Assembly: GCF_000971195.1 (NCBI RefSeq)
Contig: NZ_BBLZ01000001.1
Location: 600,667-664,666 of the forward strand
Reading direction: 5' to 3'
DNA: 64,000 nucleotides
From: Demequina soli
GTDB lineage: Bacteria; Actinomycetota; Actinomycetes; Actinomycetales; Demequinaceae
Positions 1 to 64,000 of the stretch are shown here, in pieces (the stretch's first letter is position 1; every line of letters begins with the position of its first letter). The notes under the pieces are model-generated. The model was not told the DNA's origin. It ran no database searches and saw nothing but the letters and a program-made list of their open reading frames with translations. The position numbers and the translations under genes were made by a program.

Positions 1-3000
1 GGGGCGGGCGTCTCGGGGTCGTCGTTCATGGGCTCATCGTCCGCCTCGGCGGCGGTCGCGTCCAATTCGAGCTCGGCCTGCACCGCGAGGGCGCGGGTCT
101 CGACCTTGTCCGCGAGGATCTGCTCGGCGAGCATGACCGAGATGCCGAGCGTGACGTCGGGGGCCTCGACCGGCGCCGGCTCGGGCTCGGGCAGGTGCTC
201 CTCGACGCGCAGCGCGGTGGTCGCGCCCGTGACCTCGGCGACGGCCTCGAGGTCGAACGCCTCCTCGACGGGCACCCGGATCTCGGACGTCTCGACGCCC
301 AGGTCGAGCGTCGGCTGCTCCCACACGAGCGGCGCCCGCTGCCCTTCGACCGCGTCGACGATCGCGGCGACGGCAGCCTCGGGGTCCATGAACACGTCGA
401 GCGTCCACAGCGACACGACGGTCCAGCCGAGCGCCTCGAGGCTCGCGTACTGGCGGCGCATGCGGTCGCGCACGCTGACGGAGCCGCCGTGGGCGGCCTC
501 GTCGGTGACGACGGCGACGCGGAAGCCCCGGTCGTGGCGGCCGCCGACCACGAGCGGGATCGCGTCCGCGCCCGCACCGTAGCGGACGTGGACGGCGAAG
601 CCCTGGGCGCGGAGTCGACCCGCGATGTCCGCGAGCAGCCAGTCCCCCGGCGCGGGCTCGGGGCGCTCGGGCGGCACGGGGGCGGCCGCGACCGCGACCA
701 CCAGCTCGCGCAGGCCGTCGACCCCGTCGCCCTCGGTGCCCTCGGCGATCGCGGCGAGGTCGTCGGCGCCGAGCGCGGTGACCACGGTGAGCCGCTCGTG
801 GCTCGCCACGACGGCCTGGGCGAGCGCGTGCGCGCCCCACTCCTCGGACAGCACGCCCAGGCGCGCGGGCAGGGTGCCCTCGGCGTCGCGCGCGTAGCCG
901 GGCGACAGGATGACCTCGTCGGCGTCGATGCCCGCGGCGTTGCCGAGCGTCACCACGGCGACGGATTCGGCCAGGCGCGCGCCCCGCTCCTCGAGGGCGT
1001 CGCGCAGGCGCGCGGCGTGGAGCTCGTTGCCGGCGGCCACCACGACGGTGCGGCGCGGCAGCGCGTGGACGATGCGGTCGGCGTGCTCGACGACGGCGGC
1101 GACCTCGGCGCGCGTGGACTCCACGGCGCGGGTGCCGGCCACGGCCGCGCCGCGCGCGTCGAGCACGGTGACGTCGAGTGCGTGCGGCTCGCCGGCCGAG
1201 GGCAGCGAGCTGAGCGCGCGGCCGTAGGCGAGGGAGCCGAGCACCCCGCTCACGCGCGGGTCGCGCGGCTGGGGCAGGGCGTGCAGCGGCACGCGCGGCA
1301 GCATGCGCGCGAACACGGACACGGCGGAGCGGGTCGCGGACTCCGCGTCTCCGACCACCACGATCTGGCGGGCGCGGGCGAGCGCGGGGACGGTCTCGGC
1401 GAGCGCGAGCGACTCAGCGCCGAACACGACCGCGAGGTCCAGGCAACGCGACGGCGGGGCGAGCCGCGACACCTGCTCGGCGGTCGCGAGCGTGATCGGG
1501 CGCAGCGCGCTCACGAGCGGCGCGTGGTCGCGCCACAGGTCGCGGTAGGGCGCGTCGGCGCCCTCGACCAGGGTCGCGAACAGGTCGCGCGCGAAGTCGG
1601 GGTGGCGGGCGATCGCGATGCGGCGGCGCTCCGCGACGGCGCGCATGAGCGGGCCCACGCGCGCGGCGGCGAAGTCGCGGTCGCGTGCGAGGAACTCCTC
1701 GACCACGCGGCCGACGGCGCCCTCCTCGGTCAGGCGCGGGTCGGCCGACACGATCGCGTCGAACGCCGAGGCCCACCACGCGAACTCGAGGTCGCGGCGC
1801 ACCTGCTCGGCGGACGCGTCGCGCGCGGCGAGCTCGGCGAGCAGCGGGCCCAGGCCTGCGGCGTCGAGGTCGCGCTCGACGGGCACCTCCTCGGCGGCCT
1901 CGAGGGTGCCGGGCACGCCCTCCGCGAGGCGCTCGAGCACCTCGCGCACGCGCTCCCACGGCTGGTCGAGCAGGTCGGCCTCGCCCGACACCTGCGCGAC
2001 GGGCCCGGCGATGCGCGACCACAGGCGCAGCACGTTCTCGATGCGGTCGGCGTAGAGGTCGAAGTCGTCGGGCACCACGGGCCAGCCGCCGGCGGAGCAG
2101 TGGGCGCGCCAGCGCAGCGCCTGCGCGTGGGCGGCGGCGAGGTTCTCGTGGAGGTCGTCCTTGGTGCGGCCGGGGCGCAGCAGCTCGACGGCGCGGCGGC
2201 GCAGCGCGCGACGGTCGCGGCGCGCGAGCTCGCCCGCCTGCGGCGTGCCGGGCGGCGCGGTGGCGGCCACCAGGTCGTGCAGCGAGCGGTGGAACACCGC
2301 GGGCGAGAAGATCTCGAGGGTGTCGCGCAGGTCGGTGAACAGCCCGACCTGCTCGGCCCACGCGGTGATGGTGCGGGCCTCGTCCATGCCGGTCTCGTGC
2401 GCCGCGATCTGCGCCTCGGCGCGCATCTTCGGCAGGTGCCGCACCACGAGCGTCGCGAGCGCCTCGTCGAGGCGCGCGCCCTCCGCGGGGTCGGACGTGA
2501 CCTCGTGCCACCAGGGCACGAGCACGACGGCGGCGGCCTCGGGCGCCGGCGCCTCCTCGTCCGCGGGCGACTCGGGCCGCAGCCGCTCGACCATGGCGAG
2601 CGTGACGGACGCGAAACCGTGCTCGGCGACCAGCGCGGCCGCCTCGGCGCCCAGCCGCAGCTGCGTCTGCGGCGCGGGCGCGGTGGAGATGAGCCGCACG
2701 ACCGCCTGGACGGCGTCGTACGCGCTCACGTCCCAGGGACGATGCGGGCGGTGGAGCGCGTCGAGGCGCGCCTGGAGCTCGTGGCGGGCGTGGAGCAGGC
2801 CCTCGCCGGCCCGGCGCAGGTCCTCGTCGTCGACGTCCTCGACGCCCATGGTCATCGACGTGAGCAGGCGGCGCCGGGCGGTCTCGTTCCACGAGGCGAC
2901 CGCGCCGGAGACGTACGCGTCGGACGCGCCGACGTGGTCGAGGCGCCGGGCGACGGACCGCACCGACTGCTCGGTGCCGCCGACGGCCATGACGGCGCGG

Positions 3001-3914
3001 CCGGACGCGGCGGCGTCGGCGACGATGGCGGCGACGGTGCCCATGGGGTCGGACCCGGGCGGCGCCTGGAGGAACACGGAGCGGCCGGTGGCGATGAGGT
3101 CGAGCGCCGCGAACTCGGCGTCGTCCAGGTCACCGACGCCGCGCTCGGCGAACGGGTCGCGGTCGCCCTGCGGGAACGCCGGGAGCGGCTGCGCGAGCAT
3201 CGCCTGGGCGTCGCGGTCGCCCGCGGTCGCGGCGAGCACGTCGGAGGCGCCGATGACGGCGTCCATGTCGTCCAGGTCGTCGAGGAGGCGCTGCTCCGGG
3301 TCGTCGAACGCGCCCACGAACAGCCGGTCGGCGACGTCGATGCCGGGGAACGCCTCGTCGAGCGTGCGGACGTGCTGCCACAGGGGGCGGGGGTCGAACT
3401 CGAGGCCCGGCCCCGCCTGCGGGGCCACGGCGGCGAGCCCGGCGTCGACGCCGCGGGAGCGGGCCTCGGACAGGAACACGGGGTTGACGGCGACGGCGTC
3501 GAGCATCGTCAGCAGCATGTCGCCCTGGCGGCCGGGCTCGAAGTGCACGGGCCGCATGACGAGCGGCATCTCGCGACGGCGGGAGTCCTCGTCCCACGCG
3601 ACGGTGCCGACCACCATCGATGCGGTCCACACGCCGGTCGCGGCCTTGACGCGGTCCGCGCTCTCGCGGATCACGCGCAGGCGGTGCAGGGCCTGGGCGT
3701 AGTGCTCGGGGTCGCGGACGAGCGCGGCGAGCGAGGTGGGGCGGCCCGCGAAGAGCGGCGCGAGGCCGCCGGGGTGCGAGCCGCGCAGGTCGACGACGGT
3801 GGTCTCGCTCAGCGCGAGGTCCCGCAGGGGCGACACGGTCGCCAGCTGCTGGAGCTGCTCCCGCCATTCGCGAAGGGCGTCCGCGACGAGCGCGCGCCCG
3901 ATGTAGTCGACCAC
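1..3914 (-). CDS. Large superfamily-I helicase-like protein with eroded ATPase motifs and endonuclease-like C-terminus (3' end outside window)
   Basis: About 1304 codons are open from a GTG at 3914 and run off the window edge. The start is preceded by TACCGT six bases upstream, so it is probably leaderless. The N-terminus (VVDYIGRALVADALREW) resembles large actinobacterial helicase-like proteins. Near residue 285 the P-loop position reads QAPPGSDPMGT, with no GK(T/S); near residue 830 the Walker B position reads DLAVVFGAES instead of DEAS, followed by ARQIVVVGDAESA instead of GDPKQL. Residues about 1128-1172 (FRVAVVTDE, then RDRMRRQYASLEALGW) resemble the Vsr/MTES_1575-type nuclease fold that ends such proteins. 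A Pro/Glu-rich tail follows. Family placement is from memory of related proteins; loss of ATPase activity is inferred from the missing residues. Confidence 0.72.
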   Translation of the reverse strand, partial: MVDYIGRALVADALREWREQLQQLATVSPLRDLALSETTVVDLRGSHPGGLAPLFAGRPTSLAALVRDPEHYAQALHRLRVIRESADRVKAATGVWTASMVVGTVAWDEDSRRREMPLVMRPVHFEPGRQGDMLLTMLDAVAVNPVFLSEARSRGVDAGLAAVAPQAGPGLEFDPRPLWQHVRTLDEAFPGIDVADRLFVGAFDDPEQRLLDDLDDMDAVIGASDVLAATAGDRDAQAMLAQPLPAFPQGDRDPFAERGVGDLDDAEFAALDLIATGRSVFLQAPPGSDPMGTVAAIVADAAASGRAVMAVGGTEQSVRSVARRLDHVGASDAYVSGAVASWNETARRRLLTSMTMGVEDVDDEDLRRAGEGLLHARHELQARLDALHRPHRPWDVSAYDAVQAVVRLISTAPAPQTQLRLGAEAAALVAEHGFASVTLAMVERLRPESPADEEAPAPEAAAVVLVPWWHEVTSDPAEGARLDEALATLVVRHLPKMRAEAQIAAHETGMDEARTITAWAEQVGLFTDLRDTLEIFSPAVFHRSLHDLVAATAPPGTPQAGELARRDRRALRRRAVELLRPGRTKDDLHENLAAAHAQALRWRAHCSAGGWPVVPDDFDLYADRIENVLRLWSRIAGPVAQVSGEADLLDQPWERVREVLERLAEGVPGTLEAAEEVPVERDLDAAGLGPLLAELAARDASAEQVRRDLEFAWWASAFDAIVSADPRLTEEGAVGRVVEEFLARDRDFAAARVGPLMRAVAERRRIAIARHPDFARDLFATLVEGADAPYRDLWRDHAPLVSALRPITLATAEQVSRLAPPSRCLDLAVVFGAESLALAETVPALARARQIVVVGDAESATRSAVSVFARMLPRVPLHALPQPRDPRVSGVLGSLAYGRALSSLPSAGEPHALDVTVLDARGAAVAGTRAVESTRAEVAAVVEHADRIVHALPRRTVVVAAGNELHAARLRDALEERGARLAESVAVVTLGNAAGIDADEVILSPGYARDAEGTLPARLGVLSEEWGAHALAQAVVASHERLTVVTALGADDLAAIAEGTEGDGVDGLRELVVAVAAAPVPPERPEPAPGDWLLADIAGRLRAQGFAVHVRYGAGADAIPLVVGGRHDRGFRVAVVTDEAAHGGSVSVRDRMRRQYASLEALGWTVVSLWTLDVFMDPEAAVAAIVDAVEGQRAPLVWEQPTLDLGVETSEIRVPVEEAFDLEAVAEVTGATTALRVEEHLPEPEPAPVEAPDVTLGISVMLAEQILADKVETRALAVQAELELDATAAEADDEPMNDDPETPA

Positions 3915-4021
3915 CGTCCTACGGTAACGGTCGGGTCACGGTGCGAGGGGCCACCACGCCGCCTCGCCGGGCACCGGGAGCGCGCCGCGATCCACGCGAG
4001 CCGGACACTCCGGAAAAAGGG

Positions 4022-4058
4022 ACAGTGCGCGCCGACTTTCGCAGCCGACACGCACTGT
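4022..4058. repeat. Single intergenic hairpin
   Basis: Arms ACAGTGCG (4022-4029) and CGCACTGT (4051-4058) are perfectly complementary and enclose a direct repeat of GCCGAC. It lies in the 221-base gap between the first MFS stop and the leaderless start of the helicase-like gene. No second copy was found in the window. It could be a terminator for the MFS gene (stop at 4136), although it lacks a T-tract. Confidence 0.45.
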
Positions 4059-4135
4059 TGGGAGGATTCTGGGACCCCACCGGGCCCCGCGTCAAACCGG
4101 TGGACGAAACCCGATGTTAACGCCCGCATCGTCCC

Positions 4136-5446
4136 CTATCGGGGGCGACGCAGCGCCTCCCGCAGGGGCGGGACCACCACGCCGGCGGCGGCCATGTCGG
4201 CGCGCGCCAGGCGCCGGTTGCGCAGCACCCCGGCGACCCCGATCGCCCACGGGATGAGCAGGGTCGCGAAGGCGACGCGGTAGGCGTCCAGGGAGTAGTC
4301 GGTGACGCCGGCGGGCGAGACCGCCTGGAGAGTCACGCCGACGAGCACGATGCCCGCGATGGTCGACACGAAGCCGCCGACGTTGACGAACCCGGTCGCG
4401 GCGCCCATCGCCTCCTCGGGGCCGAACGTGCGGGCGTAGTCGAGCGCGATGAGCGACACGGGCCCGCCCGCGCCGATCACCGCCATGAGCACCCCCAGCT
4501 CCCACACCGGCCGCGGCGTGTCCGGGACCAGGATCGCCACCCACGCGAGAAGCGTCGCGACGGCGGACGCGAGCACCAGCCAGCTGCGGCGCAGCGGGTG
4601 GCGCGCCGTGAACGCGCCCGCGAGCGGGCCGGCAGCCATCTTGGTGAGCGTGATGACCATGAGCAGCGCGCTCGCCTGGCCGAGCGTGAGCCCCTGCGTC
4701 GACACGAAGAACGGCACGCCCCACAGCAGCGCGACCGTGTTCGCCGAGCACAGCGACAGGAAGTGCGTCCAGAAGCCCAGGCGCGTACCCGCCGGGCGGG
4801 CGGCCGCGCGGATGGACGCGCGCAGGGACGATGCGGGGGCCGGGCCGGGCGACGCGGGCGGCTGGGCGGCGGGCACCCCGATGGCTCGCGCCGCGAGCGC
4901 GCCGACCGCGAGCGTCACCGCGGCGAGCACCGCGAAGGTGGCGTCCCAGCCGAGGCCGTGCAGCAGCCAGGCGACCGGGATCGAGGTCGCGAGCTGGCCG
5001 GCCTGGCCCACGAGCCCCGTCACCTGCACGAGCACGGGCACGCGGCGCGCGGGGAACCACAGCGGGATGAGCCGGCACGCCGAGATGAAGATGGGGGCGT
5101 CGCCCGCGCCGATGAGGACGCGCGCGAGGATCGCGAGCGGGAGCGACGTGGTGACGGCGAGCAGCGCGGTGCCGACGGTCATGAGGACGGCGCCCCCGAC
5201 CATGAGCCGGCGCGCTCCCCACCGGTCGAGCAGCGCGCCCGAGGGGAGCTGGAGCGCGGCATAGGTCGCGACCTGCGCGACCGCGAGGATCGACAGCCAC
5301 GCGGCCTCGATCCCGAAGCGGTCGAGCGCGTCCACGCCCGCGACGCCGAGCGCGGTGCGGTTGACGATCGCGACGAAGTACAGCGCCATGCCCGCGACGA
5401 GCACGAGCCAGGCGGCACGCGGCGCGCGGTCGGGCGGTGCGGTCAC
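4136..5446 (-). CDS. MFS transporter, paralogue 1 of 3
   Basis: A 436-residue membrane protein with the hydrophobic pattern of a 12-helix major facilitator permease. The loop 2-3 motif is LLDRWGARRLM. It starts at a GTG 3-4 bases after GGGAGG; TAGCCT further upstream may be the -10 box. It shares the N-terminal pattern RAPRAAW...YFVAIVNRTALGVAGV, the segment RVLIGAGDAPIFI and the C-terminal VVVPPLREALRR with the next two genes, so the three arose by tandem duplication. The substrate is unknown. Their position just downstream of the aromatic-catabolism operon makes an organic acid plausible, but that is only context. Confidence 0.85.
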   Translation of the reverse strand: MTAPPDRAPRAAWLVLVAGMALYFVAIVNRTALGVAGVDALDRFGIEAAWLSILAVAQVATYAALQLPSGALLDRWGARRLMVGGAVLMTVGTALLAVTTSLPLAILARVLIGAGDAPIFISACRLIPLWFPARRVPVLVQVTGLVGQAGQLATSIPVAWLLHGLGWDATFAVLAAVTLAVGALAARAIGVPAAQPPASPGPAPASSLRASIRAAARPAGTRLGFWTHFLSLCSANTVALLWGVPFFVSTQGLTLGQASALLMVITLTKMAAGPLAGAFTARHPLRRSWLVLASAVATLLAWVAILVPDTPRPVWELGVLMAVIGAGGPVSLIALDYARTFGPEEAMGAATGFVNVGGFVSTIAGIVLVGVTLQAVSPAGVTDYSLDAYRVAFATLLIPWAIGVAGVLRNRRLARADMAAAGVVVPPLREALRRPR

Positions 5447-5543
5447 GGGTCCTCCCAGGCTCGCCTCAGGCTAGGCGCGGCGCGGACCGGGCGCGCCGGA
5501 CCTCGGTCCCGTGCCCCCGTGGCCCCGCCCCCGCCCCCGCCCC

Positions 5544-5645
5544 CGATTCGCTCAGCACGGTCCCCATGCGGACACGCCGGCCTGGACACGCTCACATGCT
5601 CACGGTGCCCGCGTGTCGCGGGTCAGACCGTGCGCAGCAACGCGG
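5544..5645. repeat. Family B hairpin element, copy 1
   Basis: An imperfect inverted repeat: CTCAGCACGGT on the left faces ACCGTGCGCAGC on the right, with an inner pair GGACACGCCGG / CGCGTGTCGCGG. The same outer and inner arms recur at 49464-49566 and 51111-51210. It fills the gap between the start of MFS paralogue 1 and the stop of paralogue 2, beginning 20 bases after that stop in the direction of transcription. Confidence 0.7.
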
Positions 5646-5664
5646 CGGGCGGGCGCGCGGCGTG

Positions 5665-6963
5665 TCAGCCGCGCCGGCGGCGCAGGGACTCGCGCAGCGG
5701 CGGGACCACCACGCCCTCCCCCGCCATCGCCGCGCGCGTGCGCCGCCGCGAGGACAGCACGCCCGCGACGCCGACGGCCCACGGGATCACCAGCACGCCG
5801 AACGCGAGCCGGTACTCGTCGAGCGAGTACACGGTGGCGCCCGCGGGCGAGGCCACCTGCAGCACGAGCCCGACGGTGAGGACCGACAGGATGGTCGCGC
5901 CGAAGCCGCCGACGTTGACGAACCCGCTCGCGGTGCCCATGCGGCGGCGCTCGGTGAACGTGCGCGCGAAGTCGAAGCCCACGGCGGACGCGGGCCCGCC
6001 GAGCCCGATCGCGAGCGTGAAGAGCACGAGCTGCCACATGGGCCGCGGGGTGTCGAACGCGAGGAGGGTCGCGAAGGCGACGAACGTGAGCGACGCCGAG
6101 CCGAGCACCAGCCACGAGCGCCGCAGCGGGTACCGCCCCGTGAGCCACCCGATGACGGGGCCGCCCGCCATCGCCGACAGGGTGAGGCACGTGAGCAGCA
6201 GGCTCGCCTGGGCGGGGGTCTTCTCCTGCGCGGTGACGAAGAACGGCACGCCCCACAGCAGCGCGAGCGTGTTGACGGGGAACAGGGTGACGAAGTGCGC
6301 CCAGAAGCCCAGCCGCGCGCCCGAGACGCCGACCGTGCCGCGCACCGCCGCCCACATGCCCTCGGGGGCGTCCGCCGGGCCGTCGGCGGGCGGGTTGCGC
6401 AGGCCCAGGCCCGCCGCGACGCCGACCGCGACGCTCACGGCCGCGATGACGGAGAAGGTGGTCGACCAGCCGACGGAGTGCAGCAGGGCGGCCACCGGGA
6501 TCGCGGTGGCGAGCTGGCCCCCCTGGCCGATGAGGCCGGTCACCTGGACCAGGATCGGCACGCGTCGCGCGGGGAACCACAGCGCGATGAGGCGCGTGGC
6601 CCCGATGAAGATGGGCGCGTCGCCGGCGCCGATGAGCACCCGCGCGAGGATCGCGAGCGGCAGCGCGTGGGTGAACGCGAGCGCGGTCTGGCCGAGCGCC
6701 ATCACCACGAGGCCCGCGGACATGATCGCCCGCGCCCCGTACCGGTCCATGAGCCGGCCCGCCGGCACCTGCAGCACCGCGTACGCCGCGACCTGGGCCA
6801 CGGACAGCACCGCGAGGCCGGTCGCCTGGATCCCGAAGCGGTCGAGCGCCTCGACGCCCGCGACGCCCAGCACCGTGCGGTTGACGATCGCCACGAAGTA
6901 GGCGACCACGGCCGAGCCGTAGACGATCCACGCGGCGCGCGGCGCGCGCTCGTCAAGGCTCAT
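5665..6963 (-). CDS. MFS transporter, paralogue 2 of 3
   Basis: A 432-residue MFS permease starting MSLDERAPRAAWIVYGSAVV, with GAGGAG seven bases before the ATG. The loop 2-3 motif is LMDRYGARAIM. It is closely similar to its neighbours along the full length, including AIGLGGPASAVGFDFARTF near residue 320 and the tail VVVPPLRESLRRRRG. Twelve hydrophobic segments can be followed in the translation. The substrate is not evident. Confidence 0.87.
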   Translation of the reverse strand: MSLDERAPRAAWIVYGSAVVAYFVAIVNRTVLGVAGVEALDRFGIQATGLAVLSVAQVAAYAVLQVPAGRLMDRYGARAIMSAGLVVMALGQTALAFTHALPLAILARVLIGAGDAPIFIGATRLIALWFPARRVPILVQVTGLIGQGGQLATAIPVAALLHSVGWSTTFSVIAAVSVAVGVAAGLGLRNPPADGPADAPEGMWAAVRGTVGVSGARLGFWAHFVTLFPVNTLALLWGVPFFVTAQEKTPAQASLLLTCLTLSAMAGGPVIGWLTGRYPLRRSWLVLGSASLTFVAFATLLAFDTPRPMWQLVLFTLAIGLGGPASAVGFDFARTFTERRRMGTASGFVNVGGFGATILSVLTVGLVLQVASPAGATVYSLDEYRLAFGVLVIPWAVGVAGVLSSRRRTRAAMAGEGVVVPPLRESLRRRRG

Positions 6964-7043
6964 GCGGGTCTCCTCGTGGGGGCGCGGGTCACGCGGCCCG
7001 CCGGGTCAGTATCCACCCGGCCGGCGCATCGTCCGGGGACGCG

Positions 7044-8342
7044 TCAGCCGCGCACCCGCTGGAGCGCCTCGCGCAGGGTCGGCACCACGATGCCGTCGCG
7101 CTCGAGGTCGCGGCGCGCGAGGCGGCGGTGGTGGATGACGCCCCACAGCCCGACCGCCCACGGCACCACGAGCAGGGAGAACGCGATCCGGTACTCGCCG
7201 AGCGTGTACGTCGCCGCGCCGGGAGGCGACACCGCCTGGAGCGTGAGGCCCACGGTGAGCACCGCGACGATGGTGGCGACGAAGCCGCCCATGTTGACGA
7301 AGCCGCTGGCGGTCGCGAGGCGATCCTTCTCGGTGAAGGTGCGCGCGAAGTCGATGCCGACGATGGACACGGGGCCGCCGATGCCCGTCGCGACCATGAG
7401 GAGCGCCAGCTGCCACAGCGGCCGCGGGGTGTCGAAGGCGAGCACGGCGGCCCACGCGACCGCGGTGGTGATCGCGGAGCCGAGCACGAGCCACGTGCGC
7501 CGCAGCGGGTGGCGCGCGGCGAAGATGCCGGCGATCGGGCCGCTCGCCATCGCGGACACGGTCAGCACGCTCAGCAGCAGGCTCGCCTGCTTCGCGGACA
7601 CGCCCTGGCCGTCGACGAGGAACGGCACGCCCCACAGCAGGGCGACCGTGTTGGCCATGAACGGCGTGACGAAGTGCACCCAGAAGCCCAGGCGCGTGCC
7701 GGCGGGCCCGGTCGCGCCGCGCACGGCGGCCCACAGCCGCTCGCGCTCGAGCTCCTCCTGCGTGGCGGGCGGCCTGCGCAGCCCCAGGCCGGCGCCGACC
7801 GCGACCACCACGCCCGCGGCGGCGAGGATCGAGAAGGTCGCCGACCAGCCGGCCGCGTGCAGCAGCGCCGCGACGGGGATGGCGCTCGCGAGCTGGCCGG
7901 CCTGGCCGATGAGGCCGGTCACCTGGACCAGCACGGGCACCTGGCGCGGCGGGAACCATTCGCTGACCAGGCGGCTCGCGCCGATGAAGATGGGCGCGTC
8001 GCCCGCGCCGATGAGGACGCGCGCGACGATCGCGAGGCTCAGCGAGTGCGCGTGCGCGAGGACCAGCTGGCCGGCGGACATGACGAGCAGCCCCGTCACC
8101 ATGACCGCGCGCGGGCCCAGCTTGTCGATCAGCCGTCCCGCGGGGATCTGCATGAGCGCGTACGCGCCGATCTGCGTGACGGAGAGCATCGCGAGGCCCG
8201 TGGCCTCGATCCCGAAGCGGTCGACGGCCACGGGGCCGGCGACGCCGAGCGCCGTGCGATGCACCACGGCGACGAAGTAGGCGGCCACCGCCGCGACGAA
8301 CACGATCCAGGCGACGCGCGGCGCGCGTCCGTCGTGGGACAT
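7044..8342 (-). CDS. MFS transporter, paralogue 3 of 3
   Basis: A 432-residue MFS permease starting MSHDGRAPRVAWIVFVAAVA. The frame is open far upstream, but this ATG aligns exactly with the start of paralogue 2, and GGAGGAT precedes it. The loop 2-3 motif is LIDKLGPRAVM and the tail is VVVPTLREALQRVRG. It is the nearest of the three transporters to the catabolic operon and follows the last operon gene by about 240 bases that contain a family A element. A role in aromatic-acid uptake or export is possible from position only. Confidence 0.87.
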   Translation of the reverse strand: MSHDGRAPRVAWIVFVAAVAAYFVAVVHRTALGVAGPVAVDRFGIEATGLAMLSVTQIGAYALMQIPAGRLIDKLGPRAVMVTGLLVMSAGQLVLAHAHSLSLAIVARVLIGAGDAPIFIGASRLVSEWFPPRQVPVLVQVTGLIGQAGQLASAIPVAALLHAAGWSATFSILAAAGVVVAVGAGLGLRRPPATQEELERERLWAAVRGATGPAGTRLGFWVHFVTPFMANTVALLWGVPFLVDGQGVSAKQASLLLSVLTVSAMASGPIAGIFAARHPLRRTWLVLGSAITTAVAWAAVLAFDTPRPLWQLALLMVATGIGGPVSIVGIDFARTFTEKDRLATASGFVNMGGFVATIVAVLTVGLTLQAVSPPGAATYTLGEYRIAFSLLVVPWAVGLWGVIHHRRLARRDLERDGIVVPTLREALQRVRG

Positions 8343-8440
8343 CAATCCTCCAGCTGTCGGACGAGGTCCCCCATCGGCAGGTCCATGAGGACCCCGCCCC
8401 AGCAGTATCCACCCGTTCGCGAGCGGCACCTGACCGTCAC

Positions 8441-8559
8441 CCCCGATGCACCCCTCCACACAACGCGACGAATGAATCGTGTCAATGCTGCAACTCCCGG
8501 CACGAACCCCGAGAGCAGCGGTCACCAACGCAGAATCCGTGTGGAGAGGCGCATCGGGG
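8441..8559 (+). repeat. Family A element, copy 1 (core 8456-8544)
   Basis: The 89-bp core runs from CCACAC to GTGTGG. The flanks extend the stem: CCCCGATGC on the left matches GCATCGGGG on the right, giving 21-base arms with two mismatches. The core begins 34 bases beyond the ligJ stop codon in the direction of transcription. The inner part carries TGAATCGTGTCAA and CTGCAACTC, shared with copies 2 and 3. Confidence 0.85.
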
Positions 8560-8578
8560 CGCCACGGTGGCGAGGCGG

Positions 8579-9589
8579 TCACGCCCGCGCGAGCGCCGCC
8601 GCGAGCCGCGGATAGACCCGCATCGCGTTGCCCGACAGCACCGCCTCGCGGTCCGCGTCGCTCAGCCCCGCGGCCTCGACGTAGCGCAGCGTGTCGTCGA
8701 AGTAGTGGCCGGTCTCGGGGTCGATCCCGCGCACCGCGCCCACCATCTCCGAGCCGAACAGGACGTTCGCGTGCGGGATCACCGACATCAGCAGGTCGAT
8801 CCCCGGCTGGTGGTAGACGCACGTGTCGAAGAACACGTTGCCCAGGAGGTGGTCCGCGAGCGCGGGCCTGCCGAGCATGTCCGCGAGGCCACGGTAGCGG
8901 CCCCAGTGGTACGGCACCGCTCCCCCGCCGTGCGGGATCACCAGGCGCAGGGCCGGGAGGTCGGCGAACAGGTCGCCCTGGAGCAGCTGCATGAACGCGG
9001 TCGTGTCGGCGTTCATGTAGTGCGCGCCGGTCGCGTGGAACGCCGGGTTGGCGGACGCGGAGACGTGGATCATGGCGGGCAGGTCGTGCGCGACGAGCGT
9101 CTCGTACAGCGGGTACCAGTAGCGGTCGGTGAGCGGCGGCGCGGTCCAGCGGCCGCCGCTGGGATCGGGGTTGAGGTTGACGCCCACGAAGCCCTCGGCG
9201 ACGCGCCGCTCGACCTCGCGCACCGCGGCGTCGAGCCCCTCGCCCGGCGCCTGCGGCAGCTGGGCGACGCCCGCGAACACCCCCGGGAACAGGCCGACCA
9301 CGCGCGCGATGAGGTCGTTGCATGCCTCCGTCCACGCCACCGAGGTGGACAGGTCCCCCAGGTGGTGGCCCATCGCGGAGGCGCGCGGCGAGAAGATCGT
9401 GAGGTCCGCGCCGCGCTCGCGGATGAGCCGCAGCTGGTTGGACTCGATGGTCTCGCGGATGTCCGCGTCGGGGATGTCCGGATAGGCCGGCGCGGCGACG
9501 CCCTCCTCCCACGCCGCGAGCTGCGCCTCGCGCCATGCGGCGTGCGCGGCGGGCGCGGTCGTGTAGTGCCCGTGGCAGTCGATGATCAC
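8579..9589 (-). CDS. ligJ: 4-oxalomesaconate hydratase (LigJ/GalB-type amidohydrolase)
   Basis: A 336-residue amidohydrolase-superfamily protein predicted to hydrate 4-oxalomesaconate to 4-carboxy-4-hydroxy-2-oxoadipate. The N-terminal metal motif is IDCHGHYTT. Further metal or substrate positions are MIHVSAS, IPHGGGAVPYHWGRYRGLAD and LFGSEMVGAVRGIDPETGHY; the last strings are as I remember them in LigJ of sphingomonads and distinguish it from decarboxylases such as ACMSD. The GTG start overlaps the stop of the preceding gene (GTGA), so it is the translationally coupled last gene of the operon. Confidence 0.88.
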   Translation of the reverse strand: MIIDCHGHYTTAPAAHAAWREAQLAAWEEGVAAPAYPDIPDADIRETIESNQLRLIRERGADLTIFSPRASAMGHHLGDLSTSVAWTEACNDLIARVVGLFPGVFAGVAQLPQAPGEGLDAAVREVERRVAEGFVGVNLNPDPSGGRWTAPPLTDRYWYPLYETLVAHDLPAMIHVSASANPAFHATGAHYMNADTTAFMQLLQGDLFADLPALRLVIPHGGGAVPYHWGRYRGLADMLGRPALADHLLGNVFFDTCVYHQPGIDLLMSVIPHANVLFGSEMVGAVRGIDPETGHYFDDTLRYVEAAGLSDADREAVLSGNAMRVYPRLAAALARA

Positions 9590-10494
9590 GCGTCCACCTC
9601 GGCGTCCAGGCCCGCCGCCGCCCGCACGGCGTCGACGAGCCCCACGGTGGACGATGCGGGGAGCACCTCCCCGTAGCGCGCCGCCCACCGCTGCCGCTCG
9701 ACGGTGGCGGTCGCCATCCACGGCGTCACCCCCGCGTCGGCGACGGTCGCGGCGGCCTCCTCCATCTCCTCCGCGCGCCGCACCCCGTGCTGGAGCGAGC
9801 GGGACATGAAGTAGCCGGCGATCGCGTCCCAGTCGGCCTCGGGCAGGATGTTCGACAGCGAGTCGAGCACGTCGCGCTCGACGCCGTACGCGCGGGCCGC
9901 GAGCAGCGACTCCGACAGCAGCGCCTCGAGCCCCTTGACCACCACGGAGCGGCACAGCTTGGTCGCGGCGGCCACCCCGATCTCCTCCGAGCCCGCGGTC
10001 GCCCCGACCAGCCCGTAGGACGGGGCGTCGACCAGGAACGATGCGGCGTGCGGCCCGCCGAGCAGGAACGGCGAGGCGAGGCGGCGCGGCTCGATGGGCG
10101 ACATCAGCGCCGCCTCGACGTAGCGCCCACCCGAGGCCTCGACCGCCGCGCCGGCCTCGCGCTTGTGGCCCGGCGAGCTCGAGTTGAGGTCCACGAACCA
10201 CGCGCCAGGCGCGAGCCCCACGGCGGCGGACGATGCGGCGGCCACGGAGTTCATGGCCGTCACCGCGGACACCACGAGGGTCGCGCCCGCGACGGCCTCG
10301 ACCGCCGAGGCCGCCGGCGTCACGCCCAGGGCGCGGGCGTTCGCCGACGCGCGCGACGCATCGTCCCCGAAGGCCGTGTCCCACGCCGCGATCTCCGTGA
10401 CGCCGAGCGCCCGCAGGTCCTCGACGAAGACCCGACCCACCTCGCCGAGCCCGATGAGGGCGACCCGCGGCGCGCCCGCCCCGGCGCCGGTCAT
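9586..10494 (-). CDS. NAD(P)-dependent dehydrogenase with DUF1932 C-terminal domain
   Basis: A 302-residue protein with an N-terminal Rossmann fold (VALIGLGEVGRVFVEDLRAL, residues about 9-28) and a helical C-terminal domain of the 6-phosphogluconate-dehydrogenase-like DUF1932 type (EALLSESLLAARAYGV region). VDLNSSSPGHKR matches the substrate-binding loop of beta-hydroxyacid dehydrogenases. It overlaps both neighbours by ATGA/GTGA. In an oxalomesaconate operon it may oxidise or reduce an intermediate such as the ring-cleavage semialdehyde; that role is inferred. Classic LigC belongs to a different (Gfo/Idh/MocA) family. Confidence 0.78.
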   Translation of the reverse strand: MTGAGAGAPRVALIGLGEVGRVFVEDLRALGVTEIAAWDTAFGDDASRASANARALGVTPAASAVEAVAGATLVVSAVTAMNSVAAASSAAVGLAPGAWFVDLNSSSPGHKREAGAAVEASGGRYVEAALMSPIEPRRLASPFLLGGPHAASFLVDAPSYGLVGATAGSEEIGVAAATKLCRSVVVKGLEALLSESLLAARAYGVERDVLDSLSNILPEADWDAIAGYFMSRSLQHGVRRAEEMEEAAATVADAGVTPWMATATVERQRWAARYGEVLPASSTVGLVDAVRAAAGLDAEVDA

Positions 10495-11510
10495 CGCCGC
10501 GCGTCCCCGCTGGGACGCTTCCCCAGCATCCCGGTGGGCCGGTAGACGCGGTCGTCCTGCCCCTCCATGGGCGGGGTGCCGTGCGTGTGGAACGTCTCGA
10601 TGGTGCCCAGCCCCCACGCCTGCCCGCGCCTGCGCTCGGGCTCCGTCCACGTCACCAGCGGCCAGTCGGGCGCGAGCACCAGGCGGGTGAGCGGGTTGCA
10701 CAGCTCGATGCGGTTGCCGCCCGGCTCGAACACGTAGAGGAAGAAGGTCTGCTGGATGGCGTGCTTGTGGGGGCCGGTCTCGATGTGGACGCCCTGGTCG
10801 AGGCACAGGTCGGCGGCGCGCAGGATCTCCTCCCGCGTGTCGGTGGCGAACGCGAGGTGGTGGAGGCGGCCCGAGCCGCCGGTCCAGTCCTCGGTGTAGA
10901 CCACGTCGTAGGACTTCTGCCCGAACGAGACCCACTGCGCGGCGATGCGGCCGTCGTCCATGCGGATCTGCTCGGTGGGGCGCGCGCCGAGGAGGTCGAC
11001 GTGGAACGACGACGCCTCGAGCGGGCGCGCGGCGAGGAAGTTGATGTGGTCGAAGCGGCGCACCCCGACGCCGCGGTTGGGCTTGGCCTGCGCCTGGTTC
11101 TTCAGCCCCGCGGCGAGGTTCTCGGGGGCCTCGTACCAGACGGTGTCGTAGTACAGCGCGATCTCGTGGCCGTCCGGGTCGGCGGTGACGAACGTGCGGC
11201 CGCGCCCGGCGACGCCGTCCTCCCACTCCCCGGTCCCGCCCGCGTCGAGGATCGCGGTGACGCGCGCCTCGAGGGCCTCCTCGCTGGCGGCGCGGAACGC
11301 GGTGCGCCGGATCCCGGCCTGCGGGGCCTGGCACGCGATGATCGAGCACTCCTCGTAGTCGTCGTACGCGCGCAGGAACGCCATGCCGTCGACGCGGCGC
11401 ACCTCGGTCATGCCGAGGATGTTCTCGAAGAACCACACGGTCGCGTCGAGGTCGGGCGTGTTCAGCATCGCGTAGCCGAGGTGGGCGATCCAGCCGCGGG
11501 GTGCGGGCAT
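10491..11510 (-). CDS. Two-domain extradiol ring-cleavage dioxygenase (VOC superfamily)
   Basis: A 339-residue protein with two glyoxalase-like (VOC) domains, at about residues 8-130 and 150-290. The C-terminal domain keeps the type I extradiol iron ligands: His in RRFDHINF, His in GRLHHLAF, and Glu in GGNRIELCNP. The ATG is preceded by AAGGAG. By operon position it should open the ring of the imported aromatic acid to feed the oxalomesaconate steps. Known protocatechuate and gallate 4,5-dioxygenases (LigAB, GalA/DesB) belong to the unrelated LigB family, so this would be a non-homologous replacement. The substrate is not readable from sequence. Confidence 0.82.
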   Translation of the reverse strand: MPAPRGWIAHLGYAMLNTPDLDATVWFFENILGMTEVRRVDGMAFLRAYDDYEECSIIACQAPQAGIRRTAFRAASEEALEARVTAILDAGGTGEWEDGVAGRGRTFVTADPDGHEIALYYDTVWYEAPENLAAGLKNQAQAKPNRGVGVRRFDHINFLAARPLEASSFHVDLLGARPTEQIRMDDGRIAAQWVSFGQKSYDVVYTEDWTGGSGRLHHLAFATDTREEILRAADLCLDQGVHIETGPHKHAIQQTFFLYVFEPGGNRIELCNPLTRLVLAPDWPLVTWTEPERRRGQAWGLGTIETFHTHGTPPMEGQDDRVYRPTGMLGKRPSGDARR

Positions 11511-11523
11511 CGTTGCTCCTTCG

Positions 11524-12576
11524 TCAGGGCCGGGGGAAGACCCGGCCGTCCATGATCATGCGGGCCGTCCGGACCACCCGCGCGGGCCCCACGCCGGTGC
11601 GGTCGCCCGCGGCGGGGTCGACGTGAAGGTCCAGGTAGCCGGTGGGGTGCTCGACGCGCAGGGGGGCGCCTGCGGCCGGCGCGACGGCGAGCCCGTCGGC
11701 GACCGTGCCGGGCACGCGCACCGCCGCGGCCACGGACGAGGCGCCGAGCACCCCGATGGCCTCGTGGACCCGGAACGGGATGAAGCTGCGCGTGCGGATC
11801 GCGCCGCCCGCGGCGGGCGCGGACACGAGCACGATCTTGGGCGTGGTGGTGGTCTCGGGGGTGCCGTCGATGCCCATGAGCGGGAACGCGGCGGCCCGGA
11901 TGCGCACGATGCGCTCCACCAGGGCGGCGTCCGCCTCGAGGTCGGCGGGCGCCTCCCCCCCGGACAGCCCCAGGTCGGCGGCGCGCACGAGCACGGACTT
12001 CATGCCGTTGTCGATGAGCGTGGCCTCGACCCCGTCGAGCACGTCGACGGGACGGCCGGTGGGCAGCAGCGCGCCGGACGATCCCTCGAGCGCGACCTCG
12101 ATGGGCGCCGCGGTGCCGGGCACCCCGGAGATCGCGGCGTCCCCCGCATAGGTCACCTCGCCGCCCGGGGTGCGGACGGTGAGGGCCGCGATCGCGCCCG
12201 TGTTGACCAGCCGCACGCGCACCTCGGTGGCGCCGTCGCGCGCCGGGACCAGCCCGCGGTCGATCGCGAACGGCGCGACCGCCGCGAGCATGTTGCCGCA
12301 CGTCTGCGAGGTCGAGACCACCGCATCGTCCACCACCACCTGGAGGAACAGGTAGTCGACGTCGGCCGTCGCGTCCGGCGACGGGCTCACGACGGCGACC
12401 TTGCTGGTGAGCGGGTGCGCCCCGCCCAGGCCGTCGATCTGGCGCACGTCGGGGCTGCCCATGATGCGCAGCAGCAGGCCGTCGCGCGCGGCGGGGTCGG
12501 CGGGCAGGTCGGAGGCGAGGAACACGGGGCCCTTCGAGGTGCCGCCGCGCATGAGCGCGCAGGGGATGCCGGTCAT
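11524..12576 (-). CDS. galD: 4-oxalomesaconate tautomerase (PrpF/GalD family)
   Basis: A 350-residue PrpF-family isomerase, predicted to interconvert keto and enol forms of oxalomesaconate. Family signatures are MRGGTSKGPVFLASDLP at the N-terminus, QIDGLGGAHPLTSKVAVV near residue 46, the catalytic-type STSQTCGNMLAAV near residue 85, and FRVHEAIGVLGA near 260. The ATG overlaps the aldolase stop by four bases. PrpF proteins of the methylcitrate cycle look similar; the LigJ and LigK partners favour GalD. Confidence 0.86.
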   Translation of the reverse strand: MTGIPCALMRGGTSKGPVFLASDLPADPAARDGLLLRIMGSPDVRQIDGLGGAHPLTSKVAVVSPSPDATADVDYLFLQVVVDDAVVSTSQTCGNMLAAVAPFAIDRGLVPARDGATEVRVRLVNTGAIAALTVRTPGGEVTYAGDAAISGVPGTAAPIEVALEGSSGALLPTGRPVDVLDGVEATLIDNGMKSVLVRAADLGLSGGEAPADLEADAALVERIVRIRAAAFPLMGIDGTPETTTTPKIVLVSAPAAGGAIRTRSFIPFRVHEAIGVLGASSVAAAVRVPGTVADGLAVAPAAGAPLRVEHPTGYLDLHVDPAAGDRTGVGPARVVRTARMIMDGRVFPRP

Positions 12577-13268
12577 GCGGGCCCGGCCTCGGGGTGGCGG
12601 CGGTAGGTCACCCCGAGCTCGGCGAGCACGGGGCGCATGCCGTAGCGGTCGAGCCCGAGCTCGCCCGCGAGGAACGCGTCCCGCGTGGCCTCCTCCTTGG
12701 CGAGGCGGGCGCGCGAGGCGTCCAGCGCATCGTCCGCCCGCGCGCGCGGGACCACCACGATGCCGTCGTCGTCGGCGACCAGGATGTCGCCCGCATCGAT
12801 GACCTGGCCGCCCACGATCACGGGCACGTTGACCGCGCCTGGCGTGTTCTTGACGGTGCCCATGACGTTGATGTGGCGCGCCCACACCGGGAAGCCCATG
12901 TCACGCAGCTCCTGCGTGTCGCGCACCCCGGCGTCGATGATCGCGCCGGCGACGCCGCGGCGCTGCAGGCCCGTCGCGAACAGCTCGCCGAACATGCCGT
13001 GCGAGGACGGCTCGCGGGTGGTGACGACGAGGATGTCGCCGGGCCCGCACTGCTCGATCGCCGCGTGGATCATGAGGTTGTCGCCGGGCCAGCTCATCAC
13101 CGTGACCGCCGTGCCCGCGAGGCGCGCCCCCTGCTGGATGGGGCGCAGGTCGGAGATCTGGCCGGTGCGGCCCATCGCCTCGTGCACCGTCGCGGCGCCG
13201 ATGCGCGAGAACGCGTCGACGGTCGCGCGCGGCGGCCGCGGCGGGTCGGTGAGGATCACCGTCTCCAT
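12573..13268 (-). CDS. ligK: 4-carboxy-4-hydroxy-2-oxoadipate aldolase / oxaloacetate decarboxylase (LigK/GalC)
   Basis: A 231-residue RraA-fold class II aldolase, expected to split 4-carboxy-4-hydroxy-2-oxoadipate into pyruvate and oxaloacetate. Signatures are IGAATVHEAMGRTG near residue 25, GDILVVTTREPSSHGMFGELFATGLQRRGVAG, and IIDAGVRDTQEL with the metal-region Asp. VVADDDGIVVVPR is near residue 170. RraA proper lacks these substrate-pocket residues and is usually shorter. One base separates it from the upstream ABC ATPase gene, and ATGA overlap links it to the tautomerase. Confidence 0.88.
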   Translation of the reverse strand: METVILTDPPRPPRATVDAFSRIGAATVHEAMGRTGQISDLRPIQQGARLAGTAVTVMSWPGDNLMIHAAIEQCGPGDILVVTTREPSSHGMFGELFATGLQRRGVAGAIIDAGVRDTQELRDMGFPVWARHINVMGTVKNTPGAVNVPVIVGGQVIDAGDILVADDDGIVVVPRARADDALDASRARLAKEEATRDAFLAGELGLDRYGMRPVLAELGVTYRRHPEAGPA

Positions 13269-13269
13269 G

Positions 13270-14148
13270 TCAGGCGCCCCCGCCGGGCAGGGGCGCGTCG
13301 GGCCGGTCGCCGCGCTTGGCGCGCTGGATGAGCGCGTAGACGTGGCCGCGCAGCTCGCCGAAGCGCGCGTCGGAGCGGGTGGTGAGCTGGTCGCGCTTGG
13401 CGGGCAGGTCCACGCGCACGTCCTCCATGAGCACGGTCGGGCGGTTCGACAGGACGATGACGCGCTCGCCCAGGTAGACGGCCTCGTCGATGTCGTGGGT
13501 GACGAAGAGCACGGTGACGCCGAGGCGCTTCCACAGGGAGCGCACCAGGTCCTCGAGCTCGGCGCGGGTCTGCGCGTCGACCGCCGCGAACGGCTCGTCC
13601 ATGAGGAGCACGGTGGGCTCGTACGCGATCGCGCGGGCGATCGCGACGCGCTGCTGCATGCCGCCGGACAGCTGCCACGGGTGCTGGTCGGCGGCCTCGG
13701 TGAGGCCCACCTCCTCGAGCGCCGTGAGCGCCTTGGCGCGCCGCTCCACCTTGCCCAGGCCCTTCTCCTTGAGGGGCAGCTCGACGTTCTGGCGCACCGT
13801 CATCCACGGGAACAGCGAGCGGCCGTACTCCTGGAACACGACCGCCATGCCCTGAGGCGGGCCCGTCACGGTCGCGCCGTCGAGGACCACCTCGCCGGAG
13901 GTGAGCTCGAGCAGGCCCGCGATCGAGCGCAGCAGGGTGGTCTTGCCGGCGCCCGAGGGACCCACGACGCACACGAGCTCGCCCTTGCGGATCGAGAAGT
14001 CGAGGCGGCGGATCGCCTCGACCTGGGGGCGCCCGGGGGTGTCGTACGTCTTCTGGACGCCGCGCAGGTCCAGGGCGACCGCATCGTCCCGCGCGGGGGT
14101 CTCCCGCTCGGGTCGGAGCGAGGTCAGGGGGGCCTTCAGGATGGACAT
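13270..14148 (-). CDS. NitT/TauT-type ABC transporter ATP-binding protein
   Basis: A 292-residue ATPase with Walker A VGPSGAGKTTLL, Q-loop VVFQEYGRSLFPW, signature LSGGMQQRVAIARA, Walker B VLLMDEPFAAVD and the switch His in VLFVTHDIDEA. It closes an importer whose permeases and binding protein lie directly upstream, with no gap. Family: SsuB/TauB/NrtD-like. A C-terminal stretch after residue 250 (RFGELRGHVYALIQRAKRG) is typical of this branch. The imported substrate is probably the aromatic acid degraded by the downstream genes. Confidence 0.93.
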   Translation of the reverse strand: MSILKAPLTSLRPERETPARDDAVALDLRGVQKTYDTPGRPQVEAIRRLDFSIRKGELVCVVGPSGAGKTTLLRSIAGLLELTSGEVVLDGATVTGPPQGMAVVFQEYGRSLFPWMTVRQNVELPLKEKGLGKVERRAKALTALEEVGLTEAADQHPWQLSGGMQQRVAIARAIAYEPTVLLMDEPFAAVDAQTRAELEDLVRSLWKRLGVTVLFVTHDIDEAVYLGERVIVLSNRPTVLMEDVRVDLPAKRDQLTTRSDARFGELRGHVYALIQRAKRGDRPDAPLPGGGA

Positions 14149-14934
14149 CTACTCTCCTCGCTCGATCTGACGCTGCCCCTGGTACCAGGCGAGCATCCGG
14201 TTCTCGACGGCGCGGAAGAGCGCCGCCAGCACGACTCCGATGAGGCCGAGCACGATGATGCCGGTCCACATCTGGGGGATGGCGAAGCTCCTCTGGAACT
14301 GCACGATCGCGGCGCCGAGGCCGCGGTTGGCCCCGAACAGCTCCGAGATCACCATGAGGATCACGCCGATGGACAGGGCCTGGCGGGCGCCCGCGAAGAT
14401 GCGGGGGCTCGCGCCGGGCAGGACCACGAACGTCAGGCGGCGCCACGTGCTCAGCCGGTAGCTGCGCGCCGTGTCGGTGAGGGTCGGCTCGAGGCCGCGC
14501 ACCCCCTCGACCGTGTTGAGCAGGATGGGCCACAGGCAGCCGAGCGCGATGGTGAGGACCTTGCCGAGCGAGCCGGTGTAGCCCGCGAACAGGGCGATGA
14601 TCGGCACCATCACGGGCGGCGGGATGGCCCGGAAGAACTCGAGGACGGGCTCGGACAGCGCACGCAGGCGGGGCATGAGACCGATCGCGGTGCCGAGCAC
14701 GATGCCGACGATCACCGCGAGCGCGTAGCCGATGGCGAGCCGCGTGAGGCTGGGCACCACGTCGCCGACGAAGCGGTCCCACGTCCACGTGGTGGGGAAC
14801 GTCTGGATGATCTTCTGCAGCGGCGGCCAGAACGGGCTGGTCGAGTCCGCGGACGCGACCCACCAGGCGGCGAGCAGGACGATCGGCAGGCCGAGCGCGA
14901 TGGCGGCGCGGCGGGCCAGGGCGACGATGCTCAT
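14149..14934 (-). CDS. NitT/TauT-type ABC transporter permease 2
   Basis: A 261-residue inner-membrane permease starting MSIVALARRAAIALG. The EAA-type cytoplasmic loop is LEPTLTDTARSYRLSTWRRLTFVVLPGASPRIFAGARQAL (key residues T-A-R-S, P-G-A-S-P). Six hydrophobic segments are visible. Its ATG overlaps the stop of permease 1 (ATGA), and its stop abuts the ATPase start. The two permeases probably form a heterodimer. Confidence 0.9.
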   Translation of the reverse strand: MSIVALARRAAIALGLPIVLLAAWWVASADSTSPFWPPLQKIIQTFPTTWTWDRFVGDVVPSLTRLAIGYALAVIVGIVLGTAIGLMPRLRALSEPVLEFFRAIPPPVMVPIIALFAGYTGSLGKVLTIALGCLWPILLNTVEGVRGLEPTLTDTARSYRLSTWRRLTFVVLPGASPRIFAGARQALSIGVILMVISELFGANRGLGAAIVQFQRSFAIPQMWTGIIVLGLIGVVLAALFRAVENRMLAWYQGQRQIERGE

Positions 14935-15767
14935 GCGGCCTCGCTCCTCACGGACGGGTGCCACCACAGGGCCTTGCGCTCGACCACGCGGGCGAGCAGG
15001 TTGACCGCGACGCCGATGAGGCCGACCACGATGACGAGCGCGTAGGTCTCGGCGACGGCGCCGGAGCTCTGGGCGACGCCGATGTCGCGGCCGAGGCCGG
15101 GGACGCCGATGACGAGCTCGGCGGTGATCTCGAGGATGAGCGCGACGGCCGCCGCGAGGCGGAACGCGGTCATGATGTACGGCAGCGCGGTCGGGTAGAT
15201 GACGCTGCGGGCGACGCGCAGCGGCCCGAAGCGGTACGAGCGCGCGGTGTCCCGCGCGACCGGGTCCACGTCCGCGACGCCGTAGAGCACCTGGACCAGC
15301 ACCTGCCAGAACGCCGCGTAGAGCACGAGCAGGAACGCCGACGCCGGCTTGGTGCCGTACATGAGCACCACGAGCGGGATGAGCGCGACCGACGGGATGG
15401 GGCGCAGGAACTCGATGGTGGAGCGCGTCACGGCCCGCAGCCACGGCAGGCTGCCGATGACGAAGCCGGCGAGGATGCCGAGCGCCATCGCGGCGCCGAG
15501 GCCCACGGCCCAGCCGCGCACGGTCAGCCACAGGGACTGCCAGAAGTCGGCCTCGCCGAGCAGCTGGAACAGCTTCGCGTACATCTCGCTGACCGGGGGA
15601 AGGAAGGCGGGGTTGACGATGCCGGTGCGGGAGAGCGTCTCCGCTCCGACCAGGACGATCGCGACCCCGAGGACGCCGAGCCAGGCGTCCGGGCGGCGCC
15701 GGCCGCGCCGCGCGCGGGGGGTGCCGCGTGTCGCGGCGGGTGCCAGCGTGGCTGGGCTCGAGCTCAC
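14931..15767 (-). CDS. NitT/TauT-type ABC transporter permease 1
   Basis: A 278-residue permease with a basic N-terminal extension (GTPRARRGRRRPDAWLG) and about six membrane segments. The EAA loop reads DPVARDTARSYRFGPLRVARSV followed by YPTALPYIMTAFRLA. It sits after the binding-protein gene, separated by 73 bases that contain a strong hairpin, and overlaps permease 2 by four bases. Confidence 0.9.
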   Translation of the reverse strand: MSSSPATLAPAATRGTPRARRGRRRPDAWLGVLGVAIVLVGAETLSRTGIVNPAFLPPVSEMYAKLFQLLGEADFWQSLWLTVRGWAVGLGAAMALGILAGFVIGSLPWLRAVTRSTIEFLRPIPSVALIPLVVLMYGTKPASAFLLVLYAAFWQVLVQVLYGVADVDPVARDTARSYRFGPLRVARSVIYPTALPYIMTAFRLAAAVALILEITAELVIGVPGLGRDIGVAQSSGAVAETYALVIVVGLIGVAVNLLARVVERKALWWHPSVRSEAA

Positions 15768-15803
15768 GGGTGCTCCGAATCTTCGTCGATTCCAGGGGGT
15801 GGT

Positions 15804-15835
15804 GCCGGGGCCGCGGCTCGCGCCGCGGCCCCGGC
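15804..15835. other. Perfect 14-bp hairpin between binding-protein and permease genes
   Basis: Arms 15804-15817 and 15822-15835 are perfectly complementary GC-only sequences with a TCGC loop. It begins 6 bases beyond the stop of the solute-binding-protein gene and lies before the permease start. Such intra-operon hairpins often cause partial termination or protect the 3' end, so that the binding protein is made in excess over the membrane subunits; that function here is inferred. Confidence 0.7.
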
Positions 15836-15840
15836 CGGGA

Positions 15841-16863
15841 TCACTTGAGCGCCGACAGGTCGGGCACCTCGGTGAGGAAGCCGTCGGTGACGGCCAGCTG
15901 GGCGAGCAGGTCGACGCTGTTGGAGTCGATCGTGCTGGGCCACTTGGGCAGGACGACCGCCTGCTGCGTGGCCTCGTCCATGCTCGTGTAGGTCGCGAGC
16001 ACCGCCCGGACGGCGTCGGGGTTGGAATTCGCGTAGTCGAGCGACTTCTCCATGGCCGCCTTGAAGGCGTCCACGACCGCGGGGTCCGACGACGCGTAGT
16101 CGGCGGACGTGAAGTACTCGGCGATCATGAGGTTGGGGTCCGTCAGCGCGTAGTTCGAGCCGAGGTTGGTGAGGTCCTGGCCCGTGCCGACGGTGAGGAA
16201 CGGCTCGACGACCTGGCCGGCGTCGACGTCGCCCGACACGATCGCGGGGACGATGTCGGGGAACGCGAGCTCGACGTAGGTGATGGTCGACGGGTCGCCG
16301 CCCGCGTCGGTGACGGCCTTGTTGATGGTCGACGTGTTGATGTTGTTGAGCGTGTTGACGGCGACCTTCTTGCCCTCGAGGTCCTTGTAGCCCGAGATGC
16401 CGGAGTCCGCCTTGACGAGCACGCCGCCGAAGTCCTTCATCTCGTCGCCCGTCGTGGACACGCCGGGCGCGACCGCCTGGATCCCGAGGGCGTTGGACTG
16501 GGCGAGGATCAGGGACGTCGTGTTGCTGAAGCCGAACTGGAACTGGCCGCTCACCACGCCGGGGACGATCGCCGCGCCGCCCTGGGCGAGCTCGAGGGTG
16601 ACGTTGAGGCCCTCGTCGGTGAAGAAGCCCTCCTGCACGCCGAGGTAGATGGGCGCCACGTCGAGGATGGGGATGACGCCGACCGTGATGTCGGTGGGCT
16701 CCATCATCGCGCCGGACGAGGCCGACTCGCTGGGCATGGAGCCGGACGACGACTCCGTGGTGCTCGGGCTGTCCGAGCTGCACGCGGCGAGCGCGAGGAC
16801 GCTCACCGCGGCCATCGAGCCGAGCGCGGCACGCAGCCGAGCGGACGGGGACTTGATCTGCAT
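15841..16863 (-). CDS. ABC transporter substrate-binding lipoprotein (NMT1/THI5-like)
   Basis: A 340-residue lipoprotein: MQIKSPSARLRAALGSMAAV, then lipobox LALAAC, with Cys near residue 26, followed by a Ser/Thr-rich linker. The mature part has the NMT1/SsuA-type fold pattern (VGVIPILDVAPIYLGVQEGFF, then VALAFP-type lobes). The frame stays open upstream, but this ATG has AAGGAGGA at the right distance and starts a proper signal peptide. First gene of the nine-gene operon; the promoter and GntR operator lie just upstream. Confidence 0.92.
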   Translation of the reverse strand: MQIKSPSARLRAALGSMAAVSVLALAACSSDSPSTTESSSGSMPSESASSGAMMEPTDITVGVIPILDVAPIYLGVQEGFFTDEGLNVTLELAQGGAAIVPGVVSGQFQFGFSNTTSLILAQSNALGIQAVAPGVSTTGDEMKDFGGVLVKADSGISGYKDLEGKKVAVNTLNNINTSTINKAVTDAGGDPSTITYVELAFPDIVPAIVSGDVDAGQVVEPFLTVGTGQDLTNLGSNYALTDPNLMIAEYFTSADYASSDPAVVDAFKAAMEKSLDYANSNPDAVRAVLATYTSMDEATQQAVVLPKWPSTIDSNSVDLLAQLAVTDGFLTEVPDLSALK

Positions 16864-16920
16864 GGACTCCTCCTTGAGACCTGCACCCTCACCCTTGAAG
16901 GTGCCGCACGGCCACCGTAG

Positions 16921-16950
16921 CAAGATTGTTGACAATCTTGTAGACGATAT
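16921..16950. promoter_or_regulatory. Operator(s) of the GntR regulator upstream of the catabolic operon
   Basis: 16921-16940 is a near-perfect palindrome: CAAGATTGT, two bases, ACAATCTTG. It contains ATTGTTGACAAT, one base different from ATTGTCGACAAT found before the regulator gene. A weaker third copy, TTGTAGACGAT, overlaps it on the right (from 16938). The sites lie about 60-85 bases before the binding-protein start, in the only AT-rich stretch of the region, so they probably overlap the promoter. Confidence 0.75.
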
Positions 16951-16995
16951 TGGCAACTTTTCGGTCACGATGCGCGCGGCCGGCCCGCGCGGGCC

Positions 16996-17622
16996 TCACC
17001 CGATGCCGCGGAGGGCCTCGATCACCGACCCGATGTGCGCCCTCATCGCCGCCTCGGCACCGTCGGGGTCGCGCCCGACCACGGCGTCGATGATCGCCTG
17101 GTGCTGGTGGACCGACACCTTCGAGCGGCCCGGCACGCGCGACAGCGCGAACTGGTGGCGGACCATCTGGCCGTGGAGCTGGGCGATGATGCCGCTGGCC
17201 TTCTCGTGGCGCGCGATGTCGCGCAGCGAGGAGTGCAGGCGCGCGTTGAGGTCGCTGTAGAGCGCGAGCTCCCCCGCCGCCACCGCGTCGTGCATCTGGC
17301 GCCCGATCGCCTCGAGCCCCGTCGCCTCCTCGTCGCTCACCCGCTCGGCGGCGCGGCGCGCGATGAGCCCCTCGACCACCTGGCGGACCTCGGTGATCTC
17401 GCACGCCTCCTCAAGCGATATCTCGCGGATGCGGGCGCCGACGTTGCGTTGCCTCTCGACCAGGCCGTCGGCCTCGAGCGCCTGCAGCGCGGCGCGGATC
17501 GCGAAGCGGCTCGCGTCGAACGCCTCGCAGAGGTCACTCTCGACCAGGCGCTGCCGGGGCGCGAACTCGCCGCGCAGGATCGCGGCCCTCAGCTCGTCCA
17601 GCACGCGGGGATCGGCGGCCAT
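16996..17622 (-). CDS. GntR-family regulator with FCD ligand domain
   Basis: A 208-residue regulator. Residues about 5-70 form the winged helix (VLDELRAAILRGEFAPRQRLVESDLCEAF then FAIRAALQALEADGLVERQRNVGARI). Residues 80-205 form the all-helical FCD domain; metal/ligand-type His residues are visible in LNARLHSSLRD and VSVHQHQAIIDAV. ATG at 17622 is chosen over longer options because GGAGGGAGGG precedes it. The same palindrome stands before this gene and before the catabolic operon, so it probably represses both until an aromatic ligand binds. Confidence 0.9.
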   Translation of the reverse strand: MAADPRVLDELRAAILRGEFAPRQRLVESDLCEAFDASRFAIRAALQALEADGLVERQRNVGARIREISLEEACEITEVRQVVEGLIARRAAERVSDEEATGLEAIGRQMHDAVAAGELALYSDLNARLHSSLRDIARHEKASGIIAQLHGQMVRHQFALSRVPGRSKVSVHQHQAIIDAVVGRDPDGAEAAMRAHIGSVIEALRGIG

Positions 17623-17672
17623 GAACCCTCCCTCCGGCGCGACGGCCACACTGCCTCGCGCACGACCAACAA

Positions 17673-17686
17673 TATTGTCGACAATA
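17673..17686. promoter_or_regulatory. GntR autoregulatory operator
   Basis: A perfect 14-bp palindrome, TATTGTCGACAATA, lies 51 bases before the regulator start. Its core matches the operator before the binding-protein gene. Even-length palindromes of this type are known for FCD-type GntR proteins. Confidence 0.75.
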
Positions 17687-17714
17687 CAGGCACGGACGCG
17701 GAGACCGGCGTGGC

Positions 17715-17787
17715 GCGCGCCGCATGGGCCAGCTGTCTCCGCGCGCCGCGTGCGCCAGCTGTCTCCGCGCGCCGCATGCGCCTCTCC
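17715..17787. repeat. 26-bp tandem repeat (two full units and a partial)
   Basis: Units at 17715-17740 and 17741-17766 differ at two positions, and a truncated third unit from 17767 merges into the left arm of family A copy 2. Each unit begins GCGCGCCGC and ends CAGCTGTCTCC. Short tandem duplications also touch family A copies 3 and 4. Confidence 0.85.
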
Positions 17788-17884
17788 ACACATCGCGCGG
17801 GATGAATCGTGTCAACTCTGCAACTCGCGCCATGAACCCCGAGAAGAGCGGTCCCCGATGCAGATCGTGTGTGGAGAGGCACAT
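17776..17884 (+). repeat. Family A element, copy 2 (core 17786-17874)
   Basis: An 89-bp core between CCACAC and GTGTGG, about 80% identical to copy 1. The arms ATGCGCCTCTCCACAC and GTGTGGAGAGGCACAT pair with one mismatch. The core begins 46 bases beyond the stop of the ROK gene in its direction of transcription. Confidence 0.85.
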
Positions 17885-17919
17885 CGGGGCCAGGGTCAGG
17901 GACGGGACGCGCGGCGCGG

Positions 17920-19224
17920 TCAGGCGACCGGGACCGTCGCCGTCGCAGGGCTCGAGACGACGGGCACGAGCGTCGGGTCGTCGAACATCGGCGTGAGGCC
18001 GTGACGCGCGGCACCCATGAGCCCGGCGCGGCGGCCCAGCCGGCTGCTCTCCACCACGAGGGGCGCGAGGCGCTCGGTGCGCGGCGCGAGCTGCATCTGG
18101 ATGCCGGGCTCGAGCCAGCGGCGCAGGCCGGCAAGGTAACCGCCGAGCACGAGCGTGGTGGGGTTGACCACGTCGTACACGGAGCGGACGGCCGCGCCCA
18201 CGATGTCTCCCGCGCGCAGCGCCACGTCGACGGCGCGCTTCTCGCCGCGGTCGAGCCGCGCGCGCAGCTCGTCGAGCGCGGCCTGGCGGCCGCCGAGCTC
18301 GGCCAGTTCGGTCAGGCGCGCCGACGTGAGGAGCGCATCGGCACCCACGTATGCGTTGAGGCAGCCGTTCGCGCCGCAGGCGCACGAGCGTCCGCGCCAG
18401 TCGACCGTGACGTGGCCGATCTCGCCGCCGTAGCCGCGGCCGCCCTGGAGGATCCTGCCGTCGGCGACCACGCCGCCGCCGATCCCCGAGGTGACGGATC
18501 CCTCGAGGTAGAGCATGACGTCAGGGCGCGGCTGCGGCAGCGCGGCGTGCTCGGCGAGCGCCGCCGCGTTGGCGTCGTTGATGACCTCGATCGCGAGCCC
18601 GGCGGGCGCGCCGGCCGCGCGGATGAGCGTGACGAGCTCGAGGTGGCCCCACCCGAACTCCGCCGTGTCGGCGATGCGGTTGTCGCGTCCCACGGGCCCG
18701 GGCACCGTGACGACGCAGGCGAGCAGCACCCCTCCGTGCTCGCGGGCCGTGGCCTCGCCGTTGGCGATGAGCGCCGCGACCGCGTCGGCGCAGTCGCCGG
18801 GCTGGCCCCACGCGAGCGTGACGCCGCGCGTCGACGAGTCGAGCAGCAGGCCGGCGCTCGAGTACAGCTCCGCCGTCACGCGGGTGCGCTCGATGCGCAC
18901 CGCGAGCGCGACGCAGCGGTCGGGCACCTGGGCGACGGTGACGCGCGGACGCCCGCGGCCGCGCGCCTCGCCGGAGGCGCCGTGGACGTCGCGGACCAGC
19001 CCGCGGGACTGCAGGTCCGCGACGAGGTTGGTGACCGAGGCGGCGGCCATGCCGGTCGCGTGCTCGATGTCCTTGCGGCTGAGCGGGGCGCCGTCGCGCA
19101 GCATGCGCATGACGACGCCGAGGTTGTGGGAACGCAGCGTCGACGGGTCCGCCGCGGCGGGGCCGTGGAGGCGCGCGACGGGGCGCGCCGCGACGTCGCG
19201 GCCGCTCGACGGCACCGTTCCCAT
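17920..19224 (-). CDS. ROK-family transcriptional regulator
   Basis: A 434-residue protein with an N-terminal MarR-like winged helix (SHNLGVVMRMLRDGAPLSRKDIEHATGMA, residues about 29-60) and a C-terminal ROK sugar-kinase-like domain. It has GSVTSGIGGGVVADG and the zinc motif CACGANGCLNAYVG; the usual Glu after GCx is Asn here. ROK repressors usually control sugar uptake or catabolic genes. No sugar gene is adjacent, so its target may be elsewhere, for example the glycosidase 4 kb upstream; that is a guess. Confidence 0.87.
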   Translation of the reverse strand: MGTVPSSGRDVAARPVARLHGPAAADPSTLRSHNLGVVMRMLRDGAPLSRKDIEHATGMAAASVTNLVADLQSRGLVRDVHGASGEARGRGRPRVTVAQVPDRCVALAVRIERTRVTAELYSSAGLLLDSSTRGVTLAWGQPGDCADAVAALIANGEATAREHGGVLLACVVTVPGPVGRDNRIADTAEFGWGHLELVTLIRAAGAPAGLAIEVINDANAAALAEHAALPQPRPDVMLYLEGSVTSGIGGGVVADGRILQGGRGYGGEIGHVTVDWRGRSCACGANGCLNAYVGADALLTSARLTELAELGGRQAALDELRARLDRGEKRAVDVALRAGDIVGAAVRSVYDVVNPTTLVLGGYLAGLRRWLEPGIQMQLAPRTERLAPLVVESSRLGRRAGLMGAARHGLTPMFDDPTLVPVVSSPATATVPVA

Positions 19225-19301
19225 GGGTCGCAAGGGTACGCGCGTGCACCGCGAGGACGGCGAAGCCCCTGGTCGCGCGCCGGGCGAGCGTGTCGCGGCG
19301 G

Positions 19302-20480
19302 TCACCACCGCGCCACCGGCGCCGCCCAGGCGCGCAGCCGCGAGCGGGCGAACTCGGGCAGCGACGCGACGATCCGCAGCTGCTCGGCGGCGCTCGCCTC
19401 CTCGTCGAGGAAGCGCAGGACCCGGTCGACGGGATGGCGCAGCAGCAGGGCCGCGAGCACCTCCTGCGCACCCGCCGGGTCGTCGCGGATCACGCGCAGC
19501 AGCGCGCCGTCGAGGACGCGCGCCCACGCGCTCGCCGGCAGCGCGCGCCCGGGGTCGGTCCCGGCCGCGAGCGCCGCGGCGAGGGCGGCCGAGTGGCGCT
19601 GGATCCGCGCGAACCCGTACCCGGTGCTGGCCTTGACCATGCCCGCGCGGGCGCCCACGGGGACGACCGCGCCGGCCGCGCGCGCGGCGGGGTGCGCGTC
19701 GAGCGGGATGGACCCGCGCTCCCGCGGGACGATGCGGTGGTCGCCGAGCCCGAGGACGTCGCCGAGGTAGGCGTCGAGCGCCTGCGCCGCGTCGACGGGC
19801 GCCTCGTCCGCGGCTTCGCCGCCGGGCACCACGAACCGCACGCGTTCGACGAGCGCGCGCCGGGCCGACGACGGCAGCACATACATGAAGGCGAGGCCGT
19901 CGGCCTGGTCGGTGCGGAAGTCCATGAGCGTCACGGCGTCGGGGTCGAACGCGTCGGCCTCGGTCTCGATGGTCACGCCGTCCAGCTCGAGGCGCGGACC
20001 GGCGTCCGCGGGTCGCGGGGGCTCCCCCGGGCCCACGCCGTCGAGCACCCACCGCGCCGCGATGTCGGCCGTGCCGCCGCCCGGGAGGTCGACGGCGACC
20101 GCCGCCCGCGCATCGTCCCCCGACAGGGCGATCGCCCGTCCGGTCAGGCGTCGCCATCCGCGCCGCGCGAGCGCCTCGTCGGCGGCGGACCCGAGCGCGG
20201 GGCCGGTGAGCGTGCGGTAGGCGTACGGCTCGAGGGGCATGCGGCGCGCCCAGCGCTCGCCGGCCACCGTCGCGGTCGGCAGCACGCTCTCGGCAATGCG
20301 GTCGAGCAGGAGCTCGCCGCGGCTCCACCAGGCCCACGCGCGGCCGTCGAGCGGGCGGGAGGCGTCGTCGACCACGACGAGGTCGCCGTCCCACGCCGAC
20401 TCCGCGAGGTGGCAGACGAGCGACAGCCCGGCCGCTCCCCCGCCGAGGATGACGGCGTCCGCATGCTCGACGGGGCGCAT
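19302..20480 (-). CDS. Lycopene-cyclase-like FAD-dependent protein
   Basis: A 392-residue flavoprotein with an N-terminal dinucleotide-binding motif, DAVILGGGAAGLSLVCHLA, and AWAWWSRGELLLDRIAES, resembling the CrtY family of lycopene beta-cyclases. Further CrtY-like elements are VTLMDFRTDQADG, FMYVLPSSARRALVE and MVKASTGYGFARIQRHS. GGGAGG stands six bases before the ATG at 20480; a GTG two codons earlier would overlap the preceding stop (GTGA). No other carotenoid gene is in the window, so the activity is tentative; another isoprenoid cyclase or oxidase is possible. Confidence 0.72.
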   Translation of the reverse strand: MRPVEHADAVILGGGAAGLSLVCHLAESAWDGDLVVVDDASRPLDGRAWAWWSRGELLLDRIAESVLPTATVAGERWARRMPLEPYAYRTLTGPALGSAADEALARRGWRRLTGRAIALSGDDARAAVAVDLPGGGTADIAARWVLDGVGPGEPPRPADAGPRLELDGVTIETEADAFDPDAVTLMDFRTDQADGLAFMYVLPSSARRALVERVRFVVPGGEAADEAPVDAAQALDAYLGDVLGLGDHRIVPRERGSIPLDAHPAARAAGAVVPVGARAGMVKASTGYGFARIQRHSAALAAALAAGTDPGRALPASAWARVLDGALLRVIRDDPAGAQEVLAALLLRHPVDRVLRFLDEEASAAEQLRIVASLPEFARSRLRAWAAPVARW

Positions 20481-20482
20481 CG

Positions 20483-22786
20483 TCACCCTCCCAGGGCCGG
20501 GACCAGGCTGAACGCACCCTCGTCCTCCTGGGCGTTGTGCAGGCGCAGCACGGCGTACAAGCCGTAGAGCAGGCGCCGCAGCTCCACCACGTCGTCGGGG
20601 CCGGCCGCGTCCTCGCCCTCGCCCACCGCGTCCAGCAGCCGACGCACGCGCGCGACCTGGTGCTCGATCTCCGCGTGGGTGCGGCTGAGCGCCGCGACCG
20701 CCTCGTCGCTGCCGAGCGCGCGGGCGACGATCGGCACGAGGCGCTCCTCGTCGGCCCGCTCGTGAGGCAGGACGTCGGTCTCGAGCTCGGAAGCGAGGGC
20801 GCGCGCGTCGGCGAGGTCGGGCGCGCCCGCCGAGAGGGCGTCCGCGACCGCGGCGACGCGCTCGACCAGCGGGGCGAGCGACTCGTGCTGGACGCGCAGC
20901 GCCGCGAGCGTCGCGCGGTCCGCCTCGGTGAGGGTCGCGGTGCGGGCGGGGCCGGGCAGGACGGCGCGCAGGGCGACGGCGATCGCGAGGATGTCGATGC
21001 CCTCCTGGAGGGCCGCCCCGACGGTCGGCGCGAGGTGGCCGAGCGCGGCGGCGACCATCGCGACGAGCGACAGCCCCATGCCCACGACCACGGCCTGGCG
21101 CGCGATGCCGCGGGAGCGGCGCGCGACCTGCATGGCGTCGGCGAGCGCCTCGACGCGGTCGACGGTGAGGACCACGTCGGCGGCCTCGGACGATGCGGTG
21201 GCGCCGCGGGCGGCGAGCGCGACCCCGACGTCGGCGGCCGCGAGCGCGGGGGCGTCGTTGATGCCGTCGCCCACCATCACGGTCGAGCCGCGCTCCCGCT
21301 CCCGGCCGAGCGCCGCGAGCTTGTCCTCGGGCGTGCACTCGGCGATCACCTCGTCGACGCCGACGATCCGCCCGACCATGTGCGCGACGTCGGGGCGGTC
21401 GCCCGTCGCGAGGACGATGCGGCGCACGCCGGCCGCGCGCAGCGCCCGGACCATGCGGGGCGCGTCGGGGCGGACGGGGTCCTGGAGCAGCATCGCGGCG
21501 GCCAGCTCGCCGTCGACCTCGACGAGGACGCTCATCGAGCCGTCGAGGTCGGCGCGGCGGCGCACCTGGCGGGACCACGGGCCGGGCTGCGGGCCCGCGA
21601 TCCACGCGGGCCGGCCGACGCGCACGCGGCGCCCGTCGACGGTGCCGGCCACGCCCTGGCCGCGGACCTCGTCGGCCGTCTCGGGCATCGTGAGCGCGAG
21701 CACGCGCACGAGCGCCGCCTCGACGATCGGCCCCGCCAGCACGTGCGCCGACACCTGGTCGAGGCTCGCGGCCAGGCGCAGGGCCTCCGCCGCATCGTGC
21801 CCCGGCGCGGGGACGAGCCGCGTGAGCGCGGGCCGGCCGCGCGTGAGCGTGCCGGTCTTGTCGACCACCATGACGCGCGCCGCGGCGAGGCGCTCGAGCG
21901 CGCCGCCGCCCTTGACCACGACGCCGAGGCGCGCGGAGCGAGACAGGCCGGACACGATCGCGATGGGCGCCGCGAGCAACAGGGGGCACGGCGTCGCGAC
22001 GACGAGGACCGCGACGGCGCGCACGGGGTCGCCGGAGGCCCACCACGCGGCGCCCGCGAGGGCGAGGGTGAGCGGCACGAACGCGATGGCCCACCGGTCG
22101 GCGCTGCGCACGAACGGCGCCGACGCCGCCTGCGCCTGCGCGACCAGGCGCACGAGGGCTGCATAAGTAGAGGTGTCGGCGGTGGTGGTGGTGACGATCT
22201 CGAGCGGCGCGCCCGCGTTGACCACGCCCGAGCGGACGTCCTCGCCGGCCGCCCGCTCGACGGGCACGGACTCGCCGGTGAGCGCGGACTCGTCGAGGGT
22301 CGCGGCGGCGGTGAGGCGCCCGTCGACGGCGACCACCTCGCCCGGCCGCACGAGCAGGTGCTCGCCCAGGCCCACCTCGCCGACCGCGACCTCCTCGATC
22401 CCGGCCGAGGTGAGGCGGCGGGCGGTGCGGGGCGCGCGCTCGGTGAGGAGGCTGAGCTCGCGGCGGGCGCGGGCGTCGGCGCGGGCCTCCAGCACCTGCC
22501 CGGTGGCGAGCATGAGGGTGATGATGGCGCCGGCGAGCGGCTCGCCGACCGCGAGGGCGCCCGCGAGCGCGAGCACGGCGATGATGTCGACCGTGGGGCG
22601 ACGGTGGCGGGCGGCGTCGAGCGTCGACCAGCCGGAGAACGCGAGGCCGAGGACGGTGCCGGCGACCCATAGGACGGTCGCGGCGTCGGGGGCGGAGATC
22701 CACCAGGCGACGGCGCCCCCGGCCAGCAGGAGACCCGAGGCGATCAGCACGATCGCCTCGAGATGCCGCCGGACCATCCCGACCAT
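20483..22786 (-). CDS. P1B-5-type metal-transporting ATPase with C-terminal hemerythrin domain
   Basis: A 767-residue P-type ATPase. Visible motifs are actuator-domain LDESALTGESVP, membrane motif ATPCPLLLAAP near residue 265, phosphorylation loop DKTGTLT near 309, and hinge VMVGDGINDAPALAAADVG. The late membrane motif QEGIDILAIAVALR, together with TPCP, fits the P1B-5 subgroup, known for Ni/Fe export in the Sinorhizobium Nia protein. Residues about 620-760 carry hemerythrin-type His/Glu positions (QHESLAP, PHERADEERLVP, RTHAEIEHQ, LHNAQEDEG). There is no N-terminal heavy-metal-associated domain. TACCGT lies six bases before the ATG, so it is probably leaderless. Confidence 0.88.
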   Translation of the reverse strand: MVGMVRRHLEAIVLIASGLLLAGGAVAWWISAPDAATVLWVAGTVLGLAFSGWSTLDAARHRRPTVDIIAVLALAGALAVGEPLAGAIITLMLATGQVLEARADARARRELSLLTERAPRTARRLTSAGIEEVAVGEVGLGEHLLVRPGEVVAVDGRLTAAATLDESALTGESVPVERAAGEDVRSGVVNAGAPLEIVTTTTADTSTYAALVRLVAQAQAASAPFVRSADRWAIAFVPLTLALAGAAWWASGDPVRAVAVLVVATPCPLLLAAPIAIVSGLSRSARLGVVVKGGGALERLAAARVMVVDKTGTLTRGRPALTRLVPAPGHDAAEALRLAASLDQVSAHVLAGPIVEAALVRVLALTMPETADEVRGQGVAGTVDGRRVRVGRPAWIAGPQPGPWSRQVRRRADLDGSMSVLVEVDGELAAAMLLQDPVRPDAPRMVRALRAAGVRRIVLATGDRPDVAHMVGRIVGVDEVIAECTPEDKLAALGRERERGSTVMVGDGINDAPALAAADVGVALAARGATASSEAADVVLTVDRVEALADAMQVARRSRGIARQAVVVGMGLSLVAMVAAALGHLAPTVGAALQEGIDILAIAVALRAVLPGPARTATLTEADRATLAALRVQHESLAPLVERVAAVADALSAGAPDLADARALASELETDVLPHERADEERLVPIVARALGSDEAVAALSRTHAEIEHQVARVRRLLDAVGEGEDAAGPDDVVELRRLLYGLYAVLRLHNAQEDEGAFSLVPALGG

Positions 22787-22843
22787 ACGGCCACGGTATG
22801 CCCGGCCTCCGACACCGAGACGGGGCCTAGGTCACGGGAGGAA

Positions 22844-22919
22844 TGGTGCGCCTGGACAGATTCGAACTGTCGACACCCGCTTTAGGAGAGCGGTGCTCTA
22901 TCCCCTGAGCTACAGGCGC
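22844..22919 (-). tRNA. tRNA-Arg (CCT anticodon)
   Basis: The minus strand folds as a tRNA: acceptor GCGCCTG / CAGGCGC, D-arm with AGCTCAGGGGATAGAGC, anticodon loop CTCCTAA giving CCT, T-loop GTTCGAATC, discriminator A and an encoded CCA (22844-22846). It lies alone between two long minus-strand genes. Confidence 0.95.
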
Positions 22920-23026
22920 CTGCACCGGGGTACCGGACCAGGGTACCGGTGCGTGCGGGCCGGGCCGCGCATCGTGCCCCGTCCGGCCGCCGCGGGAAGG
23001 GGCGACGGCCGGACGGGGACGGCTGG

Positions 23027-26000
23027 TCAGCCGGCCGCGACCTCTCCGAGGTCGGCCCAACCGGCCACGCCGGCGGCGGGCTGCACGCCGCGGAGCCAAT
23101 AGGCGGCCCGCCACACGTGCCCGCCGGCGACCGCGAGGCCGCCGCGGGTGTAGACCATCGAGGCTGTCCACTCGCGCACGGAGCCCAGCGACGTCTCGAC
23201 CGGCGCGCCGAGCTCCATCCACGGACCCCACGCCTGGCCGGGTGCCTCGTTGCGCGTCCACCACTGGGCCTGCCAGAGCTTGCCCTGGTAGACCACCCGG
23301 TCGCCCGCGGTGTAGACGCCCGAGGCGGTCCACGCGGCCGCGTCCCCTGCCGGGGTTGACGCGGCGAACCCGGCCTCGCCCCACGCGCCCGTGGCGCTCG
23401 AGCCGGGCACCTCGCCGCGGCTGCCCCACTGCGCCTCGTACGCGGCGCCGCCGTACGAGACGAGGTCGCCCGCCTTGTACTTGGTGGTCGCGGACCAGGC
23501 CGGGGGCAGCACGTGGATCACCCGCTGGGCGGAGACCCCCGCGCCGGTCACGGACGCCGTGACGACGACGTCGCCGTACGCGACCCCCGTCACCACGCCC
23601 GCCTGCGACACCGTCGCGATCGCCGGGTCCGAGGACGTCCAGACCAGGGTGTCGTCGGCGCCGGCCGGGGCGACGGTCGCCGTCAGGGCGAGGGTCCCGC
23701 CCTGGACGATGCGGTCGTCGCCCGCGACGGTCACCGCCGTCGGCGCGGGCACCAGGGTGCCCGGGATCGCGATCTCGGCGATCTTCACGAAGGTGCCCGG
23801 CGTCGCGAACACGAGCCGCACGGCCGTCGCCACGACGGGCGCGAAGGTCACGCTCGTCGCCGTCCCGTCCGCCGCGAGCGCGACGCCCTGGGCGCTCGTC
23901 GGGCGCCAGGCGCCGTCCGTGCCGCGGTACGCCACGGAGACGCCGCTCGGGCTGCCCTCGCTGTTGGTGAAGGTGACACCGGAGACCCGGTACGCGCTCG
24001 CGGCGTAGGCGGTGAACGTCGCACTCGGGCGGGAGGCGTCGGCCGGCCACGTGGACCACACCGTCGAGGTGCTGCGGTCGCACGCGTTGGTCGCCGGGAG
24101 GGTCTCGTACTGCGTCTGCCAGAACGAGGCCGCCACGGTCCCGCCGCCGGTGCGGCAGACGTTGGTCGCGCCGGTCCCGGGGATGGTGAGCTCGGGGATC
24201 TTGAGGTACGAGCCCGGTGTCGTGAAGGTCAGCCGCAGGCCGGTGGCGCTCACCGTGTCGAACGCGATGTCCGTGCGGACGTTGTTCGCCGCCGGCGCCA
24301 CGTTCTGCGCGGTGGTCGCCTTCCACGTGCCGTCGGCGGCCTTGTACGCGACGCTCACCCCGGTGAGGTTGCCCTCGGTGTTGGTGAAGGAGAGGCCCGC
24401 GATGTCATACGCGGTCGCGGTCTCCACCGTGTAGGTGACGGGCGACTGCCAGCCGGTGTTGGTCCACGTGGACCACGCGGTCCCCGTGCTGCCGTCGCAC
24501 GCGTTCGCGGCGGGCATGCCGCCGTAGAGCGTCTGCGAGTACGACGCGGAGACGGTCGCGCCGCGGCACACGTTCACCGCGCCGGGCGTGCCGAGGATCT
24601 CCACCTCGGAGATCGACTGCCAGGTGTTGGTGTCGGTGTGGAGCTGGAGGCGGATGCCCGACGTCGCCGGCAGCGCGGAGGTGTCGAGCCGCACGACCGG
24701 GGCGGCCTGCGACGCGTCCTGCGCGACGGTCGCGGACACCGCGGACGTCACCCATGCGCCGGAGGCGTTCAGGTACTGCACGGTCACCTTCGACGGCCAG
24801 GTCGCGCCGCCGTCGGCGTAGGTGTGGACCGCGACCTCGTCGGCGCGCTGCGCCGACGCCCAGGTGAAGGACAGCCAGCTGTCGCGCGGGTAGCCGCTCG
24901 AGGTCCAGTCGTCCCAGCCCTTGGCGGACGGGGCGAGGTCGACGAGCGTCCCCGCGAGGGAGGTCCTGCTCGACGCGGAGACCGTCGCGTCGGGCGCGAG
25001 GTTGACCGTCGCGTAGTCCCAGACGGTGACGGTGCGGGTGAACGTGCGTCCCGGGCCGAAGCCGTCCCCGGCCGCGAGCGTGCCCACGATGCTGTGGGCG
25101 CCCACGGTGGACAGGCCGCTGGTGTCCCAGGTGACCGGCGCATCGTCCGTCACGCCGCCCACGGTGACCGCGACGGTGCTCGGGAGGACGGCGTCGAGGT
25201 CGGCGCCGCGCCGGATGGTCTCCGGGAGGCGGTCGTCGGTGACGGTCCAGACGCCGTCACCGTCGCCCTTGTCGTCCCAGTAGGACGCGTCCCAGCCGTC
25301 GCCCCACCGCGTCGGGTCCTCGGCGGCGGGGTTGCGCATCTCGAGCGCGCCGCCCTCGCCGAACGTCATGGGCAGCCACACGTAGGTGGAGTCGGACTCG
25401 CCGGCATCCCACCTGTCGCCCATGTAGACGTAGTGGCCGTCGCCGAGCGTGAGGACGTTCGTGGACTGCGACCCGAACGTGGTGCGGCGGGTGTCGCCGA
25501 CGGACAGGAGCCCGTCGCCACCCTCGGGGATGGCGCTGTAGGCGACGTTCTCGTACGCGTCGTCCGCCTTCACGCCGCGGATCCACGAGCCGAGGATCGA
25601 GTCCGACGTGTAGTAGGTCTGCGGGTTCGGGTCCCAGCCCGTCGCGCCCGACGCGACGACGTAGAACTTCCCGCCGTGCTCGAACATCGCGGGCGCCTCG
25701 AGGACGCCGCACTCCTTGACGATCTGGAAGTCCTGCCCGCGCACCGGCGCGTGCGCGGTGCCGTCGGCGAACAGGTAGGGGTACTCGCCGGACTCGGAGT
25801 ACTGGATGCCCACGCTGTCGGTCGTGGTCGTGTGCTCGACGTTGGTGTAGTCCGCGTCGAGCTTGGCGATGTACAGGGACCGGTTCTCCTCGGAGGAGTA
25901 GACGATGTACGCCGTGCCGTCGTCGGCCTGGAAGACCGTCATGTCGCGGGCCTGGCCCGGCACGGCGGCCGTGGTGCAGGCCTGGTAGCTCGCGCGGTTG

Positions 26001-28816
26001 TACATCCGGTACGCGCCGACGAGCTTGAACGGGCCCGTCGGGCTGTCGGAGACGGCGACGCCGGCCAGCGAGCGGGCGTAGGTGCTGCCGCCGGGCGTGA
26101 CGCGCCCGTCGGAGTGCCACCACATGACCCACTTCTTGGTCTGGGCGTTGTAGAGCACCTTCGGGCGCTCGAAGATCGACGTGTAGTCGGCCGCCTGCTG
26201 CGTGTTGAGGTAGTAGTTCAGGTCGTCGATCTTGGCCGTGTCCGGGGTGCCGGACGCGTCGACCGTGCCGTAGAGGCTCGCGAAGTACGGCTGCGTGAGC
26301 TCGCCCTTGGACGCGACCGAGCGCAGGGCGCGGCCCTCGTAGGTCCAGTTCATGGTGTCGGTCGAGCGGTAGACCGCGACGCCGGGGCTGTTCCAGTAGC
26401 CGTTGGTGCGGTCCTCGCCGTACCAGTAGTAGACGGTCCGGCCGTCCTCGCTGCCGGTGACCACGTCCGAGGCGTCGACGCCGAGCTCGTCGGCGGAGAC
26501 TGCCACGATCTGCCCGCCGTGCGCCTGGATGTGGCGGCCGTCGGTGTCGTACCAGAAGGGCTGGAAGTAGTCGTCGGCGGACTTGCCCGGATCGGCGAGA
26601 GCGCTGTAACGGACGTAGGTCGGCGGGTCGTCGGTGCGGGGCACCCCGTCGCCGGAGTCGTCGACGGCGCCGGCACCCGGTGCGGCGAGCGTCCAGGTCT
26701 GGTTGCCGCCGCCGTTCGAGGTCCACAGGCCCACGGCGGTGCCGTCCGCGCTGGACTGGCCGTTGACGTCGAGCACCCGCTCGCCGTCGACGCTCAGCAG
26801 GGAGAACGTGGACCCGTCGGTGGTCGAGGGGATCCACTGGAGCGACGTGTCCGCCGCGGCGTCCGCCACGGCGGCGTCGACGAGCGCCGCGCTGCCGGCG
26901 ACGGTGCCGAGGAGCCGGCCGTCCCCGGACTCGAGCGCGATGCGCTGACGGTTGGTGCCCTCGCCCGACATGGTGTGGACCGTCCACGACTGGGCCGCGA
27001 CCTTGCTGGTGACGCCCTTGGTGATGGTCAGCGCGTCCCCGGTCGCGGTGAGCGGCTTCGAACTCTGGACGCCCGCGAGCTGGACGGTGTCGCCGTCGCG
27101 GAACGCGGGTGCGTCGGCGGCGACGCCGGAGACGCCCGAGACCACGAAGGTGGTGACGGACTTGGCGGGCACATGCACGACCGCGGAGCGCGAGGCGGCG
27201 TCGACGGCCACCGGAGCACCCTCGACGAGCGCGTTCGCGGTCGGGTCCGCGACCGTCGACTCGGTGGTGACGATCGGGGTGACGGTGGCGCCCGCCGCGA
27301 TCGCTCCGAAGCCGGACAGGTCGAGCGTGACGTCCTCGGCGTCGGTGCCGTCGTTGACGTGGACCAGGGTGACGCCGTCGCCGTCCGCGGGGATCGCGGC
27401 GGTGGTCGCCGCATCGTCCGTCGGGACCAGGTGGTCGCCCGGGTGGATGTAGTGCGTGAAGTTGCGCGCCGTGTTGTACGTCGAGTTGGTAAGGATGCGG
27501 CACGAGGGGTCCGCGTCGCCGTCCGCGAGGCGTCGCACGGAGTCGCCGTCGGCGTTGCAGTCGAAGTCGACGAAGACGCTTCCCCAGTTGAGGTTCTCGA
27601 CCTTCTGCATGTTGTAGAGGTCCTCGACGGGCTGCCAGAAGGTCCAGTCGCTGGGCTCGAGCTCGCGCAGGTCGTCGACCATGTGGGACGCGAGGCCCAG
27701 CCCGTTGTCGATGTTGACGGTGTTGAAGCCGGTGCCGTCCCAGTCGCCGCCCACCTCGCTCATCGACAGCGGCTTGTCGGAGGCCTTGGCGATGTCGCGG
27801 GCCACGAGCCGGCCGGAGGTGCCGTACGTGTGGACGTTGAGCTGCGTGACCGCGGCCTTCGACTCGACGCTCCACGTGTTCCAGTTGGTGGCGAAGATCG
27901 ACGGGTTCGTCTCGTCCATCGCGGCGATGCCGACGTCCGTGGTGGTGTCGGGCCGTGCGAGGCGGTCGCGCAGCGCCTTGATCATGGCGTCCTGCGCGGA
28001 GGCGCCGATGTGCGCGCCCTCCTGGCGGCTCGCCGTCGTGGGCCAGCCGTTCGCGCCGAGCGTGGTGGACCAGTAGCTGGTGTTGGGCTCGTTGAACGGG
28101 TCGAGCGTGTCGAACGAGATGCCCGTGTCCGCCTCGAGGCGCTCGACGACGTTGACGAGGTAGCCGGCGAAGGCGTCCATGTCCGCGGCGGCCAGCTGCT
28201 CGGTCGAGCCGTTGCCGATGCCGCCCGACACGAAGCCGCTCTGCGTGAGGAAGTACGGCGGCGAGTTGGAGAACGCCTCCCAGCGGGTCACCTTGTCCTT
28301 GATGGCGTTCACCCACCACCGCTGGGACTGGTCGGCGTCGAGGTTGTACGCGGCCGGGTCGTCCGGGTCCCAGGCCGCGGCGTAGCGCGCGCGGTCGGCG
28401 TAGGTCGAGGTGATGGGCCCCTGCGCGTCGCTCGCGCCGAGGTCCGGGTTCCACCAGCCCTCGACGGCGCCGCCAGGGCGCAGGTAGGCGGGCACGTCCG
28501 TCGCGTTGCCGCCGCCGATGTTGTAGCGGGCGATGTTGAGCGCGAGCCCGTCCTGCCCGAAGACCTTGTCGACCAGCTCGTCGCGCACCGCGTCGGGGTA
28601 GCCGCCCGTCGCGTTCGCGAACCACACGAGGCTGGTGCCCCAGCCCTCGAACGCGTCGCCCTGGTAGGCGGGGTTCGGCGTGATGGTGACGGGCGTGCCC
28701 GTCTCCGCGGCGACCGCGGGTGCCGCCGCTCCCGCACCCGCGACGAGGCCGCCGGCCGCGAGCGTGCACGCGAGCGTGCACGCGAGCGTGGAGCTGATGA
28801 TCCTGCGAGACGACAT
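23027..28816 (-). CDS. Secreted multidomain arabinogalactan-type glycosidase (GH30 + GH43 with binding modules)
   Basis: A 1929-residue secreted enzyme. Signal peptide residues 1-37 (ending PAVAA) contain a 12-bp in-frame duplication (LACTLACTLA). A GH30-type barrel follows, with acid/base DPFNEPN and nucleophile LSMSEVGGDW, as in endo-beta-1,6-galactanases. A ricin-type trefoil is at about 575-700. A GH43-type propeller (about 730-1180; VLEAPAMFEHGGKFYVV) resembles exo-beta-1,3-galactanases. An Ig-like linker, three discoidin-like modules (about 1270-1400, 1415-1540, 1550-1680), a BIG2-type Ig domain, and three chitin-binding-type (CBM5/12-like) repeats complete it. There is no sortase motif. 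Start chosen at 28816, after AGGGGAGAG. Substrate specificity is inferred. Confidence 0.82.
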   Translation of the reverse strand: MSSRRIISSTLACTLACTLAAGGLVAGAGAAAPAVAAETGTPVTITPNPAYQGDAFEGWGTSLVWFANATGGYPDAVRDELVDKVFGQDGLALNIARYNIGGGNATDVPAYLRPGGAVEGWWNPDLGASDAQGPITSTYADRARYAAAWDPDDPAAYNLDADQSQRWWVNAIKDKVTRWEAFSNSPPYFLTQSGFVSGGIGNGSTEQLAAADMDAFAGYLVNVVERLEADTGISFDTLDPFNEPNTSYWSTTLGANGWPTTASRQEGAHIGASAQDAMIKALRDRLARPDTTTDVGIAAMDETNPSIFATNWNTWSVESKAAVTQLNVHTYGTSGRLVARDIAKASDKPLSMSEVGGDWDGTGFNTVNIDNGLGLASHMVDDLRELEPSDWTFWQPVEDLYNMQKVENLNWGSVFVDFDCNADGDSVRRLADGDADPSCRILTNSTYNTARNFTHYIHPGDHLVPTDDAATTAAIPADGDGVTLVHVNDGTDAEDVTLDLSGFGAIAAGATVTPIVTTESTVADPTANALVEGAPVAVDAASRSAVVHVPAKSVTTFVVSGVSGVAADAPAFRDGDTVQLAGVQSSKPLTATGDALTITKGVTSKVAAQSWTVHTMSGEGTNRQRIALESGDGRLLGTVAGSAALVDAAVADAAADTSLQWIPSTTDGSTFSLLSVDGERVLDVNGQSSADGTAVGLWTSNGGGNQTWTLAAPGAGAVDDSGDGVPRTDDPPTYVRYSALADPGKSADDYFQPFWYDTDGRHIQAHGGQIVAVSADELGVDASDVVTGSEDGRTVYYWYGEDRTNGYWNSPGVAVYRSTDTMNWTYEGRALRSVASKGELTQPYFASLYGTVDASGTPDTAKIDDLNYYLNTQQAADYTSIFERPKVLYNAQTKKWVMWWHSDGRVTPGGSTYARSLAGVAVSDSPTGPFKLVGAYRMYNRASYQACTTAAVPGQARDMTVFQADDGTAYIVYSSEENRSLYIAKLDADYTNVEHTTTTDSVGIQYSESGEYPYLFADGTAHAPVRGQDFQIVKECGVLEAPAMFEHGGKFYVVASGATGWDPNPQTYYTSDSILGSWIRGVKADDAYENVAYSAIPEGGDGLLSVGDTRRTTFGSQSTNVLTLGDGHYVYMGDRWDAGESDSTYVWLPMTFGEGGALEMRNPAAEDPTRWGDGWDASYWDDKGDGDGVWTVTDDRLPETIRRGADLDAVLPSTVAVTVGGVTDDAPVTWDTSGLSTVGAHSIVGTLAAGDGFGPGRTFTRTVTVWDYATVNLAPDATVSASSRTSLAGTLVDLAPSAKGWDDWTSSGYPRDSWLSFTWASAQRADEVAVHTYADGGATWPSKVTVQYLNASGAWVTSAVSATVAQDASQAAPVVRLDTSALPATSGIRLQLHTDTNTWQSISEVEILGTPGAVNVCRGATVSASYSQTLYGGMPAANACDGSTGTAWSTWTNTGWQSPVTYTVETATAYDIAGLSFTNTEGNLTGVSVAYKAADGTWKATTAQNVAPAANNVRTDIAFDTVSATGLRLTFTTPGSYLKIPELTIPGTGATNVCRTGGGTVAASFWQTQYETLPATNACDRSTSTVWSTWPADASRPSATFTAYAASAYRVSGVTFTNSEGSPSGVSVAYRGTDGAWRPTSAQGVALAADGTATSVTFAPVVATAVRLVFATPGTFVKIAEIAIPGTLVPAPTAVTVAGDDRIVQGGTLALTATVAPAGADDTLVWTSSDPAIATVSQAGVVTGVAYGDVVVTASVTGAGVSAQRVIHVLPPAWSATTKYKAGDLVSYGGAAYEAQWGSRGEVPGSSATGAWGEAGFAASTPAGDAAAWTASGVYTAGDRVVYQGKLWQAQWWTRNEAPGQAWGPWMELGAPVETSLGSVREWTASMVYTRGGLAVAGGHVWRAAYWLRGVQPAAGVAGWADLGEVAAG

Positions 28817-28860
28817 TGTCTCTCCCCTGTCCGTTCGCTGCCTCATCGCAGCGATCACGC

Positions 28861-28890
28861 CCCGCGGATGTTTACGCAAACAATCGCGGG
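28861..28890. promoter_or_regulatory. LacI-family operator upstream of the glycosidase
   Basis: A 30-bp near-palindrome: CCCGCG at one end, CGCGGG at the other, and TGTTTACGCAAACA at its centre (28869-28882). The centre has the form of LacI/CcpA-type sites. It lies 45-75 bases before the start codon, suggesting carbohydrate-induced expression. No LacI-family gene is in the window. Confidence 0.75.
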
Positions 28891-29024
28891 TTGCTGCGAT
28901 GCTAGGGGAAGCCCAAGGCTGCCGCAACCCGAGATGAGGCATATCTACCAGGCATTGCGCCTGTGACCGCTCCGAGTCTCGCGGGTTCTCAGGCGCGGGC
29001 GCGGTGCCGTCACGGGGCGGCGCT

Positions 29025-29097
29025 GTTCACGTGAACGGGGGCCGTACGCGGGCGCCACAGGGCACCCTTCCAGGGGTGATGGCCGCGCGCGTACGGC
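29025..29097. other. Palindrome and inverted repeat in the gap between glycosidase promoter and aldo/keto reductase
   Basis: GTTCACGTGAAC (29025-29036) is a perfect 12-bp palindrome. Next to it, GCCGTACGCG (29041-29050) pairs perfectly with CGCGTACGGC (29088-29097). Neither sequence was seen elsewhere in the window. The gap from 28817 to 29193 has no gene; it holds the LacI-type site, these two structures, one GGACGATGCG-type site and family C copy 1. Confidence 0.55.
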
Positions 29098-29129
29098 ACG
29101 GGAGCGGCGCATCGTCCCCACCGAAGGTT

Positions 29130-29188
29130 CGGGACGCTCAGTCCTCCGAATCGCGCGCCATGCCGCGTCTCGGGACGCTCAGTCCCCC
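29130..29188. repeat. Family C repeats, locus 1
   Basis: Two direct copies of CGGGACGCTCAGTCC, at 29130 and 29171. The first continues TCCGAATCG, close to the TCAAGAATCG found at locus 2 (53889-54032). The block ends 6 bases beyond the aldo/keto reductase stop in the direction of transcription. Confidence 0.75.
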
Positions 29189-29193
29189 ACGGC

Positions 29194-30180
29194 TCAGAAC
29201 ACCGAGTGGACGTGCTCCCGGCAGTACGTCTCATAGATCCGCTCGAGGCGGTCCATGGTCTCCGCCGGCAGTTCCGGGAACTCGGCGGCGGCCGCGTTGG
29301 ACTGCGCCTGCGACACCTTGGAGGCGCCGGGGATCATGGTGGCGACGCCGATCTGCGCGAGCCAGCCCAGCGCCATCTGGGCCGTGGTCCACCCGGCAGG
29401 CGTGAGCGCGGCGACCTCGCGGGCCGCGGCGACGCCCACCTCGAACGGGATGCCCGAGAACGTCTCGCCGATGTTCATCTTCGAACCGTCGCGGTTCCAC
29501 GTGCGGTGGTCCTCGGGCGCGAAGGTGGTGTGCTCGTCGTACTTGCCGGACAGCAGGCCCGACGCGAGCGGCAGGCGCGCGATGATCCCGACGCCGCGCT
29601 CGGCGGCCAGCGGCAGCACCCGCTCGAGCGGCTTGCGGCGGAAGATGTTCACGATGATCTGGATGGTCGCGAGGTCGGGCTGCTCGAGCGCGGCGAGCGC
29701 CTCGTCCACGAGCTCCACCGAGACGCCCCAGCGCGCGATGCGGCCCTCAGCGACGAGGGTGCGCAGGTCGTCGTACACGCGGCCGTCGGAGAACACCGGC
29801 GTGGGCGGGCAGTGCAGCTGCACCAGGTCGAGCGTGTCGACGCCGAGGTTCTCGCGCGACCGGTCCGTCCAGCGGCGGAAGTTGTCGAGGCTGTACTCCT
29901 CGGGCGTGTGCGGGTTCGCGCGGCGGCCCATCTTGGTGAACACCACGAAGTCGTCGCGGTCCTCGCGACCGGCGAGGAAGCGACCGATCGCCCTCTCCGA
30001 GCGGCCGTCGCCGTAGACGTCCGCGGTGTCGAACAGCCGCGTGCCGGCGTCGGCGGCGGCGTTCAGGACCTCCTGGGCGGTCTCGTCGCCCACCGTGGCC
30101 CAGTCGCCCCCGAGCTGCCAGGTCCCCAGACCCACCAGCGAGATCTCACGTCCAAGGTTCGGCACCATCGTCGACTTCAT
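29194..30180 (-). CDS. Aldo/keto reductase
   Basis: A 328-residue AKR-family oxidoreductase. The catalytic tetrad is visible: Asp and Tyr in FDTADVYGDGRSE, Lys in VVFTKMGRR, His in LVQLHCPPTP. MIPGASKVSQAQSN near residue 285 matches the NADPH-binding region. The frame is open further upstream into a repeat element, so the ATG at 30180 (MKSTMVPNLG) is preferred. The physiological substrate is not evident. Confidence 0.9.
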   Translation of the reverse strand: MKSTMVPNLGREISLVGLGTWQLGGDWATVGDETAQEVLNAAADAGTRLFDTADVYGDGRSERAIGRFLAGREDRDDFVVFTKMGRRANPHTPEEYSLDNFRRWTDRSRENLGVDTLDLVQLHCPPTPVFSDGRVYDDLRTLVAEGRIARWGVSVELVDEALAALEQPDLATIQIIVNIFRRKPLERVLPLAAERGVGIIARLPLASGLLSGKYDEHTTFAPEDHRTWNRDGSKMNIGETFSGIPFEVGVAAAREVAALTPAGWTTAQMALGWLAQIGVATMIPGASKVSQAQSNAAAAEFPELPAETMDRLERIYETYCREHVHSVF

Positions 30181-30229
30181 GGGATCTACCGTAACCGCCA
30201 CGGGACGATGCGGCGGACGGCTCGGGCGC

Positions 30230-30271
30230 GCCGCCTCACCGACCGCTCGCGCCGCCTGGCCGACCGCTCGC
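30230..30271. repeat. 21-bp tandem repeat
   Basis: Two units (30230-30250 and 30251-30271), each GCCGCCT followed by GACCGCTCGC, differ at two positions. A partial third unit follows and adjoins the left arm of family A copy 3. Confidence 0.8.
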
Positions 30272-30280
30272 GCCGACCAG

Positions 30281-30375
30281 GTTCCACACACGGACGCGGA
30301 TGAATCGATCCATCTCTGCAACTCGCGCGGCAACACGCGAGTGGAGCACTCGCGGGTGCAGATCGCGTGTGGGGG
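30281..30375 (+). repeat. Family A element, copy 3 (core 30284-30372)
   Basis: An 89-bp core, CCACAC to GTGTGG, containing GATGAATCGAT, CTCTGCAACTCGCGC and TGCAGATCGCG. Outside the core, CGCCGACC on the left faces GGTCGGCG on the right, so the stem is kept with different bases from copies 1 and 6. It lies 81 bases beyond the NlpC/P60 stop, after a hairpin terminator. Confidence 0.82.
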
Positions 30376-30405
30376 GCGGTCGGCGGCACACCGCCCCCAG
30401 ACACT

Positions 30406-30439
30406 GCGAGGGCCGCCACCTTGCGGTGACGGCCCTCGC
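30406..30439 (-). terminator. Hairpin terminator of the NlpC/P60 gene
   Basis: Arms GCGAGGGCCG (30406-30415) and CGGCCCTCGC (30430-30439) are perfect, and the inner bases extend the stem with one mismatch around a TTGC loop. It begins 14 bases after the stop codon. There is no U-tract, as is usual in actinomycetes. Confidence 0.75.
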
Positions 30440-30452
30440 GGAGCGCATGTGA

Positions 30453-31205
30453 TCAGGTGACGCGGATGTACGTCGGGCTGGACTGCCAGATCGCGCGGAA
30501 CTGGACGGTCAGGCCCGGCTTCGGGGCGTCGATCTGGAGGTTCGGGCCGGCGTAGATCGCCACGTGGCCCGGGGTCACGATGATGTCGCCCGGCTGCGGC
30601 GTCGACACGCGCGTGCCGATCGACCAGTACGCGGCCGAGGAGTGCGGCAGCGAGATGCCGAGCTGGCCGTACACGTACGACACGAAGCCCGAGCAGTCGA
30701 AGCCCGAGGGGCTCGCGCCACCGGAGACGTAGGGCACGCCCACGTACTTCGAGGCCTCGGCGATCACGGCCGAGCCGGAGATCGCGGCCTGGACGTTGGC
30801 CGACGGCTGCACCGGCGCCGCGACGGCGGTCGCGCCGCTCGACGTCGACGTGCCCGTCGAGGTGGAGGTCGACGTGGAGTCGGACGTCGTAGTGGTGGTC
30901 GACTCGGTGGTGGCCTGCACGACGGGCTCGGGCTCGGGGGCCGGCGGCGGCGGGACCTTGACCTTCACGGTCGGGGTGTCGATCGTGTACGCGTCCTTGT
31001 CGGAGGCGGTGGTGACCGCGGGGATGTCCGCGAGATCGGCGGTGTAACCGGCGTAGGCCGCGGCGTCGAGGCGGGTGCCGGAGGTGGAGCTGTCATCGGT
31101 GACCAGGGCCGCTGCGGCGGCTCCGGTGAGGGGGACCACGACGAGCGCTGCGCCCGCCGCTGCGGCCACCGCGCGCGTCTTGGCGCGCATGTATCCGTAC
31201 TTCAA
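30453..31205 (-). CDS. Secreted NlpC/P60 cell-wall endopeptidase
   Basis: A 250-residue protein: signal peptide or N-terminal anchor at residues 1-33 (RAVAAAAGAALVVVPLTGAAAAA), a Pro/Ser/Thr linker with runs of STSTST at about 85-130, and an NlpC/P60 domain at 145-250. The catalytic Cys is in FDCSGFVSYVYG, the His in TPGHVAIYAG, and the third polar residue is near QIDAPKPG. It should cleave peptidoglycan stem peptides outside the membrane. It has a long, foldable 5' leader. Confidence 0.9.
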   Translation of the reverse strand: MKYGYMRAKTRAVAAAAGAALVVVPLTGAAAAALVTDDSSTSGTRLDAAAYAGYTADLADIPAVTTASDKDAYTIDTPTVKVKVPPPPAPEPEPVVQATTESTTTTTSDSTSTSTSTGTSTSSGATAVAAPVQPSANVQAAISGSAVIAEASKYVGVPYVSGGASPSGFDCSGFVSYVYGQLGISLPHSSAAYWSIGTRVSTPQPGDIIVTPGHVAIYAGPNLQIDAPKPGLTVQFRAIWQSSPTYIRVT

Positions 31206-31362
31206 AGAATTTCGTTCCTTCCGCGCCCCGTGCGCGTCGATGTTTCTGCACCCCTACGCTCGCGTCATCTTCGAGCGTTTCCTCTTGTGAGGGGCACGGT
31301 GGAGGAGGTCTCCATGCCTTGAAGGCCGTCTGTTGTTATCGAAAATTTATCAAAGTTCACTG
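31206..31362 (-). promoter_or_regulatory. Promoter and structured leader of the NlpC/P60 gene
   Basis: The AT-rich stretch at about 31336-31362 (minus strand TTTGATAAATTTTCGATAAC) probably holds the promoter and touches the IdeR stop codon. The leader, roughly 100 nt, can form ACGCTCG / CGAGCGT (31256-31262 with 31272-31278). GTGCCCCT can pair with two alternative downstream G-rich partners. Cell-wall hydrolase genes in actinomycetes are often riboswitch-controlled, but I could not match the c-di-AMP (ydaO) consensus. Confidence 0.45.
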
Positions 31363-32040
31363 AGAAGGCAAGCCGAAGATGTGACGAGCCTGCTCGGGCG
31401 CCAGGATCCCCCTCCGCGAGCCCACCCTGATCTCGACCCCCTCGGGCACCTCCGCGACCGTCACCGTCGCGCCTGGAAGAAGGCCGTTCTCGACCATCTC
31501 GCGCAGCAGCTGGAGGTCCGCCTGCGGGTGCTCGCCGATCCTGGTGACTGTGACCTGCGCCACACCGGCGTCCAGGAGGGCCGTCAGGCGGCGCTCGCCG
31601 GGGGTCTCGGGGGCCCCGGCGACGCCCAGCTCGGCGAGCCCCGGGATGGGGTTGCCGTAGGGCGAGACGGTGGGGTTGTCGAGCAGCTCGAGGAGGCGTC
31701 GCTCGACGCGCTCGCTCATCACGTGCTCCCATCGGCACGCCTCGTCATGGACGTGCGCGAGGTCGAGGCCGATCACGTCGGTGAGCAGCCGCTCGGCCAG
31801 GCGATGCTTGCGCATGACGCGCATCGCGGTCTCCTGGCCGAGGGCCGTCAGCTCGAGGTGGCGGTCCTCCGACACGACGACGAGGCCGTCCCGCTCCATC
31901 CGCGCGATCGTCTGGGACACCGTGGGGCCGGCGTGGCCCAGGTGCTCCGCGAGGCGGGCGCGCATCGGGGTGACGCCGTCCTCGATCAGCTCGTAGATGG
32001 TGCGGAGGTACATCTCCGTCGTGTCGATGAGGTCGCTCAC
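31357..32040 (-). CDS. ideR: Iron-dependent regulator, DtxR/IdeR family
   Basis: A 227-residue metalloregulator. The GTG start overlaps the preceding stop (GTGA) and puts Met at position 10 (VSDLIDTTEM), a DtxR metal ligand. Winged helix at 20-70 (VTPMRARLAEHLGHAGPTVSQTIARM). Other metal ligands are His and Glu in RKHRLAERLL, His in LAHVHDEA, and Cys/Glu/His in ACRWEHVM. A C-terminal SH3-like domain at about 150-225 ends the protein. It should repress iron-uptake genes when Fe(II) is bound. Confidence 0.93.
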   Translation of the reverse strand: MSDLIDTTEMYLRTIYELIEDGVTPMRARLAEHLGHAGPTVSQTIARMERDGLVVVSEDRHLELTALGQETAMRVMRKHRLAERLLTDVIGLDLAHVHDEACRWEHVMSERVERRLLELLDNPTVSPYGNPIPGLAELGVAGAPETPGERRLTALLDAGVAQVTVTRIGEHPQADLQLLREMVENGLLPGATVTVAEVPEGVEIRVGSRRGILAPEQARHIFGLPSQ

Positions 32041-33371
32041 GACGCGTGGCGTCCCATGCCCAGGTAACGCCAGCCGGCCTCGATCCACCGCTCGGTGGGC
32101 AGGCAGTTGCGGCCGTCGATGATGACCTTGCGGGCGGCGAGGTCCGCGACGCCGTACGGGTCGAGCTCGCGGAACTCCTTCCACTCCGTCGCGACCACGA
32201 TCACCTCGGCACCCGTGACGGCGTCCGCGGCGCTCTCGGCGAAGCTCAGGGTCGGCCACACCTTCGCGGCGTTGTCCATGCCCTGCGGGTCGAACACGCG
32301 CACGTCCGCACCCGACAGGTGCAGGCGGCCCGCGATGTCCAGGGCAGGCGAGTCGCGGATGTCGTCGGACTCGGGCTTGAACGCCGCACCCAGGACCGCC
32401 ACGCGACGGCCCTTGAGCTCCCCGTCGAGCTCACGCTCCACCAGCTGGATCATGTGGGAGCGGCGACGCATGTTGACGTCGTCGACCTCACGCAGGAACG
32501 TCAGCGCCTGGTCCACGCCGAGCTCACCCGCACGCGCCATGAACGCACGGATGTCCTTGGGCAGGCAGCCGCCGCCGAAGCCCAGGCCCGCGCCGAGGAA
32601 CTTGCGGCCGATGCGCTCGTCGTGACCGATCGCGTCCGCCAGCTCGAGCACGTCCGCACCCGCCGCCTCGCATACCTCCGCGATCGCGTTGATGAAGGAG
32701 ATCTTGGTCGCCAGGAACGCGTTCGCTGACACCTTGACCAGCTCCGCGGTGGGCAGGTCCGTCACCAGGAACGGCGTGTCACGCGAGATCGCGTCGGCGT
32801 ACACCTCGCGCGCGACCTCCTCGATGCGGCCCGGACGGTCCTTGTCGATGCCGATGACCAGACGGTCCGGACGCAGCGTGTCCTCGACCGCGAAGCCCTC
32901 GCGCAGGAACTCGGGGTTCCAGCCCAGCTGCGCGTCGTCGCCCACGGGCGCCAGCTCGCGCACCCGCGCCGCGAGCCGCGCCGCGGTGCCCACCGGCACG
33001 GTCGACTTGCCCAGGATCACCGCGGGGCGGGTCAGCAGCGGCGCCAGCGTGTCGATCACGGCGTCCACGAACCGCATGTCGGCCGCGTTCTCGCCCTTCT
33101 TCTGCGGCGTGCCCACACCGATGAAGTGCACGTCGGCGAACTCGGCCGCCTCTGCCGGGTCCGTCGTGAACCGCAGCCGGCCCGACTCGACATGCTTCTG
33201 CAGCAGCTCGGGCAGCCCGGGCTCGTAGAACGGGACCTCGCCACGCTTGAGACGCTCGATCTTGTCCGGGTCGATGTCGACACCGATGACCTCGTGACCG
33301 AGCTCGGCCATGCCGGCCGCGTGAGTGGCACCCAGATACCCGGTACCGAAGACGGAGATGCGCATAGTCAT
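32037..33371 (-). CDS. ugd: UDP-glucose 6-dehydrogenase
   Basis: A 444-residue NAD-dependent enzyme that makes UDP-glucuronate. Rossmann motif ISVFGTGYLGATHAAGMAEL at the N-terminus; catalytic Cys in FGGGCLPKDIRA near residue 265; NPEFLREG and FLATKISFINAIAE are typical. TAACCT stands seven bases before the ATG, so it may be leaderless; a second ATG lies two codons on. It is coupled to ideR by GTGA overlap, an unusual partner for a sugar-nucleotide gene. Confidence 0.93.
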   Translation of the reverse strand: MTMRISVFGTGYLGATHAAGMAELGHEVIGVDIDPDKIERLKRGEVPFYEPGLPELLQKHVESGRLRFTTDPAEAAEFADVHFIGVGTPQKKGENAADMRFVDAVIDTLAPLLTRPAVILGKSTVPVGTAARLAARVRELAPVGDDAQLGWNPEFLREGFAVEDTLRPDRLVIGIDKDRPGRIEEVAREVYADAISRDTPFLVTDLPTAELVKVSANAFLATKISFINAIAEVCEAAGADVLELADAIGHDERIGRKFLGAGLGFGGGCLPKDIRAFMARAGELGVDQALTFLREVDDVNMRRRSHMIQLVERELDGELKGRRVAVLGAAFKPESDDIRDSPALDIAGRLHLSGADVRVFDPQGMDNAAKVWPTLSFAESAADAVTGAEVIVVATEWKEFRELDPYGVADLAARKVIIDGRNCLPTERWIEAGWRYLGMGRHAS

Positions 33372-33392
33372 GCGCCCCAGGTTAGTGCGTCG

Positions 33393-34607
33393 TCACACGG
33401 CGCGGGACGGGACCTCCACCACGGCGGCGGACCCGACGGCGTCGACGACCAGGCGGCCGTCGGTGTGCGCGACGAAGGCCGCCTCGCCGCGGGCGAGCGT
33501 CACGCTGCCCCGTTCGCCGTGGACGGTGGCGGTGCCGTCGACCGCGAGGACGATGCGCGGCCCGGGTGCGAACGCGGCGGTCCCGCGCTCGACGACGCTG
33601 AGGTCGAACTCGTCGACCGGGGCGGGGTACCTCGTGACGGGTCCCACGCGCTCCGGGACCACCACCGGCGGCGGCAGCGGCGTGCCGTCGGTGAGGTGCA
33701 CGAGCAGGTCGATGTCGACCGCCTTGGGGGTCAGCCCCGCGCGCACCACGTTGTCGGAGTTCGCCATGATCTCGACGCCCACGCCCGACTGGTAGGAGTG
33801 GATGACGCCCGCGCCGGTGAAGCACGCCTCGCCGGGCTGGAGGCGGACCACGTTGAGCGCGATCGCGACGAGCGCGCCCGGGTCGTCCGGGAACTCGAGC
33901 GCGGCGGCGGAGGCGACCGCGAGGGACTCGGGCACGCCGGAGCGCCCGCCCACCTCGACGAGCGCCTCGAGAGCCGCGGGGGCGTCGGGGTCGCGCAGCA
34001 CGGACTGGACGAACTCGCCCAGCGCGACGGTGGGCTCGGTGGCGTTCGCGAGCGCCTCGGCCCAGCGCCGCGTGCACGGCCGGCCGAGCCACACGAGGTC
34101 GTGCGCCACGGCGGAGGCCGGACGGAAGCCCGCCAGCAGCGTCATCGGGGTGAGCGCGACGATCATCTCGGGCTTGTGGGAGCGGTCCTTGAAGGCACGA
34201 TGCGGCGCGTCGAGCGGGACGCCGTGGCGGTCCTCCGCGCGGTACCCCTCCTCCGCCTGCGCCAGGGTGGGGTGCACCTGCAGCGACAGCGGCTTCGCGA
34301 TGGCGAGCATCTTGAGGAGGTAGGGCAGGCGCTCCCAGCGCGCGACCAGGCCCGGACCGAGCATCGCCTCGGGGGCGCGCGAGATCAGGGTGTCGAGCGG
34401 AGCTGACTCGCCGGGGTGGAGCCCCGCCTCGTCGGCGCCGTCGTGGTGCGCTGCGGTCGCGATCGCGGGCGCGCTCGGATGAGCGCCCCACCACGCCTCG
34501 GCGACAGGGTCGCCGGATACGGCGCGGCCCACGAAGTCCTCCAGGACCTCTGTCATCCCCCAGGCGTACCGCTGAACTGTCGGCTCGAGTCGATACACGG
34601 CCGCCAT
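33393..34607 (-). CDS. manA: Mannose-6-phosphate isomerase, class I
   Basis: A 404-residue cupin enzyme converting fructose-6-phosphate and mannose-6-phosphate. Zinc-site motifs are LSLQVHPTLAQAEEGY (Gln and His), SHKPEMIVAL (Glu) and GEACFTGAGVIHSYQSG (His), with NSDNVVRAGLTPK near residue 290. It diverges from serC; only 43 bases separate the two starts. Confidence 0.92.
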   Translation of the reverse strand: MAAVYRLEPTVQRYAWGMTEVLEDFVGRAVSGDPVAEAWWGAHPSAPAIATAAHHDGADEAGLHPGESAPLDTLISRAPEAMLGPGLVARWERLPYLLKMLAIAKPLSLQVHPTLAQAEEGYRAEDRHGVPLDAPHRAFKDRSHKPEMIVALTPMTLLAGFRPASAVAHDLVWLGRPCTRRWAEALANATEPTVALGEFVQSVLRDPDAPAALEALVEVGGRSGVPESLAVASAAALEFPDDPGALVAIALNVVRLQPGEACFTGAGVIHSYQSGVGVEIMANSDNVVRAGLTPKAVDIDLLVHLTDGTPLPPPVVVPERVGPVTRYPAPVDEFDLSVVERGTAAFAPGPRIVLAVDGTATVHGERGSVTLARGEAAFVAHTDGRLVVDAVGSAAVVEVPSRAV

Positions 34608-34650
34608 GATGCCAGCAAAACGTCGTCAGGACCGCCACTACAGTGAGGCC

Positions 34651-35775
34651 ATGACCGACATCATCGCCATCCCGAGCGGTCTGCTGCCGCGCGACGGGCG
34701 CTTCGGATCCGGCCCCTCGAAGGTCAGCGACGCCCAGCTCCAGGCCCTCGTGGCCAGCCAGCCGCGGGTGCTCGGCACCTCGCACCGGCAGGCCCCCGTC
34801 AAGGACGTCGTGCGCGACATCCGGACCATGCTCGGGGAGCTCTACTCGATGCCCGAGGGCTACGAGGTGATCCTCGGCAACGGCGGCTCGACCATGTTCT
34901 GGGACGCCGCGGCGTTCTCCCTGGTCCGCGAGCGCGCCCAGCACAGCGCATTCGGCGAGTTCGGCTCGAAGTTCGCGAAGGCGACGGACCTCGCACCCCA
35001 CCTCGGCGCATCGTCCCTCCGCACCGCCCCCGCGGGCGAGGCGGTCCTGCCCGAGGCCGAGGACGGCATCGACGTCTACGCGTGGCCCCACAACGAGACC
35101 TCGACGGGCGTGCGCGTGCCCGTGCTGCGCCCGGCCGGGATCGGCGACGCCCTCACCGTCGTCGACGCCACGTCGGCGGCGGGCGGCGTCCGCGTCGACA
35201 TCGCGCAGGCGGACGTCTACTACTTCGCCCCCCAGAAGAGCTTCGCCTCGGACGGCGGCCTGTGGTTCGCGATCGTCTCCCCCGCCGCGATCGCGCGCAT
35301 CGAGGAGATCGCGGCGAGCGGCCGGTGGATCCCCGAGTCGCTGTCCCTCAAGGTCGCGCTCGACAACTCGCGCCTCGAGCAGACGCTCAACACGCCCGCG
35401 GTCGCGACGCTCGTGATGATGCGCGCCCAGCTCGAGTGGATGCTCGCCGGCGGCGGCCTCGAGTTCGCGGCGGCCCGCTCGGAGCGGTCGTCGGGGATCC
35501 TCTACGACTGGGCGGGACGAACCGGATGGACTGAGACATTCGTCACAAACCCTGACCTGCGCTCGCCCGTGGTTGCGACCATCGATCTGCACCACTCCGT
35601 GGACTCGGCCGAGCTGCGCCGCCACCTGCGCGCTCAAGGGGTTGTCGATATCGACCCATACAGGAAGCTCGGCCGCAATCAGGTCCGCGTGGGTGTCTAC
35701 CCCGCGGTGGATCCCGAGGACGTCGAGTCCCTGGTGCGGTGCATGGACTACCTCGTGGAGAGATTGCTGACATGA
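34651..35775 (+). CDS. serC: Phosphoserine aminotransferase
   Basis: A 374-residue PLP enzyme of serine biosynthesis. FGSGPSKVS at the N-terminus, GNGGSTMFWDAAAF, and the PLP lysine in YYFAPQKSFASDGG near residue 197 mark the actinobacterial SerC branch. TACAGT lies six bases before the ATG, so it is probably leaderless. It overlaps the next gene by ATGA. Confidence 0.94.
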   Translation: MTDIIAIPSGLLPRDGRFGSGPSKVSDAQLQALVASQPRVLGTSHRQAPVKDVVRDIRTMLGELYSMPEGYEVILGNGGSTMFWDAAAFSLVRERAQHSAFGEFGSKFAKATDLAPHLGASSLRTAPAGEAVLPEAEDGIDVYAWPHNETSTGVRVPVLRPAGIGDALTVVDATSAAGGVRVDIAQADVYYFAPQKSFASDGGLWFAIVSPAAIARIEEIAASGRWIPESLSLKVALDNSRLEQTLNTPAVATLVMMRAQLEWMLAGGGLEFAAARSERSSGILYDWAGRTGWTETFVTNPDLRSPVVATIDLHHSVDSAELRRHLRAQGVVDIDPYRKLGRNQVRVGVYPAVDPEDVESLVRCMDYLVERLLT

Positions 35776-36593
35776 CTGAAGAGCAGGATGTGCTGGAGCG
35801 CACCCGCCGACGTCGTCGTCACGCTCCGGCCATCCTGCTCGGTGGGCTGCCGGTCGTGATCGCGTCGACCGCCTTGGCGGGCGCCTACACCTTCGTCCCC
35901 GCCTCCGCCTCCTACGCGAACGGCGCCGTCGACGTGCCCGCGGTCACCGGCGAGCAGCCGACCGCCGCGCCGTCGATCACGGCCGCGGAGGACGCCTCGG
36001 ACTCGTTCGAGGCGCACCCCGTCACCGTGAGGCCGGCCCCCCAGCCCAAGCCGACCCCCACCGCGACCGCCGCCGCGACGCAGGCCCCGGCCACCGCATC
36101 GTCCACCGCGACGCGGACCACCGCGCCCGCCGCGACGACGACCTCGACGCAGGCCGCCCCGGCCGCCGTCGACTTCCTCGCCTACTGCGCGCACCCGCAG
36201 GCGCCCTCCTCGACGTCGAGCGTGAGCGGCCTGCTGAGCGCCGTCAACGCCGAGCGGGCGAAGGCGGGCATCGCGCCGCTGAGCTGGTCCGGCTCGCTCG
36301 CCTCCGCCGCGGCCTCGTGGTCGCGGACCATGGCCGCGCAGGACTCCGCCACCTCCGCCCCGGCGGACGCGCTGGCGCACAACCCGAACCGCCCAGGCGC
36401 GGAGAACGTCGGCGTGATCTACCGCTCCACGGGCATGACGGAGGGCTCCGCGATGGGCAAGCTCCACGTCAACTGGGTGTACTCGGCGGGCCACTGCGGC
36501 AACCTCATGAACCCGGCGTACACGCAGATGGGCGCGGGCGCCGCGGTCACCGACGACGGCACCACCTGGTACGCCACGGAGGAGTTCCGCTGA
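35772..36593 (+). CDS. Membrane-anchored or secreted CAP-domain (SCP/PR1) protein
   Basis: A 273-residue protein with a basic N-terminus (ERTRRRRRHAP), one hydrophobic segment (AILLGGLPVVIASTALAGAY), a Pro/Ala/Thr-rich linker to about residue 135, and a CAP-superfamily domain: SGLLSAVNAERAKAGIAPLSW, RPGAENVGVIYRS, and VNWVYSAGHCGNLMNPAYTQMGAGAA. Start chosen at 35772 because ATGA overlaps the serC stop. The extracellular function is unknown. A GGACGATGCG-type site lies in the linker (ASS codons). Confidence 0.85.
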   Translation: MTEEQDVLERTRRRRRHAPAILLGGLPVVIASTALAGAYTFVPASASYANGAVDVPAVTGEQPTAAPSITAAEDASDSFEAHPVTVRPAPQPKPTPTATAAATQAPATASSTATRTTAPAATTTSTQAAPAAVDFLAYCAHPQAPSSTSSVSGLLSAVNAERAKAGIAPLSWSGSLASAAASWSRTMAAQDSATSAPADALAHNPNRPGAENVGVIYRSTGMTEGSAMGKLHVNWVYSAGHCGNLMNPAYTQMGAGAAVTDDGTTWYATEEFR

Positions 36594-36606
36594 CGGTCGG
36601 GCAGCG

Positions 36607-37779
36607 TCAGTCGTCGCGGTGAAGGTGCGCGGGCGGCCTGCGGGGCACCCACGCCCAGAACCCGCCCGTGGTCGCGATGCCGATCCCGCCCACCGCGAAG
36701 TACCCGAGCGGCAGCGCGACAAGCGCGCCGAGCGACACGAGCGCGGGCCCCGCGAGCCCGCCGGCGTCCTGGAGGATCATCCAGATCCCCGTGAACACCG
36801 AGCGACCCCGCTCGGGAGCGACGTCCGCGCCGAGCGTCATGACGAGGCCCGACCCCCACCCGTTGCCGATGCCGAGCAGCAGCGCCGCCGCGGTCACCTG
36901 CGCGACGCCGTGCGTGAACGGCAGCGCGATGAAGCCCGCGGCGAGCAGCAGCGAGGACGGGATCGCGGTCCACAGGCGCCCGCGCCGGTCCATCGTGCGG
37001 CCGGCGGGATAGAAGAGGAGCATGTCGATCCCCGCCGAGATCGAGAACACGAGCGTCGCCACCTCCGGGCTGAGCCCCACGTGCGACGCCCACAGCGGGA
37101 TCACCGCGATGCGCGCCTGACGCAGCGCGCCGGTCGCCACCACCGTGATGCCGAGAGTCGCGAGCAGGTGCCGGTGCTCGCGCGCGACCTCGCGCAGCGC
37201 GACCCGCTCGCGCGGGCGGACGATGCGCCGGTCGCCCCGCATGCCGACCACCGCGAGCACGGCCATCGCCACGAGCACGCATGCCGCGCCGAACCAATAC
37301 GTGGCGGACAGGCCGAAGGCCGCGATGAGCGCGGCCCCCACCAGGGGGCCGATGAAGTTGCCGATGCGCCAGATCCCCGCGAGCGACGTCATCGACCGCG
37401 CGATGAACGCGGGCGGGATGACGCCCAGGATCTGGTCCTGACGGGCCACGTGGTACGACGCGTGACCCAGGCCGATGAGGATCGCGCCGGCCATGAACAC
37501 GCCCAGGTCGGGCGCGGCGGCCGCCACGAGCGAGCCGGCGGCGAGGACGCCCAGCGCGATCAGGGCAGCGTGCGCGGAGCCCCGACGATGCGCGAGCGCG
37601 CCGCCCAGCGCCGAGCCGGGCAGGCGGCCCAGCTGGTACGCCGCGACGGCGAGCGAGCCGAACACCGCGCCGTGGCCCATGTGGACCACGCTGAGCGCGA
37701 GCTCGGGCAGCATCGCGCCGATGCCGATCTCGGCGATGAAGGTGGGCACGTAGGCGCGCGCCGCGAGCGCGCGCACCAC
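36607..37779 (-). CDS. MFS transporter (single)
   Basis: An MFS permease of about 390 residues, not closely similar to the three tandem MFS proteins. It has FIAEIGIGAMLPELALSVV at the N-terminus, QLGRLPGSALGGALAHRRG in loop 2-3, and GRTMDRRGRLWTAIPSSL in the middle loop. The start is uncertain: GTG at 37779 is used. A CTG at 37815 (LTEAPAPAP) has GAGGAG seven bases upstream and would overlap the DUF3027 stop, suggesting coupled non-standard initiation. Convergent with the CAP-domain gene, 13 bases apart. Confidence 0.82.
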   Translation of the reverse strand: MVRALAARAYVPTFIAEIGIGAMLPELALSVVHMGHGAVFGSLAVAAYQLGRLPGSALGGALAHRRGSAHAALIALGVLAAGSLVAAAAPDLGVFMAGAILIGLGHASYHVARQDQILGVIPPAFIARSMTSLAGIWRIGNFIGPLVGAALIAAFGLSATYWFGAACVLVAMAVLAVVGMRGDRRIVRPRERVALREVAREHRHLLATLGITVVATGALRQARIAVIPLWASHVGLSPEVATLVFSISAGIDMLLFYPAGRTMDRRGRLWTAIPSSLLLAAGFIALPFTHGVAQVTAAALLLGIGNGWGSGLVMTLGADVAPERGRSVFTGIWMILQDAGGLAGPALVSLGALVALPLGYFAVGGIGIATTGGFWAWVPRRPPAHLHRDD

Positions 37780-37807
37780 GCGCCCCGAAGGAGCCGGGGC
37801 GGGCGCC

Positions 37808-38710
37808 TCAGTCAGCCTGAGGCTCCTCGCCCTCCTCCTGCTCGGGCATGGGCTCCTCGACGGCCGCCTCCGCGGCGACGGGCTCGGGCTTGACGGGCTC
37901 GGGCTCGACGGCCTCCGCGGCGGGCGCCTCCGCCTCGGGCTCGGACACCGGCTCCGGCTCGGGCTCCGGCGTGAGGTCGACGGGCACGGCGACCTCGTTC
38001 TCGAAGACCGGGTCGGCGTCGGGCCACTGCGTGGCGCCGCGCTCGACATCCGTCTCGGAGTGGGCGCCGCAGCCGTGGTCGACGCTGACGACGCGGCCGT
38101 CGTCGGGCGACCACTCGTTCGCGCACGCGCCGAAGCGCAGGCGCATCGAGCCGGTCAGCGGGATGAAGAACGCGCAGGTCGAGCACGGCGAGGTCGACGC
38201 GATCGCGGACGCGGCGGTCGGGCCGTGCGAGCCGCGGTACCAGCGGTCCGCGACGTCGACGCGGCCGTCCTGGCTGAGCACGCGGGCGCGGCCCAGGCCG
38301 AGCTCCCAGTTCGCGACGCGGTCCTCGTCCTCGTCGCCGGTGGCCTCGAAGCCCTGCACCAGCCGGGCGTCGCCGTGGATGTACGGCAGCACCATCGAGG
38401 GCTCGAGGTCGCCCGGGCGGACACGGTCGGCCCACGGCACCCACGCGGGGGCGAGCAGCGCATCGTCCGCGGGCACCAGGTGCGCCTCGCAGACGGTCGC
38501 CTGCTTCTGGCGGGGCGCGCGCGCGAGCGTGACGGACCAGACCCAGCCGCGGTAGCCGGGCATGGTGCACTGGAACAGGTGGGTGACGAGGCGGTCCTCG
38601 ACGACCGTCGCGGAGAGGTGCTCGCCGACGACCGATGCGTCGTCGGCGGCCTCGACGGCGGCCTCGCGGGCGAGGTCGACGGCGGCGACCAGCACGGCGT
38701 CCTTGGCCAT
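37808..38710 (-). CDS. DUF3027 protein
   Basis: A 300-residue protein of the actinobacterial DUF3027 family, function unknown. Conserved-looking blocks are HLFQCTMPGYRGWVWSVTLARAPR near residue 60, VPWADRVRPGDL, and the cysteine cluster SPCSTCAFFIPL ... FGACANEWSPDDGRVVSVDHGCGAHSE (about 200-240), possibly a metal site. The C-terminal 60 residues are Glu/Pro/Ala-rich. It starts in TGATG with the cold-shock gene stop, so the two are translationally coupled. Confidence 0.85.
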   Translation of the reverse strand: MAKDAVLVAAVDLAREAAVEAADDASVVGEHLSATVVEDRLVTHLFQCTMPGYRGWVWSVTLARAPRQKQATVCEAHLVPADDALLAPAWVPWADRVRPGDLEPSMVLPYIHGDARLVQGFEATGDEDEDRVANWELGLGRARVLSQDGRVDVADRWYRGSHGPTAASAIASTSPCSTCAFFIPLTGSMRLRFGACANEWSPDDGRVVSVDHGCGAHSETDVERGATQWPDADPVFENEVAVPVDLTPEPEPEPVSEPEAEAPAAEAVEPEPVKPEPVAAEAAVEEPMPEQEEGEEPQAD

Positions 38711-39090
38711 CAGGCGTCCAGCTGGTCCGCGACGGCCCGCAGCACGGCGGCCACCGGCTTGGCCTTGGCGGGCTCGGGGTAGCGGCCCTTGCGCAGCGTG
38801 GTGGAGACACCGTCGAGCATCTTGATGAGGTCCTCGACGATGACCGTCATCTGGTCGGCGGGCTTGCGCAGGTTCGCGGCGATGGACGGCGCGGGCTCGA
38901 GGACGGTGACGTTGAGCGCCGACGGGCCGCGGCGGCCGTCCGCGACGGAGTACTCGACCTTGGCGCCCGGCTTCACGGTGGTGCCGGCGGGCAGGGCCGA
39001 GGCGTGGAGGAAGACCTCCGAGCCGTCCTCGCTCGCGATGAATCCGAACCCCTTGTCGGAGTCGAACCACTTCACCTTTCCAGTGGGCAC
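38710..39090 (-). CDS. Cold-shock-domain protein with actinobacterial C-terminal extension
   Basis: A 126-residue protein. Residues 1-65 are a cold-shock domain with RNP1-like KGFGFIAS and RNP2-like VFLHASAL. Residues 75-126 (DQMTVIVEDLIKMLDGVSTTLRKGRYPE) are the helical extension seen in the longer actinobacterial Csp. The GTG start (VPTGKVKWF) aligns with the usual MPTGKVKWF. It should bind single-stranded RNA or DNA. Confidence 0.9.
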   Translation of the reverse strand: MPTGKVKWFDSDKGFGFIASEDGSEVFLHASALPAGTTVKPGAKVEYSVADGRRGPSALNVTVLEPAPSIAANLRKPADQMTVIVEDLIKMLDGVSTTLRKGRYPEPAKAKPVAAVLRAVADQLDA

Positions 39091-39305
39091 ATCTACCTCG
39101 TTCGTCGTACGGGCGCCGCGCTTCGGTGCCCCGCACGATTCTAGCCGGACCCTGCGACGCTCGGCCCCGGCGCTCCGCTCGCCCCGTTCAGGACCCCGGG
39201 ACGATGCGCGGGTCGGGCGCCGCGCGGGAAGGGGCTTTGCATCGGGTGCGGCGTTGTGGGCAGACTGGGCGTGTAGAGGGAAACCCGGAACCACTCGAGG
39301 TGACA

Positions 39306-40016
39306 ATGCCCACGGCCACGACGCCCGCCTGGCTGCTCCCCGCGTACGTGCGCGAGGCGGTCGCGGTGGGTGCGAGCGCACCCGAGGAGCAGGTCTCCGA
39401 GGCCGGCGCCCGCCTGCTCGCGCGGTGGATGAACCCCGCGCGTCGCTTCCACGACGTCCGCCACCTCGTCGAGCTGCTCCAGCGCGTGGACGAGCTCCAG
39501 CAGGAGACGCGCCTGCCGCACTGCGTGCGGCTCGCGGCCTGGTATCACGGCGCGGTGTTCTCCTCGGACTCCGAGTCGGCGTACGCGAACCGCGGCGGCG
39601 AGGACGAGGACGCGAGCGCCGAGTACGCCCGCATGGAGCTGCGCGACCTGGGCGTGCCGGACCTCAAGATCGAGGCCGTCGCGGCGATGGTGAAGGGACT
39701 GTCCCGCCACGTCGCCACCCCGGACACCCCCGACGCCGCGGTGCTGTCGGACGCCGACCTCGCGATCCTCGCGTCCGACCCGCAGCGCTACAAGACGTAC
39801 CTGCGCGACGTGCGCGAGGAGTACGCCGAGATCCCCGACGCGCGCTTCTACACGGCGCGGCGCGCGATCGTCGCGAAGCTGCTGGGCCGCGAGCGCCTCT
39901 ACACGAGCCCGCTGGGCGCCACGTGGGAGTCGCAGGCGCGCCAGAACCTCACGGCCGAGCTCGCGCGGCTCGACAAGGCGATCGCGGCGATGTCCACGGC
40001 CGCCGACGCCGGCTGA
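39306..40016 (+). CDS. Predicted HD-superfamily metal-dependent phosphohydrolase
   Basis: A 236-residue soluble protein. FHDVRHLVELLQRV near residue 47 and LAAWYHGAVFSSDS near residue 78 match a divergent HD-domain family; in most members the second motif has His-Asp or His-Asn. AAMVKGLSRHVATPDTPDAAVLSDADLAILAS near 125 supplies the later His and Asp. GAGGTGACA precedes the ATG. Substrate unknown. The 215-base gap before it is shared with the divergent csp gene. Confidence 0.75.
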   Translation: MPTATTPAWLLPAYVREAVAVGASAPEEQVSEAGARLLARWMNPARRFHDVRHLVELLQRVDELQQETRLPHCVRLAAWYHGAVFSSDSESAYANRGGEDEDASAEYARMELRDLGVPDLKIEAVAAMVKGLSRHVATPDTPDAAVLSDADLAILASDPQRYKTYLRDVREEYAEIPDARFYTARRAIVAKLLGRERLYTSPLGATWESQARQNLTAELARLDKAIAAMSTAADAG

Positions 40017-40103
40017 TCCCTCCACCGCTCGCGCGCGGGTCCTCGCGCACCGCGCCGCAGGGTTCCTAGCCTCGGGTCACCGAGCCCACCCGAGGAGGAC
40101 ACC

Positions 40104-40391
40104 ATGGAGTACCACGTCGACGCGGCCGAGGTCTCGGCCGCCTCCGCCCGCGCCGCCCGGTCCGCGGACGCCATCCGCGGCGAGGTCGCGGCACTGATGT
40201 CGCAGCTCGTCGCGCTGGACGCCACGTGGCAGGGCTCCGCCGCCGCGGCGTTCGCGGACGTGCGCGAGCAGTGGCGCGGAGCGCAGGCGCACGTCGAGTC
40301 GGCGCTCGACGCGATCACGGGCGCCCTCGCACACGCCGCGCGCTCGTACGAGGAGGCCGAGGCGACGGCATCCCGGCTGTTCGCCCGGTAG
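40104..40391 (+). CDS. WXG100 (ESAT-6-like) protein
   Basis: A 95-residue helical hairpin protein with the central motif TWQGSAAAAF (WXG at about residues 42-44) and heptad-like Ala/Leu patterns on both sides. CGAGGAGG precedes the ATG. Members are substrates of type VII secretion; no ESX ATPase gene is in the window, so the partner system lies elsewhere or is absent. Confidence 0.88.
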   Translation: MEYHVDAAEVSAASARAARSADAIRGEVAALMSQLVALDATWQGSAAAAFADVREQWRGAQAHVESALDAITGALAHAARSYEEAEATASRLFAR

Positions 40392-40417
40392 AGGACGCGC
40401 GGCCCTACGCTCGGAGG

Positions 40418-40684
40418 GTGATCCTCCTCGACCCGCCGCTGTGGCCCAACCACGGGCGCATCTGGGGGCACCTCGTCTCGGACGCGTCGCTCGAGGAGCT
40501 GCACGCGTTCGCCGCGCGCGCCGGGATGCCGGAGCGCGCGTTCGACCGCGACCACTACGACTACCCGGCGGACATGCGCGACGCGCTCGTGGCCCTCGGC
40601 GCCGTCGAGGTGTCGACGCGCGAGCTGATCCGCCGCCTGCGCGGCTCGGGGCTGCGCGTCACGGCGGCGCAACGGCGTTCCTGA
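40418..40684 (+). CDS. DUF4031 protein
   Basis: An 88-residue protein starting VILLDPPLWPNHGRIWGHLVSD, with MPERAFDRDHYDYPADM in the middle, as in the small actinobacterial DUF4031 family. TACGCT six bases before the GTG suggests leaderless initiation. Function unknown. Confidence 0.85.
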   Translation: MILLDPPLWPNHGRIWGHLVSDASLEELHAFAARAGMPERAFDRDHYDYPADMRDALVALGAVEVSTRELIRRLRGSGLRVTAAQRRS

Positions 40685-40720
40685 GCACCGCGTTCTCCCC
40701 CGGCCGCCTCCCCTGGCCTT

Positions 40721-40819
40721 CCTCCACACGGATTCTGCACTTGCGCGCGCCCTGGTCGGGCGATGCAACGGGAGTTGCATCGCTGAATCGCTTCATCGGG
40801 AGCGGTGTGTGGATAGAGG
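40721..40819 (-). repeat. Family A element, copy 4 (core 40724-40812), inverted
   Basis: An 89-bp core in the orientation opposite to copies 1-3, matching the plus-strand gene that ends 40 bases before it. It starts CCACACGGATTCTGCAC, as copy 6 does, and carries GGGAGTTGCATCGCTGAATCG, close to copy 1 read on the minus strand. Confidence 0.82.
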
Positions 40820-40844
40820 TCACACGCGGCCCGGGCGGAGGCGA

Positions 40845-41030
40845 ACCGCGGGCGGACCCGTAGCGGGCGGACCCGCGCCGAGCGCACCCGCGCCGCGGGC
40901 AGAACTTTGAGAATCACCACCGACAACCGGCGGCGCTCCGGGGTGGAAGCTCAAAGTTGACGCAGCGGGCGCCGCGGGCCGGCCCGAGCCGCCACACCGC
41001 CACACCGCCACACCGCCAACCCACCCACGC
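40845..41030. repeat. Gene-free stretch with tandem repeats and an AACTTTGAG hairpin
   Basis: The only gap over 300 bases (40685-41111). After family A copy 4 it holds: GCGGGCGGACCCG twice (40849 and 40864), then a diverged third unit; an inverted repeat AACTTTGAG (40903-40911) with CTCAAAGTT (40950-40958) plus inner CCACC / GGTGG; and three exact GCCACACC units from 40991. No coding frame with a plausible start was found. Confidence 0.7.
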
Positions 41031-41035
41031 ATGCG

Positions 41036-41076
41036 GAAGGCCCCCGCCCCGGAACGGATCCGGAACGGGGGCCTTC
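41036..41076 (-). terminator. groEL terminator hairpin
   Basis: Perfect 11-bp arms GAAGGCCCCCG (41036-41046) and CGGGGGCCTTC (41066-41076), 36 bases beyond the groEL stop. Confidence 0.85.
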
Positions 41077-41111
41077 GCGGTGAAGCGATCGGGCCCGGCG
41101 GCCCTCAGGGC

Positions 41112-42879
<1,768 letters not shown>

Positions 42880-42887
42880 CGCCGATT

Positions 42888-42914
42888 CTGGCACTCTCCC
42901 CCGCCGAGTGCAAA
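42888..42914. promoter_or_regulatory. CIRCE operator 2 (degenerate) overlapping the groEL promoter
   Basis: CTGGCACTC, nine bases, GAGTGCAAA: a second CIRCE-like site 35 bases further upstream. On the minus strand the same bases give a promoter with -35 TTGCAC, a 17-base spacer and -10 CAGAAT. One operator covers the promoter and the other covers the start region. Confidence 0.8.
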
Positions 42915-42985
42915 CGGCTCGGAGGGTGTTCGCCGAGGGCGTGCCGCGCATCGTCCCGTGCGAGGCACGACGCGCGCGCGACGCG

Positions 42986-43606
42986 TCAGGGAGCGGTGAC
43001 CAGCTGGACCTCGACGTCGACCGCCGTGGTCGGGGTGCCCTGCACCACGGTGTCGATGCCGAGCAGCGACGCGACCTCGTTGGCGGTGTCCGCCATGTCG
43101 TCGCTCGCGTACACGACCTGGTTGGCCGAGGGCAGCGAGCCGGTGAGGTTCGCGGCGGTCGGGGCCCCGAAGCCGGCGTCCGTGAGGATCTGCGCCTCCT
43201 GGGCGGCGAGGCCCTGGATGCCGGAGCCGTTGAGCACGGCGGTGGTCGCGTCGTAGTTGACCACCGGGGTGGGCGTGACGGACGGCTCGGGCGACGCGGT
43301 CTCGCTGGGCTCGGGGCTCGCCGAGGCGGACGGCGAGGCCGATGCGGAGGCGGACGCGCTCGGCTCCGCGCTCGTCGAGGCGCTCACGCTCGGGCTCGTC
43401 GAGGCCGACGGCTCGGGCGTCGCCTTGCCGGTGTTCCACAGGAGCTGCGCGGCCACGAACGCGAGGAGGCCGGCGACCACGAACACGACGACCGGGATCA
43501 GCGCGATCTTCCACCACGGCCGCGGCGCGCGGTGCACGCCGACGGGGCCGCCCTTGCCGGCGATCTGGTCGAACTCGTCCTGCGGATACTCGGTCGTCAC
43601 GGGCAC
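42986..43606 (-). CDS. Membrane protein with LytR C-terminal domain
   Basis: A 206-residue protein: short cytoplasmic N-terminus, one membrane helix at about 33-55 (IALIPVVVFVVAGLLAFVAAQLL), a Ser/Pro/Glu linker with SASASASAS repeats, and a LytR_C-type domain from about 115 (ATTAVLNGSGIQGLAAQEAQILTDAGF). The GTG start is chosen with TAGGGT directly upstream. Probably cell-envelope related, acting outside the membrane. Lies in the usual ung-DUF3263-LytR_C neighbourhood. Confidence 0.87.
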   Translation of the reverse strand: MPVTTEYPQDEFDQIAGKGGPVGVHRAPRPWWKIALIPVVVFVVAGLLAFVAAQLLWNTGKATPEPSASTSPSVSASTSAEPSASASASASPSASASPEPSETASPEPSVTPTPVVNYDATTAVLNGSGIQGLAAQEAQILTDAGFGAPTAANLTGSLPSANQVVYASDDMADTANEVASLLGIDTVVQGTPTTAVDVEVQLVTAP

Positions 43607-43622
43607 ACCCTACCTTCGGAGC

Positions 43623-43901
43623 TCACGCTTCCCCATCGAACGAGGATCGGCCGCGACGACGCGTCGCCCTCATCCGGCGCAGGCGCTGGACCAGCATCGG
43701 GTCGTGCGCGAGCGCGGCCGGGGAGTCGATGAGCGAGTTGAGGACCTGGTAGTACTGCGTGGCGGTGAGGCCGAAGTCCTCGCGGATGGCGTCCTCCTTG
43801 GGACCCGCGAAGCGCCACCAGCGCCGCTCGAAGGCGAGGATCGCGACGGAACGCTCGTCGAGCGCGGCGTCGTCGGCCACGCGGGCTGCGGTCGCGTCCA
43901 T
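43623..43901 (-). CDS. DUF3263 protein
   Basis: A 92-residue basic protein with ILAFERRWWRFAGPKEDAIREDFGLTATQYYQVLNSLID, the core of actinobacterial DUF3263; HTH-like by pattern, possibly DNA-binding. A longer open frame upstream runs over ung and the tRNA and is rejected; GAGGAGG precedes the ATG at 43901. It ends 17 bases before the LytR_C start, likely an operon. Confidence 0.87.
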   Translation of the reverse strand: MDATAARVADDAALDERSVAILAFERRWWRFAGPKEDAIREDFGLTATQYYQVLNSLIDSPAALAHDPMLVQRLRRMRATRRRGRSSFDGEA

Positions 43902-44009
43902 CGGTCCTCCTCTCGGTGGATCCACGGTACCCGCGCGCGGCGCACCCCCCGGACAGGCGCGCGGCCACGCCCGGGCGGCCGGCGCATCGTCCCTCGCTAG
44001 GGTGGCGCC

Positions 44010-44681
44010 GTGGACGATGCATGGCGCACCCGGGTGGCCCCCGACTGGGCCGCGACGCTCGCGTCGGCGGGACCGACCCTCGACTCGCTCGCGGCCTTCC
44101 TGCGCGCGGAGACCCGGTCCGGCCGCGGCTACCTGCCCGCGCCCGAGGCGGTGCTGCGCGCCTTCACGCTGCCGCTCGCTGAGGTGCGCGTGCTGCTCGT
44201 GGGCCAGGACCCGTACCCCACGCCGGGCGACCCGGTGGGGCTGAGCTTCTCCGTGCCGCCGGGCCACCCGATGCCGCGCTCGCTGGTCAACATCGCGCGC
44301 GAGCTGCGCGAGGACACGGGCGAGGTGCTCGCCTCGGGCGACCTCCTGCACTGGCACGCGCAGGGCGTCATGCTGCTCAACCGCGTGCTCACGGTCACCC
44401 CGGGCGAGGCGGGCTCGCACCGGCGGCGCGGCTGGGAGGACGTGACGCGGCTCGCGATCGAGGCGCTCGCCGCGCGCGGCGGGCCGCTCGTGGCGCTGCT
44501 GTGGGGCCGCGACGCGCAGGCGCTCGCGCCGCTGCTGGGCGACGTGCCGGTGGTCGCGAGCGCGCATCCGTCGCCGCTGAGCGCGTCGCGCGGGTTCCTC
44601 GGCTCGCGGCCGTTCTCGCGGGTGAACGCGCTGCTCGCGGAGCAGGGCGCCGAGCCGATCCGCTGGGGCACGCCCGCCTGA
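44010..44681 (+). CDS. ung: Uracil-DNA glycosylase
   Basis: A 223-residue family 1 UDG. The catalytic water-activating motif is [13 protein letters not shown] near residue 65, the uracil-binding motif is [11 protein letters not shown], and the Leu-intercalation loop is [23 protein letters not shown] six bases before the GTG suggests a leaderless mRNA. A GGACGATGC site forms the first codons, and an inverted copy lies 20 bases upstream. Confidence 0.95.
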
Positions 44682-44701
44682 TCCCACGGGGACCCGCGAG
44701 T

Positions 44702-44777
44702 TGGAGCTGGCAGCGGGACTCGAACCCGCAACCTTCGCTTTACAAGAGCGCTGCGCTACCGATTGCGCCATGCCAGC
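44702..44777 (-). tRNA. tRNA-Thr (TGT anticodon)
   Basis: The minus strand folds with acceptor GCTGGCA / TGCCAGC, D-arm GCGCAATCGGTAGCGC, anticodon loop CTTGTAA giving TGT, T-loop GGTTCGAGTCC, discriminator T and an encoded CCA (44702-44704). Confidence 0.95.
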
Positions 44778-44861
44778 CTGGGGCCGCCAGGATACCGGCC
44801 CCGGATGCGCGAGCGCCGCACCCTCCCGGACGGGACGATGCGGCGCTCGACGCGGCGGGGC

Positions 44862-45692
44862 CTACTTCTTCAGGCCCTCGATGTAGGACTTGAGGGCGCC
44901 GGCCTGGCTCCAGTCGACCTTCGGCGACGAGGAGTCGCTCTGGTTGTTGATGATGACGCCGTCCGCGAACTTGCCGGTCGCGGAGATGCGGATGGTCGGC
45001 GTGCCCTGCATGCCGTCCTGCGAGGCCTGGTCGGTCGCGGCGGTCGCCCACTTCTTCATGTCGGAGCTGTCAAGCTTGCCCGCGACGTCCGTGGGGACGC
45101 CCGCGTCGATCGCGATCTGCTTGATCTGGTCGTCGGACAGGCCGTCGGAGTTCTCCGCGGGCTGGTTCGCGAACATGTCCTTGACGAAGTCGTGGAACGC
45201 CGCGGGCGCGTCGTTCGCGACCACGCCGGCCGCGCCGGCGGAGCGGGTCGAGAAGTTCGTGCCGTTGGACGCGCGGTCGAGGATCGAGATCGGGTGGTAG
45301 TACAACGCGATCTCGCCGGACTCGCGCATCGTGTCGAGGTCGTCGGCATTGATCTGCTCGAACTGGTTGCAGATCGGGCACATGAAGTCGAAGTAGATGT
45401 CGACGCGGGTCGCGTCGGTCGGGACGTCCTCGCCCACCACGCCGCCCGAGCCGACCGGGATGCCGCCGGTCGCGTCGGCCGCGGCGGGGGCCGTCGCGCC
45501 GTCCGCGCCGAGCGGCTGCACCTTGCTCTGGTTGACGATGAAGAAGATGAGGCCCGCGAACAGCGCGAGGCCCACCACGGACCCCGCGATGATCATCACG
45601 GTGGTGCGACGCTCCTTGGCACGCACCTCCGCCTGGGCCTTCGCCTTCGCGGCCGCGCGCGCGTCGCCGCCCTTGTTGGTCTTGCTCGACAT
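44862..45692 (-). CDS. Membrane-anchored DsbA-like thiol oxidoreductase
   Basis: A 276-residue protein: charged N-terminus, membrane helix at about 31-54 (TVMIIAGSVVGLALFAGLIFFIV), and an extracytoplasmic thioredoxin-fold domain with active site FDFMCPICNQF (CPIC) near residue 101 and the cis-Pro motif QGTPTIRIS near 230. It should oxidise or isomerise exported proteins. The MauE-type gene directly upstream is the likely electron partner. Confidence 0.9.
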   Translation of the reverse strand: MSSKTNKGGDARAAAKAKAQAEVRAKERRTTVMIIAGSVVGLALFAGLIFFIVNQSKVQPLGADGATAPAAADATGGIPVGSGGVVGEDVPTDATRVDIYFDFMCPICNQFEQINADDLDTMRESGEIALYYHPISILDRASNGTNFSTRSAGAAGVVANDAPAAFHDFVKDMFANQPAENSDGLSDDQIKQIAIDAGVPTDVAGKLDSSDMKKWATAATDQASQDGMQGTPTIRISATGKFADGVIINNQSDSSSPKVDWSQAGALKSYIEGLKK

Positions 45693-45747
45693 CGATTCTC
45701 CAGGTGTCGGTGATCCGGGGGTGTAAGGGAAATCTAGACGATGCGGC

Positions 45748-46257
45748 TCAGGCGGCCCGCATCCACTCGTCGACGGAGAAGCGCGAGCGCGGCCAGATGA
45801 GCAGGTACGTGCCGAGCGCGACGAATCCCGCGCGCTCGAGCATGTGCAGCGGATAGTTGGTGGTGCCCTCGGCCACGTCGCCGCCACCGCCGAAGCAGCC
45901 GCAGTCGATCGAGTAGCCCTTGGCCCACGCCCACGCGACGCCGAACACGAAGCCGGCCATCATGATCAGCCACACGATCGAGGACAGGCGCGTGAACAGG
46001 CCCAGCAGCAGGAACACCGCGAGCAGCAGCTCGAAGAACGGCAGCAGCGTGCCGAACAGCGGCACGATCGCCTCGGGCAGGATCCGGTAGGCGCGCACCG
46101 CGATGATCGACTGGGGGATGTCCATCATCTTCGGGATCGCCGCGGCGATGAGGATGCCCGCCATCGACAGGCGCACCACCAGGCTCAGCCACGGCTGCAG
46201 CGTGCCCCAGCGCCCGACCGGGGCCTCGTTCTCGACCTCGACCGCGTCAGTGCTCAT
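45748..46257 (-). CDS. MauE/DoxX-type membrane protein
   Basis: A 169-residue protein with four hydrophobic segments and the redox-type motif DCGCFGGGG near residue 118, as in MauE-family proteins. LVVRLSMAGILIAAAIPKM is the first helix. It precedes the DsbA-like gene by 55 bases on the same strand, so the pair resembles a membrane thiol-redox module. Which partner it oxidises or reduces is inferred. Confidence 0.85.
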   Translation of the reverse strand: MSTDAVEVENEAPVGRWGTLQPWLSLVVRLSMAGILIAAAIPKMMDIPQSIIAVRAYRILPEAIVPLFGTLLPFFELLLAVFLLLGLFTRLSSIVWLIMMAGFVFGVAWAWAKGYSIDCGCFGGGGDVAEGTTNYPLHMLERAGFVALGTYLLIWPRSRFSVDEWMRAA

Positions 46258-46364
46258 CGTCTCGCTCCTCAGTCTCGCGCACGCTCACCGTACTGCCGGC
46301 GCGCGTCGCCGTCTGCCCGCCCAACGTCCCGGTCAACGCGGGTGTTCCTGGCACCTTGCCCGGG

Positions 46365-47957
46365 TCACGAGGTCGACAGCGGCGCATCGCGCAACGGCCA
46401 CCACCACGGCTCCACCCCGACCCACAGGGCGATGGCGGACACCAGCACCGCCGTGACGGCCACGAGGATCCACGCGGCGCGCAACCCTCCCGTGGGCGAC
46501 ACGGCGGCCGCCATGCGGTGCGCGCCCTCGCGGGTGCCTGCCATGTACGGCCCGAAGGCCAGGGCGAGCTCGGCGACGAGCATGCCCGCGGCGACCGCGA
46601 GCGCCTCCTCCAGGTAGGAGGAGGCGAAGTCGACCACCCCGGCGCCGATGAGCTGCCACAGCGCGAGCGTCGCGCCCGCGCCGAGCGCCGCCGCGAGCAG
46701 GATCGCGGGCACGGACTCCCCCGCCGCTCGCAGCACGTGCCACGGCAGGCCGATGGTCTGCACCACCGTGTCGGAGGTGCGCCGGCGGCCGCGCCGCGCC
46801 ACCGCCGCGTCGAGCGCGACGGCGCGCCGGTACACGCCGCGGGCGAGGACCGCGAGCGCGACCACGGCGAGGAACACGAGCAGGGGCGCGAGCGGCGCCG
46901 CGACCACGGCGACCAGCCCGGCGAGGGCGAGCAGCACCCGCCGGCGGGGCGCGGCGGGCGCGGCCTCCGGCTCGTGCTCCTCCCAGCCCTCCCCCGCATC
47001 GTCGAGGGCGTCGTCCCACGCGACCGCCGCATCGTCCTCATGGCCGGCGACCTCCTGGCGCCCGCTCGGCAGGACCGCGGTGGCGTCCGGGTCCTCCCAC
47101 ACGGCATCCATCACGACGGTGGGGGGTGCCGCGATGGGCGCGACCGCGGTGGGCGGCAGGGCCGGCATGACGGCGGTCGCGCCGCTGAGCGCGGCGACCA
47201 CGTCGCGCATCCCGGGGCGCGCCGCGACGTCGCGGCCGAGCGCGGCACGCACCGCCTGGGCGCCGGGCACGTCGGGCAGCGACACGTCCGCCTCGAGCGT
47301 GCGGCTGATCGCGCCCGTGCCCGAGCCGAACGGCCCGCGGCCCGTCATCGCGAACGCGACGGTCGCGGCCCAGGACCAGCGGTCGGCCTGGACGCCCGGC
47401 TCGGCGCCGTCGATCACCTCGGGCGCGACGTATCCGGGCGTGCCGCTCACCAGCCCCTCGCGCGTGAGCCGCGTGTCCTCGGTCCGATGCGCGAGGCCGA
47501 AGTCGATGAGGACGGGCCCGCCGGGGCCCATCATGATGTTCGACGGCGTGACGTCGCGGTGGACCACGCCGGCCGCGTGGACCGCCTCGAGCGCGGACGC
47601 GGTGCGCTCCGCGAAGGCCGCGAGGTCGCCGCCCTCGAGAGCGCCGTGGTGGTGGACGTGGTCGAACAGGGTCTCGCCGGCCACGAGCTCGAACACCACG
47701 AACGTCTCGTCGTCGTCGAGCTCCGCGTCGAGGATGTGCGGCACCGCGGGGTGGCGCAGCGCCTGCAGCGCGCGCACCTCCCTCTCCAGGCGGGCCGCCG
47801 CGACGTGGTCCTGGCGAGCGTCGACGAGCTTGAGGGCGGCCTCGTGGCCGCCCTCGTCCGCGACCCGGTAGACCGACCCGGAGCCGCCGGACCCGAGCCG
47901 TCCGAGCACGCGGTAGCCACCGACGATGTCGCCCACCTCGCGCTGAAGCCCGGCCAT
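46365..47957 (-). CDS. Membrane Ser/Thr protein kinase (PknB-like)
   Basis: A 530-residue protein. Kinase domain at about 14-265: Gly loop LGSGGSGSVYR, Lys in AALKLVD, catalytic loop VHRDVTPSNIMM, DFG in VLIDFGLA, and APE-type GYVAPEV. The C-terminal half has an acidic linker and about five hydrophobic segments (LALAGLVAVVAAPLAPLLV onwards), unlike PknB with its PASTA domains. TAGGTT six bases before the ATG indicates leaderless initiation. A long inverted repeat begins 26 bases upstream, at its -35 position. Confidence 0.9.
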   Translation of the reverse strand: MAGLQREVGDIVGGYRVLGRLGSGGSGSVYRVADEGGHEAALKLVDARQDHVAAARLEREVRALQALRHPAVPHILDAELDDDETFVVFELVAGETLFDHVHHHGALEGGDLAAFAERTASALEAVHAAGVVHRDVTPSNIMMGPGGPVLIDFGLAHRTEDTRLTREGLVSGTPGYVAPEVIDGAEPGVQADRWSWAATVAFAMTGRGPFGSGTGAISRTLEADVSLPDVPGAQAVRAALGRDVAARPGMRDVVAALSGATAVMPALPPTAVAPIAAPPTVVMDAVWEDPDATAVLPSGRQEVAGHEDDAAVAWDDALDDAGEGWEEHEPEAAPAAPRRRVLLALAGLVAVVAAPLAPLLVFLAVVALAVLARGVYRRAVALDAAVARRGRRRTSDTVVQTIGLPWHVLRAAGESVPAILLAAALGAGATLALWQLIGAGVVDFASSYLEEALAVAAGMLVAELALAFGPYMAGTREGAHRMAAAVSPTGGLRAAWILVAVTAVLVSAIALWVGVEPWWWPLRDAPLSTS

Positions 47958-47982
47958 GCCCTCAACCTACCGGCCCGGTTCG

Positions 47983-48061
47983 CAATGACAGATGTGACGG
48001 CTGGGGCGCATGAGGTCGCCCCAGCCTTCACACCCGATCACTCCCGTCACATCTGTCATTG
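47983..48061. repeat. Nested perfect inverted repeats in a divergent promoter region
   Basis: Outer arms of 18 bases (47983-48000, CAATGACAGATGTGACGG, and 48044-48061) are perfectly complementary. Inside, GGCTGGGGCG (47999-48008) and CGCCCCAGCC (48017-48026) form a second perfect stem. It lies between divergent genes, so it is not a terminator for either. The left arm covers the -35 position of the leaderless kinase gene. A dimeric operator or the remnant of a small element are both possible. Confidence 0.8.
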
Positions 48062-48217
48062 GAAATCGGCGCAGGGAGGGGGTCCCAGGTCCCGGACGAG
48101 GTGTGAGAGTATGGCCGGGCCGGGCACCTGCCCGGCGTGTCAGTGTGGACACACACAACGGCATTTCTTCACTACGGATCGTCCGGCACGTACCTGCCGG
48201 TGAAGGGAAACACGGCC

Positions 48218-49381
48218 ATGGCCACCGTTACCTATGACAAGGCGTCGCGGATCTACCCCGGCACCGAGCGTCCCGCCGTGGACGCGCTCGACCTCGAGAT
48301 CGCCGACGGCGAGTTCCTTGTTCTCGTCGGCCCGTCGGGCTGCGGAAAGTCCACGTCGCTGCGCATGCTCGCCGGCCTCGAGGACGTCGACAAGGGCGCC
48401 ATCTACGTGGGCGACCGTGACGTCACGCACGTCCAGCCCAAGGACCGCGACATCGCGATGGTGTTCCAGTCCTACGCGCTCTACCCGCACATGACCGTCG
48501 CGGACAACATGGGCTTCGCGCTCAAGATCGCCAAGGTCGACAAGGCCACGATCCGCGAGCGCGTCGAGGCCGCCGCGAAGATCCTGGACCTCACCGAGTA
48601 CCTCGACCGCAAGCCGAAGGCCCTCTCGGGTGGTCAGCGTCAGCGCGTCGCCATGGGTCGCGCGATCGTCCGCCAGCCGCAGGTGTTCCTCATGGACGAG
48701 CCGCTGTCGAACCTCGACGCCAAGCTCCGCGTCCAGACCCGCACCCAGATCGCCGCCCTCCAGCGCCGCCTGGGCACCACCACCGTCTACGTGACGCACG
48801 ACCAGGTCGAGGCCCTCACCATGGGTGACCGCATCGCGGTCCTCAAGGACGGCGTCCTCCAGCAGGTCGGCACCCCGCGCGAGATGTACGACACCCCGGC
48901 GAACGTCTTCGTCGCCGGCTTCATCGGCTCGCCCGCGATGAACCTCTCGACGTTCCACGTCCAGGACGGCCACGCGCTGGTCGGCCCGGCCAAGGTCCAG
49001 CTCGAGCGCGACACGATCGCCAACATGTCGGACGCCGACCAGGGCAACGTCGTGCTCGGCTTCCGTCCCGAGTCGCTCGACCGCGTGTCCCCGAACACCG
49101 AGGGCGCCATCCCGGTCGAGGTCAACGTCGTCGAGGAGCTCGGCTCCGACGCGTTCGTGTACGGCCAGCTCCCGGCGCCGCTCGCGGTCCAGGGCGGCGA
49201 CGACATCGTCACCGGCGGCGGCCAGGTCATCGTCCGCGTCGACCCCCGCGACGTCCCCGGCAAGGGCGACACCGTGTGGGTCACCATCCGCCCGGGCGAG
49301 CAGCACGTCTTCTCGTCGGCCACGCAGCAGCGCATCTCGACCCACGCGGTCGTGACGGCGGCCTCGAAGGGCCTCGCCTAA
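48218..49381 (+). CDS. UgpC/MsmK-type multiple-sugar ABC transporter ATPase
   Basis: A 387-residue ATPase: Walker [16 protein letters not shown]-loop MVFQSYALYPHMTV, signature LSGGQRQRVAMGRA, Walker B VFLMDEPLSNLD, His switch VYVTHDQ, and a C-terminal TOBE/MOP domain (VVLGFRPESL onwards). No permease or binding protein is adjacent. Solitary MsiK-like ATPases in actinomycetes energise several sugar importers, and this is probably one. The 130-base leader contains GAGTAT (about 48107) as a possible -10 box. Confidence 0.92.
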   Translation: MATVTYDKASRIYPGTERPAVDALDLEIADGEFLVLVGPSGCGKSTSLRMLAGLEDVDKGAIYVGDRDVTHVQPKDRDIAMVFQSYALYPHMTVADNMGFALKIAKVDKATIRERVEAAAKILDLTEYLDRKPKALSGGQRQRVAMGRAIVRQPQVFLMDEPLSNLDAKLRVQTRTQIAALQRRLGTTTVYVTHDQVEALTMGDRIAVLKDGVLQQVGTPREMYDTPANVFVAGFIGSPAMNLSTFHVQDGHALVGPAKVQLERDTIANMSDADQGNVVLGFRPESLDRVSPNTEGAIPVEVNVVEELGSDAFVYGQLPAPLAVQGGDDIVTGGGQVIVRVDPRDVPGKGDTVWVTIRPGEQHVFSSATQQRISTHAVVTAASKGLA

Positions 49382-49388
49382 GCATCAT

Positions 49389-49430
49389 CCGAGAGGGCGG
49401 TCCCGGTTCGCGCCGAGGCCGCCCTCTCGG
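49389..49430 (+). terminator. Terminator hairpin of the UgpC-type gene
   Basis: Perfect 12-bp arms CCGAGAGGGCGG (49389-49400) and CCGCCCTCTCGG (49419-49430), starting 7 bases after the stop. Confidence 0.85.
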
Positions 49431-49463
49431 CATGTCCGGGGACGATGCGCGGGCCGCCCGGAC

Positions 49464-49566
49464 GCGGTTCGCTCAGCACGGTTCGGCGCGCGACACACGG
49501 GCTGAACCCGCGCATCGTCCCGTGGCACGCGGCGTGTCGCCGCCTGGACCGTGCGCAGCAAAGCCC
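49464..49566. repeat. Family B hairpin element, copy 2
   Basis: TTCGCTCAGCACGGTT on the left faces GGACCGTGCGCAGCAAA on the right, with inner GCGACACACGG / GGCGTGTCGC. It contains one GGACGATGCG-type site (49511-49520), and another lies just outside on the left (49439). It sits between the terminator of the UgpC-type gene and the DUF4032 gene. Confidence 0.75.
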
Positions 49567-49604
49567 GCGCGGGCGTCCCGGCGCGGCGTCGTTACGCTGG
49601 ACCC

Positions 49605-51092
49605 ATGCCGCACATCACCGGGGCCGCCGATCCTGCACTGATGGAGCTCCCGTGGGAGATCCCGCTGTCCGCCTGGCCGGAGGACCGCATCGCCGCGCTG
49701 CCGCGGGGCCTGTCGCGTCACGTCGTGCGCTTCGTGCGGCACGGCGCGAACGTGCTCGCGGTCAAGGAGACCAACCGCGAGATCGCGTACCGCGAGTTCC
49801 AGATGCTGCGCGAGCTCGAGCGCATGGAGGCGCCTTGCGTGCACGCCGTCGCTGTGGTGACGCAGCGGCGCACGCCCACGGGCGAGGAGCTGTCGGCGGC
49901 GCTCGTGACCGAGCACCTCGCGTTCTCCCTGCCGTACCGCGCGCTGTTCTCGACGGCGCTGCGCAAGGGCACGCTCAACCGGCTCATCGACGCCCTGTCG
50001 GTGCTGCTGGTGCGCCTGCACCTCAACGGCTTCTACTGGGGCGACGTGTCGCTCTCGAACGCGCTGTTCCGCCGCGACGCGTCGGAGTTCTCCGCCTACC
50101 TGGTGGACGCGGAGACCGGCGACCTGCACGACGCGCTGACCGACGGGCAGCGCAGCTACGACCTCGAGATCGCGACCACCAACATCATCGGCGAGATCCT
50201 CGACCTGCAGGCCAACGAGGACCTCGACGAGGGCATCGACCCGTTCAAGATCGGCGAGCGCCTCGAGTCGAAGTACGCGAAGCTGTGGGCCGCGCTGACG
50301 GAGACGGAGACGTTCGACAAGAACGTGCCGTTCCGCGTCGCCGAGCGCGTGCGCGCCCTCAACGACATGGGCTTCGACGTCGGCGAGCTCGACATGCTCT
50401 CCACCCCCGACGGCCAGGGCCTGCGGATCCGCCCGAAGGTGGTGGATGCGGGCTTCCACTCGCGCCGCCTCATGCGCCTCACGGGCCTCGACGTCCAGGA
50501 GAACCAGGCGCGCCGCCTGCTCAACGACCTCGACGAGTTCCGCGCCGTGCGCGCCGGCCACTACGACGACGAGGCCTTCGCCGCCCACGAGTGGCTCACC
50601 ACCATCTTCGAGCCGACGGTGCGTGCCGTGCCGCGCGAGCTGCGCGGCAAGCTCGAGCCCGCCCAGGTGTTCCACGAGGTCCTGGACCACCGCTGGTACC
50701 TGGCCGAGTCCGCGGGCAAGGACGTGCCGATGCCGGTCGCGACCGCGTCCTACGTCAAGAACGTGCTGCCGCTGCGCCCCGACGAGCGCGCGGTGCTGGG
50801 CCGCTCCCTCGCGGAGATGACCGCGGAGCTGCCCGCGCTCACGGACGAGGTGGGTACCGAGTTCGTGCCGCGCGACCCGTTCGAGAACGACAACACGTAC
50901 GCCTGGGGCGAGGTGCCGGTGCCCGACCCGGCCGACGCGCCGCCGCCCACCGTGCGCCGCCAGTCCACCCGCGTTCCCGCGCCCGAGCGCTCGCCGCTGT
51001 CGGGCGAGCTCGCGGAGCGCGACCGGCGGGCGTCCGACGCGGCCGACGCCGAGGCCGGCGAGCAGGAGGCCGCGGAGGAGTCGGGCTTCTGA
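49605..51092 (+). CDS. DUF4032 protein with lipopolysaccharide-kinase-like fold
   Basis: A 495-residue protein. The N-terminal half resembles small protein-kinase-like folds (VVRFVRHGANVLAVKETN, then LHLNGFYWGDVSLSNALFR near residue 140, replacing HRDxxxxN, and YLVDAETGDL). The C-terminal half matches the actinobacterial DUF4032 family (WLTTIFEPTVRAVPRELRGKLEPAQVFHEVLDHRWYL region). TACGCT six bases before the ATG suggests leaderless initiation. A disordered, charged tail ends the protein. Function unknown; kinase activity is unproven. Confidence 0.83.
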   Translation: MPHITGAADPALMELPWEIPLSAWPEDRIAALPRGLSRHVVRFVRHGANVLAVKETNREIAYREFQMLRELERMEAPCVHAVAVVTQRRTPTGEELSAALVTEHLAFSLPYRALFSTALRKGTLNRLIDALSVLLVRLHLNGFYWGDVSLSNALFRRDASEFSAYLVDAETGDLHDALTDGQRSYDLEIATTNIIGEILDLQANEDLDEGIDPFKIGERLESKYAKLWAALTETETFDKNVPFRVAERVRALNDMGFDVGELDMLSTPDGQGLRIRPKVVDAGFHSRRLMRLTGLDVQENQARRLLNDLDEFRAVRAGHYDDEAFAAHEWLTTIFEPTVRAVPRELRGKLEPAQVFHEVLDHRWYLAESAGKDVPMPVATASYVKNVLPLRPDERAVLGRSLAEMTAELPALTDEVGTEFVPRDPFENDNTYAWGEVPVPDPADAPPPTVRRQSTRVPAPERSPLSGELAERDRRASDAADAEAGEQEAAEESGF

Positions 51093-51110
51093 CCCGAGCG
51101 GCGCTGCGCC

Positions 51111-51240
51111 GATTCGCTCAGCACGGTCCGGGCCGCGACACGCCGGGCCGACCGGCGCATCGTGCCCCGCTGCCCGGCATGTCGGATCGACAACCGTGCT
51201 GAGCGAAACCGCGCTCAGCGAAACCGCGCTCAGCGAAACC
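51111..51240. repeat. Family B hairpin element, copy 3, with 15-bp tandem repeat
   Basis: TTCGCTCAGCACGGT (51113-51127) and ACCGTGCTGAGCGAA (51193-51207) are perfect 15-bp arms. The right arm is followed by two exact copies of ACCGCGCTCAGCGAA (51208-51222 and 51223-51237), so the arm itself has been amplified. The middle contains a GCACGATGCG variant of the abundant 10-mer. It starts 19 bases after the DUF4032 stop. Confidence 0.85.
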
Positions 51241-51252
51241 GCGCGAAGCCCG

Positions 51253-52218
51253 TCAGGCCCGTGCGGCCGCCTTCGACGCCTCGTACAGCGCGATCGACGC
51301 CGCGACGGAGGCGTTGAGGCTCTCCGTGGTGGCCGCGATCGGGATGGACGCGACCTGGTCGCAGGTCTCGCGCACCAGGCGGGACAGGCCCTGGCCCTCC
51401 GCGCCGACCACGATGACGAGCGGGCCGTCGAGCAGGTTCGACTCGTGCAGGTCCACGTCGCCGTCGCCGGCGAGGCCGAGCACGAAGAGCCCCTGCTTCT
51501 TGTACTCCTCGAGCGTGCGGACCATGTTGACCGCGCGCGCGACGGGCAGGCGCGACGCGGCGCCCGCGGACACCTTCCACGCGGCGACGGTCATGCCGGC
51601 CGCGCGGCGCTCGGGGATGAGGACGCCGGACGCGCCGAACGCGGCCGCGGAGCGCACGATGGCGCCGAGGTTGCGGGGGTCCTGGATGCCGTCGAGCGCG
51701 ATGATGCGCACCGGCGACGGCGCCTCGAGGAGGTCCTCGGGGTGCGCGTACTCGTATGGCGGCACCTCGAGCGCGACGCCCTGGTGGGGCGAGCCGTCGG
51801 CGAGCGCGTCGAGCGTCGCCTTGGTCACCTCGCGGACGGTCACGCCGTGCTCGACGGCGAGGGAGACGATCTCGGTGACGCGGTCGTCCGCGTCGATGCG
51901 GTTGAACACGCTGAGCATGGTGGCCGCCATGCCCTCGCGCAGCGCCTCGAGGACGCTGTTGCGGCCGACCACCAGGTCGACGGCGCGCGAGGTGCGGTCC
52001 CGCGGGGTGGACCTGCCGGCGCGCTGGGGCTGCTTCGCGGCCTCCTTCTCGGCGCGCGCCTTCGCCTTGTGAGCCTTGTGGTACGGCCGGTCCTCGGCCT
52101 TCGGAGTGGGGCCCTTGCCCTCGAGCGCCTTGCGACCGTGGCCGCCGGTGCCGACCTTCGCACCCTTCTTGGAGCCCGCGTTACGGGTCGCGCCGCGGCG
52201 CTGAGAGTTACCTGCCAT
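51253..52218 (-). CDS. rlmB: 23S rRNA 2'-O-methyltransferase, RlmB/SpoU type
   Basis: A 321-residue protein with a basic N-terminal extension (about 1-75), a substrate-binding domain (VVGRNSVLEALREG near 83), and the knotted SpoU domain with motif 1 ALDGIQDPRNLGAIVRSAAAFG, motif 2 VIVVGAEGQGLSRLV and motif 3 IPIAATTESLNASVAASIALYE. It should methylate a 23S rRNA guanosine. TACCCT seven bases before the ATG suggests leaderless initiation. Adjacent to cysS, as in other actinomycetes. Confidence 0.92.
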   Translation of the reverse strand: MAGNSQRRGATRNAGSKKGAKVGTGGHGRKALEGKGPTPKAEDRPYHKAHKAKARAEKEAAKQPQRAGRSTPRDRTSRAVDLVVGRNSVLEALREGMAATMLSVFNRIDADDRVTEIVSLAVEHGVTVREVTKATLDALADGSPHQGVALEVPPYEYAHPEDLLEAPSPVRIIALDGIQDPRNLGAIVRSAAAFGASGVLIPERRAAGMTVAAWKVSAGAASRLPVARAVNMVRTLEEYKKQGLFVLGLAGDGDVDLHESNLLDGPLVIVVGAEGQGLSRLVRETCDQVASIPIAATTESLNASVAASIALYEASKAAARA

Positions 52219-52283
52219 GCCTACAAGGGTAAACGGCGCGCGGTGTCCCCCGCGTCTCGAGGGCCCCGCGGCTCGTCCCTGAC

Positions 52284-52383
52284 CTCCCTCCACACGCCCA
52301 CCCGCGTGTGACCGTCACCACGCTGCACTTTCCCGCGCATCGGCCGAGTGGAGCCGTCACAGGTGCAGATGGCGTGTGGAAAG
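52284..52383 (+). repeat. Family A element, copy 5 (core 52290-52379)
   Basis: The core is 90 bp, one base longer than the other copies, and the most diverged. It keeps CCACACGC at one end, CTGCACTTTCCCGCGCAT and GGTGCAGATGGCGTGTGG at the other, with GACC / GGTC outside. It lies 39 bases beyond the cysS stop in the direction of transcription. Confidence 0.78.
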
Positions 52384-52417
52384 CGGTCGGCGGAGGCGGA
52401 GGCGGCGGCGCGGCGGG

Positions 52418-53842
52418 CTACCCCTCGGCGGCCAGGGACCACTTGGCGCCGTCGGCCGCGTCCGCGATGACGATGCCCGCGTCGGCGAGGCGGTCGCGGA
52501 TCGCGTCCGCGGTGCCCCAGTCCCTGGCGGCGCGCGCGGCGGCGCGGGCGTCGATGTCGGCCCGCACCAGCGAGTCGAGCGCGCGCATCGCGGCGTCGGA
52601 CGAGCCTGCCCTCTCGCCTGCCCACTCGGGCGCGGCGGGGTCGAGGCCCAGGACGTCGAGCATCGCCCGAGCGGACAGCAGCGCGGCGGCGACCGCCGCA
52701 TCGTCCCCCGCGGTGAGCGCGGCGTTGCCGGCGCGCACGGTCTCGTGGATGACGGCGAGCGCGCGCGGCACGCCCAGGTCGTCGTCCATCGCGTCGACGA
52801 ACGCCTCGGGCAGCTCGGCGGCGGCGACGGCCGCCGACGACACCGCGCCCACCCGCTCCGAGGCGCGCGCGACGAAGCCCGTGAAGCGGCCCCACTGCGC
52901 GGTCGCCTCGTCGAGCGTGGAGGCGGAGTACTCGAGCATCGAGCGGTAGTGGACGGCCGCGAGCGCGAGGCGCAGCGCGGCGGGCTCGTGGGCCTCGAGG
53001 ACCTCGGACACCAGCAGGCCGTTGCCCAGCGACTTCGACATCTTCGCGCCCGACTGGGTCACCCACGCGGAGTGCATCCACAGGTGCGCGAAGCCGTAGC
53101 CGGCGGCGCGGGACTGGGCCTGCTCGTTCTCGTGGTGCGGGAAGCGCAGGTCGAGGCCGCCGCCGTGGATGTCGAACTCCTCGCCCAGGTAGCGGTGCGC
53201 CATCGCCGAGCACTCGATGTGCCAGCCCGGGCGGCCCGGTCCCCAGGGGGAGTCCCACGAGGCGGTCTCGGGCTCGTCGTCCTTGCGGGCCTTCCAGAGC
53301 GCGAAGTCGTGCGGGTCGCGCTTGTCCTCGACGGGCGAGTCCTGCGCGGGCGACAGGTCGTCGAGCGCCTGGCGCGTGAGCGAGCCGTAGCCGTCGAAGG
53401 AGCGCACGTCGAAGTACACCGAGCCGGCCTGCTCGTAGGCGTGGCCGTTGTCGATGAGGCGCGCGATGATCGCGAGGATCTCGGGGATGTGGCCGGTCGC
53501 GCGCGGCTCGGCGGCCGGGGGCTTCACGCCGACCGCGGCGTACGCCGCCTGGAACTCGCGCTCGAAGCGCAGCGCCCAGGCCCACCACTCGACGCCGGCC
53601 TCGGCGGCCTTCCAGAGGGTCTTGTCGTCGATGTCGGTGACGTTGCGGACCAGGGTGACCCGGTAGCCCGTGCGCTCGAGCCAGCGCTGCAGCACGTCGA
53701 ACGCGACGGCGCTGCGCAGGTGGCCCACGTGGGGGGAGCTCTGGACGGTGGGTCCGCACAGGTAGATGCCCACCTTGCCCGGGTTCATGGGCGCGAACTC
53801 GCGCTCCTCGCGGGTGGCGGTGTCGAACAGGCGGAGGGTCAC
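52418..53842 (-). CDS. cysS: Cysteinyl-tRNA synthetase
   Basis: A 474-residue class I synthetase: zinc/HIGH region [35 protein letters not shown] near 230, and KMSKS in [11 protein letters not shown] near 270. TAGCCT six bases before the GTG suggests leaderless initiation. A GGACGATGCG-type site sits in the C-terminal part (GDDA). Confidence 0.96.
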
Positions 53843-53888
53843 GCGCCCAGGCTACCGGTCGCCACGTCCCAGCACCCCTCGCGCGGCT

Positions 53889-54032
53889 CGGGACGGTGAG
53901 TCCTCAAGAATCGCGTCCTGGAAAGGTCCGGGGACGCTCAGTCCTTCGAGCACGCGCGACCCCCGACCGCGCAGGAGGACTGAGCGTCCCGAAATGCGTG
54001 CGGCGACCGATTCTTGAGGACTGAGCGTCCCG
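53889..54032. repeat. Family C repeats, locus 2
   Basis: Four units: CGGGACGGTGAGTCCTCAAG (53889) and GGGACGCTCAGTCC (53931) forward, GGACTGAGCGTCCCG (53977) and the 25-base CGATTCTTGAGGACTGAGCG unit (54008-54032) inverted. The outer pair of 25 bases matches with two mismatches, so nested stems can form. The block ends 10 bases beyond the ispF stop. Confidence 0.85.
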
Positions 54033-54041
54033 ACGCGGAGG

Positions 54042-54512
54042 TCAGGCGACCGCGATGAGCGCCGTCGCGATCGCGGCGATGCCCTCGCCGCGGCCGGTGA
54101 GCCCCAGCCCGTCCGTGGTGGTGCCCGCGACCGTGACGGGCGCGCCGCACGCGGCCGACAGCGCGGCCTCCGCCTCGGCGCGCCGCGGCGCGAGCTTGGG
54201 ACGGTTGCCGATCACCTGGACCGCGACGTTGCCGATCTCGAACCCGGCGGCCCGCACCAGCCGCGCGCTCTCCGCGAGCAGCGCGGTGCCGGCCGCGCCG
54301 GCCCACTCGGGGCGCGAGGTGCCGAAGTTGGATCCGAGGTCCCCCAGCCCCGCCGCGGACAGCAGCGCGTCGCACGCGGCGTGCGCGGCGACGTCGGCGT
54401 CGGAGTGCCCCTCGAGGCCCCGCTCGCCCGGCCACTCGAGCCCGGCGACCATGAGCGGCCGGTCGCCGCCGAACGCGTGGACGTCCACGCCGATCCCGGT
54501 GCGGATGTTCAC
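54042..54512 (-). CDS. ispF: 2-C-methyl-D-erythritol 2,4-cyclodiphosphate synthase
   Basis: A 156-residue MEP-pathway enzyme. Metal ligands are in [10 protein letters not shown] (Asp, His) and the conserved loop [38 protein letters not shown] is at the C-terminus. The ATG overlaps the ispD stop by four bases. Confidence 0.95.
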
Positions 54513-55192
54513 ATGGCCTCCTCGAGAGCGGACGCGGCCGCGAGGTGCTCGGCGAGCGCGAGGTCGCCCGCGTGGGTGATCTTGACGCCGGCCTCGTGGC
54601 CCTCGGTCGCGACGACGCGGTAGCCGAGCGCGCGCGCCAGCGACGCGTCGTCCGTCGCCTCGGACCCGCCGCGCGCGTGCGCGTCGAGCAGGACGGACGC
54701 GCGGAACGCCTGCGGCGTCTGGACGATGCGGAATCCGGCGCGGTCGACCGGCTCGCCGAGCGCGCCGTCGGGTCCGGGCGCGGTGACGAGCGTGTCGACC
54801 ACCGGCACCACGGGGATGGCGCCGTCCGCGCCGGCCTCGATCGCCGCGGCGACCGCGCGCATGGTGGGCACGGGCTGGAAGGCGCGCGCCGCATCGTGCA
54901 CCAGGACGATGTCCTCGGGCGCGAGCGCGAGCGCCGCGAGCCCCGCGTTGACCGAGGCCTGCCGCGTGTCAGCGCCGGGCACGATGCGGGCGTCGAGCCC
55001 CGCGAGGGCGCGTGCGAACTCCTCGAGATGGGTCGGCGGCGCCGTCACCACCACGGAGGCGGCGACGCGCGCGATGCGGCGCACGGCATGCACGACGAGC
55101 GGTTCGCCCGCCACGACGACGAGCGCCTTGGGAAGGGAGGACCCGAGCCGGGTCCCGTAGCCCGCGGCCGTGACGACGGCCGCGACGGTCAC
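54509..55192 (-). CDS. ispD: 2-C-methyl-D-erythritol 4-phosphate cytidylyltransferase
   Basis: A 227-residue nucleotidyltransferase. CTP motif [19 protein letters not shown] at the N-terminus, [10 protein letters not shown] in the middle, [11 protein letters not shown] near 155 and EATDDASL near 175. The GTG start overlaps the carD stop (GTGA); longer frames upstream are not family-like. carD, ispD and ispF form one coupled unit. Confidence 0.94.
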
Positions 55193-55671
55193 GAGGCGAG
55201 GACCTCGTCGAGACGGGTCTCGGCGGCGGCCTCGTCGCACTTCTCGGCGAGCGCGAGCTCCGAGACGAGGATCTGGCGCGCCTTGTGGAGCATGCGCTTC
55301 TCGCCGGCGGACAGGCCCTTGTCGGTGTCGCGGCGGGACAGGTCGCGGACGACCTCGGCCACGCGGATCACGTCGCCGGAGGCGAGCTTCTCGACGTTGG
55401 CCTTGTAGCGGCGCGACCAGTTGGTCGGCTCCTCGATGTAGGGCTCGCGCAGCACGCCGAACACCTTCTCGAGGCCGGCCTGGTCGACGACGTCGCGGAC
55501 GCCCACCAGGTCGACGTTCTCCGCCGGGACCTCGATGGTCAGGTCACCCTGCGCCACCTTGAGCTTGAGGTAGATCTTCTCCTCGCCCCTGATGATGCGC
55601 TTCTTGATGTCCTGGATCTGGGCCGCCCCATGGTGGGGGTAGACGACGGTCTCGCCAACGACGAAGTTCAT
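55189..55671 (-). CDS. carD: CarD-type RNA-polymerase-binding regulator
   Basis: A 160-residue protein. [19 protein letters not shown] begins the Tudor-like RNAP-interaction domain; the DNA-binding helical domain holds [17 protein letters not shown] with the wedge-type Trp. CarD stabilises open promoter complexes and matters for rRNA transcription. The open frame extends upstream, but the family start is at 55671. Confidence 0.95.
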
Positions 55672-55889
55672 GGTGGAGGAATACCCTTCTCGACGGAACT
55701 CCATTCTACCACTTGGCATTTCCGCAATAACAGGTGCATCTTGCCTGGCAGCGGGCCGTTGGTCCCGTCGGGGCCATTTTCCGGGCATCCGGTGCCGAAA
55801 ACCGGGTGCGGGACCTCCCGGCCGGCGGTGGCTCCCCGGCACGGCGAGCCACTATCCTTCGAGTGACGTCACCCCGGAAAGGTCCCCCC

Positions 55890-56351
55890 GTGAAGCACCC
55901 CGTTCGCCTTCTGCCGCTCGCCGCGATCGCGCTCGTCGCGTCCGGCTGCAGCGTCGTCAACCCGATCACCACGCACAAGGACTACAACGCGTCTGACGGC
56001 ATCACCGTGGAGGTGGGCGACGTCAAGGGCATCAACCTCCTCGTGGTGACGGAGGCCAAGGACTCCCCCGCCGTGCTCGTGGGCACGCTGCACAACTACG
56101 GCACCGAGGACGTCCAGGTCTCGGCGTCCATCGACGGCTCGGGCATCACGACCATCGACGTGCCCGCGGGCGCCTCGGTGACGCTCGGCGGCCAGGACGC
56201 CGAGGAGCACGTCGAGGGCACCTCGACCGCCGCCCCCGGCCTGGTCCAGCCCGTGACCCTCCAGACCGACGCCACCGGCCAGGTCAGCGCCGACGTGCCC
56301 GTGCTCGACGGCACGCTCGAGGAGTACGCCTCGGAGCTCGACGGCCTGTAG
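55890..56351 (+). CDS. Small lipoprotein of unknown function
   Basis: A 153-residue protein. The GTG start gives a lipoprotein signal VKHPVRLLPLAAIALVASGC with Cys at about residue 20. The mature part (GITVEVGDVKGINLLVVTEAKD, then TLHNYGTEDVQVSASIDG) looks like a single beta-sandwich domain, similar to DNA-modification-neutral surface lipoproteins found beside carD in related genomes. No catalytic motif seen. It diverges from carD. Confidence 0.8.
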   Translation: MKHPVRLLPLAAIALVASGCSVVNPITTHKDYNASDGITVEVGDVKGINLLVVTEAKDSPAVLVGTLHNYGTEDVQVSASIDGSGITTIDVPAGASVTLGGQDAEEHVEGTSTAAPGLVQPVTLQTDATGQVSADVPVLDGTLEEYASELDGL

Positions 56352-56376
56352 GCCGCGCCCGACCGACCCACCCAGG

Positions 56377-56405
56377 CGCCGCATCGTCCCCCGGACGATG
56401 CGGCG
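56377..56405 (+). terminator. Terminator made of an inverted pair of the abundant 10-mer
   Basis: CGCCGCATCGTCC (56377-56389), loop CCC, GGACGATGCGGCG (56393-56405): a perfect 13-bp stem built from two inverted GGACGATGCGG copies, 25 bases after the lipoprotein stop. Confidence 0.85.
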
Positions 56406-56430
56406 TTCTGCTGTCGCGGCACGCTGACCG

Positions 56431-56543
56431 CGTGACCCTCACCCACACGGATTCTGCACTCGCGCGCCCCTTGGTCGGCGTATGCGACGCGAAGTGCAGC
56501 CCTGACACGATTCATCCGCGCTCCCGTGTGGGTCACGGTCACG
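56431..56543 (-). repeat. Family A element, copy 6 (core 56443-56531), inverted
   Basis: An 89-bp core in the same orientation as copy 4, following a plus-strand gene (stop at 56351). The basal stem is CGTGACC / GGTCACG, different from the bases in copies 1 and 3 but still paired. The inner arms CTGCAC and GTGCAG are complementary. Confidence 0.85.
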
Positions 56544-56555
56544 CGGGAAGGCCGA

Positions 56556-57335
56556 TCAACCGAAGCGGCCCGAGATGTAGTCCTCGGTGGCCTTCTCGGA
56601 CGGCGTGGAGAACATGGTCGCGGTGTCGTTCATCTCGATGAGCTTGCCCGGCTTGCCGGTGCCCGCGATGTTGAAGAACGCGGTGCGGTCGGAGACGCGG
56701 GCCGCCTGCTGCATGTTGTGCGTGACGATCACGATCGTGTACTCGTCCTTGAGCTCCTGCATGAGGTCCTCGATCGCGAGGGTCGAGATCGGGTCGAGCG
56801 CGGAGCACGGCTCGTCCATGAGCAGGATGTCGGGCTTGATCGCGATCGCGCGCGCGATGCACAGGCGCTGCTGCTGGCCGCCGGAGAGCGAGGAGCCGGG
56901 CTTGTCGAGGCGGTCCTTGACCTCCTCCCACAGGTTGGCGCCGCGCAGCGAGGACTCGACCAGGTCGTCGGCGTCCGCGCGGGAGATGCGCTTGTTGTTG
57001 AGCTTGACGCCCGCGAGGACGTTCTCCGCGATGGACATCGTGGGGAACGGGTTGGGGCGCTGGAACACCATGCCGACGTGGCGGCGCACGGCCACCGGGT
57101 CGACGCCGGCCTCGTAGAGGTTGACGCCGTCCATGAGGACCTCGCCCTCGACGCGCGCGCCGGGGATGACCTCGTGCATGCGGTTGAGCGTGCGCAGGAA
57201 GGTGGACTTGCCGCAGCCGGAGGGGCCGATGAACGCCGTGACGGACTTCGGCTCGATCGCGAGGGAGACGTCCTCGACCGCCAGGAAGTTCGAGTAGTAG
57301 ACGTTGAGGTTGTTGACGTCGATGCGCTTGGTCAC
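56556..57335 (-). CDS. pstB: Phosphate ABC transporter ATPase
   Basis: A 259-residue ATPase: Walker [30 protein letters not shown], signature [14 protein letters not shown], Walker [13 protein letters not shown], His switch [14 protein letters not shown], and the PstB-type tail [13 protein letters not shown]. Last gene of pstSCAB. Confidence 0.97.
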
Positions 57336-57348
57336 GTGAAGAAGTCCT

Positions 57349-58326
57349 TTACCGGCCGGTCTTCGGGGAGAAGTAGCGAGAGATGAGGCGCGCCAGGAGG
57401 TTGAGCGCCATGACGATGAGGATGAGCACCAGGGCGGCGGCCCACGCGCGGTACTCGGTGATGTCGGACACGCAGGGCACCGAGGGGTCGTTGCAGGGCT
57501 GCGAGCCCTTGCGCCACTCGGACACGATGTACACCGGCAGCGCCATCATGCGTCCGTCGAAGATGTTGAAGTTCATCGAGTCGGACACGCCGACCGCGAC
57601 GAGCAGCGGCGCGGTCTCGCCGATGACACGCGCGATCGCGAGCGTGACGCCGGTGGTGATGCCGGCGATCGCGGTGCGCAGCACCACCTTGAGGATGGTG
57701 AGCCACTTGGGCACGCCGAGCGCGTACGAGGCCTCGCGCAGCTCGTTGGGCACCAGCCGCAGCATCTCCTCCGACGAGCGCACCACCACGGGGATCATCA
57801 GCACCGACAGCGAGATCGCGCCGACGAAGCCCGTCTTGGTGCCCGGCCCGACGATGAGCGCGAACATCGCGTAGGCGAAGAGGCCCGCGACGATGGACGG
57901 GATGCCCGTCATGACGTCGACGAAGAACGTGATGGACTTCTTGAGCCACCCGCGGCCGTACTCGACCAGGTAGACCGACGTGAGCAGGCCGATCGGCACG
58001 GAGATGACCGCCGCCGTCAGCGTGATGAGGACCGTGCCCCAGATCGCGTGCAGGATGCCGCCCGACGGCATGCCGCCGAACACGCCGCGCATCGACTGCT
58101 GCAGGAAGTCCAGGTTGAAGTTGTGGTCGCCGTTGGAGTCGACGAAGAACCGGTCGATGCCCTTGGTCACCACGGTGATGGTCAGCCAGATCAGCGGGAT
58201 GATCGCCAGCAGGAACGCGAGGTAGACCAGCACGGTCATGGCGCCGTTGGAGGCGCGGCGGCGCAGGCTCAGCGAGCCCATCGGGTTGACGCCCGTGCGG
58301 GGGGACGATGCGGTGGTCGTGGCCAT
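57349..58326 (-). CDS. pstA: Phosphate ABC transporter permease PstA
   Basis: A 325-residue permease with about six helices; EAA-loop region [28 protein letters not shown] loop near 285 ([13 protein letters not shown]) has two Cys. ATG overlaps the pstC stop (TGATG). A GGACGATGCGG site encodes TASSP at the N-terminus. Confidence 0.94.
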
Positions 58327-59330
58327 CAGTTGGCTCCCGAGAACTCGGAACGGCGCGACACGATCCAGCGGGCCAGCATGTTGACCAGCAGCGTGATGAC
58401 GAACAGCGCGAGGCCCAGCGCGATGAGCGCCGAGACGCCCTGCGTGTTCGCCTCGGGGAACTGGGCCGCGATGTAGGACGCGATGGTGTTGTGGCTCGAC
58501 GCGTTGAGCAGGCTCCACGAGTAGCTGAGGCCCACCGACAGGATCATGTAGACCGCCATCGTCTCGCCGAGCGCGCGGCCCAGGCCCAGCATCGTCGCCC
58601 CGACGATGCCCGAGCGGCCGAACGGGAAGACGGCCATGCGGACCATCTCCCAGCGGGTGGCGCCCATCGCGAGCGCGGCCTCCTCGTGCAGCTTGGGCGT
58701 CTGGAGGAACACCTCGCGCGTGACGGCGGTGATGATCGGGATGACCATGATCGCGAGGACGATGCTGGCGGACAGGGCCACGCGGCCCGTCGCCGAGACG
58801 GTGCCGTCCTCGGCGGGCGCGAACAGCGGGAACCAGCCGAACCAGTCGGCGAGCCACTGGTAGAACGGCTGGAGGAACGGCACGAGCACCATGCCGCCCC
58901 AGAGGCCGTAGACCACGGAGGGGATCGCGGCGAGCAGGTCGACCATGTACGCGAGGCCCGTCGCGAGGCGGCGGGGCGCATAGTGCGAGATGAACAGCGC
59001 GATGCCGATCGACAGCGGGGTCGCGATGAGGAGCGCGACGGTCGAGATCAGCACGGTGCCGAAGATGAGGTAGCCCGCGATCTCGATGAGGCTCTGGCCC
59101 TTCTCGGGGCTGATCCACGCGACCTTGTCGAGGTAGTCGCCCGACGAGTCCGTCAGCGCGGGCCAGGCCTCGAGCAGGAGGAACGTCGCGACCGCGGCGA
59201 GGACGACGAGGATGAGGCTCGCCGAGGCGGCCGACAGCCCGAAGAAGATCTTGTTCGCCGCCCGCTCGGTGTGCGCGGTCAGGGGGGTCCCCTCCGCCGT
59301 CACCTCGCTCGCGGCCCTGGTGGTGCTCAC
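58326..59330 (-). CDS. pstC: Phosphate ABC transporter permease PstC
   Basis: A 334-residue permease; EAA-loop region HEEAALAMGATRWEMVRMAVFPFGRSGIVG, and AIPSVVYGLWGGMVLVPFLQP in the middle. It follows pstS after 88 bases that hold a strong hairpin, and overlaps pstA. Confidence 0.95.
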   Translation of the reverse strand: MSTTRAASEVTAEGTPLTAHTERAANKIFFGLSAASASLILVVLAAVATFLLLEAWPALTDSSGDYLDKVAWISPEKGQSLIEIAGYLIFGTVLISTVALLIATPLSIGIALFISHYAPRRLATGLAYMVDLLAAIPSVVYGLWGGMVLVPFLQPFYQWLADWFGWFPLFAPAEDGTVSATGRVALSASIVLAIMVIPIITAVTREVFLQTPKLHEEAALAMGATRWEMVRMAVFPFGRSGIVGATMLGLGRALGETMAVYMILSVGLSYSWSLLNASSHNTIASYIAAQFPEANTQGVSALIALGLALFVITLLVNMLARWIVSRRSEFSGAN

Positions 59331-59355
59331 GCTGATTCTCCGTCTACGCGTTGAA

Positions 59356-59399
59356 GGACGGTGGTGGACTCATCCTTGCGGACAAGCCCACCACCGTCC
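59356..59399. other. Perfect 12-bp hairpin between pstS and pstC
   Basis: GGACGGTGGTGG (59356-59367) pairs perfectly with CCACCACCGTCC (59388-59399), 20 bases after the pstS stop. It probably limits read-through or protects pstS mRNA, as the hairpin at 15804-15835 may do in the other ABC operon. Confidence 0.75.
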
Positions 59400-59418
59400 A
59401 ATTCAGCCTTGATCAGGC

Positions 59419-60549
59419 TCAGCCCGCGATCTGGGCGAGGATGTCCTCGACCTGCGCGGAGAGGTCGGTCGGCAGCGGGGCCGAGCCGGAGGCCGAGGCC
59501 GCGGCCTGCTGGCCCGCCTCGGAGGCGACGTAGGAGAGGAAGCCGGTCACGTTGGCGGCCTCGGTCGCGTCGTCGTAGGACTGGCACACGATCGCGTACG
59601 ACAGCAGCATGAGCGGGTAGGCGCCCGACTGGGTCGTGGTGCGGTTGATCGTGTACGCGAGGTCGTTGTCGCCGTTCACCGAGGCGACGGTCGAGTCGGA
59701 CAGCGTGGTCGCGGCGCCCTCGGAGGACGGCGCGTTGTACTCCTCGCCGACCTTGATGGCGACCTTGCCCATGTCGCCGGCCTTCGAGTCGTCGGCGTAG
59801 CCGATCGCACCCTCGGTGCCGGTCACGATCTCCATGAGGCCCGAGGTGCCCTGGCCCGACTCGCCCTTGTCCGTGGGCCACACGCCCGAGGCGTCGTAGC
59901 CCCACGCGCCGTCAGAGGTCTGCGCGAGGTAGTCGGTGAAGTTCTTGGTGGTGCCCGAGTCGTCGGCGCGGTGGACGATCGTGATCGCGGTGTCGGGAAG
60001 CGTGACGCCGTCGTTCTGCGACGCGATCGCGTCGTCGTTCCACTTGGTGATCTTGCCGTCGAAGATCTTCGCGATGGTCGCGGAGTCGAGGTTCAGCGAG
60101 GTCACGCCCGGGAGGTTGAAGACGACCGCGATGGGCGAGATGTAGACGGGCAGGTTGATCGCGCCGTCGGTGCCGCAGCGGGCCGCGGCGGCGTCGTACT
60201 CGCCGTCGGCCTCGGACAGCGCCGAGTCGGAGCCGGCCCACGAGACCGCGCCGTCGAAGAACTGGGTGCGACCGCCGCCGGAGCCGACCGGGTCGTAGTT
60301 GATGACGAGGTCCGGGTTCTCGGACTGGAAGGCCGCGCGCCAGGTGTCCATCGCGGACTCCTGGGCCGACGAGCCGGCGCCGTTCAGCGTGCCCGAGAGG
60401 GCGGCCGTGGTCGCGCCCGCATCGGTGCCGGTGGTGGCCGTGTCGGAGGAGCCGGACGCCGCGGGCTCGTTCGAGGCGGAGCAGGCGGCAAGGGAAAGCG
60501 ACAGCGCGGCGGCGGTCAGAACCACGCCGGTACGGGTCACAAGCTTCAC
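59419..60549 (-). CDS. pstS: Phosphate-binding lipoprotein
   Basis: A 376-residue periplasmic-type binding protein anchored by lipobox LSLAAC. GAGGA stands eight bases before the GTG at 60549 (VKLVTRTGVVLTAAALSL). Phosphate-site motifs are LNGAGSSAQESAMDTW, VNYDPVGSGGGRTQF (beginning VIN), and HRADDSGTTKNFTDYL. First gene of pstSCAB, preceded by a PHO box. Confidence 0.95.
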   Translation of the reverse strand: MKLVTRTGVVLTAAALSLSLAACSASNEPAASGSSDTATTGTDAGATTAALSGTLNGAGSSAQESAMDTWRAAFQSENPDLVINYDPVGSGGGRTQFFDGAVSWAGSDSALSEADGEYDAAAARCGTDGAINLPVYISPIAVVFNLPGVTSLNLDSATIAKIFDGKITKWNDDAIASQNDGVTLPDTAITIVHRADDSGTTKNFTDYLAQTSDGAWGYDASGVWPTDKGESGQGTSGLMEIVTGTEGAIGYADDSKAGDMGKVAIKVGEEYNAPSSEGAATTLSDSTVASVNGDNDLAYTINRTTTQSGAYPLMLLSYAIVCQSYDDATEAANVTGFLSYVASEAGQQAAASASGSAPLPTDLSAQVEDILAQIAG

Positions 60550-60640
60550 TTCAGAAATCCTCACGTTGATGTGATGTCCCGGCTCCATGCCGGATGCCTT
60601 CACGTTAGGGAGGCCAGGTAACGGCGGACGGGGCGGAGTC

Positions 60641-60669
60641 TGAACTCACGGTGAACATCGGGTGAACCC
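60641..60669 (-). promoter_or_regulatory. PHO box upstream of pstS
   Basis: On the minus strand: GTTCACCCGAT, GTTCACCGTGA, GTTCA. These are 11-base direct repeats of the GTTCACC type bound by RegX3/PhoP-type regulators. They lie about 95-120 bases before the pstS start. Confidence 0.85.
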
Positions 60670-60843
60670 GCCGCTCCCGCGTCCGCGCGGGCCCCCGCCA
60701 CGCCGCACCCTCGGGCGATTTGGTAGATCATGGGCGGTTTCGCGGGATCCCCGCGTCGTATGGGTGGATGGTGGTCGGGCGGCCCGGTCGGCCCGGTCGG
60801 TACCTCCGGGGGCGCCCGGGGCGCACACCCCACGAACCCGCCG

Positions 60844-61539
60844 CTACGCCTCGAACGAGTACCCGACCCCGCGGACGGTCTGGATGAGCGTCGGCTCGGA
60901 CGGGTCCGCCTCGACCCGCGAGCGGATCCGCTTGATGTGCACGTCGAGGGTCTTGGTGTCGCCGAAGTAGTCCGAGCCCCACACGCGGTCGATGATGACC
61001 TGGCGCGGCAGCACCCGCCCGGCGTTCTGCGCGAGCAGGTGCAGCAGCGCGAACTCCTTGGGCGGCAGCGACTGCGCCTCGCCGTCGCGGATCATCTGGA
61101 GGCGCTCGGGGTCGAGCGTGATGCCCGCGACCGTGAGCCGCTCCGGCTCGTCGACGATGTCGCGCTGGCCCGACGCGTAGCGCCGCAGCACCGTGCGGAT
61201 GCGGGCGACCAGCTCGCGGCCCGAGTAGGGCTTGGTGACGTAGTCGTCGGCGCCGAGCTCGAGGCCGATGATCTTGTCCACCTGGTCGTCCTTCGCGGTG
61301 ACCATGATCACCGGCACGTCGGAACGCTCGCGCACCGCCTTGAACACCTCGGGCCCCGACATCCCGGGGAGCATGAGGTCGAGCAGGATGAGGTCGGCGC
61401 CGTCGCGGATGAAGGCCTCCAGGCCGGCCGTGCCGGTCGCCGCGAGCTCGACCGCGAAGCCCTCGCGCTCGAGCAGGAACTGCAGCGAGTCGCGGTACGA
61501 CTCCTCGTCCTCGACGACGAGGATCCGAGCCTCGGTCAT
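60844..61539 (-). CDS. regX3: Phosphate-responsive response regulator RegX3/PhoP type
   Basis: A 231-residue OmpR-family regulator. Receiver: ILVVEDEESYRDSL, phospho-Asp in LILLDLMLPGMSG, Lys in YVTKPYSGREL. The C-terminal winged helix ends TLDVHIKRIRSRVEADPSEP and TVRGVGYSFE. ATG overlaps the senX3 stop. Confidence 0.95.
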   Translation of the reverse strand: MTEARILVVEDEESYRDSLQFLLEREGFAVELAATGTAGLEAFIRDGADLILLDLMLPGMSGPEVFKAVRERSDVPVIMVTAKDDQVDKIIGLELGADDYVTKPYSGRELVARIRTVLRRYASGQRDIVDEPERLTVAGITLDPERLQMIRDGEAQSLPPKEFALLHLLAQNAGRVLPRQVIIDRVWGSDYFGDTKTLDVHIKRIRSRVEADPSEPTLIQTVRGVGYSFEA

Positions 61540-62651
61540 GATGTCCCCTCCTGGTGCACTGCGAGCTTGAACGTGAAGGTCGAGCCCACGCCGGGCTCCG
61601 ACCACAGCGACACCGAGCCGGAGTGCTGGTGCGCGATGTGCTTGACGATGCTGAGGCCCAGGCCCGTGCCGCCGGTCTCGCGGGAGCGTGCCGGGTCGGC
61701 GCGGTAGAAGCGCTCGAAGATGCGCTCCTGGTCCTTGACCTCGATGCCGATCCCGCGGTCGATCACGGACACGGACGCGACGCCGTCGCGCGAGAGGAGC
61801 GACACCACCACCTCCGAGCCGTCGTCCGAGTACGCGACCGCGTTGTCGATGAGGTTGCGCAGCGCCATCACGAGCAGGTCGCGGTCGGCGACCACCACCG
61901 GCCGGTCCTTGACGTCCGTGACGAGCCGGATCTGCTTGGCCTCGGCGCCCAGGCGCGCGGCCTCGACCGACTCGTGGACCACGCCGTCGAGGTGGAGCTC
62001 CTCGTGCTCGATCACGGATCCGCCGCCCTGGAGGCGCGAGATCTCGATGATCTCCTGGATCAGCTTGGTGAGGCGGCGCGACTCCTTGCGCATCTTCTTG
62101 GCGAACTTGCGCACCATCTCCGGGTCGTCGGCGCCCTCCTCGATGGTCTCCGCGAGGAGGCTGAGCGCCCCCACCGGGGTCTTGAGCTCGTGCGAGACGT
62201 TGACGGCGAACTCGCGACGGGAGGTCTCCGCGGCGCGGGACTCGGTGTTGTCGTTGGCGAGCGCGAGGCACAGCTCGTCGTCGAGCGGCGTCACCCTGAC
62301 GTGGACGTAGCGCGGGGCCGACAGCACGCCGCGGCTGACCGCAATCTCCCCCTCGAGCGCCATGTCGCGCCGCCACGCCTCCTCGGCGAGGTCCGCGAGG
62401 TCGGTGTTGAGCGCGCCGTCGGGGCGCGCGATGCCGAGCGCGGCCGCCGTGTGGTTGCTGTAGGCGCTGCGCCGGTCCCGGCGGATGATCACGGCGCCGG
62501 CCTGCAGCACCGCCATGAGCTCGCGGGTGCGGTGCGGCACCAGGGTCGCGGCGATCGCGTCGTTGCGGCGACTCAGCTGCGTTGCGAGGAAGGTGACCAG
62601 GGCGCCGACGGCGGCACCGATGATCACGGCGACCCATACCTCCGGACTCAT
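61536..62651 (-). CDS. senX3: Phosphate sensor histidine kinase SenX3 type
   Basis: A 371-residue kinase. One membrane helix at about 4-27 (VWVAVIIGAAVGALVTFLATQL), a PAS-like region, H-box FAVNVSHELKTPVGALSLLAETI, N-box LRNLIDNAVAYS, and G-boxes DRGIGIEVKDQERIFERFYR and GGTGLGLSIVKHIAHQHSG. TACTGT six bases before the ATG at 62651 suggests leaderless initiation, preferred over a longer in-frame start. Confidence 0.94.
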   Translation of the reverse strand: MSPEVWVAVIIGAAVGALVTFLATQLSRRNDAIAATLVPHRTRELMAVLQAGAVIIRRDRRSAYSNHTAAALGIARPDGALNTDLADLAEEAWRRDMALEGEIAVSRGVLSAPRYVHVRVTPLDDELCLALANDNTESRAAETSRREFAVNVSHELKTPVGALSLLAETIEEGADDPEMVRKFAKKMRKESRRLTKLIQEIIEISRLQGGGSVIEHEELHLDGVVHESVEAARLGAEAKQIRLVTDVKDRPVVVADRDLLVMALRNLIDNAVAYSDDGSEVVVSLLSRDGVASVSVIDRGIGIEVKDQERIFERFYRADPARSRETGGTGLGLSIVKHIAHQHSGSVSLWSEPGVGSTFTFKLAVHQEGTS

Positions 62652-62678
62652 GGCGCCACAGTAACCACGGCCCTGGCA

Positions 62679-62716
62679 GTTCACCCAATGTTCACGGGCC
62701 GCACCGATTGTTCACC
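62679..62716 (+). promoter_or_regulatory. PHO box in the senX3-phoU divergent region
   Basis: GTTCACCCAAT (62679), GTTCACGGGCC (62690) and a third GTTCACC at 62710. The spacing of the first two is 11 bases. It can regulate phoU and, by position, senX3-regX3 as well. Confidence 0.8.
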
Positions 62717-62790
62717 GTCGTCCCCGGGCGACCGTCGCATCGTCCCTGCCACGGATGCCAGACTGAGGGGGCTAAGCCAGAAGGAGAGCC

Positions 62791-63450
62791 ATGCGCACCC
62801 TGTTCAACGCCGAGATGTCGGAGCTCGCCGACGACCTGATCGCGATGGCGCGTCACGTCGAGACCGCGATCGCCCACGCATCGGACGCCATCCTCACCGC
62901 GAACGTCGAGCTCGCGCAGAGCGTGATCGCCGAGGACTCGAAGCTCGACGACCTCGAGAGCGTGGTCGACGAGCGTTGCGTCCTGCTCATCGCGCAGCAG
63001 CAGCCGGTGGGCCTCGACCTCCGCACGATCATCTCGTCGCTGCGGATCTCCGCGTCGCTCGAGCGGATGGGCGACCTCGCCCAGCACATCGCCGAGGCCG
63101 CGCGCCGCGCGTACCCGGGCTCCGCGATCCCGGAGTCCCACCGCGAGATCATCGAGGGCATGAGCGCGGCCGCCAAGGAGGCCGCGTCCGAGACCGTCAA
63201 GCTGCTCGAGTCGCGCGACCTCAATGTCGCCGCGTCGATCGTCGCGGATGACGACAACCTCGACGCGCTGCACTCGCGCGCCTACAAGGGCATCGTCGAC
63301 GGCGAGTACCAGGGCACCCCGCAGGAGACCCTCGACCTCGCGCTGCTCGCCCGCTACTACGAGCGCTTCGGCGACCACGCGGTGGGCGTCTCGCGCCGCA
63401 TCGTCTACCTGGTCACCGGCGACCTGTCGGACGCGAGCGCCAAGATCTGA
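62791..63450 (+). CDS. phoU: Phosphate-signalling protein PhoU
   Basis: A 219-residue protein of two three-helix bundles with the paired acidic metal motifs AEDSKLDDLESVVDERC (about 49-65) and VADDDNLDALHSRAY (about 151-165), and RYYERFGDHAVGVSRRIVYL at the C-terminus. AAGGAGAG precedes the ATG. It should link Pst transport to SenX3 signalling. Confidence 0.96.
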   Translation: MRTLFNAEMSELADDLIAMARHVETAIAHASDAILTANVELAQSVIAEDSKLDDLESVVDERCVLLIAQQQPVGLDLRTIISSLRISASLERMGDLAQHIAEAARRAYPGSAIPESHREIIEGMSAAAKEAASETVKLLESRDLNVAASIVADDDNLDALHSRAYKGIVDGEYQGTPQETLDLALLARYYERFGDHAVGVSRRIVYLVTGDLSDASAKI

Positions 63451-63468
63451 CGCTCCCCGAACATAGAG

Positions 63469-63498
63469 GAAGGCCCCGACCGCATGGTCGGGGCCTTC
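63469..63498 (+). terminator. phoU terminator hairpin
   Basis: Perfect 13-bp arms GAAGGCCCCGACC (63469-63481) and GGTCGGGGCCTTC (63486-63498) around GCAT, 19 bases after the stop. Confidence 0.9.
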
Positions 63499-63509
63499 GT
63501 CGTCCCGGT

Positions 63510-63541
63510 GGACGATGCGCGGGGCGAGCCGCGCATCGTCC
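63510..63541. terminator. Hairpin made of an inverted pair of the abundant 10-mer
   Basis: GGACGATGCGCGG (63510-63522), loop GGCGAG, CCGCGCATCGTCC (63529-63541): perfect 13-bp arms from two inverted GGACGATGCG copies, 7 bases beyond the gpmA stop. With the phoU terminator it fills the convergent gap. Confidence 0.8.
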
Positions 63542-63547
63542 CCGGGG

Positions 63548-64000
63548 CTACTTCTTCTTGCCCTGGTTCGCGACGGCCTGGATCGCGGCCGCGGCGGCCT
63601 CGGGGTCGAGGTAGGTGCCGCCCGGGTTGGTGGGCTTCAGGGTCTCCTCGTCGAGGTGGTAGACGAGCGGGATGCCCGTGGGGATGTTGACGCCCACGAT
63701 CGCGTCGTCCGCGATGTCGTCGAGGTGCTTGACGATCGCGCGCAGCGAGTTGCCGTGCGCCGCGACCATGACGGTCTTGCCGGCCTTGAGGTCGGGGACC
63801 ACGGCCTCCTCCCAGTAGGGAAGGGCACGCTCGAGGACGTCCTTGAGGCACTCCGTCTTCGGGATGGCCTCGCCGGCGTAGCGCGGGTCGCCCTCCTGGG
63901 TGAACGGGTTGTCGGCGGAGATCTCCGGCGGCGGCACGTCGTACGAACGGCGCCAGATCATGAACTTCTCCTCGCCGAACTGCTCGAGGGTCTCGGCCTT
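63548..64000 (-). CDS. gpmA: 2,3-bisphosphoglycerate-dependent phosphoglycerate mutase (5' end outside window)
   Basis: The last 150 residues are present. [39 protein letters not shown] and the catalytic second His in [17 protein letters not shown] are diagnostic of d[16 protein letters not shown] and the lysine tail end it. Its place beside senX3-regX3-phoU matches other actinomycetes. Confidence 0.95.

Follow-up and report, generated by a model that had tools for sequence, protein, structure and literature searches.

The tightly packed minus-strand unit analysed here from Demequina soli is likely to import and degrade gallate, and we infer from its sequence the substrate and cleavage site of its VOC enzyme as well as the cargo of its importer. 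The VOC enzyme is most likely a gallate dioxygenase yielding 4-oxalomesaconate (OMA) directly, because of its LigK and GalD neighbours, the tannase genes near five copies, the exchange of genes at a locus shared with sister species, and its membership in a clade with a distinctive tyrosine. Gallic acid is a building block of plant tannins, and to our knowledge the fold of this enzyme differs from that of all gallate dioxygenases known. The unit runs from position 16863 to 8579 of a 64,000-nucleotide stretch of DNA (the window) in the order ABC importer, LigK, GalD, VOC dioxygenase, DUF1932 dehydrogenase, and LigJ, with a GntR regulator ahead. The gene list, coordinates, and strand of the first-pass annotation were borne out by ORF and homology checks; its range of 8579–16863 took in the enzymes and importer and left out the GntR gene, which is part of the unit as its first gene and is kept in six Demequina-group loci.

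17673..17686, no strand assigned: palindromic operator TATTGTCGACAATA, preceding the GntR gene
16996..17622, minus: GntR/FCD-family regulator (Pfam GntR and FCD; start set at MAADPR)
16921..16952, no strand assigned: two overlapping near-copies of the GntR-gene operator, ahead of the binding-protein gene
15841..16863, minus: ABC substrate-binding lipoprotein, NMT1 type (Pfam NMT1, 105.7 bits)
14931..15767, minus: ABC permease 1 (Pfam BPD_transp_1)
14149..14934, minus: ABC permease 2 (ORF and start; kept in sister loci; 4-base overlap with permease 1)
13270..14148, minus: ABC ATPase (Pfam ABC_tran, 119.6 bits)
12573..13268, minus: LigK/GalC, 4-carboxy-4-hydroxy-2-oxoadipate aldolase, RraA fold (PRK09262, 3noj)
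11524..12576, minus: GalD/LigU, 4-oxalomesaconate tautomerase, PrpF fold (NF033377, 6p3j)
10491..11510, minus: type I (VOC) extradiol dioxygenase, proposed gallate dioxygenase (TIGR03211 below cut-off; iron ligands, Tyr201 signature, clade)
9586..10494, minus: DUF1932/NAD_binding_2 dehydrogenase (Pfam DUF1932, 65.6 bits)
8579..9589, minus: LigJ, 4-oxalomesaconate hydratase, amidohydrolase fold (best PDB match 6dxq)

In the proposed pathway, gallate would arrive free or from tannin esters through a tannase-family enzyme whose gene lies at another place in the genome, and would be taken up by the ABC importer, for which a single dedicated substrate is plausible, its identity being putative. The VOC enzyme would then cleave the C3–C4 bond with Fe(II) and O2, and since the neighbouring carbon bears the third hydroxyl, the product would be the tricarboxylate OMA itself, so that LigC and LigI would not be needed. 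OMA would be tautomerised by GalD and hydrated by LigJ, and the product would be split by LigK into pyruvate and oxaloacetate. The genes for an OMA tautomerase, an OMA hydratase, and a CHA aldolase do lie together, and each of the LigJ, GalD, and LigK homologues named at first pass matches characterised enzymes. LigJ scored 524 bits against the characterised 4-oxalomesaconate hydratase 6dxq/6dwv in a PDB comparison; GalD narrowly passed the OMA tautomerase model NF033377 (442.7 bits, cut-off 440) and scored 349 bits against the solved (4E)-oxalomesaconate Delta-isomerase 6p3j; and LigK exceeded PRK09262 (301.4 bits, cut-off 179), fell below TIGR02798 (264.0 bits, cut-off 304.5), and scored 246 bits against 3noj.

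The closest described route, the gallate pathway of Pseudomonas putida KT2440, is given in PMC12314914 as GalA, GalB, GalC, and GalD, and gallate dioxygenases such as GalA are placed in the LigB superfamily in PMC4250580; GalA and DesB, the gallate dioxygenases named in the sources consulted, are of the LigB type. Both the KT2440 pathway and the proposed one lead from gallate through OMA to pyruvate and oxaloacetate with GalD- and GalC-type enzymes, and relatives in Streptomyces share the GalB-type hydratase, whereas the window has a VOC enzyme in the place of GalA, LigJ rather than GalB, and an ABC importer. The window likewise shares LigJ, LigU/GalD, and LigK homologues with the sphingomonad protocatechuate 4,5-cleavage pathway (LigABCIUJK) and differs from it in the presence of the VOC and DUF1932 genes, while LigAB and LigI were not found in the host.

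The host genome (assembly 99.28% complete) had no match to LigB (PF02900), the fold of the gallate dioxygenase in GalA/B/C/D-type pathways, and the second of its two Amidohydro_2 proteins, the other being LigJ, was not matched by a LigI query. LigAB, DesB/GalA, and LigI had been stated at first pass to be lacking in the operon. A LigAB gene elsewhere, which had been proposed as a refuting observation, was not found in the host genome but is present in five sister Demequina species. In all five of these, a separate locus reads pobA-iclR-lysR-ligI-ligAB-ligC; in the host the same locus reads pobA-iclR-pcaHG, with pcaHG over cut-off. The VOC operon is kept in all five sisters and in the pcaHG-bearing host. 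Because the five sister genomes have LigAB, their lower enzymes probably also serve protocatechuate. A LigAB of the fused type found in these sisters is reported in PMC8431788 to take gallate at 44% of its protocatechuate activity. The host tannase-family gene scored 368 bits, and strong tannase matches occurred in only one of the five sisters; the tannase family also includes feruloyl esterases.

As the first-pass annotation had ascribed to it, the VOC protein is a type I extradiol enzyme with two domains and all three iron ligands (His155, His218, and Glu269 by alignment). The TIGR03211 and HpaD models match it nearly end to end, and TIGR03211, the catechol 2,3-dioxygenase equivalog and best NCBIfam model, scored 288.4 bits, under its cut-off of 320.2. 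XylE and homoprotocatechuate 2,3-dioxygenase share with it the two-domain VOC fold, the iron ligands, His250, Tyr259, and mostly Asn157 and Trp193; the window enzyme is set apart from them by Tyr201, by the motif GPHKHA, and by linkage to OMA genes. Tyr201, eight residues after Trp193, stands in a column that we take to be equivalent to the second-sphere catalytic histidine of type I extradiol enzymes (HPCD His200, XylE His199). The tyrosine occurred in every row of four clade groups (the Streptomyces-type rows include one genome twice, and eight f19 rows represent five genomes), whereas the outgroup enzymes carry the catalytic histidine; seven of the eight remaining rows have His in this column, and the eighth, L007, groups inside the clade. 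The VOC proteins form one clade with support of 97/96 and were recovered in 98% of 200 bootstrap trees. HPCD Arg293 was dropped as a carboxylate-binding marker, the chosen column 294 not being conserved. The nearest solved relative, PDB 9wgj (330 bits), deposited as 'Catechol 1,2-dioxygenase', also has the KSYD tyrosine and reads SPSKHA in place of GPHKHA; a literature search by entry code found no relevant paper.

Related VOC proteins, annotated as catechol dioxygenases or simply as VOC proteins, adjoin these pathway genes in a number of bacterial lineages. We counted 101 VOC neighbourhoods (100 loci plus the window), excluding duplicates (L086–L095, L099, L109), outgroups (L096, L097, L133–L137), and loci that contain no VOC of the clade; the counts are not independent, since most of these loci are from Streptomyces, and gene absences are weaker in 27 of the 100 loci because less than 9 kb lies on one side. 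LigK was present in 97 neighbourhoods, a hydratase (GalB or LigJ) in 90, GalD in 88, tannase in 5, and LigB/GalA in 2. Among the 76 Streptomyces-type loci, LigI was found in none, DUF1932 in one, and a LigC-like match (24–26% identity) in two; five had no hydratase in view, and a PDB comparison of a single Streptomyces hydratase showed it to be GalB-type (5cgz, 271.6 bits). Most of the 101 neighbourhoods, those of Streptomyces type, show neither a dehydrogenase nor a lactonase, a pattern that suits gallate and not protocatechuate. Tannase neighbours include an Agrobacterium pAt cluster ordered PIG-L(GalB-like)-VOC-LigK-GalD-tannase and a Mumia locus combining GalB-LigK-GalD-VOC, a tannase, and a binding protein 54% identical to that of the window. 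Across 246 actinobacterial genomes, the four with GalD over cut-off were the same four with a VOC of 64–100% identity, the next VOC being at 50%. Six f19 genomes whose cluster reads GalB-LigK-VOC-DUF1932 gave no LigB match. The VOC occurred together with a LigB-family enzyme in two Roseomonas clusters, and three Streptomyces-like genomes with the VOC cluster had LigB-family matches elsewhere (89–121 bits). In Nonomuraea, a LigB gene lying 10 kb away from a tannase was rejected as a competing gallate dioxygenase, its model being 3-carboxyethylcatechol 2,3-dioxygenase (500 bits, cut-off 291).

Alternatively, the VOC enzyme might cleave protocatechuate at the 4,5 position, with DUF1932 oxidising the semialdehyde in the manner of LigC and another hydrolase replacing LigI, which we consider improbable. 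Of the 101 neighbourhoods, 23 contain DUF1932 along with the VOC; in Roseomonas DUF1932 overlaps a LigI gene, and in some f19 loci (L113–L115) GalB is immediately preceded by a DUF6282-type gene. However, of the 74 Streptomyces-type clusters in which LigK and GalD occur together, 73 show no DUF1932 in the vicinity; pcaHG is available to the host for protocatechuate; and DUF1932 and a true LigC share one operon in Diaphorobacter. The Diaphorobacter operon and the Streptomyces-type clusters make DUF1932 a disfavoured LigC substitute, the role hinted at by the Roseomonas overlap. LigC-type CHMS dehydrogenases belong to the Gfo/Idh/MocA family, and the window enzyme is NAD_binding_2 plus DUF1932. 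An equally slim prospect is that 3-O-methylgallate or another methoxylated trihydroxybenzoate is preferred, with gallate secondary. A VanA-type O-demethylase gene near a Pantoea copy, annotated Rieske/VanB genes near Roseomonas copies, and GCV_T genes, presumably LigM-like, near f19 copies with the operator type of the window unit are in its favour, but the unit has no esterase for a methyl-ester product, upstream O-demethylases would give gallate itself, and tannases give gallate. That the VOC is an unrelated catechol-type dioxygenase merely located in an operon whose OMA is supplied by another enzyme is very improbable: catechol 2,3-dioxygenase is its best NCBIfam model and some clade copies have no gal genes nearby (L007, L082, and L100, the L100 strain carrying galBCD-DUF1932 on a different plasmid; L075 lies at a contig edge), yet the host genome offers no LigB-fold match that could supply it, and the same linkage is seen, in differing gene orders, in Actinomycetota, Alpha-, and Gammaproteobacteria.

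Gallate cleavage by an unrelated fold, one of two options left open at first pass, is the one favoured by synteny in several lineages, some tannase neighbours, and the exchange of the protocatechuate branch within the genus; the other, a different aromatic acid with DUF1932 processing the product, is not supported, given the same Streptomyces-type and Diaphorobacter clusters. With gallate as the substrate, DUF1932 would be an accessory NAD(P)-dependent enzyme of the pathway segment around OMA. Its GxGE motif and Lys179 are invariant in 16 aligned sequences. The oxalomesaconate step is where it may act, because all 97 neighbourhoods with LigK have GalD, DUF1932, or both. In seven genomes with DUF1932, GalD had no match anywhere in the genome. 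From the 97 neighbourhoods and these seven genomes, DUF1932 could be an alternative enzyme for oxalomesaconate isomerisation; in the same reading, the Tyr-for-His type I clade of Actinomycetota and Proteobacteria would be a second, fold-unrelated class of gallate dioxygenase. This combined proposal is tentative and, as it stands, rather unlikely. Neither a VOC-type gallate dioxygenase nor a function for DUF1932 was found in searches of open-access literature.

The GntR protein is probably a repressor of the unit and would act through ATTGTCGACAAT-type sites until an inducer binds. The two operator regions together account for six strand-matches, where 0.04 would be expected in 64 kb, and sites occur in the same two places in five of six Demequina-group loci. 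A 115-base repeat on both flanks (8446–8560 and 17776–17890; 82% identical) was rejected as marking the edges of a mobile unit, because the genome holds 11 full or partial matches, including these two, and because the upstream ROK regulator, cyclase-like protein, and P-type ATPase recur, by eye, in one sister species.

If the gallate assignment is true, replacement by a VOC fold would explain possible use of tannin-derived gallate in many actinobacteria, some rhizobia, and some enterobacteria, and the database names 'catechol 2,3-dioxygenase' and 'VOC family protein' would need correcting. The clade would also offer a natural Tyr-for-His variant for probing the acid-base step of extradiol dioxygenases, and an uncharacterised dehydrogenase family, DUF1932, is linked to one segment of the pathway.

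The operon consists of ten minus-strand genes running from the GntR regulator to LigJ, its parts named by Pfam and NCBIfam. Four-base overlaps join GalD, DUF1932, LigJ and permease 2 to the genes before them, and an AAGGAG ribosome site lies at the gene for VOC, the type I extradiol enzyme proposed as a gallate dioxygenase. The unit and its surroundings are as follows.

17622-8579, minus strand: the operon, from GntR regulator to LigJ
10491-11510, minus strand: VOC
8446-8560 and 17776-17890: a 115-base element on both flanks of the unit, the copies 82% identical
4136-8330, minus strand: three tandem MFS transporter genes directly downstream of the unit, with starts that look alike by eye
20483-22786, minus strand: P-type ATPase carrying a hemerythrin domain at its C-terminus

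The 115-base element has terminal inverted repeats of about 20 bases, folds as a long hairpin and matches the host genome at 11 places, in full or in part (both flanking copies counted); it resembles a short non-coding repeat of a mobile or regulatory kind. The ATPase adjoins a ROK regulator and an FAD protein that we take to be cyclase-like, an order also seen by eye upstream of the operon in the sister Demequina locus L150.

The best solved relatives were 6dxq for LigJ (524 bits), the 4-oxalomesaconate (OMA) isomerase 6p3j for GalD (349 bits), the 4-carboxy-4-hydroxy-2-oxoadipate aldolase 3noj for LigK (246 bits) and 9wgj for VOC (330 bits), the last followed by 7q2a and 3lm4 (both 199 bits). 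Gene content was then compared in 101 neighborhoods, namely the window plus 100 loci (80 being the top matches among 584 confirmed, the remainder chosen from plasmid and genome hits), with a reach of 9 kb on each side where the locus was long enough; 27 loci were shorter on one side. LigK occurred in 97, a hydratase in 90, GalD in 88, DUF1932 in 23, tannase in 5, and LigB/GalA, LigI and LigC-like genes (24-26% identity) in 2 each, counts that Streptomyces dominates. The loci closest to the window came from five Demequina and one Actinotalea. GalD and DUF1932 were both present in six of the seven Demequina-type neighborhoods, the seventh being that of Demequina lignilytica, where GalD is cleanly gone from the LigK-VOC interval. 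Among 76 neighborhoods from Streptomyces and other Actinomycetota, 74 had LigK with GalD (DUF1932 was seen in one of these, and no hydratase was seen in five); none of LigK, GalD, hydratase or DUF1932 was near L007 or L075. The single Streptomyces hydratase compared with the PDB was GalB-type (5cgz, 271.6 bits). The 13 proteobacterial neighborhoods comprised seven with GalD and DUF1932, three with DUF1932 alone, one (Roseibium) with GalD alone, and two (L082 and L100) with none of the pathway genes nearby, and all five from family f19 read GalB-LigK-VOC-DUF1932 without GalD. Directly upstream of GalB in the f19 operon lies a DUF6282 protein (L114:10490-11428, minus strand; Pfam assignment for this copy), possibly a lactonase or hydrolase, with similar ORFs in L113 and L115. 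Separately, L081:5007-5885 has 4-sulfomuconolactone hydrolase as its top NCBIfam hit, below cut-off, and 2-pyrone-4,6-dicarboxylate hydrolase as its top solved match (262 bits), which may be a naming trap.

VOC proteins of these clusters share sequence features. The iron ligands are conserved throughout the 112-row alignment. Eight residues after Trp193, as set by spacing from the Trp (the phmmer alignment to 1f1x places its gap differently), four groups carry Tyr in 7/7, 76/76, 13/13 and 8/8 rows; His occupies this position in outgroup rows, accounting for seven of eight rows of the "other" group, the eighth being L007, which falls within the VOC clade by tree. Across the first three groups, 96/96 rows carry His248 of the GPHKHA motif; the f19 rows have Ala instead. 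In the tree, 33 clade rows fell together on one side (support 97/96; 98% of 200 bootstrap trees), against an outgroup of only seven rows, every one flagged as a long branch.

Upstream of the GntR gene lies a perfect palindrome, TATTGTCGACAATA, and the binding-protein gene is preceded by two near-copies that overlap each other; a 17-base pattern gave six strand-matches, at these sites only, versus 0.04 expected. In a scan of 14 loci, both sites were found in five of six Demequina-group loci (the exception being Actinotalea), one operator in Mumia L008, and none in Nonomuraea L018 and L084. Streptomyces L009, L010 and L030 have one operator near the GntR gene start and a near-copy before an MFS transporter gene. 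In f19 loci L111 and L114, the same operator type lies ahead of GCV_T-family genes, presumably LigM-like O-demethylases.

The DUF1932 protein has a Rossmann motif and an invariant Lys (16 sequences). Beyond VOC clusters, its gene lies near an annotated gallate dioxygenase in Pseudomonas oryzihabitans, adjoins LigK alone in Azospirillum lipoferum, and sits inside a tricarballylate (tcuAB) operon on a Pacificitalea plasmid (L127:5995-6858), the last hinting at tricarboxylate-related substrates. In the LigAB-LigC-LigI setting of Diaphorobacter it lies between ligK and ligI, the slot held by ligU in the Novosphingobium order ligKUI (PMC12710314). GalD had no match genome-wide in six f19 genomes and D. 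lignilytica, all with DUF1932; conversely, Mumia, G161 and G182 have GalD but lack DUF1932 throughout the genome. In G128 and the genomes that carry L009, L016 and L018, DUF1932 is encoded somewhere in the genome, with none seen at the cluster. This distribution suggests a role for DUF1932 at the OMA step, and since several lineages carry both genes, simple redundancy with GalD is argued against.

Several observations favor gallate as the probable VOC substrate. In the protocatechuate route, a dehydrogenase and a lactonase are needed between ring cleavage and OMA. Gallate ring cleavage gives OMA directly (PMC12314914). LigI was in 0/76 and DUF1932 in 1/76 Streptomyces-type loci (9 kb either side where available). 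Among 246 sampled actinobacterial genomes, GalD exceeded its cut-off in four, precisely those whose VOC shows 64-100% identity; three of them are from one genus, so that independent cases number fewer than four. In six further genomes GalD matches stayed under the cut-off and VOC identity did not exceed 32%. This cut-off is strict: of five sister-locus GalD proteins, four narrowly miss it (428-437 bits). A tannase-family gene (368 bits) is also present in the host, on a separate contig from the operon. A tannase gene is last in the Agrobacterium pAt cluster, and one Mumia locus combines a 54% identical binding protein, a GalB cluster and tannase. Of 20 further genomes searched, 10 had a tannase-family match, strong in three (one of five sister Demequina, Mumia and one Nonomuraea); thus, the tannase link is real, yet not general.

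LigB-family matches of 89-121 bits occur away from the VOC cluster in the Streptomyces-like G128, G161 and G182, and partial ones in Actinotalea and Mumia (107.5 and 88.7 bits). The Nonomuraea genome has four, the best being a 3-carboxyethylcatechol 2,3-dioxygenase (500 bits, cut-off 291); six f19 genomes have none. Within Demequina, LigB is present in 5/5 other genomes tested, as a fused LigAB (PRK13372, 867 bits, cut-off 837; one protein scanned) flanked by LigI and LigC and adjoining pobA and iclR; the host genome (3.0 Mb, 99.28% complete) gave no LigB match. At that position the host has pobA (72% identical), iclR (77%) and pcaHG, both subunits of which exceed their cut-offs; a further weak intradiol-dioxygenase match lies at L119 (contig C14:515493-515741; 36.3 bits). 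Judged from gene content, the host probably routes protocatechuate via 3,4-cleavage while retaining the OMA operon, in which case something else must feed that operon, and VOC is the only candidate found. The coexistence of VOC and LigAB in sister Demequina suggests that the two act on different substrates. Since the sister LigAB locus showed no LigJ or LigK of its own, both routes may share the lower enzymes of the VOC operon in these species.
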